Below, in pieces: positions 1 through 61,509 of a stretch of DNA of 61,509 nt (position 1 is the first letter of the stretch; each line of letters starts with the position of its first letter). The notes below the pieces were generated by a model, which was given only the letters and a program-made list of their open reading frames with translations, made no database searches and had not been told where the DNA came from. Origin of the DNA: Prasinococcaceae sp. CCMP 1430 (taxonomy: Eukaryota > Prasinodermophyta > Palmophyllophyceae > Prasinococcales > Prasinococcaceae); the NCBI GenBank assembly GCA_013416795.1, contig RQSC01000028.1, positions 731,797 to 793,305 of the forward strand, read 5' to 3'. The position numbers and the translations under genes are program-made.

Positions 1-323
1 GCGAGGGCGCGCGAGGACGCGCGCGCGAGCGAGCGAGCCAGCCAGCCAGCCAGCCAAGCGGCCGGCCAGCGAGCGGGCGAGCGCACAAGCGCGCGTGCAC
101 GTGCGCTCTGACGTGCGCGGAGGCGTAGGCGCAGGTGCGCGCACGCGTGTGCGCGTACGTAGATGCGCGCACGCGCTGACGCCTGCGCCACTCCCCATCC
201 CTGCCCTTCCATCCTCGCGCCCTCCCCGTCCGCAACTGCGCCGCCGACGCCGCGGCCGACGCAGGTGCTCGTGGGGTTGATAAGACGCCTCGGGGGCGGC
301 GGCGGCGCGACCGGCGAGGAAAA
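1..323. other. GC-rich leader with no recognisable gene
   Basis: This stretch is composed of CG-dinucleotide, GCGA and CCAG runs. No reading frame in it resembles a known domain. It could hold an upstream exon or promoter of the cytochrome b5-domain gene that follows, but nothing visible decides this. Confidence 0.4.
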
Positions 324-956
324 GTGCGCGCGCAGAGCGGCTCGTGCGCGCGGCGCGTGCGCAGCGCCCTTCGCCCTTTGCCCCGCCACGACCACGCTCT
401 GCGCGCGCGCGCACGCGCGGGCGCAGGCGCTGCGCGCGAGCGAGCGAGCGTGGCAGCGCGTGCGCCGAGCTCCCTCTGCGCCGGCGGGTCGCTCACACTC
501 GCGCGGCTGCGCGCGCGCAGGGTGGACACCAGCGGGGCGCTGTCCGCCGAGCGGCGCGCGGCGGCCGAGACGGCGATCTTCGGCGCGGACGAGGTCGCCA
601 AGCACAACTCGCGCGACGACTGCTGGCTGATTATAGAGGGGAAGGTGTACGACATCACCGAGTGCGTCGCGCACGGCCCAGCCCGACCGCAGACGCGCCC
701 GCGCTGGCGCGGGGCCGTGCGCGCGCGCCACCGCGCGCCCGCGCGGCGGTGCGCCCAAGCGCTCTCCTGCTCGAGCAACTGACACGTGTGCCCATCCGCC
801 GATGCCAATCGCAGCTACGTGGACGAGCATCCCGGCGGCGACGCAATCTTGAACAACGCGGGCGGCGACGCCACGGAGGGCTTCAAGGGGCCGCAGCATC
901 CTACGCGCGTGTGGGACGAGCTCGAGGAGTACTGGGTGGGCACGCTGGCCAAGTGA
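324..956 (+). CDS. Cytochrome b5 heme-binding domain protein (two exons, start uncertain)
   Basis: Exon 1 runs to 661 and exon 2 covers 815-956. The intron starts GTGCGT and ends in ..AATCGCAG, with CTGAC about 32 bases before the acceptor. Joining gives VYDITDYVDEHPGGD followed by FKGPQHPTRVW, the classic cytochrome b5 fold core. The HPGG histidine and the later histidine are the expected axial heme ligands, so the product should be a small electron carrier. The conserved domain begins at GADEVAKHN (near 577). The 80 residues upstream are low-complexity Arg/Ala, and a plausible acceptor (..GCGCGCAG) lies near 520, so the ATG at 324 may be wrong and a further 5' exon may exist. No C-terminal membrane anchor is seen; the protein ends shortly after the domain. 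Confidence 0.7.
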
Positions 957-1071
957 GGGCGGCGATGTGGCCAAGCTGGCGCGCGATTGAGCGCGGCGTA
1001 TCGCGCGCTCCGCTCGTGCGCGTACTAATGTAAGGGCTGGGGCTAGGGTAATACAAGTGCGCTCGTGTACT

Positions 1072-3558
1072 TTACAGTGCCTGCGGCGGCCGCACCGGCG
1101 CCCGCTCGGGTGAGCCCGGCAGCGACGGCGTCGGTGAGTGAGCGCCCACGGCGGTGCGCACGCGCTTCACGGCCGTGGTCGCTGCGGCGCGCACGTCCGC
1201 GCGCACGTCCGCCTGAAGTGCGAAGAGCCCCAGGAGGAGCAGCCCGCGGCCGTCGTTGAAGGCCATCGCGAAGATCAGCGCGAGATAGAGCTTGCTTTCC
1301 TGCACGTCCGTGCCGACGTAGTTGCTCACGTTGAGCGCCATCTGGAGCATGACGTCCAGCATGAGGATCACCAGATACACCTGCGTGCGCATGCGCGTGG
1401 GCACGTACGCCACCTCGTTTCGCACGTCGTCCGCGCGCTGCGCCCACTCCCACTCCTGCGAGTGACGGTCGGCGACGCCGTCCCTCCCCAGCCCCGCAGG
1501 CGTTGGCGCCGCGCGCCCCCGCGCGTGCGGCAGCGCAGTCGGGCGCGCGTGCAGCCCCGCCACGGCGGACTCAACGTCGTGCAGCGAGGGCGGCACGTAC
1601 GAGACGGGGAGCAGCTGCGTGCCCTCAGCTTCCACTTGGTCAGGCCCCACGCCGTAGCGTCCCGCGCCAACGTTTGGCGTCGCCACGCCGGCGTCTGCCC
1701 CCGCAGAGACGTCGAGCTCGACCAGATCGGCGAAGGACCCGAAAGACGCGCTCGCCCGCCGCTTGTGCTCGCGGCGCATGCGAAACTCGGCGCACACCAG
1801 CAGCAGCCCCACGCACGCAAGGAGCATCGAGTCGTACGCGAGCGTCACCGCCGTCTGCGCGCGCCCGTACGCAACGTAGCAAGGCTCGTGGGCGCTGCTT
1901 GCCGCGGCGCGCGGGTCGTCAGGCGCGTCGGGCACGCCCCACAGCCGCAGCGGTAAGTTGATCGCCAGCGAGACTGTCCACAGCGCGGCGTGCGTGCGCC
2001 AGGCGGGGGAGAGCACCACGCGCGGGTACGCCGAGAGCGCGAGCAGTGCGGGCGCGAGCAGCGCGCTCGAGCAGCGCGCGAGCACGCGCGCGACGTTCTC
2101 GACGGCGTAGATGTCCTCGCGGGCGAGCATGTGCGCCTGGCCGTGGGGCACAATCAAGCACGACATGAAGGACGTGTCGAAGAGGAGCTGGTAGGCCGCG
2201 GCGACCACCACCGTGGCGTGCACGCCGCGCGTGCGCCAGCGCGGCGAGAGCGACGCCGCGGTGAGCAGGTACGCGCACGCTGCGGCGCTGAGGGCGTGGC
2301 ACCACACGCGGAACGCGCCCACGGCCTCCCCGAGCGACTCAAGCGACGCGTCCGTGAGCATGAGCGACTGCACGAGCATGAGCGGCGCCGAGGCCACCAG
2401 GCAGAGCACCACGTACAGCGCGATCGTCGTGGGGTGCACCGCGTACTGCCGCGCGTACACGAAGACCGACGGCGCCACGGGGATGCAGCCGTACACCAGC
2501 GCAAACATCTTGCAGTTGGCGCTCAGGCCGGGCATGAAGGCGGCCACCTCCCGCGAGACCACCGGCAGCACCACCAGCTTGAGCACGGCCAGCCACAGCG
2601 GCAGCAGCATGGCGGACATCTTGCTGCCCGCTTGGCCGACCTTCCCATACATCGAGGCGCCCAGCAGGAACAGCGAGGTGGGCGCGAAGCTCGCGGCCAC
2701 CATGGTGCACAGCGAGTCGAAGAACGGCGGCAGCGTCCTGCCCAGGGCGGCGTTGTAGAGCACGCCGAGCAGCGCGCCCAGCACGAGCGGGTTCACCAGC
2801 GTGCGCCCGAGCAGCGGCAGGAGCAGCGACCGCCGCCGCCGCCGCCGCGGGCGACGTTCGCTGGGCAACTGCCCGCCCAGCAGCAGCTGCGCCTCCTCGT
2901 TTCCTCCCCCCAGCCCCTCCTCCTCGCGCTCCTCCCGCGCGGCGTCCGCCTTGGCCTGCCCCAGCTCCATGAGCGCGTAGCCCAGCGGGTTGAGCAGCAA
3001 CATCTGCGGTATCGCAATGAGGTAGAGGTAGACCTCGTAGCCGCCGCCGGGCAGGAGCGACGCGACGAGCGGCAGGCCGATGGGCAGGTCGTTGGACTGC
3101 GTGGCCGCTATTCCCCACATGCCCGCCTTCTTCAGGCGCTCGGCGCGGGCGAGCGCCTCGCCGAGCGCGGCGCCCTCGGGCGACGCCGCCGCGGCGGCGT
3201 CGACGTCGGCGCTCGAGCCGAAGAGCGCCGCGGAGAGCGCCGCGAGCGCGAAGACGAGCGCCTTGCCCAGCGTGAGCGTGCTCAGCAGCTCCCAGCCGAT
3301 GCCGTGCAGGTCCACCTGCGTCGCGAGCGCCAGGAAGAGCGTCACCGGGAGCGCGAACGACGCCACGTACGCGCCCAGGCCGCGCTCGAGCGTCTCGGCG
3401 CCGGGCGCGCCCCGCCAGCGCACGAAGTAGCCCAGCGCGACGACGAGCAGCACGTTGCCCAGCGCGCGCACCAGCCCCACGTACGACGCGTGCGCCGCCG
3501 CGCCCGCCGCCAGGTCCGCCGCGGACGCGTGCGCCATCAGCATCACCGGCGCGTCCAT
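1072..3558 (-). CDS. GPR155/LYCHOS-like PIN-transporter plus GPCR-like membrane protein
   Basis: A single 828-aa exon. The first ~430 residues form a PIN/auxin-efflux-carrier-type permease with about ten hydrophobic segments. Diagnostic stretches are ATQSNDLPIGLPLV (compare RSNDFALG in animal GPR155), FLLGASMYGKVGQ, KLVVLPVVSREV and CIPVAPSVFVYARQY. A second set of about seven hydrophobic helices follows, as in GPR155/LYCHOS, the lysosomal cholesterol sensor of animals. No DEP domain is visible at the C terminus, where animal proteins have one. A poly-Arg and acidic cytosolic loop interrupts the permease near residues 215-240. By family knowledge it is expected in an internal membrane; the ligand is not inferable. 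It is divergent from the GPX gene, separated by TG repeats and a shared TCAAAACGCA element. Confidence 0.75.
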   Translation of the reverse strand: MDAPVMLMAHASAADLAAGAAAHASYVGLVRALGNVLLVVALGYFVRWRGAPGAETLERGLGAYVASFALPVTLFLALATQVDLHGIGWELLSTLTLGKALVFALAALSAALFGSSADVDAAAAASPEGAALGEALARAERLKKAGMWGIAATQSNDLPIGLPLVASLLPGGGYEVYLYLIAIPQMLLLNPLGYALMELGQAKADAAREEREEEGLGGGNEEAQLLLGGQLPSERRPRRRRRRSLLLPLLGRTLVNPLVLGALLGVLYNAALGRTLPPFFDSLCTMVAASFAPTSLFLLGASMYGKVGQAGSKMSAMLLPLWLAVLKLVVLPVVSREVAAFMPGLSANCKMFALVYGCIPVAPSVFVYARQYAVHPTTIALYVVLCLVASAPLMLVQSLMLTDASLESLGEAVGAFRVWCHALSAAACAYLLTAASLSPRWRTRGVHATVVVAAAYQLLFDTSFMSCLIVPHGQAHMLAREDIYAVENVARVLARCSSALLAPALLALSAYPRVVLSPAWRTHAALWTVSLAINLPLRLWGVPDAPDDPRAAASSAHEPCYVAYGRAQTAVTLAYDSMLLACVGLLLVCAEFRMRREHKRRASASFGSFADLVELDVSAGADAGVATPNVGAGRYGVGPDQVEAEGTQLLPVSYVPPSLHDVESAVAGLHARPTALPHARGRAAPTPAGLGRDGVADRHSQEWEWAQRADDVRNEVAYVPTRMRTQVYLVILMLDVMLQMALNVSNYVGTDVQESKLYLALIFAMAFNDGRGLLLLGLFALQADVRADVRAAATTAVKRVRTAVGAHSPTPSLPGSPERAPVRPPQAL

Positions 3559-3586
3559 CCCTCAAACACACCAAGCAGGCCGAGGG

Positions 3587-3625
3587 TGTGTGTGTGTGTG
3601 TGTGTGCGTGTGTGTGTGTGTGTGC

Positions 3626-3685
<60 letters not shown>
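3587..3685 (+). repeat. (TG)n microsatellite between divergent genes
   Basis: An interrupted (TG)n tract lies just upstream of the minus-strand GPR155-like start codon. Together with the tracts at 3938-4078 it fills most of the 540-bp divergent intergenic region. Confidence 0.95.
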
Positions 3686-3686
<1 letters not shown>

Positions 3687-3738
3687 GCCCCCGCCGCTGA
3701 CGCCGCGCGCGCGCGCGCGCGCGCCACGCGCCGCTTCG

Positions 3739-3761
3739 CGGATAGCACCATCAAAACGCAT
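3739..3761 (+). promoter_or_regulatory. Recurrent GGATAG..TCAAAACGCAT element (copy 1)
   Basis: GGATAGCACCATCAAAACGC at this site matches GGATAGAGCCGTCAAAACGC at 28917 in all but three positions. Shorter core matches are at 24066 and 16739. All four sit in 5' intergenic DNA, here between the divergent GPR155-like and GPX genes. A promoter or dispersed-repeat origin is inference. Confidence 0.4.
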
Positions 3762-3937
3762 TGCAAAAAGGCGCAAACCTCAACCTTACACCTTTTTTGT
3801 CATATCACATCACATGCAAATTACGGACAGTAGACCCTGTCTATTTACCCCAATTACACACGTCAGCTGGTCGTGAGTTTTTTATCCGTGAGGCGCGTGG
3901 CGGCGACACGTCAGCGATGGGCGCGCGTGCGCCTGCG

Positions 3938-4021
3938 TGTGTGTGTGTGTGTGGCGTGTGTGTGTGTGTGTGTGTGTGTGCGTGTGTGGCGTGTGTGTGT
4001 GTGTGTGGCGTGTGTGTGTGC

Positions 4022-4078
<57 letters not shown>
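3938..4078 (+). repeat. (TG)n tract abutting the GPX start
   Basis: TG dinucleotides with a few C interruptions run to within about 22 bases of the GPX ATG at 4101. They would therefore form most of its 5' leader or proximal promoter. Confidence 0.9.
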
Positions 4079-4079
<1 letters not shown>

Positions 4080-4100
4080 CCCGCGCGCGCCGCCGCGCGG

Positions 4101-5164
4101 ATGGGCGCCTTCCACGAGCTCTCCGACACCACCGCCGCGGGCGAGGCGCTCGACTTCGCCAGCCTCAAGGGGCGCGCGGTGCTCGTCACCAACGTCGCGT
4201 CGCGCTGAGGCGCGACGGCGCGGAACTACTCGCAGTTTGCGCAGCTCGAGGAGAAGTGCGTGCGCGCGCGCGTGCTCGTGTGTGTGTGTGTGTGTGTGTG
4301 TGGAGGAGAAGGAGGCGGGGAAGGATGCAGGCGCACGCATGCACGCGCGTGTGCTGACCTCTTTCCCGACCTTCACACTCGTTGCACACACACAAAAACA
4401 CACACACACACGCGCGCGCGCACACTCACACACACACGCACACACGCACGCACAAACACACGCGCACGCGCAGCGCGTGTGCGTGTGCGTGTGCGTGTGC
4501 GTGTGCGTGTGCGTGTGCGTGTGCGTGTGTGCCCGCAGGTTCGGCGACAAGCTTGCCATCCTGGCGTACCCTTGCGACCAGTTCGGCGGGCAGGAGCTCG
4601 CGTCCGACGCCGACGTGCAGGCGTTCGCCGCGGGCAAGGGCCTCACCGGCAAGAGCTTCACGCTCATGAAGCGCGCCGACGTCAACGGCGGCGGCGCGTC
4701 GCCCGTGTGGAGCATGCTCAAGGGGGCGTGCGACACCTGCGACGGGGACGTGGTGCGTGTGGGCGCGCGGGCGTGTGTGTGTGTGTAGTCACTGGACCCT
4801 CCGTGTGTGTGTGTGTGTACTTGCATGTGTGTAGGAGGCGTGTGTGTGTGCGTGCGTGTGCGTGCGTGTGGACGCCCTGAGTGCCGTGTGTGTGTGTGCT
4901 CGTGGGGTGCACGCGCGCATGCGTGTGTGTGTGTGTGTGTGTGCATGCACGCGCGTGCGTGTGTGTGTGCGCTCGTGTGCATGCGAGCGTGCGCGCGTGC
5001 GCGCGCGTGTGCGAAGCGGGCGCTCACGCACGCACCCGCGCCCGCGCGCGCCCGCGCAGCGCTGGAACTTCGCCGCCAAGTTCTACGTCGACAAGGAGGG
5101 CAACGTCGTGGAGCGCTCCGGCGACAACGACGCGGCGCTCATCGAAAAGCTCGTGTCGGCCTAG
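4101..5164 (+). CDS. Selenocysteine glutathione peroxidase (PHGPX type)
   Basis: Three exons: 4101-4255, 4539-4752 and 5060-5164, joined at GTGCGT donors, give 157 residues, normal for PHGPX. The in-frame TGA at 4206-4208 lies exactly at the catalytic position: [16 protein letters not shown], where the family reads NVASxUG. Downstream, [10 protein letters not shown] supplies the Gln and VRWNF the Trp and Asn of the peroxidase tetrad. Coding continues in frame through the TGA across two further exons, so it is a Sec codon and not a nonsense mutation. The role is reduction of hydroperoxides, often lipid ones, using glutathione or thioredoxin. A SECIS-like hairpin follows in the 3' region at 5281-5345. 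Intron 1 is TG-rich at its 5' end and CA-rich in its second half. Confidence 0.92.
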
Positions 5165-5280
5165 GCCTGCTCACACACCCACGCACACACACGTGCGCAC
5201 ACACACGTGTGCGTACGCACAGTGACCACACACACGCACACACACGCACACGCACGCGCGCTCGCACACGCACGCGCGCG

Positions 5281-5345
5281 CAGCAAGCACCATGACGGCG
5301 CCGGCGGCAAGGCGCACGCCTCGCCGGCCGCCCGACCGCGCCCCG
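5281..5345 (+). promoter_or_regulatory. SECIS element (type II-like) of the GPX gene
   Basis: About 128 bases after the GPX stop the sequence holds the SECIS landmarks in order. ATGA is at 5292-5295. A helix strand at 5297-5306 pairs with 5322-5332 (ten pairs, one bulged C at 5328). Unpaired AA is at 5309-5310, followed by a mini-stem (AGGC with GCCT) as in type II, and GA at 5334-5335 lies opposite ATGA. The ATGA-to-AA spacing is 13 nt, within the usual range. GC-rich flanks could give helix I. This would recruit SBP2/eEFSec to recode the UGA. I folded it by hand only. Confidence 0.75.
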
Positions 5346-5544
5346 CAGCACACACGCGCATGTGCGCGCGGGGGCCCTTGCTGCGCGCGCACGCATGCGC
5401 GCACGTAAAACCATCCGCACACGCAAAGCACCCACTCTCGCGCGTGGAGGTGCGCGAACGTACGCGCGCTTGCAGTCACAAACGCACACATGCGTACACA
5501 TACACACGCGTGGTCAATGCACGCTAGCGCGTATACACACTGTC

Positions 5545-5545
5545 G

Positions 5546-5599
<54 letters not shown>

Positions 5600-5603
5600 C
5601 AAA

Positions 5604-5672
<69 letters not shown>

Positions 5673-5698
5673 AAACACACACACACACACACACACAC
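5545..5698. repeat. Alternating (TG)/(CA)/(TG)/(CA) blocks between convergent genes
   Basis: About 25 TG repeats (5548-5598) are followed by CA (5609-5639), TG (5642-5671) and CA (5676-5697), with spacers of 2-10 bases. Neighbouring blocks are reverse complements, so either strand can fold into two long hairpins. The block lies between the 3' ends of GPX (+) and the hydrolase (-). Confidence 0.95.
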
Positions 5699-5853
5699 GT
5701 CTGGCACATGCTTGCACGTACACACCCCGCAGTGAGAGCGCATTATCGTACACCTCATTACAGCATCTCCTGGCACAGCTCGGTCGCCCTCGACCGCCGC
5801 ATCGACGTGTGTCGGCGCGTCTCGCTCGTGGCGCGTACGCGCGAGCCACCGCA

Positions 5854-7526
5854 TCACCCCGCGCGGTGGCTGCCCTCCCTCCACGCGCGGTACTCGACCT
5901 CGGGCAGGTGCCTCAGCCAGAAGGCGAGCACCTCGTCGGCGTGCTCCGCGGTGAACTCGTGCGCCGCCCAGGCGACGTTGAGGGCCTCGGAGAGCGGCGA
6001 GGCGTCGGCGGCGAGGCCGTCGGCGGCGGAGGGCGGCGCGGCGCCCGCGGAGCGAAGCGCCTCGCGCCACCGCGAGGCTCGCGGGTCCTCTGCGCGGAGC
6101 GCGGGGTCGGGGGCGCGACGTGTGCGCGATGAGCGGGAGGTGTGGGAGGGAGAGGGCAGCGCGGAGTGAGCGAGCGGTGCGACGCGAAGCGCGGCTGCGG
6201 TGGGGAGGAGCGCTCGTGCACACGCCGCGCGAGGGCGCGCTTCACACGCGCGGGCGCGCTGCCCTGCCGCTCGCTCGCTCGCGCAGACGCACGCAGGAGG
6301 AAGCCGTCCGCGTCGACCATCCCCGCCGCGGCGAGCGCCTCGGCGACCCTCTGCGCCGCCGCGCTCGCCCCGCCGCGCGCGTCCTCGCCCGTGCGCCCGC
6401 CTGCACGCGAGCGCATGCGCGCCGCGAGGAAGGCCGCAGTGACGGCCTTGGGCATGGCGGCGAACGACGCCACGGGCACGCCGAGCCGCTCGAGCCGCTC
6501 GACGGCCACGTCGACCTCACCGGCCGTGCGCTCATCCCTGGGCATGTGCACGAAGGCCACCGGCGGGTAGGACGCCGTGATGGTCTTCTCGACGCTCGGC
6601 ACGCTCGATATCTGCACGCCGAGGCCGCGCAGGCGCAGCGGGAAGGCGCTCGGCCCGCCCCCCGCCGGTGGCAGCCACGCCGGCGCGGTGGAGACGAACG
6701 CGCCGCCGGAGGACGCCCCCACGGCGAAGAGGGGCAGCCCCACCCAGCGTTCGCGCCGCGCGACCTCGGCGAGCGCGCGCGCCACGGGGGGCGCGTCGGA
6801 CGCGCGCCAGCAGCGGGAGCCCTCCCTGTCGCCGCTCGAAACGGCCACCACCGCGAGCCTGCGCGCGAGCGCTGCGCGCGCCCACGCGGCCTCCTCGGGC
6901 AGGTCGGCGCCCGCAACAAAGACGTCGCGCGCACTGTGCGAGCACCCGTGGGCGATGAACACCACGGCGGCGGGGCGGAGCGCCAAGGGGGACGCCCAGC
7001 CTGCGCGGAAGAGCGACAGAGGGGGGAGAGGGTGTGGTTGTGTGTGTGCCCGTGCGTGGGTGCGTGGGTGCGTGCGCGTGCGCGCGTCCGCATTGCACGC
7101 GCACAATCCCGCGAGCGACCGTGTGCGTCAGGACGGGGACGGACGAGAACGCACGCAATCGCCGCAATGCCGCACGCGCCAGTGCCACCACGGGCCGATA
7201 GAAGCGCGCGCCGCGCGGTCCGCGGAGAGCTCACCCGCCTCGAGGCCGCTGCCGCCCACGTCCTGCTCGAACGTGTACGCCGCAAGCGCGTCGGCCGCGC
7301 CGTAGCCGCCCCTGCGCGCGAGCGACCAGAACGCGCCGCCCCCGCTGTGGTGATGCCCTCCATCCCCGCCACCGCCACTGCCGCCACCGCCGCTGCCCGC
7401 GAAGAGCCACGCGGCGAGGACGTAGAGCACGCCGAGGAAGAACGCCCAGCTGCAGCACGCAGTCACCGCGAGGCGCGTGCGCACCGCACGCAGCTGCTCG
7501 GGCGTAAGCTTGGAGAGCTCGGGCAT
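5854..7526 (-). CDS. Membrane-anchored alpha/beta hydrolase (plant-type, uncharacterised)
   Basis: Three exons: 7526-7235, 7000-6293 and 6089-5854 (411 aa; donors GTGAGC and GTGCGT). Residues ~15-45 form one hydrophobic segment (signal anchor), followed by a Gly-rich linker. The hydrolase core shows VVFIAHGCSHSARD (oxyanion-hole region), VGASSGGAFVS (GxSxG-like nucleophile elbow) and YPPVAFVHMPRDE. These match the conserved plant family annotated only as alpha/beta-hydrolases superfamily protein. The tail EYRAWREGSH is in the last exon. Substrate unknown; a luminal or extracellular catalytic domain is inferred from the anchor. It is convergent with GPX. The region upstream (7527-8390) has no gene. 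Confidence 0.75.
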
Positions 7527-7962
7527 GGCGCGCGTGTGCGAGGGGCTGGTGGGCGGAGAGGCGGAGGGAGGTGACGTGGGGCGATGCTCACGGCTCGAGC
7601 GCGCGTGAACGTGCGCGTGCTGCTGCACGCCACGCCTCCGCGTGTGCGAGCCCTCCTCGCACACACCCCGCGCATGCACGCGCGCACCCCTTCGCAATCA
7701 GCCACGCGGGCGGCGAGCCGCGGCCACGCAGATGGCGCGCGCGGCGCGACCTCGGCGCTCGCTCTGGCGCGAGGCAAGGCAAGGCGAGGCGCCGCGCGAG
7801 TCTGGCGGCCGCGGGAGCGAGCGTTGGCGCCAGCGCGCCGTGCGAGCAGTGGCGCGCATGTCGCGCGCGGGCGCTCGAGCGCGCCGCGAAAAAAAGCACC
7901 GGCGGCGTGGGCGCGCGAGCTCGCCACTCCGCGCGCGCCCCGAGTGCGCCTTCTCCCGCTCT
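7527..7962. other. Intergenic, no gene seen
   Basis: Upstream region of the minus-strand hydrolase. It is CG-rich with only shadow ORFs; I see no domain or RNA gene. With 8004-8390 it forms an 860-bp gap between two minus-strand genes. Confidence 0.4.
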
Positions 7963-8003
7963 GAGGCGCCATGCCTGCTCGCGCCGAGCAGGCATGGCGC
8001 CTC
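7963..8003. repeat. Perfect 18-bp inverted repeat with 5-base loop
   Basis: The arms 7963-7980 and 7986-8003 are exact reverse complements (core GCCATGCCTGCTC / GAGCAGGCATGGC) around GCGCC. It is the strongest simple hairpin outside the microsatellites. It lies between the GDPD 3' end and the hydrolase 5' end, both on the minus strand, so it could be a terminator-like, cruciform or small-RNA hairpin. Function is unknown. Confidence 0.9.
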
Positions 8004-8390
8004 CCCCTCCGCGCATGGCGCTCCTGCGCTGTACGTGCTGTACTGTACAGAAGGTGCAGTGCCGTAGCCTGCACCCTCACTCGCATGCGCCCCCGCCTCG
8101 AGTGCCATTCTCAGGCGGACGTGCGCGCGCGACGAGTGCGCTGGGGAGGAGGGCCGTCGCGGAATGCGCAGACAAACACCAACACCGCCGCGCGGCGCCT
8201 GCCAGTGCGCCAAGGAGATGGCGTTACAACGCGGCGGCCATGCCTGGAGTCATAGGGGCGCACCGGTGTCGCAAACTCGTTGCTAATACTTGTAGTGGTG
8301 CTGTAGTGCCCAGGCTGTAGGAGGAGACTCGCGTGCGCACTGCGCTGGATTTCGAACGCCAAGGTTGCGAAGCGCATCATCGGAGCCCGT

Positions 8391-9731
8391 TTACTTTTCT
8401 CCCTTGGCGGAGCCACCGTTGGTGGCGTTCATCGGCGGGACGCAGTTCGCGATGACCACGGTGGTCACCGGCAGGTCGCTGAAGACTCCCTCCACGCCCT
8501 CGACGTCGTGAAGCAGCGCGTACTGCATGAGCAGAGTGTCGGTGTAAGTGCTGGCCGTGACGCCTTCGTGGCCGCCGTAGTAGTACCCGCATGGCCCGGC
8601 GATGGCCCCGTCCGAGCACGAGCTGCGCTCGAGGGTCCATGGGGTGAAGGTGAAGCCCATCTCAGTGGCGTTGATCGCCATTTCGCACGCCTGCATGACG
8701 CCGTCGACCGCACAGACCATCGTCTGGATCGGAGAGCCGAGGAGCGGGATGCCCGCTTCGGCCGCCGCCTCGACTTCGTCCCACGTCTGGGTACCGCCGA
8801 CGGTGGTGGGCGCGTACAGAAAGACGACGCGCGTGCCGTTAGACTTGCTCGACGAGTTGGTCTGCCAGTGCACGGCGACGTCGATGTCAAAGGACTGCAG
8901 CGTCGACGGCACGCTGTTGGCATCAGCTGCCTCGGCCACCTCCATGGCGAGCTTGTCCGCCAGCTCGAAGAGGGACATGCCCACGGCCGCCTGGCATTCC
9001 TCGTCGCAGTCCTTGAGCTCTGGGACGAGGCCGCGGCCGGCCTCGGCAATCATGGCAGCGCTTTCTGCGTGCGTGACCGGCGTCGCGCACTCGAGGTGCG
9101 AGCTGCGAAAGCCCGGCGCGTCGCCGAGCGCGTCGGATAGCTCGGTCGCCGCCGCGTTGAACGGCGGCTCCTGAATTGCACATAGGGTCTTGTACTCATC
9201 CAGCGTGATGTCGTACGTGCAGCACTTGACATTGGCAGGCACGTCGTCCGCGTCGCCGGTGCCCGGTGTGAAGGGCACGGAGCACTTCTCGGCCAGATCG
9301 GTCTCGAGAATGTTCGTGGTCGTGGCCAGGTCGCACGAGCTGTGGCGGCAGACCAGCTCGCCATCCATCGTCGGCGCCACGTCGCACTCGACGAAGCCCG
9401 CGCCTTGCTCGATTGCCGCAGCGTAGCTCTCCATGGAGTGCTCGGGCAGCAGCTGCATTGCGCCGCGGTGGCCGATTGCGAATTCGGTGACGTTGGAGGC
9501 AACATCTGCAGCACATGCGGCGAGCGACGCCTTGACGTGATCGACGATCGCCGTGTTGGTCTCGCACGCCGCCTGCGCGGTCTGGTTTGGGCACACGCCG
9601 TCGGGGCATCCGGGGCAAGACGCAGTCCCGGGGTAGGTCTGGTAGAGCGCGGCGGCAACGTTGGCCTTTGTTGAAGGAGCTGCGGCCGCCACCAGCGCCA
9701 CGAGCAGCCCGCATGCGCTCGCCAGCTTCAT
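8391..9731 (-). CDS. Secreted glycerophosphodiester phosphodiesterase-like protein
   Basis: A single exon, 446 aa from the chosen ATG. MKLASACGLLVALVAAAAPS is a typical signal peptide, which decides this start over the in-frame ATG at 9818. The core reads IGHRGAMQLLPEHSMESY then GAGFVECDV, the GDPD catalytic signature (HRG, then E.D metal site), and VCRHSSCDL supplies the second His region. Many Cys and several N-x-S/T sites fit secretion. The expected activity is hydrolysis of glycerophosphodiesters to glycerol-3-phosphate and alcohol, a phosphate-scavenging role common in algae. The protein is longer than bacterial GDPDs, with a Cys-containing insert near residues 150-230. Confidence 0.85.
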   Translation of the reverse strand: MKLASACGLLVALVAAAAPSTKANVAAALYQTYPGTASCPGCPDGVCPNQTAQAACETNTAIVDHVKASLAACAADVASNVTEFAIGHRGAMQLLPEHSMESYAAAIEQGAGFVECDVAPTMDGELVCRHSSCDLATTTNILETDLAEKCSVPFTPGTGDADDVPANVKCCTYDITLDEYKTLCAIQEPPFNAAATELSDALGDAPGFRSSHLECATPVTHAESAAMIAEAGRGLVPELKDCDEECQAAVGMSLFELADKLAMEVAEAADANSVPSTLQSFDIDVAVHWQTNSSSKSNGTRVVFLYAPTTVGGTQTWDEVEAAAEAGIPLLGSPIQTMVCAVDGVMQACEMAINATEMGFTFTPWTLERSSCSDGAIAGPCGYYYGGHEGVTASTYTDTLLMQYALLHDVEGVEGVFSDLPVTTVVIANCVPPMNATNGGSAKGEK

Positions 9732-9929
9732 GGTGTCTCGAGAGGGAGGGAGCGGTGACGCGCAGCGCGATGCAGCTGAGACTGCTCTTAAAGACGCTCG
9801 TCGCTCGTCGCTCCGCACGCGCTGTGGCGCACGTCTGCGCGCCAGCGACCCATACGGCGAGGGCTCCGTGCACGCCGGACAAGCTCAACAAATGCGACGT
9901 GATCGAAAGAGCGGCTAAGGAGCTCCGTC

Positions 9930-9991
9930 TGCGCCGAGTGTGCTGCGCCATGCGCCGACGCACTGGCAGGTGGACCAGCACACTCGGCGCA
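9930..9991. repeat. 16-bp inverted repeat, 30-base loop
   Basis: TGCGCCGAGTGTGCTG at 9930-9945 is the exact reverse complement of 9976-9991. It lies about 200 bases upstream of the GDPD start. Confidence 0.85.
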
Positions 9992-10340
9992 CACTGCTCG
10001 GCGGTGGCCGTAGTCCCACGCACGCGCATCGCCGGGGAATTGTTCCCGCGGAGCGCCACGGCATTTGCGTGCGTGAGGAGGGATCGTGCGCCGGCGCGCG
10101 CAACAATGCCATCTCCCACGGAGTCATTGCCACCAGAGCCGGCGACGAGGCTGACACTTCGGACCGTCGCGCGGCGCCATCGCACCCATTGGCATGGCAC
10201 ATTTAGGGTTTAGCAGCCACGTCGAGTGTCGTAACGCCCCGGCCGTTACGTTGCTTTGCTTTCGCGCAGATTCCGACATTGTGCCGACAGCTCAGCAGCG
10301 CCTCGTCAGGGTCCGGTGACAGCTCAGCGGCGCCCCCCGC

Positions 10341-10505
10341 CGGCATCTCGTCGCAGATTCTGCGCGCGCGGCGCTCTCCGCTCGGTCCACGGTCACCACA
10401 CCATGGTGCCGCCATCGCCAGGTGAGTACCAGTCCGTTCGGATCCCCCGCCATCACAGCGGCAACTCTCGCCCCACCCGTCGGCATCTCGTTGCAGATTC
10501 TGCGT
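10341..10505 (+). repeat. Pair of 25-bp direct repeats 140 bp apart
   Basis: CGGCATCTCGTCGCAGATTC plus TGCG at 10341 recurs at 10481 with one change (C to T). A nearby GACAGCTCAGC also occurs twice (near 10287 and 10317). This looks like a decayed tandem duplication. Confidence 0.7.
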
Positions 10506-11005
10506 TGCGCCGGATCGCGTTGGATTTGACCTACCGTTACTTTCGACGCAGGTCGTTAGGATTTGGGCGTGCGGTGCCATGGGAGGGCATCCGTCGCGCG
10601 CGCCCGTGCCGCCGCGCGTGCGCGATTCCCCGAGCGCGCGCCGCAAGCGCGCGCTGGCCGCGGACGGGTCCCACCGGCGCAGCGGCGCGCCCGGCGCGGA
10701 GGGAAAACGCGTGCGCATACGTGGCGCGCTCCTGCTATCTTCTGCGCGGCACGCTGCGAGAGCAGTGAGGCAGCGTCGTCGCGGCTGCCCGTGGAGGGGG
10801 GGGGGGTGAGTGGGGGGGGCGGGGGCTCCGTCGCCGGGGGGCGTGTGGGAGGCGTGTGGGTGGCGTGTGGGCGGCGGTGCCACACCGAGCCCTGGCGACA
10901 CACCAACCGCGCTTATCACTTCGACACGGCACCAGCGAAGGCTCTGCCACCGATCCGAGTCCTGCTGCCAGTGCGGGCCGTGCGTTATATCGACGGCGTG
11001 CGACC

Positions 11006-13682
11006 ATGTCGCGCCTCGCGCTCCTGATGGCGGCTACAGGCGCGCGCAAGATGCTGCAGGTACGACTGAGCGCGCAGGCGACGCGACCGATGCGCCCCAC
11101 GGCGCGCGTGGTGGCTGGCGACACGGAGAGCGTTGCCCCGTGCTGACCACTCGGGCGCCGCCCACCTCGCCCTCGCCTGCGCACGGGCGCAAGGATGACA
11201 GCATGATCCCGCTCGGGAGCACGACTGCGCTGGTGTGCGAGGTGTGTCGGGCGCGCACGCCTGGCGCCTGGCCGCTTGCCTCGACGTACCTCCCCAACGT
11301 CAGCTGCCGCGCGCGTCATGCGCTTCGTCGCCACCCTAAGCATTAGTCCTCACACCAGCAAATCACTCGCTTACCATCACATTGTCTCCGTCCCAATGCC
11401 TTCTCTTCGCTAAATTTCTGACTCTTACTCCTTTTCATCGACAGGCGTCCGATGCGGGTGACAACATGGCGCTGGTGGCTGACGGCCTTTCGGGTGACAC
11501 CGACTGGCCCCATGGCCACCTGAAGCCCATCGTCACGGTCGGCGGTGAGTGAGGAAGACGCGCGCGCTGCGCGCGCTTCGCCCGGGCATGCCACGCATCC
11601 TAGCTTGATTGGCGTGCTGCGTTTTGACTGACGTTGGGCACGCGTCCTTCTTCGGGTTGCGCACGCGCGCACGCGCCGCGCAGAGACCGACCCCAACACG
11701 GGCGTGACGATCACAGGCGTGCCCGATGGCATGGGCCCGTACCTTCTGGACGAGGACACGGTGCGCCTCGTCTTCCAGTCGGAGTCCTACGGCCCCCTCA
11801 CGGCGTACGAGACGTACACGTACACGGTGAACGACGGAGTGAAGTTCACTGGCAGCCACCTGTACGGCGTTGACATGGACCGCAGCAAGCTGGGCGAATT
11901 CATGTCCAACGACGTGCCCGCCTCGGACATGATCAAGCAGGCGGTCAACATGATCGAGACGGTGTACAACGCCAACGGCGAGCTGGTGGTCAAGCGCAAC
12001 CCCGACGGCCCCACCACGACGGGCGCCTTCGACTCGGCGGTGGACGTGGCCGGCAACTACGTCCTGGAGGCGATGCCCACCGAGGCCGACTGGCACTACA
12101 TGAGCATGTGCAGCTCCCATATGGCGCCCAAGCACCAGTGGGGCGAGGGCATGGGCTTCGTCGACGACGTCTATCTCACCGTCGAGGAGTGGACCAACTA
12201 TGACCCTAACGCCACCGCCTTCATCGGCCTGCCCATGCACGCCGTCGACGTGGCCACCAAGACCGCGTATACGATGGGCGCCGTCGGCTTCGGTGGCTAC
12301 GAGAAGGTCAGAACTCATCATCGCGTCGCGAAGTCGCCTGCACCCATTCCACACAGACCCACACGATCCCGTCGCCAGTGAGCGGGCTGCACAGAGCTGA
12401 CCCTCGCGCTGCATCCGCTTCTCCTCCCCTCCCCCATCTCAAGGTTGTCGAGTTCAGCTGCGGCGAGGGTAACACGGCCTACGTGTGCCTCTCAGTCTCC
12501 GGCTACAATGGCGCCCATGGCGTCGACCCCTCGATCCATCGCAACGAGATCATGGAGCCGCGCTCGGACGGCATGCCTTGGGTCGACCCCAACGACATCG
12601 TCCCCGCGCGCATCTACATCGGAATCAAGGGCCTCGACGCCAGCGGCGAGCCCGCCGACGACTTCCTCTCGCGCAATGGCCTGGCCTTCGGCAAGGTGTA
12701 CGGCTTCGCCGTCCCCGACAACACCACCGCCGTGCGCGACGAGTTCCACAAGACTGCCGCCAAGGGCGACGTGGTCGACGGCGCGTTCCTCGCCATCGAC
12801 TGGATGTGGAACGGCACGGCGGACGACTTCCAGACGGACTACGCGTGGGAGTTCCAGGAGCCCCCCGCGGCGAACGCTTCGATGAGCTACTGGACGGCGA
12901 TGGGGCCGCACGAGGGCGGAAAGAAGATGGAGCACAACGCGGAGGACCCCCGCGGCAACTCGCGCTTCATCCAGGGCTCGACTGCGGGCTACATGGGCAC
13001 CTACCTCATGGACCTGAGCGGCCTGTCCGCGCCCGCCACCGGGAAGGCCGAGGGCGCCCTCGCCGCACTCCCCGTCAGCATCCCGACCGTCTACACCGTC
13101 GTGCAAGGCGAGACGTCCATCGTGGACCAGATCGAGCTCGGCGGCAAAGGCATCACCGCCGACGGCGGGAACCAGACCGTGATGAACGACGGCGACACGG
13201 TGCACGAGACCTTCGAGGACATCGACGGGCTGTACTGGTTCGCTGCGTCCGACGGCGATTACCTGATCATCCAGGAGGACGGCGGCAACATCTTTGGCGA
13301 GCGCATGTTCATCAGCCAGCTCACTGAGGGCACTGAGCCCCTCACGTACTACTTCATCGCGCAGGCGGGCGGCGAGAACAACACGCGCATGCTCGCCGAG
13401 GTCGGCGTCCCGGCGGGCACGTGGGGCGAGGCGCGCTCCTCGGAGTTTTCCGGCGCCGTCGACTTCTCGCCCTTCCTCGCAATGCAGAACGGCACCTACG
13501 TGGTTCCCGCCGACGACACGACCGGCCTCGTGCGCGCCGCCGCCCAGCTGGTGCCCATCAACGAGAAGACGCTCGGGATCGGCCTGCAGATGCACGGCCT
13601 CTACTCCGGCGTCATCGACGACCTGGGCGCCGACCGCGGCGGGGCGGTGTACGGCTACGTGCCCAACATCCCCGTGGCGTGA
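11006..13682 (+). CDS. Unrecognised acidic 671-aa protein (four exons)
   Basis: Exons 11006-11059, 11445-11544, 11684-12306 and 12444-13682 stay in phase (donors GTACGA, GTGAGT, GTCAGA). Each intron carries CTGAC 20-60 bases before the acceptor. I do not recognise the family. Visible features are Asp/Glu-rich, Gly-rich composition with many aromatic beta-strand-like stretches (GPYLLDEDTVRLVF, GLYWFAASDGDYLIIQEDGG, VYGYVPNIPV), suggesting a beta-propeller or sandwich. Several N-x-S/T sites and paired Cys fit an extracellular or periplasm-like enzyme. A PhoX/DUF839-like phosphatase is possible but unproven. The N terminus (MSRLALLMAATGARKMLQ) is a weak signal. It lies head-to-head with the secreted GDPD. 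Confidence 0.7.
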
Positions 13683-14154
13683 GTCGTGCCAGGCTTCCAT
13701 CGCCGGCGCGCGTGAGCGCGAGCGCGCCGCCACCGCCACCGCTGCTGCGCGCCGACACCCCAAGCTCTGCGCCGTGCAGGCCGTCGCCGGCGGTAAGGTG
13801 AGACGCAAGGCACGTCGCAGCAGCGGACCACACGAATTCCTCTATGAAAGGGCGCGGCAGTCCCACTGCGGCGCTCCCCACTTGGTACAGTGCACGTGGC
13901 GCCGCGGTGTGTGTGCCGCGTCGTGCCTGTAAAGATGATGGCCATGTGCTTCGAGTCTCTTCGTGGCAGCACAGGTCGTATTACCGTACGAGCACATGCG
14001 CACGCGCCTTCGCACGCGCACTCTGCAGTCTATGCAGAGCTGTGCATATCGTAAAGATGCCGGCCACGTGCTCACTTCGAGGCAGCATCGGTCGTCTGTA
14101 CGAGCACGCGCGTACACACGCGCAGCTTGGCATGCACATGCGCACACGGGCTGG
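13683..14154. other. Convergent intergenic region with a diverged duplication
   Basis: It lies between the 3' ends of the 11006 gene (+) and the glycosyltransferase (-). GTAAAGATG.. at 13929 and 14051 begins a diverged ~75-base direct repeat (shared TCGT.., CGTACGAGCAC.., ACGCGC). No coding signal is seen. Confidence 0.5.
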
Positions 14155-16291
14155 CTAGGCGCTTCCACCGCCCGCGCGGTCTATGGTGACATACGCCCCC
14201 GCGAGCGGCACGGCGTCCTGCCCCGGCAGATCGACGGCGCCGGCCAGGCAGAAGAACGCCAGCCTGCGCCGCGGCTCGAGGTCGTCCAGGAAGTCGTGCG
14301 CCATGTGCAGCGGCTTGCTGCCCGTCATCGCCCGCAGGGAGCTGCGCGCGCCCACGTGCTGCGCCAGCGACACACCGCGCGGCGCGTACAGGTCGATGGT
14401 CAGGTTGGACGAGGTGCGCGGCGGGGGGGCTTCGCACCTCTGTGTGTTTGCGCGCGCACGTGTCAGTGTGTGTCAGCTATGCGGTTGCATGTACAGTACG
14501 TGTGCGCGTGCGCACGCAACACACACACAAACGCAAGCGCGCACGCGCACCTGGCCGTCCGCAGGCGTCCACGACGGGTCGGCGTCGCATGCGCGCGCCG
14601 CCGCCTTCATCGCCATGTCGCCGTGTCCCACAAACTTGCGCTCCACGGTGTACGTCGTCATGAAGCTCTGCACGTGCGTGTGCGCGTTGGTGTGCGTGCA
14701 CGCGTGTATGCGTGCGCGCGCGCGTGTGCATTGGTCAGATGTGTACATGTGTGCGCGCGCGCGTGCGCTCGGGTCCTGCGCATGCGCACGCGCGCGCGCA
14801 CACATCCGCCTGCGCTCGCGCTTTCACCTCCAGGCGCTCCACCGCCGCAGCGCTGAGGTAGAATGCCTGCGAGCCGAAGAAAGTGGCGGGCGGGTAGCCA
14901 ACGAGCGCCGACGATCCCCTGAGCACGTCGCGAGCCAGCGGTGTCACGCTCCTGCCGTGGCGGTACAGCGAGATCATGTACGCGGGCCGCCCCGACGCCG
15001 CCGCAACGCTCTCCGCCTGTGTGTGTATGTGTGTGCGCGTGCGCGTGTGTGTGTGTCGTGCGGCGCGCACAGGTCAGCCAGCGCGCCCTCAAGCGCGCGC
15101 CGTAGCGCAGATGCGCGCAAAGATGCCCGTGTGCCCTCGCGCGCGTTCGCGTGCACTCACGCGTCCCCACGCACCTGTTCGACGAGAGCCTGCAGCAGCG
15201 CGCGCGTGCCTGTGGCGAACACGACGTCGTCCTCGAGCACCATCCCTCCGCGCCCACCCGCGCGCAGCTCCCGCAGCGCCGCCGTTAACTGAGCACATCG
15301 CGCGTTCGTGTCAGCCGAGTGCCCGCACGCGCGCACGGGCGCACATACACACGCACGAGCAAAGACACATGTGGACACGCGTAAACACACGCACACGCGT
15401 CCACACACACGCACCGTCGCCGCTTGCCGCGTGTCTCCGCCGATGGGCACGTGCGCGCGCGCGGCCGCGCGCGGCAGCCCCGCGGCGGACACGGCAGCGG
15501 ACGCGACGCCCTCGCGATCAGCGCGTGCTGGGATCACGGCCACGTCAATCGAAGCGGGGCTGTGGGCGTTGGCGTGCGCGTGTGTGCGCGCGTGCGTGTG
15601 TGTGTATGCGCGCGCGCGCGCGTGCGCAAGCGTAGAAGGAAGGGAAGGGCGGGCAGTGTCATGTCGGCGAGACGGTCGCCACATGCGCGCACGCAGGAGT
15701 GAGCACGCACTCTCCTACGCAGGAAAACGCACACACACGCACACGCGCACGCATTGTCCATCACAAGCACTCACGCGCACGCGCACGCGCACCTGAACTC
15801 CCTCGCGAGCGAGGCGAGCGTCGCGGCGGGCATCTCGGGCCTGTCGCGCCCGACGAGCATGGCGACGGGCAGCGGCGCCTCCTCCGCATCAGCAGCGCTG
15901 GCGACGCCGTCCGCGAGAGCGACGAGGCGCGCGAGTGCGCCCGCCGCCCACGGCGCGCGCGCGCCCCCGTGCAGGCCGCACACGTCATCGCGGGCCGAGA
16001 CTCGCGCGGGAAGGGGCACTGTTGATGCATGTGTGCGTGTGTTTGTGTGTGCGCGCGCGCAGGCGCGCACGCGCGTGTGTGTGTGTGAGAGAGTGTCAGT
16101 TTTGCGTTGGCGTGTATGTAAGCGCGTGCGTGCGCACATGCTCACAAACGCACGCGCGCGCACGCACCAGATCCGGTGGCGGCGTTTGCGAAGGCCGCGA
16201 GCGGCAACGCGAGGGCCAGCGCCAGCGCAGACGCTGCCGCAAGCGCACTCGCGTTCGTACGGTGCCGTGCGCGCCACCTGCGCGTCGCCAT
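14155..16291 (-). CDS. GT25-like glycosyltransferase, secretory pathway (seven exons)
   Basis: Exons 16291-16168, 16018-15793, 15559-15415, 15288-15175, 15016-14828, 14667-14551 and 14439-14155 join in phase to 399 aa. Residues ~12-36 form a hydrophobic signal or anchor. IDVAVIPARADRE starts the transferase region. GGMVLEDDVVF supplies the acidic EDD motif typical of LPS/procollagen glycosyltransferase family 25, and YPPATFFGSQAFYLS matches the family's block before the acceptor-side helix. The C-terminal quarter (GSKPLHMAHDFLDDLEPR) is unassigned. The likely role is sugar transfer in the ER/Golgi; donor and acceptor are unknown. Five of six introns contain CTGAC. All introns are TG-rich at the 5' side and CA-rich at the 3' side. 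Confidence 0.75.
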
Positions 16292-17180
16292 GTGTGTGCG
16301 TGTGTGCATGCGCGCGCGGGTGCGTGCGTGTGCGTGCGCTTGCTCGCGCACAATGTGTGTGTATGCGCGCGCGTGCGCGTTGCGCGCGCTCGCGCGCTCG
16401 CGCAGGCGCGCGCTCGCGCCTGCGCCCGCGCCTGTGTGGCGCGCCTGTGTGGCGCGTAGGCGCACCCGCGCTCCCTCCCTCCTCTCCCTCTCTCTCTCAT
16501 GCGCACGCGCGCGCGCACTCGGGGAACGGCCGCAGCCCCGTGCTCGGATGACGCTCCCGACCTCAGGTTTCGCAAAACCCCAAACCGCATTGGTTTTTTT
16601 TGCAGATTTGCTGCTCCGTAATTCAATCCGTGATACATCACATAAAGAGGAAGGTTAACGTCAATGCTGTGTTTCATGTGCGAAAATATGATCGGAACGA
16701 TGTAGGGTTTAGAGACCTCAGATGCTGGATTCTCAGCATCAAAACGCCTTCGTTCGTGCGATCGAGCGTCGGGTGGTCTCCCGTGGGTAAAGTATACGAA
16801 TGTTAACAAATGTGATACCGTGGGTGGGGCGGGCTCGCGTCGCGAGCGAGCGAGCGAGCGAGCGGGCGCAGGTGCGCCGCACACGCACGCCGCGCGGCGC
16901 CACACGCGCTCGCGCGCGCGTACGCGCGCACACACGCACACAGAGGCAGAAGTGCACGCACGCACGCACGCACGCACGCACGCGCAGACGCACACACACA
17001 CTCACACCAGTGCACACACGCACGCACGCACGCACGCACGCACGCGCAGACGCACACACACACTCACGCACACGCACACACACACGCACGCGCACGCACG
17101 TACGCATCCAACTCCACTGGTGCGCAGTGCACACACACACACACGCGCGCGCGCCCGCGCGCACGTGCGCGCGCGCGTCG
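16292..17180. other. Divergent intergenic region, AT-richer core, CGCA repeats
   Basis: It lies between the glycosyltransferase (-) and PGP (+). 16550-16810 is clearly less GC-rich than its flanks and contains GATGCTG/CAGCATC hairpin arms directly before TCAAAACGC (16739-16747), plus TAGGGTTTAG (16703-16712). 16951-17050 is ACGC tandem repeat. No gene is seen. Confidence 0.5.
16718..16747 (+). promoter_or_regulatory. TCAAAACGC element (copy 2) next to a 7-bp hairpin
   Basis: GGATTCTCAGCATCAAAACG keeps the core and GGAT spacing of the copies at 3739 and 28916. It is again in the shared 5' region of two divergent genes. Function is inferred from recurrence only. Confidence 0.35.
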
Positions 17181-17417
17181 ATGGCGTCGACGACGGCGCT
17201 GCGCTCCGCGCGCGCGGCCTCGACGCCCGCGGCGCTGGCGTCGCTGGTGCGCTCCGCGGACGCCTTCCTGTTCGACTGCGACGGCGTGCTGTACCACGGC
17301 GCCGAGGCCGAGCCGGGCGCGGCCGCGGCGCTCGCAGCGCTGCGCGCCGCGGGGAAGAAGGTGCTCTTCGTCACAAACTCGGCAAGCAGGTGTGTGTGTG
17401 TGTGTGTGCGTGTGTGC

Positions 17418-17450
<33 letters not shown>

Positions 17451-18485
17451 CGCGTGCGCGCACGCGTGTGTGTACTCGTTTGTGCGCACGCGAGCGCGCA
17501 TACACAAGCGCACACATTGAGCCAGCGCGCCTACTCGCTCGTACGCGCGCGCGCACACGCACGAGCGCACACTGTCACACGCGGACACACCGACACACGC
17601 TGACGACATTCGCACGCGCGCGCGCGCGCACCAGGCACCGCCGCGTGATGGCCGCCAAGCTGGAGGGCCTCGGCCTGGGCGCCGTGGACGGCGGCGCGCC
17701 GCTGAGCGCGGCGGAGCTGCAGCCGTTCTGCCACACCGCCGCGCGCGCCGCCGCGGCGCACCTCGCGTCCGCGGGCGTCGCCAGGTGTGTGTGCGTGCGT
17801 GTGTGTTTGTGTGAGTAAGTGTGTGTGTGTGTGTGAGTGTGTGTGTGTGTGAGTAAGTGCGTGTGTGTGTGTGTGTGCACGCACGCGGCCTCGCCGCTGA
17901 CACGCCACACCACGCGCATCGCCAGGGCCTTCGTTGTGGGCTCGGCGGGCCTCGCCGAGGAGCTCAGAGAGGCGGGGGTGGAGCCTATTGGAGGGCCGAG
18001 CTTCGAGGCGCTCGCGCCGGTGCGTTTGTTGATGTGTGCTCGTGTGTGCGTGTGTGTGTATGTGTGTGTGTGTGTGTGTGTGTTTGTGTGCGCGCGCGCG
18101 TGTGCGTGCGTGCGAGTATGTGTGTGTGTATGTGTGTTTGTATGTGCATGCCTCCGCCGTCGCTGACGAGCCGCCATGTGCCCTCGCGCCCCCGCGCAGG
18201 ACGGCTCGCTGCTGAGCGCGCACGCCGCGCACACGTGCGAGCTCGAGGAGGGCGTGGGCGCGGTGGTGGTGGGCTACGACGAGCACGCCACCTACGCCAA
18301 GCTCGCCAAGGTGAGCGATGCCAGCGGTGCTCCAACGCTGCACGCACATACACACACACACACACACTCACACATACACACACACACACACACACCATCG
18401 TTATCATCACACACACGCGCGCGCGCACGCACACGCCCGCGTATTCGTACCATCGCTGACGCCCCCCGCCTCGCGTGCGTGGCGG

Positions 18486-18524
<39 letters not shown>

Positions 18525-18844
18525 GCGCCGCGCAGGCGTGCCTCTTCCTGCGCGAGCGCGAGGGCGTGCGCTTCGTGGCCACCAACCTCGACGCGTGCGC
18601 CAAGTACTCCAACGGGCGCATGTGCCCCGGCGCGGGCATGCTCGTCGCAGCGGTCGCCAAGGGCTCCGGCGTGGAGCCCGTCGTGTGCGGCAAGCCCGAC
18701 CAGGTGTGGGCGCGCGGGAGCGCGTCGTGCGCGCGCGCGTGTGTGTGCTTGTGTGTGTGTCACAAATAGAAATCGTGTGCTGCCACGCGTACGTGCTCAC
18801 ACACACATCGCCTCTCACGCCTCTCACGCGTTTGGACACCCACT

Positions 18845-18900
<56 letters not shown>

Positions 18901-18901
18901 N

Positions 18902-18998
<97 letters not shown>

Positions 18999-19312
18999 GC
19001 ACGCACACACATCATATCATCATCGTCATCACCACCACCATCGTCGCCGCACGCCCTCTCGCCCAGGTGCTCATGCGAGCCGTGCTGGCGGAGCACGGCC
19101 TCGACGCGTCGCGCACCGTCATGGTGGGCGACCGGCTGGACACCGACATGGCCTTCGGCAACGCGGGCGGGCTGCGCACGCTGCTTGTGCTGAGCGGCGT
19201 CACGGCCGAGGCGACGCCCGACGCGGACGTGCCCGAGGGCTGCGCGCCCGCGTACGTGGCGGACAGCGTGGCGGCGCTCGAGGGCGCCGCGAGGGTGGCG
19301 GGGGGGAACTGA
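17181..19312 (+). CDS. Phosphoglycolate phosphatase / HAD-family phosphatase
   Basis: Six exons: 17181-17389, 17635-17784, 17926-18019, 18200-18310, 18536-18703 and 19067-19312 give 325 aa. HAD motifs are in order: [14 protein letters not shown] (nucleophile and acid Asp), [15 protein letters not shown] (Lys) and [13 protein letters not shown] (metal Asp). The C2-cap region with [23 protein letters not shown] is that of the eukaryotic phosphoglycolate/4-nitrophenyl phosphatase group. It removes 2-phosphoglycolate made by RuBisCO oxygenation, or acts as a related metabolite-repair phosphatase. The first ~25 residues are only weakly transit-like. The introns are extreme (TG)n/(CA)n; four of five contain CTGAC 20-60 bases before the acceptor. 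Confidence 0.88.
18849..18990 (+). repeat. (CA)n microsatellite with an N inside PGP intron 5
   Basis: Roughly 70 CA units are broken by a single N at 18901. The N probably marks an unresolved repeat length. The 362-base intron is the only PGP intron without CTGAC. Confidence 0.95.
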
Positions 19313-19717
19313 GCGCGCGCGGGCCGTGTGCGCGCGCGCGCGCGCGCGCGTGTGGTCTGCGTGTACGCGCCCGTGTGCGTTGCGGACGGTGGCGCCGCGC
19401 GCGCGGCGGCGGCGGCGGCGGCGGCGGCGGGCTGGACGGACACGCACACGCACACACGTCTGCGCTCGCGCACGCACACACGCTCGCGCGCGCACTCCTA
19501 ATCTTTTGATTCGGTTGGACTCGACGCGCATGCGCGGGTGCACGCACGGGACGAGCATGCATGCATACACACACACACACACGCTTCCGCGCACATTTGC
19601 AAACTCGCACACACGCACACACGGCCAGACGCACACAAAAGCACACACATACACACACGCCCGCGCGCGCAGTGGCCCGGGGTGGTCCTGCGCGAGCCTC
19701 GGCCACTTTACGCCGCC
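19313..19717. other. Convergent intergenic region, GCG and CA repeats
   Basis: It lies between the 3' ends of PGP (+) and IspD (-). It contains a (GGC)n run near 19405-19430 and CA-rich stretches; nothing coding. Confidence 0.5.
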
Positions 19718-19839
19718 TCAGGCCTCCACGGCGGCCGCGGCCGCCCGCGCGTCGAGCAGCTTCTCGGCGATGGCGATGTCCTCCGGCGTGGTAACCTGGG
19801 CGCACCCACCCGTGTCAGCGGTGCATTCACAAGCACACG

Positions 19840-19891
<52 letters not shown>

Positions 19892-20191
19892 CACAGCAGA
19901 CACATGCACACCTTGATGTTCTCGTACGACCCCTTGGTAATCTTGACGGGCTCCCCGAGCGCCTCGACGATGGAGACGTCGTCGGTGACCTCGAGTCCCT
20001 CGGCCTCGACGAGCTCATACCCGCGGGCGAGCAGCTCGGGGCGCACCACCTGCGGCGTTTGCACCTCCCACAGGCGCGCGCGCTCCAGCGTGCGCTCCAC
20101 CATCAGGTCGGCGCCCACCTGCGGGTGGGGGCGCGCCGAGAGGCAGGGGCGCGGAAGCACGTCAGCGCGCGTGTGTGTGTGTGTATGTGTG

Positions 20192-20243
<52 letters not shown>

Positions 20244-20859
20244 TGTGCTCGCGGCGACGCACCTGCTTGACGGTAGCCTTGGACTGCACGCCTAGCACCG
20301 CCGCGCCGTGCGCCAGCGCGTCGGCGAAGCACGCGCGGCAGTCGGCGGGGTCTGCCAGCGGGCGCGCGGCGTCGTGGATGGCCGCCAGCGCGGCGCCGGA
20401 GCGAACCTGCGTGCGCGCGTGTGCGTGCGCGTGTGTGTGTGCGCGCGCGTGAGTGAGTGAGTGCGTGCGTGCGTGGGCGTGCACGCATGCGTACGTGCTC
20501 GCGCGCATGCGCGCGCGTGTGTGTGTGCGCACGCGTCTCTCCGCGCGCACCTGCGCGAGTCCGTTGCGCGTGCTGTCCTGCCTCTCCGCGCCCGGCGCGG
20601 CGAACTTGAGCGGCTTCCCCCCCGCGCCCTCCGCCTCGAAGACCTCCGCGTACTCCTCGCCGCACACCACCACAACCTCGCCCACCTCGGGCATCGAGGC
20701 GAACAGCCGCAGGCTGTACAGCGCCATGGGCACGCCGTTCAGGGGGAGGTACTGCTTGGGGATCGACGCGCCCATGCGCTGCAGGAGGCGTGTGCGTGCG
20801 TGTGTGTGTGTGTGTGCGTGCGTGTGTGTGTGTGTCAGTGTGAGTGCGCACGTGCGTGC

Positions 20860-20902
<43 letters not shown>

Positions 20903-20978
20903 CGCGTGCGTGCGTGTGCGCGCGCGCACCTTCCCCGAGCCGCCCGCGAGCACGACGGCGCTGACCGACCCCGGCTCG
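19718..20978 (-). CDS. ispD: 2-C-methyl-D-erythritol 4-phosphate cytidylyltransferase (5' truncated)
   Basis: Exons 20978-20930 (cut by the N), 20778-20551, 20406-20263, 20118-19912 and 19795-19718 join in phase. SAVVLAGGSGKRMG..PKQYLPLNG is the CTP-binding loop of IspD. IHDAARPL, WEVQTPQV and VTDDVSIVEALG follow in the family order, ending with VTTPEDIAIAEKLL. The enzyme makes CDP-ME in the plastid MEP isoprenoid pathway. Everything upstream of EPGSVSAVV, including any transit peptide and start, is missing because the sequence switches at N 20979 to mitochondrial cob. Introns again run from TG-rich to CA-rich. Confidence 0.9.
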
Positions 20979-20979
20979 N
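20979..20979. other. Single N: sequence gap or join
   Basis: Left of it is the 5' end of IspD exon 1; right of it the first base of a mitochondrial-type cob reading frame. It behaves as a gap of unknown length. Confidence 0.8.
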
Positions 20980-21509
20980 ATTACCAGCCTTGCATCCGTT
21001 ATTCCAATTGTAGGAAATGACGTTGTTGTCTGGCTGTGGGGAGGGTTTTCCGTGGATAACGCAACCTTGAACCGATTCTTTAGCCTTCACTACCTTCTTC
21101 CCTTTGTGATTGCTGGACTTTCTATCCTTCACATTGCAGCCCTTCACCAGTATGGGTCAAACAACCCTGTGGGAGTTCCCTCACACACAGACAAGCATCC
21201 TTTGTACCCTCTTTTCTATGTGAAAGACCTTGTGGCCTGGTTGGTCTTTGCAATTATTTTCTCTTGCTTTGTCCATTATGCACCCAACTATTTGGGGCAT
21301 GCGGATAACTACATTCCAGCAAACCCTTTGAGTACCCCTGCACACATTGTTCCAGAGTTCTACGTCCTTCCTTTTTACGCTGTTCTTCGGTCTATTCCAG
21401 ACAAACTTCTTGGGGTTGTGGCAATGATTGCAACCTTTGTCTGCCTCGGACTCATGCCTTGGCTTCATACAGCATCTGTTCGATCAAACGCCTTCCGACC
21501 ATTGGCAGC
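20980..21509 (+). pseudogene. cob: Mitochondrial cytochrome b (cob) fragment in nuclear context
   Basis: From the base after N the frame is open for about 176 codons: [20 protein letters not shown], then [17 protein letters not shown] and PHILPEFY-type [20 protein letters not shown], ending at RSNAFRPL. This is the middle to later part of cytochrome b, with the family's Ile/Ala-rich helices. Base composition is near 45% GC against about 70% around it, and the frame is undamaged. Both ends are incomplete. It is either a recent nuclear insert of mitochondrial DNA or a chimeric assembly join; the N on one side favours the latter. The right junction falls inside RPA12. Confidence 0.85.
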
Positions 21510-21970
21510 AATGGCGTACGTGCGGGGGCCGGAGCCGACGCCCTCGTCGCCCTCGGCGCCGAGCAGCTGCCCGAGCCCGCGCCGGGAGGAGGCGATGCCG
21601 ACGGCGTGGCGCTGCGCCAGCGCGCGACCGTCGACGAGCACTGCCCGAAGTGCAACCACTTCGGCCTCGAGTACTACACCATGCAGCTGCGCTCCGCGGA
21701 CGAGGGCCAGACCGTCTTCTACGAGTGCCCGAAGTGCGTCTGTGTTCGTGTGTGCGCGCACGCGTGTGTTCGTGTGTGCTGTGTGCGTGTGCGTGTGTGT
21801 GCACGCGTGTGTGTGCATGAGCGTGCGTGTTTGCGCACGCGCGCGCCTTTGTGTGCTGACGCGCCAGCGTTCATGCACACGCGCACACACACACGCTCCA
21901 CGCGTGCGTACACACACACGCTCCCTGGTGTCCCCGCAGCTGCTCGTACAAGTACTCGCAGAATAACTAG
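21510..21970 (+). CDS. RNA polymerase I subunit RPA12 (3' part)
   Basis: Exon to 21733 and exon 21940-21970; intron GTGCGT..CCCCGCAG with GCTGACG inside. [20 protein letters not shown] followed by [20 protein letters not shown]-stop is the C-terminal TFIIS-like zinc ribbon of RPA12/ZNRD1, including the invariant RSADE and the ..NN end typical of the Pol I subunit rather than Rpb9. This ribbon helps RNA cleavage and transcript termination by Pol I. The N-terminal zinc ribbon is missing because the cob fragment begins immediately upstream, so the gene is 5' truncated here. The 62-base gap to SUMT leaves almost no intergenic space. Confidence 0.85.
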
Positions 21971-22035
21971 CGTGACGCCGCGCGCGCGCGCGCGCGCACA
22001 CACACACACGCGTGTGTGTGCCTCCGCGTGCTCAG

Positions 22036-23540
22036 CGGGCCGCGTGACCGTCGTGGGCGCGGGCCCCGGCGCGCCGGACCTGCTGACGCTGCGCGGCGCG
22101 GCGGCGCTCGCCGCGGCGGACGCCGTCGTGTACGACGAGCTGGGCGACTGCGAGGCGATGATCGACGCGCACTGCGCAGCGGGCGTGAGGCGCGTGTACG
22201 TGGGAAAGCGCGGCGGAAGGGGGCAGGTGCGGGCGCGAACGCGCGCGCGCGCGCACGCGCATTCGCACGCACGCATGCACACACAGGCATGCACGCGCTG
22301 ACAAACGCGCGTGCGCACGCACACGCCTGTGCACACGCGCCCATCGACCCACGCGCGCGCGCAGGCGGGGGCGCCAGCGCAGGCCTCCATCGAGGCGACC
22401 CTCGCGCAGCTCGTCGCCGACGGCCTCGACGTGGTGCGGCTGAAGGTGCGTCAAACGCACACGCGCGCGCGCGAGCACACACACACACACACACACACAC
22501 GCACGCATGTTCACACACATGCACGCACACGCACACTGACACGCGCCCACGCACCCACGCCTGCGCTGCCGCAAGGGGGGCGACCCGGCCGTCTTCGGCC
22601 GCCTCGGGTCGGAGCTCGCGGCGCTGCGCGCGGCGGGCGTCGGCGAGGTGCACGTCGTCCCCGGCGTGAGCGCGCTCAGCGCCGCGCCGCTCGCGGCGGG
22701 CTTCCCGCTCACGGCGGCGGCGGCGGACATCGCGAGGTGAGGCAGCGCGTGGTATGTGTGCGTGTGTGGTTGGGCTGCGTACGCGCGCGCGCGCGCGTGT
22801 TTGCGTGTGCGTGCGTGTTTGTGAGCGTGTGCGTGTGCGTGTGTTTGTGCGTGCGCGTGCGCGTGCGTGCGCGTGCTTGCGCGTGCGCTGACGTCGCCGC
22901 CCACTCCATGCGCGCCTGCCCACCGCACCCACCCACCAACGCACGCATGCAAACACGGCAGCTTCACCGGCGCAGCTTCGCCCCTCTCTTCCCCCTCGCC
23001 TCCCCCCCCCGCCTTCGCCGTGGCCACCGCCCACGACGCGGCCTGCGACGCCGAGTGGGCCTCCCGCGGCGCCGTGGCCGCCTCAACGCTGGTGCTCTTC
23101 ATGGGCGCGCGAAGGCTGGGCGCCGTCGCAGCCGCACTGCGTGAGGGAGGGTGGGAGGAGGCCACGCCGCTCGCTGTGGTGCAGTGGGCGCACACGACCA
23201 GGCAGCGGGTGTTCGTCTCCACCGTCGGCAGGTGCGCGTGTGTGCGCGTGTGTGCGCGCGCGTATGCGTACATATGCGTGCATATGCGTGCGTGAATGCG
23301 TGCGTGCTCCGCCTGCGCACATTCTCGCGCCGCGCTCACACACACGCACACGCACACATGCTCCGGCGCACCTGCGCCGGCAATCCCAGGTGTGCCGCGG
23401 GCGAGCTCGACGTCCACCAGCCGCTCTCGCCGGCGATCATCGTCGTGGGCGACGCGGTGGCGATGGCCGATGATGCCGCCGCCGCGCGCGCCGCTGCCGC
23501 CGCGGCGGCGGCGGCGGCCGACCTCGGCGAGGCGACGTAG
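22036..23540 (+). CDS. Uroporphyrinogen-III C-methyltransferase (SUMT), first exon not found
   Basis: Exons 22036-22226, 22365-22445, 22576-22736, 22962-23231 and 23390-23540. [19 protein letters not shown] is the SAM-binding N-terminal motif of Cob[29 protein letters not shown] and [13 protein letters not shown] follow in order; MGARRLGAV and [12 protein letters not shown] close the fold. It methylates uroporphyrinogen III at C2 and C7 on the way to siroheme, needed for nitrite and sulfite reductases. The first exon opens after ..GTGCTCAG without an ATG, and RPA12 ends only 66 bases before it, so the initiating exon is missing or lies on the far side of the disturbed RPA12 region. The C terminus is an Ala run. 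Introns 1-3 contain CTGAC. Confidence 0.88.
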
Positions 23541-23812
23541 CAGCGCCAGTGGGAGATGCTGCAGTACACACACACAAACACACCAAGAGTAGTACTAGTG
23601 CACTTTTTTATGCGAGGCCGAACGCGCTCGCGCGCGCGCACGAAGGCCTGCGCGCGCGTGCGCTCGCGCACGCGTGCACCCGCACGCGCACGGACACACG
23701 CACACACCCTCACACACGCGCACCGGCGCATGTACACACGTGCACCGTCCGCACACGCGCCTACGCCCACCCGCAAAAGCGGAGCCACTCGCTCGCTCGC
23801 TCGCTAGCGAGA

Positions 23813-23813
23813 C

Positions 23814-23881
<68 letters not shown>
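23813..23881 (+). repeat. (GA)n microsatellite
   Basis: About 33 GA units with one CAA interruption. It is the only long GA tract in a window otherwise dominated by TG/CA. Confidence 0.95.
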
Positions 23882-23882
<1 letters not shown>

Positions 23883-24065
23883 AGGCCACCGGTCTACTAG
23901 CCAGTGGCCACTGCCGCGCATGCCGCGCCGCTGGCACTCTACGTGCACGGCCTCGCGGCATCGCAACCCGTACCCACCGCCGCGTCCTTGGTATCGGAGG
24001 CTCGCCCGACGGCGACGGGCGCGTGCGCTCGCAGGGCAAAACGAATGGGCGTTTCAAAAATCGAC

Positions 24066-24080
24066 GTCAAAACGCATGCG
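24066..24080 (+). promoter_or_regulatory. GTCAAAACGCATGCG element (copy 3), upstream of MCM8
   Basis: Identical over 15 bases to the copy at 28927-28941. It sits 22 bases before the first in-frame ATG of MCM8. Confidence 0.45.
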
Positions 24081-24102
24081 AGCGCGCGCGCGTTGAAAGT
24101 AT

Positions 24103-27100
24103 ATGCGCGAGAGAGAGCGGGGCGCCCCACAGCGCGCGCGCTGGGCGCCCGGGAGGACGCTCCCCTCCCCTCCCCCCCCCCTGGTCGAGGGGGTGAAGGA
24201 AGCCGCCACATCCAGCCTGGCCATCGGCGGCACATCGGTGATGCGGGTTACGTTCACCGGCGATATCGACGCGCTCGCCGCCGCGCTGCGCGCGTCGCCG
24301 GCGATGCTCGCGGCGGCGCGGCGCAGCGCGCGCGCGGCCAACGCCTTCGCGGTTTCGTACAAGCGGCTGCTCGAGTGCAGCGGCAGCGCCGATCTGCAGG
24401 CCGCGCTCGAATTCCAGCCCGTCGAGGGCCTGTGCTGCGTGGGCGCCGCGGCGTACGAGGCGGTGTACTGCGCCGAGTCCGCGTCGGAGGACACCCCTCC
24501 CGCGGCGGCGCCCCGCGTGCGCCTCACGGAGTACGTGCACTCGCCGGTGAACTCAATCGCCGCGCTCCGCGCCAATTGTGTCGGCAGGCTCGTGAGCGTC
24601 CGCGGCACGGTCGTGCGCGCGAGCGCCGTGCGGCCGCTCGTCACGATGCTCGAGTTCAAGTGCGAGAAGGTGCGCGCGCGCGCCGACGCTCGCAGCCCCG
24701 CGTTGGGAGCGCGCCATGCGCCTCGACCCATTGGCGTTGATGCTCTCGCGCATGTGCCCCTTCCCCACCCGCACACCCACCCATCACCCACACACACATC
24801 GCCTCGGACGCTGACGTGGCGCCGCTGTGCTGCGCCGGAACAGTGCGGCGAGGTGTCGGCGGTGCCGATGCCCGACGGCGTCTTCAACCCGCCGACGAAG
24901 TGCGGCGTGAACGGCTGTCGCTCAGGCAGGCTCGTGCCGCGGCGGAAGACCGCGCGGCTGGTGGACTGGCAGCGCGTGCGTCTCCAGGAGCAGACGTCGT
25001 TCGGTGCCGCGGCCGATGGCGCCGCGGCGGGCAGCGACAGGAGGGGGCGCCGCGACAGCGGCGGGGGGCATCTGGAGCAAGCCCTCGATGGCGAGGGACG
25101 CGTGCCCCAGAACGTCGAGGTCGACTTGCGCGAGGACCTCGCAGGACGAGCGTCGCCTGGCGACGAGGTGACCGTCGTTGGGCTCGTCAAAGCCGTCGAC
25201 GCAGACGAAGCCGCCCGAAACGGCGGCGCCAGCGGCGGCTTTGGCGGTGGCAAGGCTCGCTCGACGGTGTACGTCATTTTCCTCGAGGCCGTCTCGCTCG
25301 TCAAGTGCCCCAGGCGCGGGGGCCTCGATGCCGGTGGAGGCACGGACGACCGGGATGGCGCAGGCCAGAGCCAGGAAGCGCTTGAGGGCCCCGGCGGAGG
25401 TGCGTGCGCCGGCGCGCGCGCGCCCGCTGCCATCCGCGCTTAGAAACGTCCCTGCCCGAGAGCGCGAGCTCTGTGCACGAGCGCGAGGGCCCAGGAACTG
25501 ACCCCCTTCCCACCATTTGCACGGACGCACGCAGGCGGCGCCGCGGGCGATGCGAAGGAGAAAGGAGAGGGGCGCGCGCCGACGTTTTCCCGGCGCGAGC
25601 TCAACATGGTGGCGACCGTCGCGCGTGAGGTCGCGGACCCGCTCAGGCTGCTCGTGAACTCGCTGTGCCCGGATATCTACGGCCACGAGATGGCCAAGTG
25701 CGGCCTCATTTTGGCGTTGCTGGGCGGTGTGCGTCTGTACGACACCGACACGCGCGCTGCCGCAGGAAGTGGGTCCAGTGGAGCTGGCGTGGCACTTGAC
25801 GCGCCAACCCAGGGCCGTGTGCCTGTGCGGGGTGACATACACTGCCTGTTGCTTGGTGATCCGGGCCTCGGAAAGTCCCAGCTCCTGCGCGCAGTGACGG
25901 CCGTGTCGCCACGGGGCGTGTACGTTGGTGGCGGCCACAGCAGCGCTGCCGGGCTGACCGCCTCGGTGGCGCGAGACGGCGGCGCTGGCACAATGTTCGA
26001 GGCGGGCGCGCTGGTGATGGCCGACGGCGGCACGTGTTGCATAGATGAGTTGGACAAGCTGACGACCTCTTACGGCAATCTGCTGGAGGCGATGGAACAA
26101 CAGAGCGTGAGCCTCGCCAAGGCGGGTCTAGTGAGCACGCTGCAGGCGCGCACGACGGTGGTCGCCGCCGCCAACCCCGCCAAGGGGCACTACGACCGCA
26201 CTCGAACCGTTGCGGAGAACATTCGAATGCCCGCGCCGCTTCTCAGCCGCTTCGACCTTATCTTCGTGCTGCTTGACCGCGCCGATGCCGGCCGCGACGA
26301 GATGCTCACGCGGCACGTCATGTCGATGCACGGCGTCAGGGATGGGTCGCGCGCGCTACTGCTTGAGGGCCCCGGCGAGCGCGTGCAGACAGCGGCGGGT
26401 GCCCGCGGCGGATTGCTTGACTCGCTGGAGCGTTCGGAGGCGTGTTCAGAGGGCGGCGGTGGCGGCATGGGTCTCGGCAGCGGCGGCGGGGCGCTCGCGG
26501 CGCGTCTGCGGCAGCGGCGGGGCGATGATCCAGACCCGCTCCCGCCGCACCTGCTCAAGACGTACATTGCCTACGCGCGACAGCATTGCCATCCGCAGCT
26601 CGACGGCGAGGCGTGCTCCAAGCTCAAGGAATTCTACTTGAAGCTTCGGCGGCAGGCTGCTGGCAAAGGCGCGGCTGGCGCGCCGATCACAGCGCGCCAG
26701 CTCGAGAGCCTCGCGCGCCTCACACAGGCGCGCGCACGTGTCGACCTCCGCAACGTCGCGACCGGTGCCGATGCGGAGGACGCGATCAGTGTCATGCGCG
26801 CGTCCCTTAGGGATGTGCTCGAGGACGAAGCGGGGATGATCGACCTGCGCCGAGCGGGCGGAATGTCAAAACAGGTGCGCGTGGGCGACGCCGTGCGTTC
26901 GATCGCGTCGCGAGCCCCACGACCTCGCACGCGACCCTCCATGAGGGCGTTGAGCGACCAGTGGGCGTGCGCCGTAGTCGTGATCTATGCTGCGCGCCCG
27001 GCGCTGACCGCTCGCGTCGATGCGCGCACCCGGGCCCACCCCTGGATCTGCGCGTGCATGCGCGCTCTGCAGGCCGAGGCCAAGCGCCTCGTCTCGGAGC

Positions 27101-27297
27101 TACAGCGGCTGGTCACGGCCGAGGGGCGAGTGATGCTCACTGTTGACGAAATCCGCGCTGCGGCGAATGCGGTGCGCGTCGCGGACGCTGACGCCGCCGT
27201 CGAGAGCCTGAACGCCGCCGGTGTGCTCCTCAAGAAAGGGCATCGGCTCTACTCGTTGGCCGCCAGCCTCTGCGGACGAGGTAGTGGCATGCTGTGA
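24103..27297 (+). CDS. MCM8: MCM8 DNA helicase
   Basis: Exons 24103-24669, 24844-25399, 25535-26874 and 27073-27297 (895 aa). KCEKCGEV..KCGVNGCRSG forms the MCM zinc finger. LLLGDPGLGKSQLLRAV is Walker A, TCCIDELDKL Walker B, and MPAPLLSRFDLIFVLLD the arginine finger. LLEAMEQQSVSLAKAGLV and PAKGHYDRTRTVAENI are closest to MCM8 as I know it, not MCM2-7. A winged-helix-like C terminus (VTAEGRVMLTVDEIRAAAN) follows. The role is homologous-recombination repair with MCM9. The start is uncertain: conserved sequence begins near MRVTFTGDID (24241). The last intron (26875-27072) is a multiple of three and open, so its retention would add 66 residues, but it has GTGCGC..CTGCAG and CTGAC. Confidence 0.9.
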
Positions 27298-27430
27298 GGA
27301 GCAGCCCGGCGTTGGCACTTTCCACTCGATTCGATGCGTCAATGTATTATGTCTATTGCTATGTACGGCAGTCGGTCCGCCCGCCTTCCGCGCCCGGCGC
27401 ACGAGCGCGTGCTGGCGGGCGCGACTCAAT

Positions 27431-28742
27431 CTAGTCGTCGCCCGTCAGTATTGGCTCGAGGACATCCACGACCTCTGCCTGCGTCATCCCCGCGAGCTCG
27501 CCGCCCTGCTCGAAAAGCGCGCGCCGAACCAGCACACAGTCGGCGCCGGCGTACTTCGCGAAGCGCAGCTCGTCGAGTGAGCTCACGCCCACGACGCTAA
27601 AGGCTCCGAATGGCAGCGAGCCGAGGAGGCCTTTGATGATCTGCCTCTGGGCGCCCGGAATTCCGCCGAGCGTCAGCGCCACGCTCAGGTTCATACCGTA
27701 CACGCCCGCGCCCGCCGCCTCGGCAGCCTCGACGTCCTGCGCGTTGACGCACTCGACGACGATGTCCATCCCAGACGGCCGCGCGAAGGTCGCGATCGTC
27801 CCAAGCCCTCCCTTCAGCACCTGCGCGACGAGCGGCGCCGCGCACGCGCCGGCCTTGAGCGCCGAGATGAGCTGCATCGGGTGCATGATCCAATCGAGCA
27901 CCATCACCGGCAGCCGCGTGGCGCGCGCGGCAGCCTCCAGGTCCTGGTCACCCAGCGAAGTTATCTAGAGCGCGCGGGCGACCGTCAGCACGCGCAGCGC
28001 CCGCGCGGCCACGCGTGCGCGCGCGCAAACACGCGTCGGCACGCACGCGAGTGCGAGCGCGAGCGCGAGGGCGCGGCCGCGGGCGCACGCCGTACCTCCT
28101 CGTCTATCGATACCGCGATGGCGTCCGCACCCGCCTTCTCCCACGCGGCGGCGGCCGCCGCAACAGCCGCGCCGCCGTCGTGCGGCGTCGGCGATGCGAG
28201 CTCCACCATGAGGCCACAGCGGCCCTGTAGCGACTTGTAGGCGATGGCATTGGCCAATCGCTCGGGCTGGACATCGCACGCGTTCGCGTGTGGTGCGTGC
28301 GCGCGGTGGTCAGCGCGGACTGGTGGTCGCTCGTGAACGTGCTCGCGCGCAATTGGGAGTGCGCGGGCGCAGTGGCGTGCGCGCGCGAGCGCGAACCGGC
28401 GCGAGCGCGCACGCGCGCGCAAGAGAGCTCGCTGGCGCAAGACCGTACCGGCGACACGGGCGGAGTGTCCATGATAAGCTCCTGCAAGCCCTCCAGCCCG
28501 CCCACGGCCTCCAGCTTGGCCTCGAGCGTGCGCTGCTTCCGCCGCAGCACGCCCTTGAGCGCCGCCGCCGGCGCGCCCTCGCACGCGCGCGTCCGCGTCC
28601 GCACGCGCACACGCACGCGCACACGCACCCTCACGCTCACCCAGGTTCTGAACATGGCGAGCGCCGCCACCTCCTGGAACTTACCACCCCCCGCGCGCGC
28701 TCCCAGGCGCGCGCGCGCGCGCTGTGGCGCGTGCCCCGTCAC
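27431..28742 (-). CDS. Indole-3-glycerol-phosphate-synthase-like TIM barrel
   Basis: Exons 28742-28641, 28577-28449, 28266-28096 and 27964-27431 join in phase (311 aa). LRRKQRTLEAKLEAV resembles the N-terminal helix of IGPS. YKSLQGRCGLMVELASP aligns with the (I/A)EvKkaSPS block. LDWIMHPMQLISALKAGACA, then CVNAQDVEAAEAAGAGVYGM and GVSSLDELRFAKYAGADCVL match later barrel strands. The catalytic Lys of the E-x-K-x-A-S-P motif is absent (VELASP, apparently two residues shorter), so it may be inactive or do a different reaction. The start ATG is the longest option; an upstream exon is possible. IGPS makes indole-glycerol phosphate for tryptophan; here that is only a homology-based suggestion. Confidence 0.55.
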
Positions 28743-28809
28743 CGCACATCAAATCGCATCCGCCCAAAACCCCACGTTCAAATGCACGTGCAGGAGGCAG
28801 CCGTGGGTC

Positions 28810-28847
28810 TAAACCCTAAACCCTAAACCATAAACCCTAACCCTAAA
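28810..28847 (+). repeat. Interstitial telomere-like (CCCTAAA)n
   Basis: Five CCCTAA/CCCTAAA-like units with one ACCATAA variant, about 70 bases upstream of the IGPS-like start. Shorter matches (TTTAGGG) are at 10202 and 16703. It implies a TTTAGGG-type telomere sequence in this organism, or a telomere-seeded insertion site. Confidence 0.85.
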
Positions 28848-28915
28848 GGCAGCGCCCGCGGCGCGTGCATTGGCGTCGCGTCGATGGCGGGGAAGCGCGC
28901 GCCGCTGCGACGTTT

Positions 28916-28958
28916 CGGATAGAGCCGTCAAAACGCATGCGAATTTGACGCCGTCAAA
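28916..28958 (+). promoter_or_regulatory. Double TCAAAACG element with TTTGACGCCGTCAAA palindrome (copy 4)
   Basis: CGGATAGAGCC leads into GTCAAAACGCATGCG (28927-28941), then a 15-base palindrome TTTGACG-C-CGTCAAA (28944-28958) ending in a second TCAAAACG. A palindrome suggests a dimeric DNA-binding protein. It lies between the IGPS-like gene (-) and the mitochondrial insert. Confidence 0.45.
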
Positions 28959-29147
28959 ACGAATTGAGCGGAGCGGGGGAGGTCGAGGCACGGCAGGGGC
29001 GGGGCACGTCGGTGGGACGGAGGGGGGGGGGGAGAGGGCGCCCGGCGGCACTGGCGGAGGTGCGAGCGCCCACACGCGGGCCCACACGCCCCTCCGACGG
29101 CGCGGAAGCGCGGGCCGCGCGCGTCGGGCGCGCCGCCGGTGCGCCCA

Positions 29148-29371
29148 AGGTAAAACTTTCCACAGGAAAGACTGTGTTGGCCTATATTCCAGGGATCTTT
29201 CATACCCTTCAGGAACACTCCCACGTTCTTCTTCGAGGGGGTCGAGTCAAGGACCTTCCAGGAGTGAAATACCATTGCGTCCGAGCAAAGGAAGACTTTC
29301 TTCCTGTCTTTGAACGGCGGAAAGGACGGTCGAAGTATGGGTGTCCCCACCCAAAGAATTATCGGAAATGA
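29148..29371 (+). pseudogene. rps12: Mitochondrial rps12 3' fragment
   Basis: [16 protein letters not shown], then [20 protein letters not shown], then [12 protein letters not shown]-stop: the C-terminal two thirds of ribosomal protein S12, including the universal [10 protein letters not shown] loop. Composition drops sharply from its GC-rich left flank at about 29148, so the fragment is joined abruptly to nuclear-like DNA with no N. The N-terminal third is missing. Confidence 0.85.
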
Positions 29372-29492
29372 GGGTCCTTCTTTATCTGAAAGATGGAGGG
29401 CTTTCTTTGTCTGTCATAGGCAAAGGGTTTTCTTTCTTTGTCATAAAGGAAGGGTTTCTCGCAAGGTTCAGTCTTTCTCTTGCACACACACG

Positions 29493-29733
29493 CGATGTCG
29501 TCTCCCTGTGTCCTCGTGCTGCAGAAGGTGCGAAGGGTTCGGCTGTTCGCCGATTAATACAGGACGCGGATGGGTTTAGAACGTCGTAAGACAGTTTGGT
29601 TTCTACCTACCGTGAGGGTACACCCTGGACTCAGACTGAGTCCAGACGTATATGTGAGAAGCTTTCACTCTAGTACGAGAGGACCGAGTGGAACGGACCT
29701 CTGGGGTGTCTGTTGTAGTCCCACTGCATGGCC
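29493..29733 (+). rRNA. Mitochondrial LSU rRNA fragment (domains V-VI)
   Basis: GGCTGTTCGCCGATTAA, GGGTTTAGAACGTCGTAAGA and CTAGTACGAGAGGACCGAGT (sarcin-ricin loop) occur in the right order and spacing. Sequence starts at the CGATGTCG block and lacks the GGATAACAGGCTGAT that should precede it, and ends soon after the sarcin-ricin loop, so it is partial at both ends. It directly follows the rps12 fragment and its spacer, and then GC-rich nuclear sequence resumes near 29735. Confidence 0.85.
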
Positions 29734-29848
29734 ACACGCGCGCGACCGCGCGCAGGCGGCGGGCACGCGCCGTGGCAGTGGCACGCCACGTGCGAGCGTG
29801 CGCTGAAAGGGGAAGGCGTGTGAGAGAGCAAGCCCTTGTGCGCAAACG

Positions 29849-31516
29849 ATGGCGGGAGACGAGGCGTGGCGCGCGCGCCACGCGGGCCTGCTCACGCCCG
29901 TTGCGGCGGCGCGCGCGAGCCCGCGATTGCTCTCGCTCTTGCCAATGCTCGCCGACCAGCGCACCGTGTGGCTCGCGGGCGGGACCCCGCCGGGCGAAGC
30001 CTTTCCGCTCGCGTCGCTGCGCGTCACGACGGTGGACGGTGCGTGCGACGTGCACGTCGGCGCGGCGGCGGGCGGACACGCCGACAAGAACGACGAGGCC
30101 TACAAGATGCAGCAGTACCAGATGGTCTTCAGAGGCTATCCGCCGCTGTTCGACTGGGTGTGCGCGCACGTGCGCCTGCTGCACGCGCCGCCCGAGGGAG
30201 GCGGCGCCGTCGGCCCCGCGCCCCTCGAGGAACGCGTGCTGCTCACGTGCGGCAATTCGGACGCGCTCGACAAGGTGCTCGTGGCGCTGCTTGGCCCCGG
30301 CGATGTGCTGCTCGTCGAGGAGAGCAACTTCCTCACGTCGATAAGCGCGCTCCGCCCTCATCAGGCGCGCGGCGTGACCGTCGCGCCCGTACGCACGCAC
30401 TGCGCCCGCGCCGTGCGCGACGCGTGCGCCGCGTTGCGCGCGCGCGGCCTGCGCCCGAAGGTCTACTACGTCATCCCCACGGCGCACAACCCCACCGGCG
30501 TGTCGGCGTCGGCGGATGCGCGCCGCGCAATATATGCGGCCGCGTGCGACGAGGACCTGCTGCTGCTGGAGGACGACCCGTACTTGTACGCAGCGTTCGG
30601 AAAGACGGGCGGCAAGTGGCTGAAAGGCGCCGACGCCGCGGCCGCGGGCGAGAGCGCAAACGCTGTGAACGAGGCGGCGATGCCAGGTTTGTACGGCCTG
30701 GCGTCGCACGCCTTTACGACGTCCACGCCCAACGCGGCGCTGCCGCCGAGCTACCTGTCCATGGACGTCGAGGAGCGCGTCGTGCGCGTGGACACTTTCT
30801 CAAAATTTATGGCGCCGGGGCTGCGCGCTGGCTGGGTGACGTGCTGCCACGCGCTGCGGCAGAGCCTGATGTACCACACGCAGCAGTCATCGCAGGGGGT
30901 GTGCAGCGTGAGCTCGGTCATCCTGGCCAACGTGCTCCAGCAGTGGGGGAACGACGGCCTCGACGCGCACCGTGCGGGCGCGCACCCGCGCGCCAGCACC
31001 TCTGCGCCTACGTGCCCGCCCGCGCGCGCGCGTGCACATGTTGCAGCGCCGTACTGACGCGGCGCGCGGCCTCACTCACTGGCGACCTCACGGACAGTGC
31101 GGCGGCTCCAGGCGGGTTACGCGTCCAAGTGCGCGCTGCTGCTGTCGCTTCTCGAGGAACACTGCGGCGAGCTCGCACGCGCCGAAGTGCCCGACGGCGG
31201 CATGTTCGCGTGGATCAAGGTCTCGTGGGCGGTGGGAGTCGTCGACACCGCCGAGCTCATCGACGACCTGGTGGCAGCGCGCGTGGCGCTCGTGCCTGGG
31301 CGCTTCTTCTCGCCGGACGACGCGCCCAGTCAGCACCTGCGCGCGTGCTTCGCCACAGCTTCGCCCGCAGAGATTGCGCTGGGCATGGAGCGGCTGGGCA
31401 TGGCGCTCAAGAAGCGCGCGCGCGCGGGCGGGGCGCATCGCCCCAGCCTTACCCGCGTCCGCGGCGCGGTGCATCAAAACAAGCGCGTGCGCACACAGCA
31501 CGCACTCGCCATCTGA
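29849..31516 (+). CDS. Class-I PLP aminotransferase (aromatic / 2-aminoadipate type)
   Basis: Exons 29849-30971 and 31098-31516 (513 aa; intron GTGCGG..GGACAG with ACTGACG). LLTCGNSDALDKVL (PLP-phosphate loop), IPTAHNPTG (Asn), LLLEDDPYLY (Asp/Tyr) and VRVDTFSKFMAPGLRAGWV (Schiff-base Lys and Arg) are the fold-type I class-I set. The order and PGG..PFP-like N terminus (LAGGTPPGEAFPL) resemble Aro8/AADAT aromatic and aminoadipate aminotransferases. It likely transfers amino groups between Phe/Tyr/Trp/aminoadipate and 2-oxoglutarate. The C terminus after GMALKKRARAGG is a basic tail of unknown use. The mitochondrial fragment ends only ~115 bases upstream, so the natural promoter may be displaced. 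Confidence 0.85.
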
Positions 31517-31946
31517 GTGAGCCCCGACGGAGCCCGAGCGGCCCCACAGGCCATGCATCCGCGCAGGCACGGGCGACCAACCGTGACGTGTCCTGTTTAT
31601 CACAGCCTGTAGTACTACTGTAAGTTACAGCCTTGTATGTAGCGCACGTGCCTGGGCTCAAAGTAGTAGCCTACCGGAGCATGCAGGGTCCGTCTCGCGG
31701 CTACAATCCGAGCTGCGGAGAGGCGAGCTCAACGGCTGCACCGACACGAACGCCGAGGCAAGCTCCGCCGTCGATTCAGGCCCTGCGTTGGCTTGTGCCT
31801 CTCCACAAGGTCGACCATGCCGCCTGCCTCGAGCTGGACCTCGATGCCCGCGTCACGGTAGCGGTAGCGCAACGATCTTGTGGCGAGCGTGTTTGAGGTA
31901 AAAAAAGGGTTTGCAGTGTTTGCCGCCGCCACGCCATGATGCCACC
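31517..31946. other. Intergenic, nothing recognised
   Basis: The stretch between aminotransferase and U-box gene (both +) is of mixed composition. TGTAGTACTACTGTAAGTTACA near 31607 is a weak palindrome. No domain or RNA gene is seen. Confidence 0.4.
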
Positions 31947-33333
31947 ATGGCAGCTGCCCGCGCCACACGTGCACACGTGCACGCCCTGGGCGGCCGCTGG
32001 CGCGAGGGGGCACCGGCGGGGGCGACGGCGGAGGGCGCGGCGGAGGGCGAGGGAGCGCCGCGGGTCCTCCCGCTCGCTTCTGCGGCCGCGCGGGCGGGCG
32101 GGCGTGCCCGCATGCACAATGCATTCAGCGCGACGCCGTGCGCGCGCGCGCGCGGGGCCAAGCGCGCGCGGGAGGAGGACGCGGCCTCCACCCCGGTCGC
32201 GGCGGGGACGGAGGCGGCCTCCTCCGGCGTGGAGCTGAGCCCGTCGCTGTCGAAGGCGATCACCTGCCCGATCAGCCTCACGCTCTTCCATGACCCCGTG
32301 GTCCTGGCGGGGAGCGGGATCACTTACAGCCGACTGGAGATAACGCGCTGGCTGCGGAAGCACAACACGTGCCCCGTCAGCAATCGCAAGCTCAACGGCG
32401 CGAGTGACCGCCTGCTGGTGCCCAACATCGCGCTGCGCGCGTTGGCCGAGGAAGAGTTCATTCGGCGCGACCCGCCGGAGCTTGGAGGCGCCGCCGGCAA
32501 GGAGGGCGCGGCGGAGGCGCTCGCGGCGCTGCGCCACCCGCGCGCCAGCGCAGCGACGTGCGAGCGCGCGTGGCAGCTGCTGGCGAACGACAGCTTCGGA
32601 GCGGCCGAGATGGGCGCTCTCTCCACCATTGCCGCGGCGCTGCGTACGCTCGGCGCGGCGGCTGCCGACACGGCCAAGGGCGATGGTGAGAGTGCCAAGG
32701 CGGCCGCCGCCCGCGTAACAGAGGGGCGCGAGCGGCACCTGCGCGCAACGTGGCGCGCGCAGCGGATCGTCCGCAAGATCTTCGGCAAGGGCAGCGCCAA
32801 GCACAACGTTGTGTTCGACGTAGACGCCTCTGTGGTCGTCGAGAGTGGCCTGGTGGGAGCGCTGTGCGACGCGCTGGGTGAACACACCGAGATGTCCACC
32901 GACGTGCTGAACCAGGCAGGCGACGCCACCCTGGAAGGCGCAGACAAGCGGGCGCAGGTCAAGGGGGGCATGTATACGTGCGTCGCGATGTGGGCGGATT
33001 CGGCGCTGTACTACTTGATGTGGGCGGACGAAATCGTGCACGAGGCGTTGCGGCGCGGTATCGTCGCCAGGCTCGAGCAGTGGCCGTTGGCCTGCCACGG
33101 CCGCGCGGCTTTCGGGCTGAGCAAGGCGTCCCTGGGGCGAGGCGCGCTGCTCGCGAGTGCGCCGTTCAACGCAGCTCTGCGCGAGAATCCGCAGCGGCCG
33201 GAGGGCGTTGACTCGGACATCGATCGCACGCGGCGGAGGCTGGAGCACAAGGGGCCTGCTAAGGTGTGGAAGGTCGGGGCGTACAACCGGCGCGGTGACG
33301 CGCTCGCTGGCTTCCGCGACGAATATGACCCCC

Positions 33334-33365
<32 letters not shown>

Positions 33366-33539
33366 AGGTACGATGCCGAGGACGACGGAAGGGTCATGTC
33401 AGACGCCTACACCACCGACGACTACAACGACTCGGACGACGCGATGAGCTCAAGCGACGACGACGGCGACTACTCTGACGACGAGCCCCGCGCGCACGAG
33501 TGGCCGGGGTGGCTGACGGCCGGACCTAGTCATCATTGA
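31947..33539 (+). CDS. U-box domain protein (putative E3 ubiquitin ligase)
   Basis: A single exon, 530 aa. The start is the ATG in CCACCATGG, a strong eukaryotic context. Residues ~105-175 read ITCPISLTLFHDPVVLAGSG..YSRLEITRWL..CPVSNRKL..LLVPNIALRALAEE, a complete U-box. The N terminus is Ala/Gly-rich and basic with a short KRAREED motif. The middle is helical without recognisable Armadillo repeats (QRIVRKIFGKGSAKHN..). The C terminus is strongly acidic (DEDEDEDEDE..DDYNDSDDAMSSSDDD). By family it passes ubiquitin from an E2 to substrates bound elsewhere in the protein; substrate unknown. Confidence 0.8.
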
Positions 33540-34296
33540 GCGCTTTGCTTTGGGGCGGCGGCGGCGGAGGAGGAGGAGGAGGCGGAGGCGGAGGAGGACT
33601 CGGCGGAGGAGGACTTGGCGGAGGAGGAGGGCTCGGTCCTCGTCCGCGGCAGCGTCGGCGGAATTGCGTGCGAAAATACCTCGAAAATGCAGCGGCTCGA
33701 GATGAAAATGAAAGTTAAAAATGTTTTTAAAAAAAAAAGAAATGCGAAGGGGAAAAAAGGAGGGCGCCGGCGCGAGGGCTGCGCCGCGCTGCCCCCCGCG
33801 CGCCACACGCCGCGTGTGCGCGCGCCCGACGTGCGCGGCATGCGCGTGCGGGCGGGAGGGGCGGGAGGGGCCGGCAACTCGTGTGCGCGTGCGTGCGTGC
33901 GCGTGTGCGTGCAGGGGGTAGGCGGGACCGCCGTGCGCCCCCGCGCGCGGCGTGTGCCGCGAGCGCGGCTCCCGCGCCCGTCCGGATCGCGATGCCGGGA
34001 CGGACGGCGCCAGATGAGGTCAAGGTTTGGGGTTGTAGATAATAGGGTCCATATCAGAGGTGCTGCGTGCAATGGAATGGCCCACCATCTCCGGCCGGGT
34101 GGGCTGGGGCTGGCGTGTGCCTCGCGCGGACGGTCGTCCACACCCCCCACGCTCACATCCCCCTCCCCGTCGGGGGCCCCCTCTCGCCCCCACCGCCGGG
34201 GCGGACGCAGCGCGCGCGAGGGCCCGCAGCGGCCCGACCTTTTTGCGCTCGCGGCGGCCGCACTGCGCCGCGCTGCGAGCGCTCCTGCGGTCACCC
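33540..34296. other. Intergenic with (GGA/GGC)n purine tract
   Basis: A GGAGGC-type tract at 33551-33640, an A-run near 33727-33740, then CG-rich DNA with GTGCGT runs and no convincing coding exon. Confidence 0.5.
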
Positions 34297-34400
34297 TTGC
34301 AGAAAAGGAATCCTTATTCTAAAGAGAGACATACTGTGAATACCGTGGTTGGGTTCGCTTATGCATTGGAGACATCCGTGCGGGGTTCCGCTCGTTCCCC
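34297..34400 (+). rRNA. Mitochondrial-like LSU rRNA fragment (domain II)
   Basis: ACTGTGAATACCGTGG followed by TTGGAGACATCCGTGCGGGG matches the E. coli LSU block ACTGCGAATACCGG..GGGAGACACACGGCGGG. It is an AT-richer island of about 100 bases between GC-rich flanks, immediately upstream of the cyclophilin gene. It is the third mitochondrial-like fragment in the window. Confidence 0.6.
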
Positions 34401-34614
34401 GCGGCGCGCGCTAAATCGGGCGGCACGGGGGGGCGCGGCACAGGCGCGGCACAGGGGCGCGCCCGAGGGCGGGCGCGCGCAAGAGAGCGGCAGCAGCCGT
34501 CGGCGGCGGCTGCCGGGGACAGGAGGGGCGGCGTCGGGGCGGCGTTGGGGGAGGGAGGAGAGGAGAGGACGCTGGGCGCCGCCCGCGGCAGGCGTGGGCG
34601 CGTAGTTCTCCGCC

Positions 34615-36410
34615 ATGCCGAACCCACGCGTGTTTCTCGACGTGGCCATAGGGGACAACGCGCCGCGGCGCGTGACCGCCGAGCTCTACGCCCATGCGGT
34701 GCCTCGCACAGCGGAGAACTTCCGGTGCCTGTGCACGGGCGAGCGCGGCGGCGCGCTGCGCTACAAGGGCAGCGCCTTCCACCGCATCATCCCTGGTGCG
34801 TGGCGCCGCGCGCGCGGGCGCGGGGGTGCGCCGCGAGCGTCTTGCGCGCCTGCGCCTCGCCGCGGAGCGCCGCGCGCGCGCTTCCGGCGGCTGCTCCGCC
34901 GCGTCTGCTGCGCGGCTGCTGACGCTGGCCGCACACGCCCCTCCCCCGCCGCTTTTCCCGCCCGCGATCGCGCCGCCGCAGGCTTCATGGCGCAGGGCGG
35001 TGACTTCACGCGCGGCGACGGCACAGGCGGCGAGTCCATCTACGGCGAGCGCTTCGCCGACGAGAGCTTCGCACTGAAGCACGACGCCCCGGGCATCCTG
35101 TCCATGGCCAACGCTGGGCCCGACACCAACGGCTCGCAGTTCTTCATGTGCACCGAGGCCACGCCCTGGCTCGATGGCAAGCACGTCGTATTCGGCAAGG
35201 TAGAGGCGCCCTCGATGGCCGTATTGCGCGCCATTGAGGGCGTTGGCAGCGCGGGCGGCAAGCCGCGTGAGCGCGTGGTGATCGTGGATTGCGGTGAGCT
35301 CGGCGAGGGGGAGGGCATCGTAGCTGAGGCTGCGCCGGCCATCCTCGGCGCCAAGATCGAGCGCGCGACTCGCGTCGACAAGACGCTGCTGCCGCGCGCA
35401 TTCGGCGGGACTCGCAAGCGCAACAAACCGGCGGGGAGCAATCGCGCGTTCGTCGCGTCGAGCCTGCTCTCCTTCGACGAGGAAGCAGATGCCGATGGCG
35501 GTGCCGGCACAGGAGGTATCGCCGCCGGCGTCGCGCGCGCGCCTGAGCCGGCCGCTGCCGCCGGTGGCGCTCGTCGGCAGGCCGAACGTGGGCATCTGCG
35601 GGCGCGCGTGGCGGCGGCGACGGTGACGACGCGCGGGAGGCCGCTGCGGTGGGCGCCTCGGCCGGCGAGGGCGCGGACGGTGCCCGAGATGGCGGCGATG
35701 ACCTGGCCGACGCACCACCGAAGGAGCTCACAGCGCAGGAGCGCAAGCTCTTTGAGCTGCGAATGCGCATGAATCAGGCGCGCAAGGGCAACCGCGCGGC
35801 CGCGGCCGCTGAGCGCAAGCGCGAGGCGATGGGTGCGCGCGCCGAGCGGCTCGAGGCGCTCGCAGCGGAGCGCGAGGAGGCAGAGGAGAAGGCGGACGAC
35901 CGCGGCGACGAAAAAGGTGGCGCGCGTCGCGCAGGTCACATGGACCAGACCGCAGAGGATGCGCACCGCGGGTACGAGAAGGAGCGTGAGAAGAAGCGCC
36001 GACGCGAGGAGGGCCCCGCGGCCGGCTGGCTCCAGCTCAACCCCAAGATCGCCTACAGCTCGTACAACAAGCGCGTTGAGAAGAGCCCCTACATGAGCCA
36101 AGAAGAGTACGAGCAGGTCAAGGCGGCGGGCGGTGTCGATGCGCACGGTGCGGGTGGCGTCGAGGCGGGCCTGTCGTACGGCGGTGCCGGCGCGCCCTCG
36201 CAACGCGCGCTCGACCGCATGACCAAGGAGCTCGACGCGCGCAAGAGCAAGAATGTGTCGCGCCGCCGCAAGTTCTACGATGAGAAGGATGTCGATTCCA
36301 TCAACCCGAAGAACGAGGTGCGGAACAGGCTTCTCGAAAAGCAGTACGGCAAGTACAGCGCCGCCATCAAGGCCGACCTCGAGCGAGGTACGGCACTGCC
36401 GGATGTGTGA
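34615..36410 (+). CDS. Cyclophilin-SYF2 fusion (spliceosomal)
   Basis: Exons 34615-34795, 34982-35515 and 35581-36410 give 514 aa. Residues ~1-165 are a cyclophilin PPIase: [40 protein letters not shown] and VFGKV. A linker with [12 protein letters not shown] follows. From residue ~285 it is SYF2: [18 protein letters not shown], then [17 protein letters not shown], then [20 protein letters not shown] and [17 protein letters not shown]. The two parts are in different frames joined by a 65-base intron GTATCG..GGCAG that restores phase. The SYF2 frame has no ATG before its conserved MRMNQ core, and the cyclophilin frame alone would overrun SYF2 until 35772. Both families work in the spliceosome (SYF2 in the NTC/Prp19-associated set). 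Two overlapping genes are the alternative. Confidence 0.78.
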
Positions 36411-36564
36411 GCGCGCCGCGAGCGCGTGCAGTCAGCCTGTCGGCGCACGGCAAGCTAGTCGTTGTCGGCGTGGTAATGGCGACTGGTCTCACTCGCGGCT
36501 TGCACAGGCTCGGAAGCGCGCGCGAACTGAGTTTGAAATTGCAGTATTATCCATGCGCCTTCGC

Positions 36565-39500
36565 CTAGAACCCATACGAGTAGTCGTATCCGCTCCACGA
36601 GCGGCGATTCGAGCCGTAGGCGCCACCGCCGTACGAGTTAGAGCGCGCGTACGACGAGCCGGCCGAGGACGCGCTGGCCGAGCGCTGGCGCGTGTACGCG
36701 CGCGAGTAGCCGCCGCCAGGGCCACGCGAGCCACCGCGTGAGCGCTCGCCTGGGAAAGAGCTGCTGCGGTTGGAGCCTCCAAAGGTGCCGTAGAGGTCGT
36801 CTAGGTCAGCCTCAGGATTCTTGAGCGCCTCGGTGGCGGCCTCGTGTGCTGCGCCCACCTTCGAAAAGAGCCGATTGGCATCCTCGCGTGCGAAGTCGAT
36901 GGCGGCGTCGCTCGCAGCGCCACCACTGCCGCGCACGAGCGCGGCAGCGGCTTTGTCTGGATGCAGCACCAGGGCCAGCTTGCGGTAGGCCTTCTTGACG
37001 TCCGCCGCGCCCGCCTCGCGCTTCCTGAGGCCCAGCCAAGCGAAGGGATCCGTTCGCCGGCGCGCGCGCCGCGCCTGGCGCAGCCGGTCGGACGCGCCGT
37101 CGCGCTCTGAGCGTGGCGCACCCGTGCGTTGGAGGATGGCGACCATTGCCTCGAGATCCGTGGCCTCGTCGTCCTCGCCGAGCTCAGCATGAATGGCCGC
37201 TCGGCGACTCCATGCCTTTGAGTACCAGCGGTCGAGCGCAAGGGCGCGCCCGCAATCGGCGGCCGCGATGGCACGCCGCCCGGAGGCGTGCGCCGCCGCG
37301 GCGCGGTTGCAGAAGCACGCCGCGCGCAGGCGCAGAGCAAAGCGCCCCGCCGTGGCGCCAGCTCCCGAGCCCTCGCCCTCGCTGGAGCCAAATTGAAGTG
37401 CTTCCGTGTAGAGCACTTCGGCCTCGTCGTGTTTGCCATTCGAGAATGCAGCGTTGCCTTTAATGCGCCTGCTGTTGATCTCCACCAGCTCCGCAAGCTT
37501 CGAGCTCGCGGCGATGAGGTCGGCGCGCTCGAGCGCGTAGACTGCGGCGCCGACGCACGCGGAGGTGGCCTCGCCCGTGCCCTCCTCCCAGTCTCTGGGC
37601 GACAGCGAGTCAGAGGCAGCAATTGCATCAGCAAGCGCCTTCAGGCCGCCGTCGAGATCACCCAGGCCCAACCTGGCACATGCGCGCACACGCAGCTGCC
37701 ACGAGAGCTGTCGTGTCTCAGAGGGGAGGCGGCCATTGCGTCCCTTGCGCTCGAGCTCTGCGACCGTGTCCGCGCCCTCCGCCTCGGCGTCGGCGAAGCG
37801 CCCGACGGCAAGCAGAGATCGGGCGCGCATGCAGCGGAGCGCGCAGCATTCGGGGGCATCTGCTATCGCCACGTTCAGATCCTGAAGAGCGCCCTTGACG
37901 GCACCCTCGATACTGGCAACGTCGCTGACGTCGACGACAGGACCCGCCGCGGCGGCAGTCGCGCCCGCACTCTCCATGGCGGCGAGCGCCGAGCCCACCA
38001 TCGCCCGCACGGCGCGTGCACTGTCTCCGCCGCGCACCGCGGTATCTACGCCGTTTGCGTCCCCAGCCGCGCGCGCCTCCGCCTCGCAGCGTGCGAAGCG
38101 CGCAGCCGCATCAGCGGCGCGCCCTAGGCGCAGCGCACATGCTGCGGCGCGCTGCCTTGCGCGGCGGTAGCCAGCATCGAGCGCGAGCGCCTCCTCACAC
38201 GCCGCAAGCGCCTCGCGCGAGCGCCCGACCATCATGAGGGCCGCCGCGAAGTTGCCTCTCAGCACCGCGAGCTCCGAACTGGACGCGTTCCCTGCACCGC
38301 TTGAGGTGTCGCCTTTGCTAGCGAGCGCGGAGGCGTCCTCGTACGACGCAGCCGCCGCCTCGTACAGGCCCGCGTGAAATTGCCTGTCGGCAGAGGCCTT
38401 CATGTCACGCCACTGCGTGCCTGCGCCTCGAGGACCATAACCAAACGTCGGATATGGCGAGGGCTGGGCAGTGTGGCGCGTCCGCTCTTGCGCGTCCGAG
38501 CTGGCTGCCGCTGCCCTTCCCCCCTTCTTGGGCGACTTTTTGGACGCGTGTCTCGTCTTGCCGATAGACTTTGTGGCCCCGGACGACGGCGTCGGGGCAC
38601 TTGCGTGCCCTTGACGAACAGACACTCGCGCAGACTCGCCGACTGCCGCGCCGGAGACGCCCTTGCCAGGCTCAGGGGCTCTCGCATACGCGTGCTTGGC
38701 TGCAGCGGCCCCGAAATCTGTCATGTGCGTCCCGGCCCCGCGCGACTTCGACTGCCCTGGCGACGCCTCGGTGTGCGGACCAGCGCCAAACCTCGCACTG
38801 CTGCGCGCGCCTGGGGCGTCAGGTGCGCCGCGACGAACGCGTTCCCGGTGCGTTTTCATGGCATCGTGCCGCTTCTCCATCTCCGTCGTCACTCGCGTGG
38901 TCGCCGCAGTCACCTGCTCGTCTGGAAGCTCCCCAGCAAGACGCGCCCGCCGCATCGCCGCGCGGAGGCATGAGTGCAGCTCGAAGAGTTCGTCCTCGGA
39001 GAGCGTGCCCAGGTCGCCGCCGCCGGCGAGCGCCGCATCCGCCGCGCGCAGCGCCGCCGCGGCGCGCGCCGCAGCGCGCTCGCGCGCGGCAGCTGTGCTC
39101 GCTTCCACGTTGGGCATCGGGCTCGATGGTGGAGAGGGCTGCACACCGGGCACTGCTTCGTCGTGGCAAAACGTGAATTCAGCGGAGGTGGGCCCATCCT
39201 CATAGCTCCCATCGACAGCCATCGGAGAGCCCTCGCGGACGAAGCTCGACGACGACGATGCTCGCGCAGGCGGCTCGTACCCGTTTGCGTGGCTCTGCTG
39301 CTCCTGCGCGGTCAGGGAGCGTGGAGAGATGGGTCAGTTGGCTGAAAGCGCGCGTGAGATCGCGGCGCTCGAGCGCGCGCGCCGTTGGACCGGTCGCACC
39401 TTCACACGCCGTGCCTCGGCCGCGGCACGCAACCCCTGCAGCTCGGGCCCGAAGGGCGAGCTCTGACTGTTCGAATCACTACCGCGACCGCTGTCGGCGT

Positions 39501-40532
39501 TGCGCTCGCGCAGTACTCGCCTCGCCTCGCTTTTGCGTGCCGCCTTCGCTCTGGCCCTGCTGCTCCCACCACTACCGCCACCACTACCCGTGCCGCGCCT
39601 GCCAGCTCCTGGCGAAGCCTTTGAAGGAGACCTGTTCGCACCCGTGTCCGCTTCGGGAGCTGCGCCTGCGCTGAAGTGGAACGCCGGCCCGGTCGGCGCT
39701 GGCGTGGATTCGCCGGCTGCGAATCTGAACGCCGCGCGGGCGCTGGGACTCTCCCCTGCGCGCACGCCCTCGCTCGCGCCGGCACTTTCGTGTCCGCTCA
39801 CACCCGCGCCTTCCCGAGCGCGGAACTGGAACGCAGGTTCGTGGCGCGCCGCCGGCGACTCGCCCGCGCCGAACCTGAACGCGGGAGACGGTGGCATTCG
39901 CGGTTGCTGCTGCGGCACGGCTGGCGCTGACTGCTCCCGCTGCGGCATCCCTCCTTGGGGTGCGCGTTCACCCTGTGGAGCGCCCGGTGACCTCCCTGCA
40001 TGCCTTCGCGGCGGGAGGCGGCGCGAGGAGCCGGCCTTGCCTCTACTCGAGCCCACACTTCCGCTCGCGCCTCTGCGTGCGCTCTGCGGGGTCTTGGGCT
40101 TGGGCGACGCCGAGTGACGCGCGCCGGCGCCCCTCTGCCTCTGGGCGTCACCGCCGCTCACCGGGCTCGCAGCGTCTCCCCGCTCCTCGAAGTGCGCGTC
40201 GGCGCCGAACGTGAACGCCGCGGGTGGGGGGCGCGCGGGCGCGCGGGCCGGGCCACTCGCCGTCTCGGCGGCGCCGAAGACGAAGCTAAAAGGGGACGGG
40301 CCCTGGTCTGGCGACGCCCCCATGTGTCCGCCGCCAGCGCCATTGGCGGTGCCGGCAGCAGTGCCCCCCTGCGCGGCGCTTTGCTCCTGAAGCGCCACCT
40401 CGACGCGCAGCCGTTCCAAGTCTGTCGCGAGCGAGTCGCCATCGCTCGAGAGCGACGACACGTCCGAGCCTGCCCGCGCATGGCGCGAGCCGCCGCGCGC
40501 GCCAGGGCTCGCGCCGACGCCGCCGACGCCGC
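36565..40532 (-). CDS. TPR-DnaJ co-chaperone with N-terminal FG-like repeats (5' truncated)
   Basis: Exon 39303-36565 and exon 40532-39400, joined by a GTGCGA..GCGCAG intron with ACTGACCC, in phase. The upstream exon carries repeated AFxFGAG/FVFGA-type motifs (SFVFGAAETA, AFTFGADAHF, AFRFGAGES, AFHFSAGAA) separated by basic Ser/Pro linkers. The downstream exon has at least two TPR clusters (GLYEAAAASYEDA.., AALMMVGRSREALAACEEAL.., GNAAFSNGKHDEAEVLYTEAL..) and a J domain, DPFAWLGLRKREAGAADVKK, with VLHPDK (HPD motif), then a Gly/Ser/Arg tail. Plant TPR-DnaJ proteins have a similar layout. It stimulates Hsp70 ATPase through HPD and presents clients through TPRs. The 5' end is lost at N 40533. 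Confidence 0.8.
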
Positions 40533-40533
40533 N
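40533..40533. other. Single N: sequence gap or join
   Basis: The TPR-DnaJ gene (-) loses its 5' end to the left of this N, and homoserine acetyltransferase (+) starts mid-protein to the right. Like N 20979, it hides the divergent 5' region of two genes. Confidence 0.8.
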
Positions 40534-41194
40534 CCACCAGGGCTCCAAATTCATCGACCGCTTCGATGCCAATTGCTACGTGGCTCTCACCCACACGCTT
40601 GACTCGCACGACGTGAGTCGCGGGAGGGGCGAGTACGCGGATGTGCTGCGCTCGCTCCCGCATCGGGCGCTCGTGGTGGGGATAGACTCGGATGTGCTGT
40701 ACCCCCTCGAATTGCAGGCGGAGGTGGCCTCGCACATGCCCAACGCGCGGCTACACACCATACGCTCGCCCCACGGCCACGACGCGTTCCTGATTGAGAT
40801 TGAGGACCTCAACACGGTGGTTGCAAACTTTCTCAAGGGCGAGGACGTTGTCGGAGAGGGGAGCGACGACCTGTACCAGCGCAAGGGGTCCGTCGAGTCG
40901 CTGGCGCACCGCGTGTGGGAGCTCGAACGGCAGCTGGCAGCGGCATTGGAGGTGGCCGATGCGGAGCGAGCGACCGCCACGGGCCTGCGCGAGCAGCTAC
41001 AGAGCGTCGGGGGGGAGAGCGGGGCTGAAATGGAGGAAACGAGGGCGCGAGCCGCTTGGGGGATGGTGGAGCGCTTGCGCCTTCACGCCGCGGAATCTCC
41101 GTCGGAGCGACTGCAGGCAATCAGCAGGGGCGGTTTCGCCCCTGTCTTCGGCAAACTCGCCGGCAGGGACGCGCGTGGCGCTGGGGCGTTTTGA
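40534..41194 (+). CDS. Homoserine O-acetyltransferase, C-terminal part
   Basis: HQGSKFIDRFDANCYVALTH then LDSHDVSRGRGEYADVLRSL, VVGIDSDVLYPLELQ (catalytic Asp) and SPHGHDAFLIE (catalytic His) are the end of the MetX/Met2 alpha/beta hydrolase. The nucleophile Ser region is missing because the gene is cut by N 40533. After the MetX fold comes a ~110-residue predicted coiled coil (SVESLAHRVWELERQLAAAL..) and a tail, which is longer than bacterial MetX and recalls fungal/algal forms. It acetylates homoserine on the path to methionine. Confidence 0.88.
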
Positions 41195-41451
41195 TGCTTA
41201 GGCCTTGCGACGTAATATAGCACGACTACAAGCAGCACACATCGCCTCGCCTCCGCGGGGGGCAAGCCCGCGTGCGGCACGGCGGGTGGGGCGGAGCTTC
41301 CCAAGAAAATAATCCACCGTCATTACGTTGACGCAGCGAGCGAGTAGAACCTCACTGCTGCTGCGGCGGATGAGCCGCCTGTGGCTGCGCCGCTCCATCC
41401 GCGGTTGCCCCCGCGGCGGCGGGTGCGTCCAGACGCGGGCGCTTGACTTTG

Positions 41452-41850
41452 ATGGCGGTGAAGGTGTGCGGCGTGGCGTCCGCAGCGGACGCGACGTGCG
41501 CGGCCGCGGCAGGGGCGGACCTCGTGGGCATGATTCTGTGGCCGGGATCAAAGCGTTCCGTCAAGGACATGGCAATCGCGGCGGACATTTCCGACGCTGC
41601 GGCGGCCGGCGGCGCGCGCAGCGTCGGCGTCTTCGTGTCAGAGGACGCCGAGGAGATCGTGGTGCGTGGCGCGGCCGTCTCCACACGCGTCGCGCGCGCG
41701 CACGCGCGCCCGAGAGTGCCAGTCGCGCAAGGATGCTGCTGGCAGCTGACGAGGCCCCCTCACGTCGCCCCCGTCAGGCCGCGTGCGCCGCCGCGCGCGC
41801 GCCGGTCGCGCAGCTCCACGGCGACGGCGCTGGCGCCGCGCGGCGGCGGC
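41452..41850 (+). CDS. Phosphoribosylanthranilate isomerase, N-terminal half
   Basis: Exon 1 41452-41661 gives MAVKVCGVASAADATCAAAA then GADLVGMILWPGSKRSV and GVFVSEDAEEIV, the start of TrpF with its active-site Cys (KVCG). Intron GTGCGT..CCGTCAG holds AGCTGACG. Exon 2 from 41778 reads AACAAARAPVAQLHGDGAG, the VQLHG strand of TrpF. Family similarity stops there: what follows is Arg-rich (GAARRRPRARAP) and then AT-rich DNA. The matching C-terminal half lies at 49904-50562. TrpF isomerises PRA to CdRP in tryptophan synthesis. As drawn this half cannot make a whole barrel without splicing over 8 kb. Confidence 0.8.
41819..41841 (+). repeat. 23-bp direct repeat, left copy at the TrpF break
   Basis: CGGCGACGGCGCTGGCGCCG plus CGC matches 49904-49926 at 21 of 23 bases. 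Each copy lies at the same place of the TrpF protein (HGDGA), one at the end of the N-terminal half and one at the start of the C-terminal half. Confidence 0.75.
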
Positions 41851-41877
41851 CGCGCGCGCGCGCGCCGACTCCCTCCC

Positions 41878-42120
41878 TTCGAAAGAACGTACAAAACACT
41901 CCCTCAGGTGTTTGACTTTTCCCCGAAGTGTTGGAATAATCCCTGACTCCCCCCGAAATTTTTGTGAAGTGTTTGCACTCTACCCCCTAAGTGTTCCTGA
42001 AGTGTTTCTGTACTGCAACAAAAAATACAAAAAAAACGCCGATTCCCTCTTTGAAAGTACACTGTACGCGAACGCGGCCGCTTCAAAAAAAAAAAAAAAA
42101 CGGGGGCGGGCATTGCCCCC
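41878..42120 (+). repeat. AT-rich island with repeated (G)AAGTGTT and a 16-A run
   Basis: A sharp drop in GC content. AAGTGTT occurs four times within about 90 bases (near 41926, 41967, 41988 and 42000), preceded by AACACTCCCTCAGGTGTT, and a run of 16 A ends the island at about 42087-42102. It looks like the tail of an inserted element (retroposon-like A-run) or foreign DNA. No reading frame is recognised. Confidence 0.6.
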
Positions 42121-42369
42121 ACAGGAACCGGGCCGGGGAACCCGAATGAACCCTAATGGAGTTGAAGTAACCCTAAATGGTGGAGGTGTGAACCTTAACC
42201 TGCACAGGAAGCCCTCGTCCCGGATAAGGCGAGTGGGCTGCGGGCGCCACACGGGGCGGCGGTGGCGGCGGTGGGGGAGGGGTTGTGGGGCGGCGATGGC
42301 GGCGACGGGGGCGGTCGCGGGGGTGGGTGTGGCGCGCGTCCGCGTTGACGGCAGCGGCGATGGACGGCG

Positions 42370-45300
42370 GTGGCGGTGGCGGCGGGGGCTGGCAGCGGTG
42401 CGCGCGCGCCGGCGGCCGCAGCGCGATCGGCGCGCCGCAGGACGAGGGTGGCCGAGGACGATGACTACGGGGCGGACGTCCGGGTCGAGCTTGGCCAAGG
42501 GGGCGATGACGAGGAGGATGAGGACGAGGAGGGGGAGGAGGAGGAGGAGGAGGGGGAGGACTACGAGTATGAGGAGGAGGAGTACGAGGAGGAGGAGGAA
42601 CGCGCCAAGCCCAAGCGCAAGCGAGACAGGACGGCCGAGCTCCTCAGGCGCAAACAGAAGCGCGCGCAAGCGCGCGCGGAGGCGGCCGTGCAGGTGGTGA
42701 AGCCGCTGATTACTGCCGACGAGGCCTTGGCGAGGTTCCGCCGGGCGCTCAAGGGCGAGCCGATCGATGGCGACGAGCGCGGTGACAAAGTTGCCGGCGG
42801 TGGCAGTGGCGCGGATGCGGGTGCTGTAGTGCCCGGCAGTGGTGCCGACGCGGATGGCGGCGAGGGCGGCGATGCGAACGCCGTGGGTGGTGATGCGCCC
42901 GCAGCTCCTGGGAGCGGCGCCGTGGGGGCAGACACGCCGCGCGGAGCTGCAGGCGATGCGGAAGGGACAAGCTCCGGTGCTGACAGTGGTACCGGCGGTG
43001 GTCCGACCGTCGACGCTGCGGCGCTGCCAGCGCTGGCGCACGCGTTCGTAGTGCTGCGCGCTTTCTCGTGGCAGCTGCGCCTGAGCGCTTTCACCTTCCG
43101 CGACTTCTGCTGCGCGATGGCGCAGAAGCGTCACACGCCCCTGCTGGACGAGGTTCACGTGTGCGTGCTGCTGGCCCTCATCGCCGACGAAACAACAGCA
43201 GAGCGCGCAACCTGGCCTTACGACATCGCCAAGCTCGACAACATTACATGGCCCACGTATATGTGGTACTATTTGTCGACATTCGGCGAGGGCCTTCAGA
43301 CGAGCGGGGTATCCATCAGGGACACGCTGCCAGCGGACGAGGAGGTGCCAGTTCCCGGGCGGCGGCTGCCAGCGAGCTTGCTGCCGAAGGCTGCGCACAC
43401 ACCGAAAAAGGCCAGGGGCAAAGCGGCGGCGAAGGAGTCCGCACCTCCAACTGTCGAGCGCCTCAGCCGCGAAGAGCGCACGCGCCAACGCGCCGAAGCA
43501 CGCGAGCGCGAGGCGCGTGAGGCGGCCGAGGCAAGTGTGCCGCTGGCGGAAGCACAGGCACCGGCTGTCGCTGCTAGCTCGATGGAACGCGCACAGACCG
43601 AGCCGCCCATCATCGCCGCCTTCGCCGCCACCGGGTGGGCCGGCAGCGCTGGCGCGCCCGTTTGCGGCAACGGGTCCAGCTCGGACGCCGATGAGGATCG
43701 GGAGGACGTGCGCGTGAGCACCACGAGCGTTGCGTTTGACGTGGCCCCGAAGCGGCGAAAGCCTGGCAGCTGCCCGTGGCGCTGGGAGCGGCCAGCCGGC
43801 CCTGGCAGGCAGCGCGAAATGGTCGAATACTGCACGCTATCCGCGAAGGTCAAGGCAGGGCTCCTTGTGCGGCTGTGCGACGAGCTGATCGAGACGAGCA
43901 ACATTCGGACCGAGCTGGAGCGGCGCGAGGTCTTGCAAGGAGACTGGGGCACCGAGAGGCGGTGGCAGAAGGGCGCCGCTGCCGTGGCCCTCGGGAACGG
44001 CGATCACAACTACGACGCCTGCGTCCTCTGCGGCGGCGGAGGCAATCTGGTGTGCTGCGAGGGGTGTCCGGCTGCATTCCACATGAAGTGTGCCGGCCTG
44101 AGTCACTGGGACTTGCGGCGCGACGACTGGACGTGCAGCGAGTGTAGCTTGTACGGCCATGGGTCGGGAAAAGCATGGCGCGGGCCGCGCCTGCCGACGT
44201 TGTATGGTCGTGCCAGCGGCGGACTGCCGGCGTGGCGGGCTCCCGGCTGCCTATTCGTCGCGGCGTCGCACCCTCGGCGGAACGAAGCGCCGGCCATGCT
44301 GGCGTTTGCTGATGCAGCGGAGCCGCTGGCTGCGCAGGCGCTGGGGCTTCCTGAGATCGGGCGCGAGCACGCTCATCCTGCTCCTCAGTCCTCGCCGGCG
44401 AAGACGAAGACGCCGGTATGCAACATGGCTGTTCTTGCCCAGGCTAGCGTTAGCGAGATCGGCGGCCTGCCACTGGCTGGCGCTGAGGAGTACACGAATA
44501 CTTACCGCAACGCATGGTGGTACGTGAGCGCCCACATGACCACTGGCCAGCGCGGAAAACAGCCAGACAAAGGCCGCTTCGCAATTTCGAAGTTTTCGTG
44601 GCCCAACAAGATTGCAGGCGCGACGGGCCGCGCTGGTGCGGCGGTTGCGCTACTACTCAAGCCCGGCCAACCGCTGCAGCGACTAATTCTTTACGTCTGC
44701 AACGCCGCTACTGAGCTGAGCGGACTGTTGGGGGAGAAATGGGAGACGCACGAGTACAAAGACGCGTTCAACCGCCGCGTGCGTGCTGCGACGACCATGC
44801 AGGAGGTCAAGGACGCGCTACTCGAGCTCGAGGCCGCGCTGCAGGACAAGGCTGTGATCGGGGCGTGGAGGCAACCTGAGGTCGATCCCTCGCTTGGGAA
44901 GGGTGTCATTCGCTCCGGCTCTGCCACTCTCACAGGCTCTGGAAAAGTGCAGGAGCAAATGCTGCCTGCAAGGCTGCTCAAGGATATTCCGGACAGGCGT
45001 CGTGTGCCAACAGAGGCGCGTCCAGCGCCACAAACGCCCGGCCACGTCGATGGCGCTGATCATGCTAAGATGGATGATGCTGAAGGGCCATTGCCCGCGG
45101 ACGTCACTACCTCTGCGAAAGTCGAGGACAGTGGCGCTGCCGGCGAGGTCGGAGCTATGCCAGGACCGTCGCTACCGCCAGTACCTTCACCTGCTACAAG
45201 CACGCAACGGCCGGGACGAACACCGTCGCAGGAGCCCGTTGGCACGCAATTGCATACGCCTGCACGGACTTCGCAGACAGGAAGGAGGGTGGAGGCTGCC

Positions 45301-48300
45301 ACTCCGGTCGAGGGAGACGAGCGCAACGAAACATACCTGCCGAGCGTCTCTCGACCAGTCGTAGGCGCCACGGCGGACGGCGCGCCCGTGATCGCCGCGC
45401 TGGCTGCTGTTGGTCCCGTGCGTGAGCAGGCGCCGCCCTCGTGGGGTGGCGCAAACGAGAAGCTTCCCTACACCGCTGAGCGCGTGCAGGAGATGCGCGA
45501 GGATCTGTGCGCCTACCTCCGGACGCTGAGGCCTGCAGATGCCACCCTTATCACCCGCGAGATCAGCCGCGATTTTCTGGTGATCTTGGGTGTGACAAAG
45601 CCCTCATGGAAGCGGGACACGGTGGTCGAGCAGCTGTCGACCATCATCCGAGCCGCTCGCGTGGGCAAGAGCCCGGTGGTTTCGGCCGCGGAAATATATC
45701 CGGACGCTCACGACGTGGGGTCGCCCATGAATGACCTTGCCCGCGTGCGCTACATGCGAACGGCCCGCAATGTGCAGCCGACGCGCCCAGGTCGCAGCCG
45801 CAGAGACTCTCAGTCGCCTGCGGGGTCGTACATTGGGGCTCGAGGATATGTGTGCAAAACCAAGCCGCGCGGTCCGCATGCGCAGAATTGGATCGACGAG
45901 TCGAGTATCCTCGATGACAGCGCCAAACGCTCGCGCAGGCAGACGCAGCCGTCGGATGTCGCAACCGCGGCGCCGTCCAAGCCCACTCCCGCCAAGCGCG
46001 GGCGGGGTCGTCCGCGCAAGAATCCTAGTGCAGAGATCGATGGACAGTCTCTGACTGTTCGGAGAGGGCCTGGGCGACCCAGGAAGAGCGATTCTGCTCC
46101 CATAGTCATCACCGCGGACGGCACGCTGCAGGGCGTGGCGAAAGCGAAAGAGAGTGGGGGGAGCGACGCGGAGGCTGAGGAGGACGTGGACCCCGTGCAG
46201 GAGGGCTACCTTTCTCGTCGGCGCATGGTGGCATTCTGGTGGGCGGGAAGCTGGGTACACCGCCAGGCGAGCGGCACGCACCACCTGCCCGTGTCGATGG
46301 CGCGTAAGGCGGCTCGACAGGGTGGCGTGAAACCCATCGCCGGTGTGATGTACAAACGCAAGGGCGGCATTCGGCCGCAGCGGGTAGCGTGGCGCGCACG
46401 CGTGCAGGAGTCGCGCACTTGGGCGCAGCTGGCGGGCGCGGTGAGGCGGTTTGACGAGGTTGTGCGCTGGGCTGATGTCCGCACGCCCCCGGGTCAGAGC
46501 AATTCGTGCCCGCTGCTCGACCGAAAGGCCGCGCCGCCAGGGGAGAAGGGGTACATGTACATGGTTCGCGTGCTGAAGGAAGTGAAAAAGCGGGACTCCT
46601 CTCGGCCGATCGCGGACACGACGACGGTGCAGGAGGCCTCAGGTGTTGAGGTGGCGGCGGTGGCGGCAGCAGCCGATGCGAAAGGCAAGGCACCTGCGAG
46701 CGCGGGCGACATGGACATCGACGAGCAGACAGGGATGCAAGCCTCGCACGCGTGGGTGCACGAAAGCGTTCTCCCGCTGTGGCAGATACGCGTGTATGAG
46801 GAGCGCGCGCGCGCTGCTGCTGGCTCGGGCACCCGCGAGCCGGTCGCTCTGTACGACCTGACTCCGGGGCTCGTTGGGCTTGGCGTTGAGATCCACACAC
46901 CGCCCGGCGACAACTGGGCGGTCGCGCAGGTGGGCCGAGTCGACGACGATGGGTCCCTCCTGCTCGACTTCCACACTGGCGGCAGCGAGGTGGTTTCCGC
47001 TGCCGACGTGCGTTCGCTCATTGAGGGCGAGGCGCTGACATTCCGCAAGGGTCGCTCGGCTGCGACGTGCCGCTATCGCATCCACAAGATGGAGAAGAGG
47101 CACAAGGAGGCCAAGCGGCTTGCTGCCGAGAAGCTTGCAAAGCAAAAAGTGGAGGCGGCCAAGCGCACAGTGGTGCCAGCCATCCCAGAGTGTGTGTCGA
47201 AGGAGGCCATCGTGAAGCTGCTTGGGAGCCTCAAGTCAATCGATTTGGCAGAGGCCGAGGCGACCACGGGCGACGCAAGCAAAGGGCGCGTCGCTCTGCA
47301 GGTGCTTGAGGTGGAACCCAGGAGCCAGAGTGCCACGACGCTCAATCAGCTCTGCGCCGAGGCCTGCGAAAAGGCGGGCGTGCCAGCCCCGCCTGCCTTC
47401 TCAATCGAGGCTCTCGACGCGCGCAAGCTCGAGATCCAGCAGGCCGTTGACCGCGCCATGGCGCGGCGGCGGCGCGCGCCCGAGTTCACCGAGGAGGGTG
47501 TGCTCGTCCCATTCGACAACCCCGAGCCCGAGGAGGAGGACGACTACGCCGAAGAGGACTTCGAGGAAGAGCTCGAAAAGCCCAAACGCAAGCGTCACAG
47601 GTCGAGCGCCAGGGGTTACGAGGAGTACGCTGAGGACATGTCTCTCGACCCCGACGAATTCGCGCCCCCTGACCCGGACGAGTTCACCGAGGAGAGCCAG
47701 CGCACGGCCAAGGCGCTGCTTGGTGAGCTCCGAGACCTTGAGGACGCCGATGGGCGCAAAATATTCAAGCTCTTCGAGCGCCTGCCAACCAGCAAGCAGC
47801 TACCCATCTATTACCGCACCATCGCCCGCCCGATTGATTATCATTCTATTGTTGCCGGCATTCGCTCCGCGGCGTACGGGGCCATCTCTGAGTACGTGGC
47901 TGACGTGGAGACCATGTGGGCCAACTGCATGGTCTTTAATGCCGAAGGCTCGGGCCTTTTCGAGGATGCCGTATTCCTTCGCGATCACTTCCGCCAGCGG
48001 CTGGCGGAGTACTTCCCGCACGTCGATCCAGCAGTGTGCCTGGGCAGGGTACTCGACCTGTACGTGGACCCCCCCAAGGCGATCGTTGCCGCCTCGAAAG
48101 AGCCTCCGGCCGATCAGCCCAAGCCCAAGCCGAAGCCGAAGTTGATGGCGGCGCAGGCGTCTAATAAGCGAGGGCGTGGACCTGGTGGCGAGCCCGCGCC
48201 CAAGAAGTCACGCTCTGGCGCTCGGAGGTCAGGGAAGCGCAAACCCCGCCTCAGTGTTGCGGACCCGTCGGGCGCGGCGACGGGAGGAAAAGGCGAGGGG

Positions 48301-49485
48301 AAGCTACCGGCTCCCGTGGCCGTCCCTACGGTCTCTGAGCTTTGCGGGGAGATCATGGGCGACCTGCGCGAGACCATGAGCAACGGGCGCCTTGTTGCTG
48401 AGCTCTTCATAAAGCTCCCTACGAAGCGCGAGTTTCCGGCGTACTACAACGTCATTGCCCAACCTATGGACTTTGTTGTCATCGACAAGCGCATCAAGAA
48501 GGGCGAGTACGCCACGCTGCAGGACCTTGAGTCCGACGTCTCGCTCATGTTCGACAACGCGCAGACTTTCAACCAGGATGGTTCCGAGATATACAAAGAT
48601 GCGACAAAGCTTCGGCGACGATTCGCGTCCCTGCTCGAGGGCGCCACCACCAAGCTCGCGGCGGCTGAGAAGGCCGCCGCGTCGGTTTCTTCGCACGGCG
48701 CCAGGCTGCGCGCTCTGCTCGAACCGCTTGCGAAGGCAGCCGTCGGGCGCAAGGTCCAAGTCTACTGGGAGGAGGACGGAACATGGTACGAGGCCGAAAT
48801 CGTGGCCGCTCGACCCAGCAAAGGTGAGTGGGACCTCTCGTACCCTCTCGACGGAGACGCGGAGACCCTGGACGCAAACTCGCCAGAGTGCCCCCAGGTG
48901 CGGCTGATCGAGCTGCCGTCAGGGGGCGCATCGCTCATTGGGCACCTCGGGCTGGACCCGATGTCGTCAGCGGTCGGCGCCAAGGTCGAGGTCATGTACA
49001 CTGACGACGACAGCTGGTACGAGGCGACGGTGGAAAGCGGTAGCAAGAATGGCATCGTGGTGGTGTACGAGTACGACGGCTCCAAAGAGAAGCTCACGCT
49101 GAAAGACGCCGAGCGCGTACGTCTGGTGCGCGCTCCGTCGCGCGCTGGCAAGACGCCGTCGGCGGCGCGGCGCGCGAAAGAGCCGGCCGTCCACGCGAGC
49201 GAATTGCCGCCCGGCGCGAAGGCCCTGCACGACTTGATCAAGACGTACGGCAAGGCCCGCCTGGTTGGCTCCACCGTCGAAGTCGAGTGGGACGATGACG
49301 AGTGGTACGAGGGCGTCGTGCTCTTCGTCGAGGGTTCGAACACACGCGCCGTCATGAGCGTTGAGTATGAGGACGCCACACGCGAGGAGCTCAGGGTCTC
49401 AGATCCGAAGTGCCGCAAGGTCCGAGTCGGCGCAGAGGAAAAGCAGCGGCTCAACGAGCTCAAACAGCAGCAGGTCGGCGGCTGA
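42370..49485 (+). CDS. Large chromatin reader: DDT-PHD-AT-hook-2x bromodomain-3x Tudor
   Basis: One open exon of ~2371 codons. An acidic N terminus is followed by a DDT domain (~217-320, FVVLRAFSWQLRLSAFTFRD), a C4HC3 PHD finger (~546-594, CVLCGGGGNLVCCEGCPAAF), AT-hooks KRGRGRPRK and RRGPGRPRK (~1207-1240), bromodomains at ~1777-1880 and ~1987-2087 (YYNVIAQPMDF), and three Tudor/agenet-like modules (~2122-2357, VYWEEDGTWYEAEIV type). DDT plus PHD suggests an ISWI/BAZ- or plant PTM-like remodeler partner reading acetyl- and methyl-histones. It has no in-frame ATG near its 5' end: the frame has a stop at 42346 and begins without Met, so a first exon is missing or a frameshift exists. It is intronless, unlike its neighbours, and lies inside the split TrpF. 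Confidence 0.85.
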   Translation: MAVAAGAGSGARAPAAAARSARRRTRVAEDDDYGADVRVELGQGGDDEEDEDEEGEEEEEEGEDYEYEEEEYEEEEERAKPKRKRDRTAELLRRKQKRAQARAEAAVQVVKPLITADEALARFRRALKGEPIDGDERGDKVAGGGSGADAGAVVPGSGADADGGEGGDANAVGGDAPAAPGSGAVGADTPRGAAGDAEGTSSGADSGTGGGPTVDAAALPALAHAFVVLRAFSWQLRLSAFTFRDFCCAMAQKRHTPLLDEVHVCVLLALIADETTAERATWPYDIAKLDNITWPTYMWYYLSTFGEGLQTSGVSIRDTLPADEEVPVPGRRLPASLLPKAAHTPKKARGKAAAKESAPPTVERLSREERTRQRAEAREREAREAAEASVPLAEAQAPAVAASSMERAQTEPPIIAAFAATGWAGSAGAPVCGNGSSSDADEDREDVRVSTTSVAFDVAPKRRKPGSCPWRWERPAGPGRQREMVEYCTLSAKVKAGLLVRLCDELIETSNIRTELERREVLQGDWGTERRWQKGAAAVALGNGDHNYDACVLCGGGGNLVCCEGCPAAFHMKCAGLSHWDLRRDDWTCSECSLYGHGSGKAWRGPRLPTLYGRASGGLPAWRAPGCLFVAASHPRRNEAPAMLAFADAAEPLAAQALGLPEIGREHAHPAPQSSPAKTKTPVCNMAVLAQASVSEIGGLPLAGAEEYTNTYRNAWWYVSAHMTTGQRGKQPDKGRFAISKFSWPNKIAGATGRAGAAVALLLKPGQPLQRLILYVCNAATELSGLLGEKWETHEYKDAFNRRVRAATTMQEVKDALLELEAALQDKAVIGAWRQPEVDPSLGKGVIRSGSATLTGSGKVQEQMLPARLLKDIPDRRRVPTEARPAPQTPGHVDGADHAKMDDAEGPLPADVTTSAKVEDSGAAGEVGAMPGPSLPPVPSPATSTQRPGRTPSQEPVGTQLHTPARTSQTGRRVEAATPVEGDERNETYLPSVSRPVVGATADGAPVIAALAAVGPVREQAPPSWGGANEKLPYTAERVQEMREDLCAYLRTLRPADATLITREISRDFLVILGVTKPSWKRDTVVEQLSTIIRAARVGKSPVVSAAEIYPDAHDVGSPMNDLARVRYMRTARNVQPTRPGRSRRDSQSPAGSYIGARGYVCKTKPRGPHAQNWIDESSILDDSAKRSRRQTQPSDVATAAPSKPTPAKRGRGRPRKNPSAEIDGQSLTVRRGPGRPRKSDSAPIVITADGTLQGVAKAKESGGSDAEAEEDVDPVQEGYLSRRRMVAFWWAGSWVHRQASGTHHLPVSMARKAARQGGVKPIAGVMYKRKGGIRPQRVAWRARVQESRTWAQLAGAVRRFDEVVRWADVRTPPGQSNSCPLLDRKAAPPGEKGYMYMVRVLKEVKKRDSSRPIADTTTVQEASGVEVAAVAAAADAKGKAPASAGDMDIDEQTGMQASHAWVHESVLPLWQIRVYEERARAAAGSGTREPVALYDLTPGLVGLGVEIHTPPGDNWAVAQVGRVDDDGSLLLDFHTGGSEVVSAADVRSLIEGEALTFRKGRSAATCRYRIHKMEKRHKEAKRLAAEKLAKQKVEAAKRTVVPAIPECVSKEAIVKLLGSLKSIDLAEAEATTGDASKGRVALQVLEVEPRSQSATTLNQLCAEACEKAGVPAPPAFSIEALDARKLEIQQAVDRAMARRRRAPEFTEEGVLVPFDNPEPEEEDDYAEEDFEEELEKPKRKRHRSSARGYEEYAEDMSLDPDEFAPPDPDEFTEESQRTAKALLGELRDLEDADGRKIFKLFERLPTSKQLPIYYRTIARPIDYHSIVAGIRSAAYGAISEYVADVETMWANCMVFNAEGSGLFEDAVFLRDHFRQRLAEYFPHVDPAVCLGRVLDLYVDPPKAIVAASKEPPADQPKPKPKPKLMAAQASNKRGRGPGGEPAPKKSRSGARRSGKRKPRLSVADPSGAATGGKGEGKLPAPVAVPTVSELCGEIMGDLRETMSNGRLVAELFIKLPTKREFPAYYNVIAQPMDFVVIDKRIKKGEYATLQDLESDVSLMFDNAQTFNQDGSEIYKDATKLRRRFASLLEGATTKLAAAEKAAASVSSHGARLRALLEPLAKAAVGRKVQVYWEEDGTWYEAEIVAARPSKGEWDLSYPLDGDAETLDANSPECPQVRLIELPSGGASLIGHLGLDPMSSAVGAKVEVMYTDDDSWYEATVESGSKNGIVVVYEYDGSKEKLTLKDAERVRLVRAPSRAGKTPSAARRAKEPAVHASELPPGAKALHDLIKTYGKARLVGSTVEVEWDDDEWYEGVVLFVEGSNTRAVMSVEYEDATREELRVSDPKCRKVRVGAEEKQRLNELKQQQVGG

Positions 49486-49903
49486 GGTGTGCACCGGGTC
49501 GCTGTGCGAGGAGGCTCGGGACTCAGGAGGCAAAGCGGGGCGATGCGGAGGAGGAGGAGTCGCCCGCGCGGAGCGATATGTGTGGCAGTGCAGGCGCGCT
49601 CGCTGCGACCGCTGTGTAATGAAGCAAAAGCGCAAGCGGTCGCCATCATTTTGGATTGAATGCGAGGCCACGGAAGTAGAAGAGCGTTGGGCCGAAAAAA
49701 CACGAGCACTCAACTCGGTGCCGCAGGGAGGCGAATTTTAGCGCAAAAAATCGAGACGTGCGTTGGAGGCGTGGGGACCGCCAGCGCTGCGTGCGGGGGC
49801 CACTGTGAGTGGCGCCGGCGGGCTGCGCCCGCCGGCACCCCGCCCCCCGCCCCCGCACTTTTCCCCTGAGCGCGCGTCCGCCCAGACTGGGCGCGATGAG
49901 AGG
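49486..49903. other. 3' flank of the chromatin gene, no further gene
   Basis: Likely the 3' UTR and the right part of the segment separating the two TrpF halves. A Pro/Gly-rich stretch near 49815-49860 has no recognisable coding sense. Confidence 0.4.
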
Positions 49904-49926
49904 CGGCGACGGCGCGCGCGCCGCGC
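49904..49926 (+). repeat. 23-bp direct repeat, right copy at the TrpF break
   Basis: Right copy of the repeat at 41819-41841 (21/23 identical). The two flank about 8.06 kb. It could be a long target-site duplication, a recombination microhomology, or conserved coding bases at a natural splice boundary. Confidence 0.75.
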
Positions 49927-50562
49927 TCGGCGACCTGCTCGCGTCGCGCTCGCGCGGCGAGCACGCGCTCGACCTCATCTTCGTCGCGTCGGTGCGTGAA
50001 GACGGCAGCGTTGCCACCGCAATGCCGTCCGACGCACACGCGGCCGAGCTCGAGTACCTGCTCGTCGACGGCGTCAACCCGGGCTCGGGGGAGGCCTTCG
50101 ACTGGGACGCATTCGAGGTGCGATGACGGGGCCCTGAGGGGGAGCCCATGCCGTCGCGCGCGCGCGCTCGCACACACACGTTGCGCGCGCTCGCGCACAC
50201 ACGTTGCGTGTCTGCGTGGCGGCGTGCATGGTGTGTGCGTGCGTGTGAGCGCGCGCGCGAACACGCACTGCAGCTGCGAACCTGGCGCGCCTGTGCGCAG
50301 CGCGCGTCGTTCCCTGCCGATCAGCAGCGTCGCAGGCGCTGACACACCACAGGCGCCGCCGGCCGCCGGGATGACGCGCACGGGCTGGCTGCTCGCGGGC
50401 GGCCTCGATCCGGACAACGTTCGTGCGGCGGTGTGCGCGGCCGCGCCGTCGGGCGTTGACGTCGCGAGTGGCACCGCGGACGCGTCTGGCGTCGCCAAGG
50501 ACCACGCCAAGGTGGCAGCGTTTGTGGCCAACGCGCGCATGGCGGCGACCGAGTGCTGCTAG
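49904..50562 (+). CDS. Phosphoribosylanthranilate isomerase, C-terminal half
   Basis: Exons 49904-50117 and 50353-50562 (donor GTGCGA; acceptor CCACAG with GCTGACAC). GDGARAALGDLL continues the HGDG strand of the N-terminal half. LIFVASVREDG and YLLVDGVNPGSGEAFDWDAF match the TrpF VDxxxxGGTG(xx)FDW region. GWLLAGGLDPDNVRAAV, then GVDVASGTADASGVAKD, is the phosphate-binding end of the barrel. Together with 41452-41850 it makes a complete TrpF of normal length. The ATG at 49896 is probably not a true start because half the barrel would be missing. Confidence 0.8.
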
Positions 50563-50838
50563 CAAGCGCGCCCGCGTGCCACGCTGTACCTATATGTTGT
50601 CTACGCACGTGTGGTGGCTCTCACGCCGACGCGCGTGCGTGTGGCTGCGCCCTCAGTGTAGCCTACACGCAGCGGCAGCCCCGACCCTGTGCACTCCGAG
50701 AGCACACTCCTATGTGTGCGCGTGTGTCCGCGCGCGGGCTAGCGCGCGAGCGAAACGGAGTGGTGTTCGTGACGTAGGCGCGCCCCCGCGGCGCCACACG
50801 CGGCCCCGCGCGCGCGCGTGCGCGCTGTAGGCACACTC
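50563..50838. other. Short intergenic region
   Basis: The gap between TrpF and the small conserved gene; GTGTGCGC-rich, nothing recognised. Confidence 0.4.
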
Positions 50839-51476
50839 ATGTCCGATAACAAGGCTGTCGATGGAGCGATTGTCGACAACCCCGCCCCCGCGGGCGACGA
50901 CTCCCCGCCGCTGCTCGGCCTGCCCCCGCCGCGCGCGCCCGCAGCCGGCGCCGGCGGGCGCGCAGGACAGTCACTCGACTTGTCGTCGGGCGAGGCCAGG
51001 GTGGAGCTCGCTCACCTCGGCCCTATGCTCCTCAATGACGATGGAAGGTACGCCGCGGAATTCCAGCGTCTGTGCTCGCCCGTGCGCCCGCGCGAGCGCG
51101 CCTGCGCTGGCGAGTGCACCCGCGCTCACCAGCAGCCGCCACCGCCCTCGCCGACAAACGCCCGCGTTCGCACCCGCGTGCACACACACATGCGCTCATG
51201 CGCACGCACACACGCGCACGCGCACACGTATGCACACGCGCGCCCGCATGCATGGGCGTTTACGCGCGTGCGCGAAGCGTGAGCCGCATTGCCAACTGGC
51301 AGCAGATGACCGCCAAGGAGCAGGAGGTTGCGGCGCGCAGGGTCGCTGAGCGCAACGAGCGCCGGCGCGCGCAGCTGCTCGCCGTTGAGGAGCGCGAGAA
51401 GCTCGCGCGCCAGGTGGACGAGGCCGCGCAGCTCGGCCTGGAGAGCATACAAAGATTCGCTGGCGACCTCGACTAG
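50839..51476 (+). CDS. Small conserved eukaryotic protein (plant Fb15-like), coiled coil
   Basis: Exons 50839-51047 and 51278-51476 (135 aa; donor GTACGC). A Pro/Ala-rich N terminus is followed by LSSGEARVELAHLGPMLLND, then DGSVSRIANWQQMTAKEQEV, a block shared with small plant proteins that read LGP(I/V)VVN(S/T)DGTLSRI(S/E)NW..MT..E. The join AG|C across the intron makes the conserved DGSVSRI, which fixes the splice site. A basic helix (RRVAERNERRRAQLLAVEER) then ends in QRFAGDLD. The function of the family is not established; no membrane segment or signal. Confidence 0.75.
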
Positions 51477-51870
51477 CGAGAGCCGCCCGCGCGGCCCACC
51501 GCTGGCCGCGCCCGCGAGGTCCTTTGCGGTCGCGCCGCCGGCGCTCGCGACCGCGATGGCCACGCACTGCTCAGCGCTGCCCCCACAGCGTCCTAGCTAG
51601 CTAGAGACAACGCTCTCCTCACTACAGTACCTCAAACACTCCGAGATATGCAATACAGTAGACACACACACGCACATACATCGTCTCCTCACCGTGCGTG
51701 GCGCCAGCCTGACGGTGTGTGTTGGGGGTGAGGAGGGGTGAGGAGGGGTGGGGGGGTGGGGGTAGGAGGGGGCCGCACGCCGCCCGCCCGCTCGCCTGCC
51801 CGCCCGCCCGTCGCCACGCCCGTCCGCGCGCTCCCACTAGTGCCTCCTCGTAATAATCAATGTCGTACAA
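51477..51870. other. Convergent intergenic region with G-rich repeat
   Basis: It lies between the small gene (+) and the giant gene (-). CTAGCTAGCTAGAG at 51594-51607 and a GGTGAGGAGGGGTGAGGAGG tandem near 51726-51770. No gene is seen. Confidence 0.5.
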
Positions 51871-54800
51871 TTACTGCGGCGCCGAGGTCCCGTTCCCTTT
51901 GGGCCGCATGGTGCCCTCCTCGCCCGTGGCGTCGCCCGCTGGCATGCCCTCGCGCTCGGCTGCATCGCCGTCAGCCTCGCCCGAGGGCGCGGCATCCGTG
52001 AGCTTGTTCTTCTGCGGGAGGCAGCAGCTCCAGCAAGTCCTGCACATCATGCCGCACAGCTTCCCCGACATGGAGAACACGATGCCCGACCACTCGCGCA
52101 TAATCTTGTAGAGGCGATAGACGACGTAGCACCCCAGGGCGGTGGAGCATGCCATGAGGAGCTTCTCCTGCCACGAGCCCTCCCAGTCGTACCCCAGGTT
52201 CTCCTGCATGACCACGCCGAAGAGGGAGACGAAGAGGTTGAGCTGAAAGGCCACCTCGAGTGTGTCGTCGTCGTCCTCGGCGTATGGCAGGAAGTACAGC
52301 TGGATGCATAGGCCGGCGATGGAAACGAAGAGCGCGTACATGGAGACGTACTCCGGCGCCGCGATCTCCACCAGGACGACGAACGACGTCTGCACCAGTC
52401 GGCGGCAAATCTCGTACACCTGCCAGTAGTAGTAGTCCTGCATTCGGCGGCAGCGACGGGGAGAGATTCCGAAGTGTCAGAAAGTGGGCACGCGCGAGCC
52501 CGCGGCCGCGGCTGCCGTGCTCCTACGCGCGTGCGCGCGGGAGGGCGGCATTGTTGAGGCAGATCCTAGTAGCGCGCACCCACTGGCGTCAACAACATGG
52601 GTGCGCAAGGCCGCGGTGGCGTACCTCCTGGTACTGCACCGTGAAAGGGTGCACGAACCTACTGAAGACGGCGTCTGAGTTGAGCTGCGTGACGGGCACC
52701 TCAATCTGGCTGCCGAAATTGCCCGTAATCGAATGAGTCAGGCAATGCACGCGGATGTACCCGTTCCCGTCTTCGACGACAGCCTGCGACAGCACGCGCC
52801 GCGTGGCGCGCTTGCGGCGGCGCTGGGCCTTCGCCTTGGCCTCGTCGTCCTCGAGCGCGTTGCGCACGTGGCGCATTAAGGTCTCCGCCGAGGACACCTT
52901 GCGGTTGAGCGAAGAGTGCGGATCCGGAGCCCAGTACTCGAACTTCTCGTCCTCCTCATCCGAGGACCCAGCGCTCGACTCGTCCTCGCTCTGCACACTT
53001 TCTTCGTCACTCTCGCCATTGTGCACGCCCGGCGCATCTGAGGTCGCCTTCGCTCGTTTTCCAAGGACCTCCAGCTCGCCCTCGTCGCCAGCATCGCCAT
53101 CAGTAGTCTCCGTGGTAGCCGTGTCCAGCGGGTGCGCCTCCATCGTCGGCGCCCCGCTGAAAGCATGGCTGACTCCATCGCCGCCGGCGAGCGGCACATC
53201 CGCGCCATCGCCCTCAGTGGCTTTGCGTCCATCGCCATCTCCTTCACTAGCCACCGCCGCGCCCACAGGCCGCTTCTGCAGCTCAGCGGTGTAGAATGGC
53301 TGCGCACCAGGGATGGGGACACCCCCGGCATCGCACGGCACGACCTTGCTCCTGTGGTGCAGGTAGCGCAGCGCTGCAAGGAGGAGTATCGGGTAGCCGA
53401 AGACATACACGACTATCACAACTCCCGAGAACGTGGCGTAGGGCACCCATTCGTCTCTGTAACACCGTACGCCGTGGTCCGACTGCAGCCAATACTCGTC
53501 GCCGTCCGTCTGCAGATTGTATTGCTTGCAGTTGAATGTCTCGAACATGGTGCTGGATATGGAGGGATGCAGCAAGTTCAGGAGGAAGATTGCGAAGACC
53601 AAAACAGTGGCCATAGTGGTGCGGATGCTCTCGATCTCATCCTTGGGCACCCCGCGCGCGGCGCCGTCGACGATCTGATTGAGCTTGCGGTATGTCACTA
53701 TGCAGGCCAGCGCGAACACGACGAAGGGAATGGATCCCTTGAACATGACGCTATCCCAGTAGCCCTGCGAGAAACCTTGGGCGAGGCAGCCCAGCTTCAT
53801 GACGGAGAACGGGTTGATGTCGAGCACGAGCAGCGGACCGTAGATGTGTTCGAGGAAGTTGGGAAAGCGCCCTGCCATCTGCTTCCACAGCTGGCCCAGC
53901 ACCTGGCAATTCTGGATGATGATCTGCCAAACAGCACCGACGTTCTCCATCGTGTCCTGCATGTCGTCGCGCAGGAACTCAAGGTTCTCGTGCAAGAAGG
54001 CAAGGCCACGGCCCGCCGCTTCGCGTACGCTCATGCCGGATTTCTGGAGCGAGCGGTACAACAGAGCGAATAGCATGAATATGAACAGCAGGATCACACC
54101 ACAAAGCCCGAAGAACCGCAAGTAGGTAATCGCATCGCTGTCGGGGCACTTCTCGCATTCGGTGCCGGCGTCGTTCTGGGTCCATCCATCCAAGCAGCGA
54201 TCGCACAGCACCACCGCGGGGTCGTAGCCCGTGGCGCAGAGGCGCGCATAGTCGACGTCGATATCCAGCCACGCATCAAAATCGCGGTCAGACTCGTTGG
54301 CCGTGGTGCAAGCGGGCTCGTCCGCGCACGCATAAATGCTGGCCATCAAACAGGTGCCATCGTCGCACTCGCTCGCCGAGGGCGGCAAGAAGAACCCCTG
54401 CGGCACGCTGAAGGGTGCCCCAGAGCCGCCGAAGCACGTGACAAGGTCGGCGTCGCACGGGACGCAGCCAGTGGCGTTACCTACCACGCTGTTGGGGAGG
54501 AACCCCTCCGGGCAGTGGACGTGCAGGCTGGCAGGGTAGCCAGCGATGAACTCGCTGCTACCGTCTGCACCCATGTTCTCCGCGGTTATATTCACCTCAA
54601 TGAGAGACGCCTGGTCGCTCTCCACCTCCATCGAGATGCGATGACTGGTGATTCCATTGTCGGTGTTTCTCTCGTACACGAAGCCCGTGATTGGCTCTCC
54701 CGACACGTCCTTCGCGCGAACCTTGAACAGGTCCTGAGCCGTTTGGCGCATGTTGCCGAATCGGTCGCGCGCGTCCACTTCGATTAAGTAATCCTTGTCG

Positions 54801-57800
54801 GCAATCACCTCGCCCGGTAGGCCGAGCACTTTGTCTGGAGCAGCACTCTCCGGATCCACGACGTGCCACACGCGTGTGTTGCTTGGCGATAGCGCGGCGG
54901 GCTGCACATGGAAGCACGCGCGCCTCTCTGTGGCCAACGCTTCGTCGCCTGCCCTCGACGGTGGTGAATATACAGTCCCCGCGTACTCTATGCTCTGGCC
55001 GCGCAAGGTCACGTCAACGCAGTACCAGGCCGCCTGCGAAGTGCCCGTAACGGTTGCCGCGTGCACGCCTCCACCAGCATGGGTCGCGGTAGTAGAGAGC
55101 TGCTTTGGGGGAGACGCCCCCGTATCCTCTGTGCCCTCCACCGGCGTTGCCACCACGAGGTACTCGTCTTCATTAGTCGGCCGCAGGTTGCCGTATTCGT
55201 CACGGCTGCGCACAGTCACATTGAGTGGCTCGCCGGCGATCACTGCGCCAGGCAGGCTGTCGAAGTCGAAGACGAAATTCGTTTCCTTGAGCGACGTGGT
55301 GTCTCCCGCCGACACGCTGAAGAGGACGCCATCTGTCATGCCAGCCACTGCGTTCTCCTCGGCAATCGAGCCAAGGAAGACGCGCATGTAGTATTCGCCG
55401 CTCAGCACGGGGCGCGCATTGATCAGGCATGTGCCCGTCCGTCGCACCAGCGGTTCGAAGGAGCTAATGATGGCTTGTCCAAGCACGTTCTCGGCTTTGT
55501 CGCGCACTTGAAAGACGCAGCCCACTCCTTTGGGCGCGTAGCCCATGCGGTTCTCGAACTCGTCGTAAAAGGTGACGGTGTAGTTGCGCGCCTCGCCGGC
55601 CGAGATCGACGTGGCCGTGGCGGGACACGCCACCGTGTCATTGCACCTGCTCGCCGCGCCCCCGTCGGTGGCAGCCAGCACGCTGTACGCGGGGCTGAGC
55701 TCAGGCTCTTCGAACTCGTCTTGTTCGAGATCTCCGACGGTCTCGATCTCGAAACCCAGGTCAGACGCGAGGTGAGCGGTGAAGTCTGCAGGAGTGAGCT
55801 CTGCAATTTTGGCCGCAGTTTCTAGAACGAGCTCCGTGTCGCTTCTGTCCGGCGAGGCAATGGTGTACTGCACCGTGTACGCGCTGGGCACCGCCTCGAG
55901 AAGCGCGCGACGTGCGCTTGTTGCCAAGTCCTCCCCGGTCGCCTCGTCCCCTTCAGAAGCGAGGCTGACGTCGTCGATCACAATCCACTCGACTGGCACG
56001 CCGAGGGAGGCGGCGATGGACTCGCGGAGTGCCTGCTTGACCTCATCGGAACTGGGATCAGCGTCACCGGGGGCAGAGAGCGTGAGCTCGCCGTACGTGG
56101 CAACGGGCTTGTTTTGCCAATTGAGGACAAAGGAAGTAGCATGTTCGCCGTTAACTTCCAACTGCACCTCATAGGCTCCCACTTGATCGCTCTCGACCTT
56201 CAGCTCGAACTTGCCCTGCGAAACGTCTGTGAGCTCCGCGCTGAAGGAGGTCTCCGACGCGTTGGTGCCTCGTGCTCTCACAGAGTACTCGTTGACAGCG
56301 GCCAGCGAGAGCTGGTTTCCGAACTCATCACGCAGCCGCACATGTAAGTCGACAGGGTTGCCCGGTGGCACCTCGGGTCCGCACGCTGCCTTGGATTCAC
56401 CGGAACACACTATGTCACCCTCACGTGCGCCGAGTCGCGTGACCTCGACATTTTCTGCATCGAGCGCGCCTGGTTGCACCACGACGGCCATCGCCTCGCC
56501 CGCCACCAGCTGGCCATCCAGGGTCGTGTTGAACTCGAGGCGAGCTGCGGCTTTCGTATTGATGGTGTAGCTTAGCGCAGAACTCTCATCCAGCTCGCAC
56601 TGCGTGCTCTCGAATGCTGGCTCGTCGCCGAGGGATCCTTCCATCGTGTACTCGACGCCGTGGGCGACGCCGCAATTGATTCCACTCACGCTCGCGTCGT
56701 TGCCGAAGCTATCACGCGGCACCACTGTCACGAGTAGCTCATCACCTGCCGATGCGATGGCACACGATTCCAGCGCCAGCGCCTGGGCACTTTGGGTACT
56801 GGAGCAGTCGCTGGCGTCCCCATCCCCCACCTTCACCTGCATACTCGACATAGAGGCATTCAGGGCCGCCGCTACGACCACCAAGTTGAATCGCGTGACT
56901 AGCACGCCTCCGAGCGTCGCCTGGATATCCAGTGTTGACGCTGTAGATACGTTGAGCATCCCAAGATAGGTGCCGTCACCCAGGTCTTCGAATTCGAGCG
57001 GTTCCCGGCCGGACACGCGCAATTCCATCGGCCCCGAGCTGCTGTCGCGCGCGTTGCCGTACTGGTCGCGCGCCACGACGGTAAAGGGTACCTGTTCGCC
57101 TGCGACAACAGCGTCACCGCACTTTTCAAGCAACTCGCAGGGCGTGCCGTCGCGCCTGACCTCCGATGTCTCGGCGTCGGCGGTGGCGGCGACCACGTCT
57201 ATCCGCACGGGACTCTTCTCGAGGGCGTCTTCTCCCAGTCGAACGTCGATCTCTTTCCCGCCGGCCACCTGCATCTCCGCCCCGGCGATTTTGATAGAGT
57301 AGATGCCTGGGCGTGTCGAAAGCGCCGCCGAGGTGCGGCCATCGAGCGTGTACGAAACCGCCCGCTGCGCAGGCGAGACCAACGGGTTGTCGAACTCGTC
57401 CAACAGATGCACCTCGAGGTCAACTCCCTCGCCGGCTGCGATGCTCTGGCATGGGCCTGTCATCGCGCGGGGGCAGGTAGACATTTCCCCCGCGAGAGCC
57501 ACATACGACGAAGTGGTGCTGGCCGCGGCGGGCACCACCTGGAATCCAAAGCTGCCGCCACCGACGGTGCCGTGGGAACCCACTATCCGGTCGTGCCAGA
57601 CATCCACGGCAACTACATCGTCAATTCCGTCACCACCGGGCACCTGCTCGACCGATGCCGAAAACGTGAAACTGCCTGTACTGGAGTTGAATGCGGCCGA
57701 AGCGACCCTGCCTTCGCCACCGACGCGATACAAGCACCTGTCGGTGGTGGAGGCCTCCGCTTCGTTCGAATAGGAGTCGCGCAAGCGGACATCGAAGTCC

Positions 57801-60800
57801 ACTGTCTCGCCAGCTTTGGCGGTCAGGCACGGCGAATTGACCTCGCACCTGATGGGTGATGGGGGGGTCCCCGTCGCAAGAGACGCCCATACTTGCGACG
57901 CGGAGACGTCCAGCGGCGCTGGCCCGACTTGTATCTTGAAACCCGAATTCTGCACGTCGGATCCGGAGAAAAGCACATCCATTGTCTGCACCTCGGCCTT
58001 GAACAGAGTCACCTTCGCCACGAAGGTGCCATCGCCCAGGTCCTCAAAGTAGCCACTCCTCTCGGAAGTCTCATAGCGGGCGCGGCCGCCTCCCGGCGGC
58101 GACTCCGTCAGATCGTTTCCGTACTTGTCACGCGCCACGAGGTCGACCTCGAAGGCTGTGCCGGCCACCGCGTTGGGTGCGCAGACCTGCGAGCGCTCGC
58201 AGTCCTCGCCTGAGCGCGACGCGAGCATTTGTGTAGCTGTGGCTGGCCCGGGGACAACGTTGAAGTAGATCGGGCTGGCGAGGAAGTGAACCGGGCTCTC
58301 CGTTTCCTCGAGAGCGCTCTGAAGAGTCACGCTGACCCAGTACTCGCCCGCCTCGTTGTTTTTGATGTCGGACAGCGAGAACGAATACTCGCCATCGCCG
58401 TCGTAGCGCGCGCTTTGCGCCACCGATCCATCGAACTCGTACGCGATATCCAAAGCGCTCTTGTCGTAGCGCGTATTATTGAACGCATCTCGCGTCTCAA
58501 TGGCGAAGGTAACGCGGTCTCCCGCCGTGGCGGTAGCGCAGACCGCGCCAGAGAGACACTCGGTGTACACGCCCGAGGAGTTGACGTGCCGTAAGGGAGA
58601 GAATTTGACGTCTGTGTCACCGGCCTCGAGCTCCAGGAACACATGCGTGGAGAGCGCCACGCCGTCCACGACGAAGTCCGTGCGGATGAAAGTCAATTCT
58701 TCACCGGCCTCGTTGAAGGCGAACGCGTCGGAGAACTGGTACCGTACCAGATAGTAGGACGCCTCGTCGTCGACCTCGCCAGTTGTCTGGTTGAGCGCCA
58801 TGTCCCCTGTCGCGTCGTCGCCCGCCTCGCGCTCGGTTGCGGACAGCGCCGACATCGATGCAGTCACAGTGGCGGAGCTCGTGATGGTGTTTCCGTACCG
58901 GTCGCGCGGCAGGACGATCCACACGGCGTCGTCACCAGCGTGGACATTCCCGCACGTGTCCCCCGCGCGACAGGCACCGCTATCATCGCTGGGCGGCTCG
59001 AGGACGCACGAGTCCGAGGGAGCCGTGCTGACTGGGTCGGCGGCACATCCGACGAAGAAAACGGCGCTCTCATCCGCGTCCGGCGCGCCGGGGTTGACCG
59101 TAACCAGAATGGGATTCACCGCGATCTCTTCGAAGGACACCTTCACCTCTACCTCCCAAGTGCCAGCGGTGGTCAGCTTCAGGTCGAAGGAGAAAGTCCC
59201 GTCGCCGAGGTCGGTCACGGTGGCGGTCCTTCGACCGGTATCCAAGCCGGCGGCCGCGGAGAGCTTCACACCCGCATCGTTCGACCCCAGGGGATTGCCT
59301 AGACTGTCATGCAGCGCAGCGACGAAGTACGCTCTCTCGCCCGCCTCGATGGCCGTTCCACATTCGGCGTCGCTCGAGCATTCGCTGCCGCGCGTGCCCG
59401 CGGCAGTGGAGGCATAGACCTTGGTGTTGACGGCGCTCGCGTCGCCCGCAACGAGGTCGATGATCACATCCAAGTCATAATTGCCCGTGCTATTCAGCCT
59501 GTCCGAGTACACTGTGAAGTACGCGAACGAGGCCACCCCGCCATTGTAGTCCACGAGATAGTCCTCATCAATAGTTTGCGTATGGAAGAGTCGCTCGTCG
59601 GTGTCGAAAGAAAGGCGCCAATCATCCCGCGCGTCATTGTCGTAGTCGGGGCGCAGAACTGCAGCTCTGGGTTCGCGCCAGTCGTTCCTCCCATATTCGC
59701 TGTAGAAGCGGTTGCCGTAGCTGTCGCGAGCGACCAGGGCCACGTCGAAGGATGAAGTTGTAGGCACCTGGGCGCACGCGCCGAGGTCGCTCGCGTTGCA
59801 TTTCACGATCGACTCATCGCCGCCTTTCCTTCGAACGAACACCGTGCTGGTGCTCAGGTCAAGCTCGCCCGGAATGAGCGTGGGGCCACCGATGCTGTTT
59901 GGATCCGTGAGGAAAGCGTCCGAGATGTTCGCGTCCGTCCGATCGCCGACATAGAGCTGCACGTGCACCATGGGGTCGTCGGATTCCTCCGACTGCGGAA
60001 ACTTGGTGACGTTGTACTGGAAGACGAACGTGGGCTCCGCCTCCCACCTGCCGCTATTTTCGGGCGGGGTGACAACCTCGACGTCCAACCGCGCGCCGTC
60101 CTCAGAGAACGCGCTGGACATGCCATCGAAGGGTTCGAACGGAGAGTCCTCCTTGTACCAGTCCACCAAGCGATAGTAGGCCACCTGCGTGGCGTGGGGC
60201 ACCACCGCGTTCCAATAGTCATCGCGACCGTAGACGTAGCCGAATATCCTGTCCCCCGCCAGAACATCCACACAGCCCACCCACGAGCAGCTCTCCAAAT
60301 CGCCAGGACCGTACGTCAGGTTCGCATAATCGCCTGCATGGATGTGCTGCAGGTAGAGCTCAACAGAAGTCAGCTCCGCGGCGACTACCACGATCTCTGT
60401 TGTGATGCCCACGACTCCATGCAGATCGGCTGTGAGGGACCACGTCCCCGAGGTTGTGAGAGTGACGGCACCCTCGGAGTAGCCCTTGCGGGTGTCCTTC
60501 ATCTCAATGAATTCTTCCTCATTGCCGTCCTGGTGCTCTGCCTTGAGGTGCACATAGGTCTCAAAGTACTCATCTTCGTAGCCCTCCATGGGCTTGATCA
60601 CATTTTCGTAGTCGTCGAGCATGTTGGTGCGGAAAACCTCTCCCGTCGCGCCGGCCGTCAACTCGCCCCCGCACGACGTGTGCCAAGCGCATTGTGTGAA
60701 GTTGTACTCGCCATTCTCGTCGGCCTCGTTCGAATAGCGAACGAGATCCGCGAAGCCGGCGTTGGGGGTGTACATCGGCAAGATGGTGATGTTGGTGCTC

Positions 60801-61315
60801 GCACCGAGGGCATCCTCGAAGAAAAAGCACTCGACGTTGAAGACGCCGGCCGTCCCCAGGGTCACGTCCACTCCGAACGTGTTACCGCCCTGGTACCGCA
60901 GGACATGCCTGTCGTCGAGCTCCGTGCCGTCTGCGTCCGTGAGCACGCAGTCGAAGGTGACGTCCGAGTCGGTGGAGTTGAAGCCTTCCGAGTCGTACGC
61001 ATCCACCTGCAGCGGCACGCGCTCGCCCGCCGTGTAGATCTCCGAGTGGCCCGCGTACCAGCCCGCGCGCGTGACGCAGTTCGTGGCGTCCGGCGAGGAC
61101 TGCACGAGCGCGTCGACGTACAGGTAGGTGTAGTAGTCGAATTCGCCGGTGTCCAATTTGAGCTCCACGTAGGCGTGCGTGTCCTCGGCGGCCACGCCAG
61201 CCGCGCTTAGCTGGAGCGTCACGATCGTCTGCTCGCCGGGCGACACGGTGCCCGAATCCTCCGAGAAGCTGTCGAAGTCGAAGAGGTCCCCAGTGTTCCC
61301 GACACTCTCCACCGA
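51871..61315 (-). CDS. Giant filamin-repeat multipass membrane protein (5' end outside window)
   Basis: Exon 61315-52625 and terminal exon 52437-51871 (intron GTACGC..AATGCAG with CTGACAC). More than 2,900 residues. The extracellular part carries about thirteen tandem Ig/filamin-like units marked by D-x-(Y/F)-GN motifs (RDRYGNTI, RDKYGNDL, RDSFGNDA, RDEYGNLR, DARDRFGN). A Cys-rich module follows (CVPCDADLVTC.., CDRCLDGWTQNDAGTECEKC), then about seven hydrophobic helices (FGLCGVILLFIFMLFALLYR.., KGSIPFVVFALACIV.., YVFGYPILLLAALRYL) and an acidic Ser/Asp cytosolic region, with two or three more helices in the last exon. Similar layouts occur in large protist surface proteins. A cell-surface adhesion or sensing role is inferred. 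The most likely exon start is after CCGCGCCGCAG (61316); further exons lie to the right. Confidence 0.8.
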
Positions 61316-61509
61316 CCTGCGGCGCGGGGGCGCCGGCGAGGCGGACGCGAGCGCGCATGTGCGCGCGCGCACGCGTGTAAGCACAGGACAGGGGGGGGGG
61401 GGGGGGGGGGGGGGGGGGGTCAGTGTGAGGGAGGCGTGTGTGTGCGCGTGTGTGCGCGTGTGTGTGCGTGTGTGGGTGGGTGCGTGCGTGGGGGGGGGGG
61501 GGGGGGGGG
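61316..61509. other. Window edge: intron plus two long G-runs
   Basis: CG-rich sequence leads into about 30 consecutive G (61391-61420) and a closing G-run (61491-61509) around GTGTGCG repeats. Long pure G-runs at a contig end are a common sequencing or assembly artefact. Confidence 0.7.

What the first reader, a model, noticed from the sequence alone, without database searches (positions are those of the whole stretch)
34615..36410. Cyclophilin fused to spliceosome factor SYF2
A complete cyclophilin and a complete SYF2 are joined by a 65-base intron (GTATCG..CAG) that exactly switches frame. The SYF2 frame has no start codon of its own before its conserved core, and the cyclophilin frame alone would run 250 bases into SYF2. 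Cyclophilins of the spliceosome and SYF2 work in the same machine, so a covalent tie could place the isomerase at the NTC. I know of no described protein with this layout. It is notable in a genome with unusual introns.
Basis: partly seen in the sequence, partly recalled or inferred. Interest (0 to 1): 0.8.

Follow-up and report, generated by a model that had tools for sequence, protein, structure and literature searches.

The report
Known cyclophilin–SYF2 fusion, doubtful intron
The gene joins a protein-folding enzyme (cyclophilin) to the splicing factor SYF2, a layout already described in ciliates, apicomplexan parasites and a green alga, so it is an ordinary member of a known family; only the short 'intron' said to join the two halves looks odd, and it probably is not an intron.

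Summary
The window does encode a complete cyclophilin (Pfam Pro_isomerase, E 9.8e-43) and a complete SYF2 domain (E 1.8e-19) head to tail on one strand at 34615-36410; this is the only SYF2 match found in the 24.5-Mb assembly. The fusion is real but not new. Cyclophilin–SYF2 proteins were named as a subfamily in 2009 (PMC2713222) and noted again in 2011 (PMC3143110). A full-length homologue is chain M of PDB 8XI2, a Chlamydomonas step-II spliceosome. Of 256 proteins held, 140 carry both domains, all with cyclophilin first.

The claimed 65-base junction intron is poorly supported. A near-identical environmental protein (P0001) reads through the junction in one frame. The window differs from it by a deduced 17 extra bases. 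These lie in a tract matching the genome's own Der-type GTPase gene, 33 nt exactly, which supplies the supposed CAG acceptor. Frame-rescuing GT..AG pairs arise by chance in 247 of 300 shuffled linkers. The frame switch is most likely a private templated insertion or an assembly error. Verdict: new member of a known kind.

The parts
34615..34795 (+). exon 1: start and first part of the cyclophilin domain
   Evidence: ATG at 34615; translation and spliced alignment
34796..34981 (+). intron 1, 186 nt, GT..AG; its length is a multiple of three and it holds no stop in the cyclophilin frame
   Evidence: best of all GT..AG joins against a cyclophilin query; the other 10 rows of alignment A1 lack these 62 residues
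34982..35298 (+). rest of the cyclophilin domain, up to VDCGEL
   Evidence: Pfam PF00160, residues 11-165 of the spliced protein, E 9.8e-43; recalled CypA active-site letters present as R57, F62, M63, Q65, A103, F115, W123, L124, H128
35299..35717 (+). Ala/Gly/Asp-rich linker, about 120 residues if the 65 bases are removed
   Evidence: composition of residues 171-288; the linker of the homologue P0020 has low model confidence
   Evidence: coding in the near-identical P0001; chance control
35562..35594 (+). 33 nt identical to the Der-type GTPase gene at G000:C3:59989-60021 (minus strand); the wider match is 35550-35600
   Evidence: Pfam of the C3 frame
35572..35597 (+). 26 nt where P0001 codes 3 residues (9 nt), net +17, causing the frame switch; holds the supposed CAG acceptor (35578-35580)
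   Evidence: deduced from tblastn of P0001 against the window and the flanking codons; P0001's own DNA was not seen
35718..36410 (+). SYF2 part, from [15 protein letters not shown] to [10 protein letters not shown] and the stop
   Evidence: Pfam PF08231, residues 354-506, E 1.8e-19; the only SYF2 match found in the assembly

Best explanation
The locus is one gene for a cyclophilin-SYF2 fusion protein of the known Cyp-SYF2 subfamily. The SYF2 part docks as a helical subunit of the NTC-related complex, and the N-terminal CypA-like isomerase hangs from it on a disordered linker of about 120 residues, close to proline-containing spliceosomal proteins. Shown: both domains, their order, the recalled active-site letters, one SYF2 match in the assembly, and the same layout in many algal and alveolate proteins. 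Inferred: binding to the spliceosome in this organism, and isomerase activity there. The junction is normally read straight through. The frame switch in this assembly comes from about 17 extra bases copied from, or mis-assembled with, the genome's Der-type GTPase gene.
For: Pfam on the spliced protein. One SYF2 match in the genome. 140 of 256 held proteins carry both domains, cyclophilin first in 140 of 140, including named Chlorella, Chlamydomonas, Coccomyxa, Trebouxia, Paramecium, Stylonychia and Babesia records. PDB 8XI2 chain M matches over both domains, E 2.4e-86; 8XI2 is the Chlamydomonas C* complex, whose paper lists Syf2 as an NTR protein. P0001 is identical to the window at 316 of 319 residues before the junction and 272 of 279 around and after it, in one continuous frame. 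The 33-nt exact match to the Der-type gene covers most of the discrepant bases. Chance control. Model of homologue P0020: confident cyclophilin, low-confidence 227-303, helical SYF2.
Against: No RNA from this organism was available. P0001's DNA could not be fetched, so the 9-versus-26-base difference is deduced from its protein, and only one of its cluster's 20 sequences was seen. P0001 may come from another strain and differ genuinely. The proposed intron does have GT..CAG ends and its removal does restore the frame. In the cyclophilin tree the window's domain does not fall with strong support among fused proteins.
Confidence: 0.82

Rival explanations
1. The 65-base stretch is a genuine intron, so the fusion mRNA is made by splicing across the junction.
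For: GT..CAG ends; removal restores the frame and keeps both domains.
Against: P0001 reads most of the same stretch as coding. The acceptor lies in the Der-like tract. It is shorter than the 4 introns fitted in cyclophilin genes of this genome, 116-248 nt, and than intron 1 at 186 nt. The pyrimidine fraction of the 30 bases before the last three is 0.57, against 0.70 for intron 1. Chance rescue is common.
Confidence: 0.15
2. The assembly is right and this strain carries a frameshifting allele: it makes a truncated cyclophilin and no full SYF2 from this copy. (This overlaps with the insertion branch of the best explanation.)
For: Without splicing the cyclophilin frame stops at 35772; no second SYF2 was found in the assembly.
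Against: SYF2 is found once here and its frame downstream is intact, so no decay is seen. A local assembly error explains the same data.
Confidence: 0.15
3. Two separate genes lie head to tail and SYF2 has its own 5' end inside the linker.
For: Named streptophyte and animal hits carry SYF2 alone.
Against: No Met in the SYF2 frame before the conserved helix; continuous ORF in P0001; both domains in one ORF in MMETSP proteins of other organisms.
Confidence: 0.03

Closest known systems
Cyps with SYF2 domain (PMC2713222, 2009), e.g. TgCyp66.2, BbCyp57.3
   Same: N-terminal Cyp_ABH-type cyclophilin, long poorly conserved linker, SYF2 near the C-terminus, as that paper describes them
   Different: Different genome; an intron early in the cyclophilin domain here, where that paper describes one large first exon in all its members but TgCyp66.2
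Tetrahymena CSY1 (EAR98967; PMC3143110, 2011)
   Same: Peptidyl-prolyl isomerase fused to SYF2
   Different: A ciliate; its sequence was not compared directly here
Chlamydomonas reinhardtii chain M of PDB 8XI2 (563 aa)
   Same: Matches over both domains, E 2.4e-86; part of a C* spliceosome model
   Different: 49 residues longer in all; its gene structure was not examined
Stand-alone SYF2 of plants and animals
   Same: SYF2 domain
   Different: No cyclophilin domain
CypA-like cyclophilins
   Same: Cyclophilin domain and recalled active-site letters
   Different: No SYF2

Membership tests
Cyclophilin-SYF2 subfamily (Cyps with SYF2) | Pfam Pro_isomerase domain at the N-terminus | tested here: met
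   residues 11-165, 146.6 bits, cut-off 21.7
Cyclophilin-SYF2 subfamily (Cyps with SYF2) | Pfam SYF2 domain at the C-terminus | tested here: met
   residues 354-506, 71 bits, cut-off 23.5
Cyclophilin-SYF2 subfamily (Cyps with SYF2) | both domains in one open frame | tested here: inconclusive
   met in P0001 (592 aa); in the window only if a 65-nt intron or a sequence error is allowed
Cyclophilin-SYF2 subfamily (Cyps with SYF2) | single common origin with other fused proteins | tested here: inconclusive
   free cyclophilin tree does not group the fused rows (the window row sits with a multi-cyclophilin protein, support 83), yet one clade of green, alveolate and window rows is not rejected, p-AU 0.505 (28 rows against 36, the 13 other fused rows left out of the test); the SYF2 tree leaves P0001 on a long branch of unsure place
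Active cyclophilin | CypA catalytic residues (positions recalled, not from a call) | tested here: met
   R57, F62, M63, Q65, A103, F115, W123, L124, H128 in the spliced protein, placed by motif
Active cyclophilin | isomerase activity | not testable with these tools
   needs protein
NTC-related spliceosome subunit | physical presence in the spliceosome | not testable with these tools
   reported only for the Chlamydomonas homologue

The most novel reading that the evidence does not exclude
An intron caught being born: a short tract templated from the Der-type GTPase gene broke the reading frame of the genome's only SYF2 gene and at the same time supplied a 3' splice site, so that 65 bases, mostly former coding sequence, are now spliced out and the frame is restored.
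Probability: 0.08. Interest if true: 0.6.

Novelty: new member of a known kind. Interest (0 to 1): 0.2.

Why it matters
It corrects the claim of a new architecture: the fusion occurs in named chlorophyte, ciliate and apicomplexan records, whereas the named streptophyte and animal SYF2 hits stand alone. Why an isomerase is tethered to SYF2 in those lineages is still open. The 8XI2 paper lists Syf2 (and, separately, the cyclophilin PPIL1), and its main text does not hold the words cyclophilin, PPIase, fusion or fused, so that structure is a ready place to look for the tethered isomerase. The junction is a caution against reading frame-restoring GT..AG pairs in GC-rich DNA as introns.

Tried and rejected
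Rejected: the exact frame switch as evidence of an intron (chance control). Rejected: a separate SYF2 gene. A scan of viral contigs for P0001 found no relative (the tool warns that records very near the window's genome may be left out). A search of the own genome for 18S rRNA was asked for four times and never answered. One search's shuffle control had an off-by-one in the SYF2 frame and is replaced. One search's fit of window intron 1 used a wrong right edge and is replaced. One search's cyclophilin tree lost all stand-alone rows through a length filter and held one mistranslated row; it is replaced.

Base rate of short ectopic matches. In window 30001-40000 (47 matches listed) the Der-like tract and one 35-nt exact match at 32106-32140 stood out by eye from cyclophilin paralogues, a simple repeat at 33547-33636, a diverged gene copy and some weaker short matches, among them a 33-nt 97% match at 33880-33912 in alternating-letter sequence and a 45-nt 89% match at 32727-32771. 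In 50001-60000 none of that kind was listed. The list for 10001-20000 was swamped by a dispersed repeat and cut.

Both trees used hand-picked rows: 78 of the 191 proteins with a SYF2 domain, 40 fused proteins, the window row, three own paralogues and every second stand-alone cyclophilin (33 of 65). The labels green and alveolate for rows without an organism name are my guess from similarity.

Full report
What is there. At 34615-36410 on the plus strand lie a cyclophilin and a SYF2 domain. Intron 1 (34796-34981, 186 nt) is the clear best GT..AG join against a cyclophilin query. Without removal of the 65 bases the cyclophilin frame ends at 35772, and the SYF2 frame has no Met before its conserved core. 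The assembly (24.5 Mb, 145 contigs) gave one SYF2 match and 25 cyclophilin-domain matches, some of them pieces of one gene.

The fusion is known. PMC2713222 (2009; passages and section 11 seen) defines 'Cyps with SYF2 domain' in apicomplexa, cyclophilin at the N-terminus and SYF2 near the C-terminus, and lists Tetrahymena, Paramecium and Ostreococcus tauri proteins of similar layout. PMC3143110 (2011; passages seen) lists Tetrahymena CSY1 as a cyclophilin/SYF2 fusion. PMC11357558 (2024 review; passages seen) notes SYF2-related regions in PfCyP81 and PvCyP65. These papers came from the first literature search; further searches on the fusion are.

It is in a solved spliceosome. The best of 155 solved matches (60 shown) is 8XI2 chain M, 563 aa, matching query residues 1-280 and 263-513. 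PMC11833078 (abstract, outline, passages and sections 18 and 23 seen) deposits 8XI2 as the Chlamydomonas C* complex and lists Syf2 among six NTR proteins, next to PPIL1. That chain M is the chain called Syf2 is my inference from its SYF2 match. The words cyclophilin, PPIase, fusion and fused do not occur in the main text. Whether the cyclophilin domain is visible in the maps was not checked.

How widespread. Three protein searches gave 256 distinct proteins. By my own profiles the first (31 hits) held 11 with both domains and 20 with SYF2 only; the second (3242 hits, best 120 listed, 115 of them new) 50 with both and 65 cyclophilin only; the third, from a probable ciliate member (113 hits, 110 new), 79 with both and 31 SYF2 only. 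In total 140 carry both, 51 SYF2 only, 65 cyclophilin only, and cyclophilin is first in 140 of 140. These numbers are not frequencies: the searches admit only proteins of 0.55 to 1.75 times the query's length, so short stand-alone SYF2 proteins are missed, and many of the 140 are near-copies. Named carriers include Trebouxia, Micractinium, Chlorella, Coccomyxa, Chlamydomonas, Haematococcus, Bryopsis, Prototheca, Paramecium, Stylonychia, Blepharisma and Babesia. Klebsormidium, land plants, Plasmodiophora, a mollusc and a mite appear with SYF2 alone.

How often it arose is unsettled. The free cyclophilin tree mixes fused and stand-alone rows, with the window row beside one domain of a multi-cyclophilin protein (support 83), but holding green, alveolate and window rows together is not rejected (p-AU 0.505; the 13 other fused rows were left out of that test). 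In the SYF2 tree, rooted at the midpoint for drawing only, the stand-alone streptophyte clade lies among fused proteins, and P0001 is on a long branch of unsure place.

The junction. P0001 (592 aa, an ENA contig of 5928 bases, cluster of 20 sequences of which I saw one) is almost the window's protein: 316 of 319 residues identical in the cyclophilin frame, intron 1 read through, and 272 of 279 in the SYF2 frame. It is one continuous frame. From the flanking codons, the window has 26 bases (35572-35597) where P0001 codes three residues, net +17, hence the frame switch; P0001's own DNA was not seen. Bases 35562-35594 are identical to the minus strand of contig C3 at 59989-60021, and the match extends with one mismatch and a 2-base gap over 35550-35600. 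On C3 they are the P-loop [12 protein letters not shown] of an open GTPase frame (MMR_HSR1, E 2e-24; the name Der/EngA is recalled from the motif). In the window they lie in the third frame, used by neither domain. The supposed acceptor CAG (35578-35580) is inside this tract, and both GTR..YAG pairs that mend the frame use it.

Controls on the intron. In the 423-base linker 20 GT..AG pairs restore the frame. Dinucleotide-shuffled linkers have at least one in 247 of 300 and codon-shuffled ones in 272 of 300. Four introns fitted in other cyclophilin genes of this genome are 248, 121, 116 and 146 nt with CAG ends; the fit allowed only GT or GC donors and AG acceptors, so it does not test for odd introns, and two further genes (L008, L013) were located but not resolved. 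The 65-base candidate is shorter and has a weaker pyrimidine run than intron 1 (0.57 against 0.70); its GC (0.83) is like intron 1's. None of this excludes an intron; together with P0001 it makes one unlikely.

How it most likely works. AlphaFold2 of the homologue P0020 on 36 fused proteins (mean pLDDT 73.9, pTM 0.41) gives a confident cyclophilin, a low-confidence stretch at about 227-303 and a helical SYF2; it says nothing firm on how the two are placed. The recalled CypA active-site letters are all present in the window protein. The simplest reading is a working isomerase tethered by a flexible linker to an NTR subunit, which raises its local concentration at the spliceosome; its substrate is unknown. 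Spliceosome membership is reported for the Chlamydomonas homologue only; activity is inferred.

Verdict. A real gene, a known architecture, and a probably misread junction. Interest is low for the fusion. The one loose end of some interest is whether the Der-derived bases are real.

Noticed in passing
window 35562-35594 and G000:C3:59989-60021: 33-nt exact match between the fusion's linker and the P-loop of a Der-type GTPase gene; templated insertion or assembly chimera.
   Followed up: partly
window 32106-32140 and G000:C11:209843-209877: A second short exact ectopic match, 35 nt, not low-complexity by eye, in an upstream frame that looks like a U-box gene by eye.
   Followed up: partly
window 51264-60000 and G000:C131:29005-37741: 8.7 kb listed at 100% identity on another contig: recent duplication or redundant assembly.
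   Followed up: no
window about 18846-19011: Dispersed repeat with many copies over many contigs at up to 98% identity; the 10-kb query around it gave 362 matches, and some places match it on one strand and window 17785-17877 or 18020-18146 on the other.
   Followed up: no
window 30001-30820 and G000:C44:16037-16880: A diverged copy at 88% identity.
   Followed up: no
window 18901, 20979, 40533: Three isolated N bases, so the consensus has unresolved positions.
   Followed up: no
window 35299-35515 (linker): [11 protein letters not shown] in the linker resembles a short acidic motif that I recall from other splicing proteins such as CWC27; from memory, not tested.
   Followed up: no
PDB 8XI2 chain M: The SYF2-bearing chain of the Chlamydomonas C* model is a full cyclophilin-SYF2 protein, while the paper's main text has none of the words cyclophilin, PPIase, fusion or fused.
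   Followed up: partly
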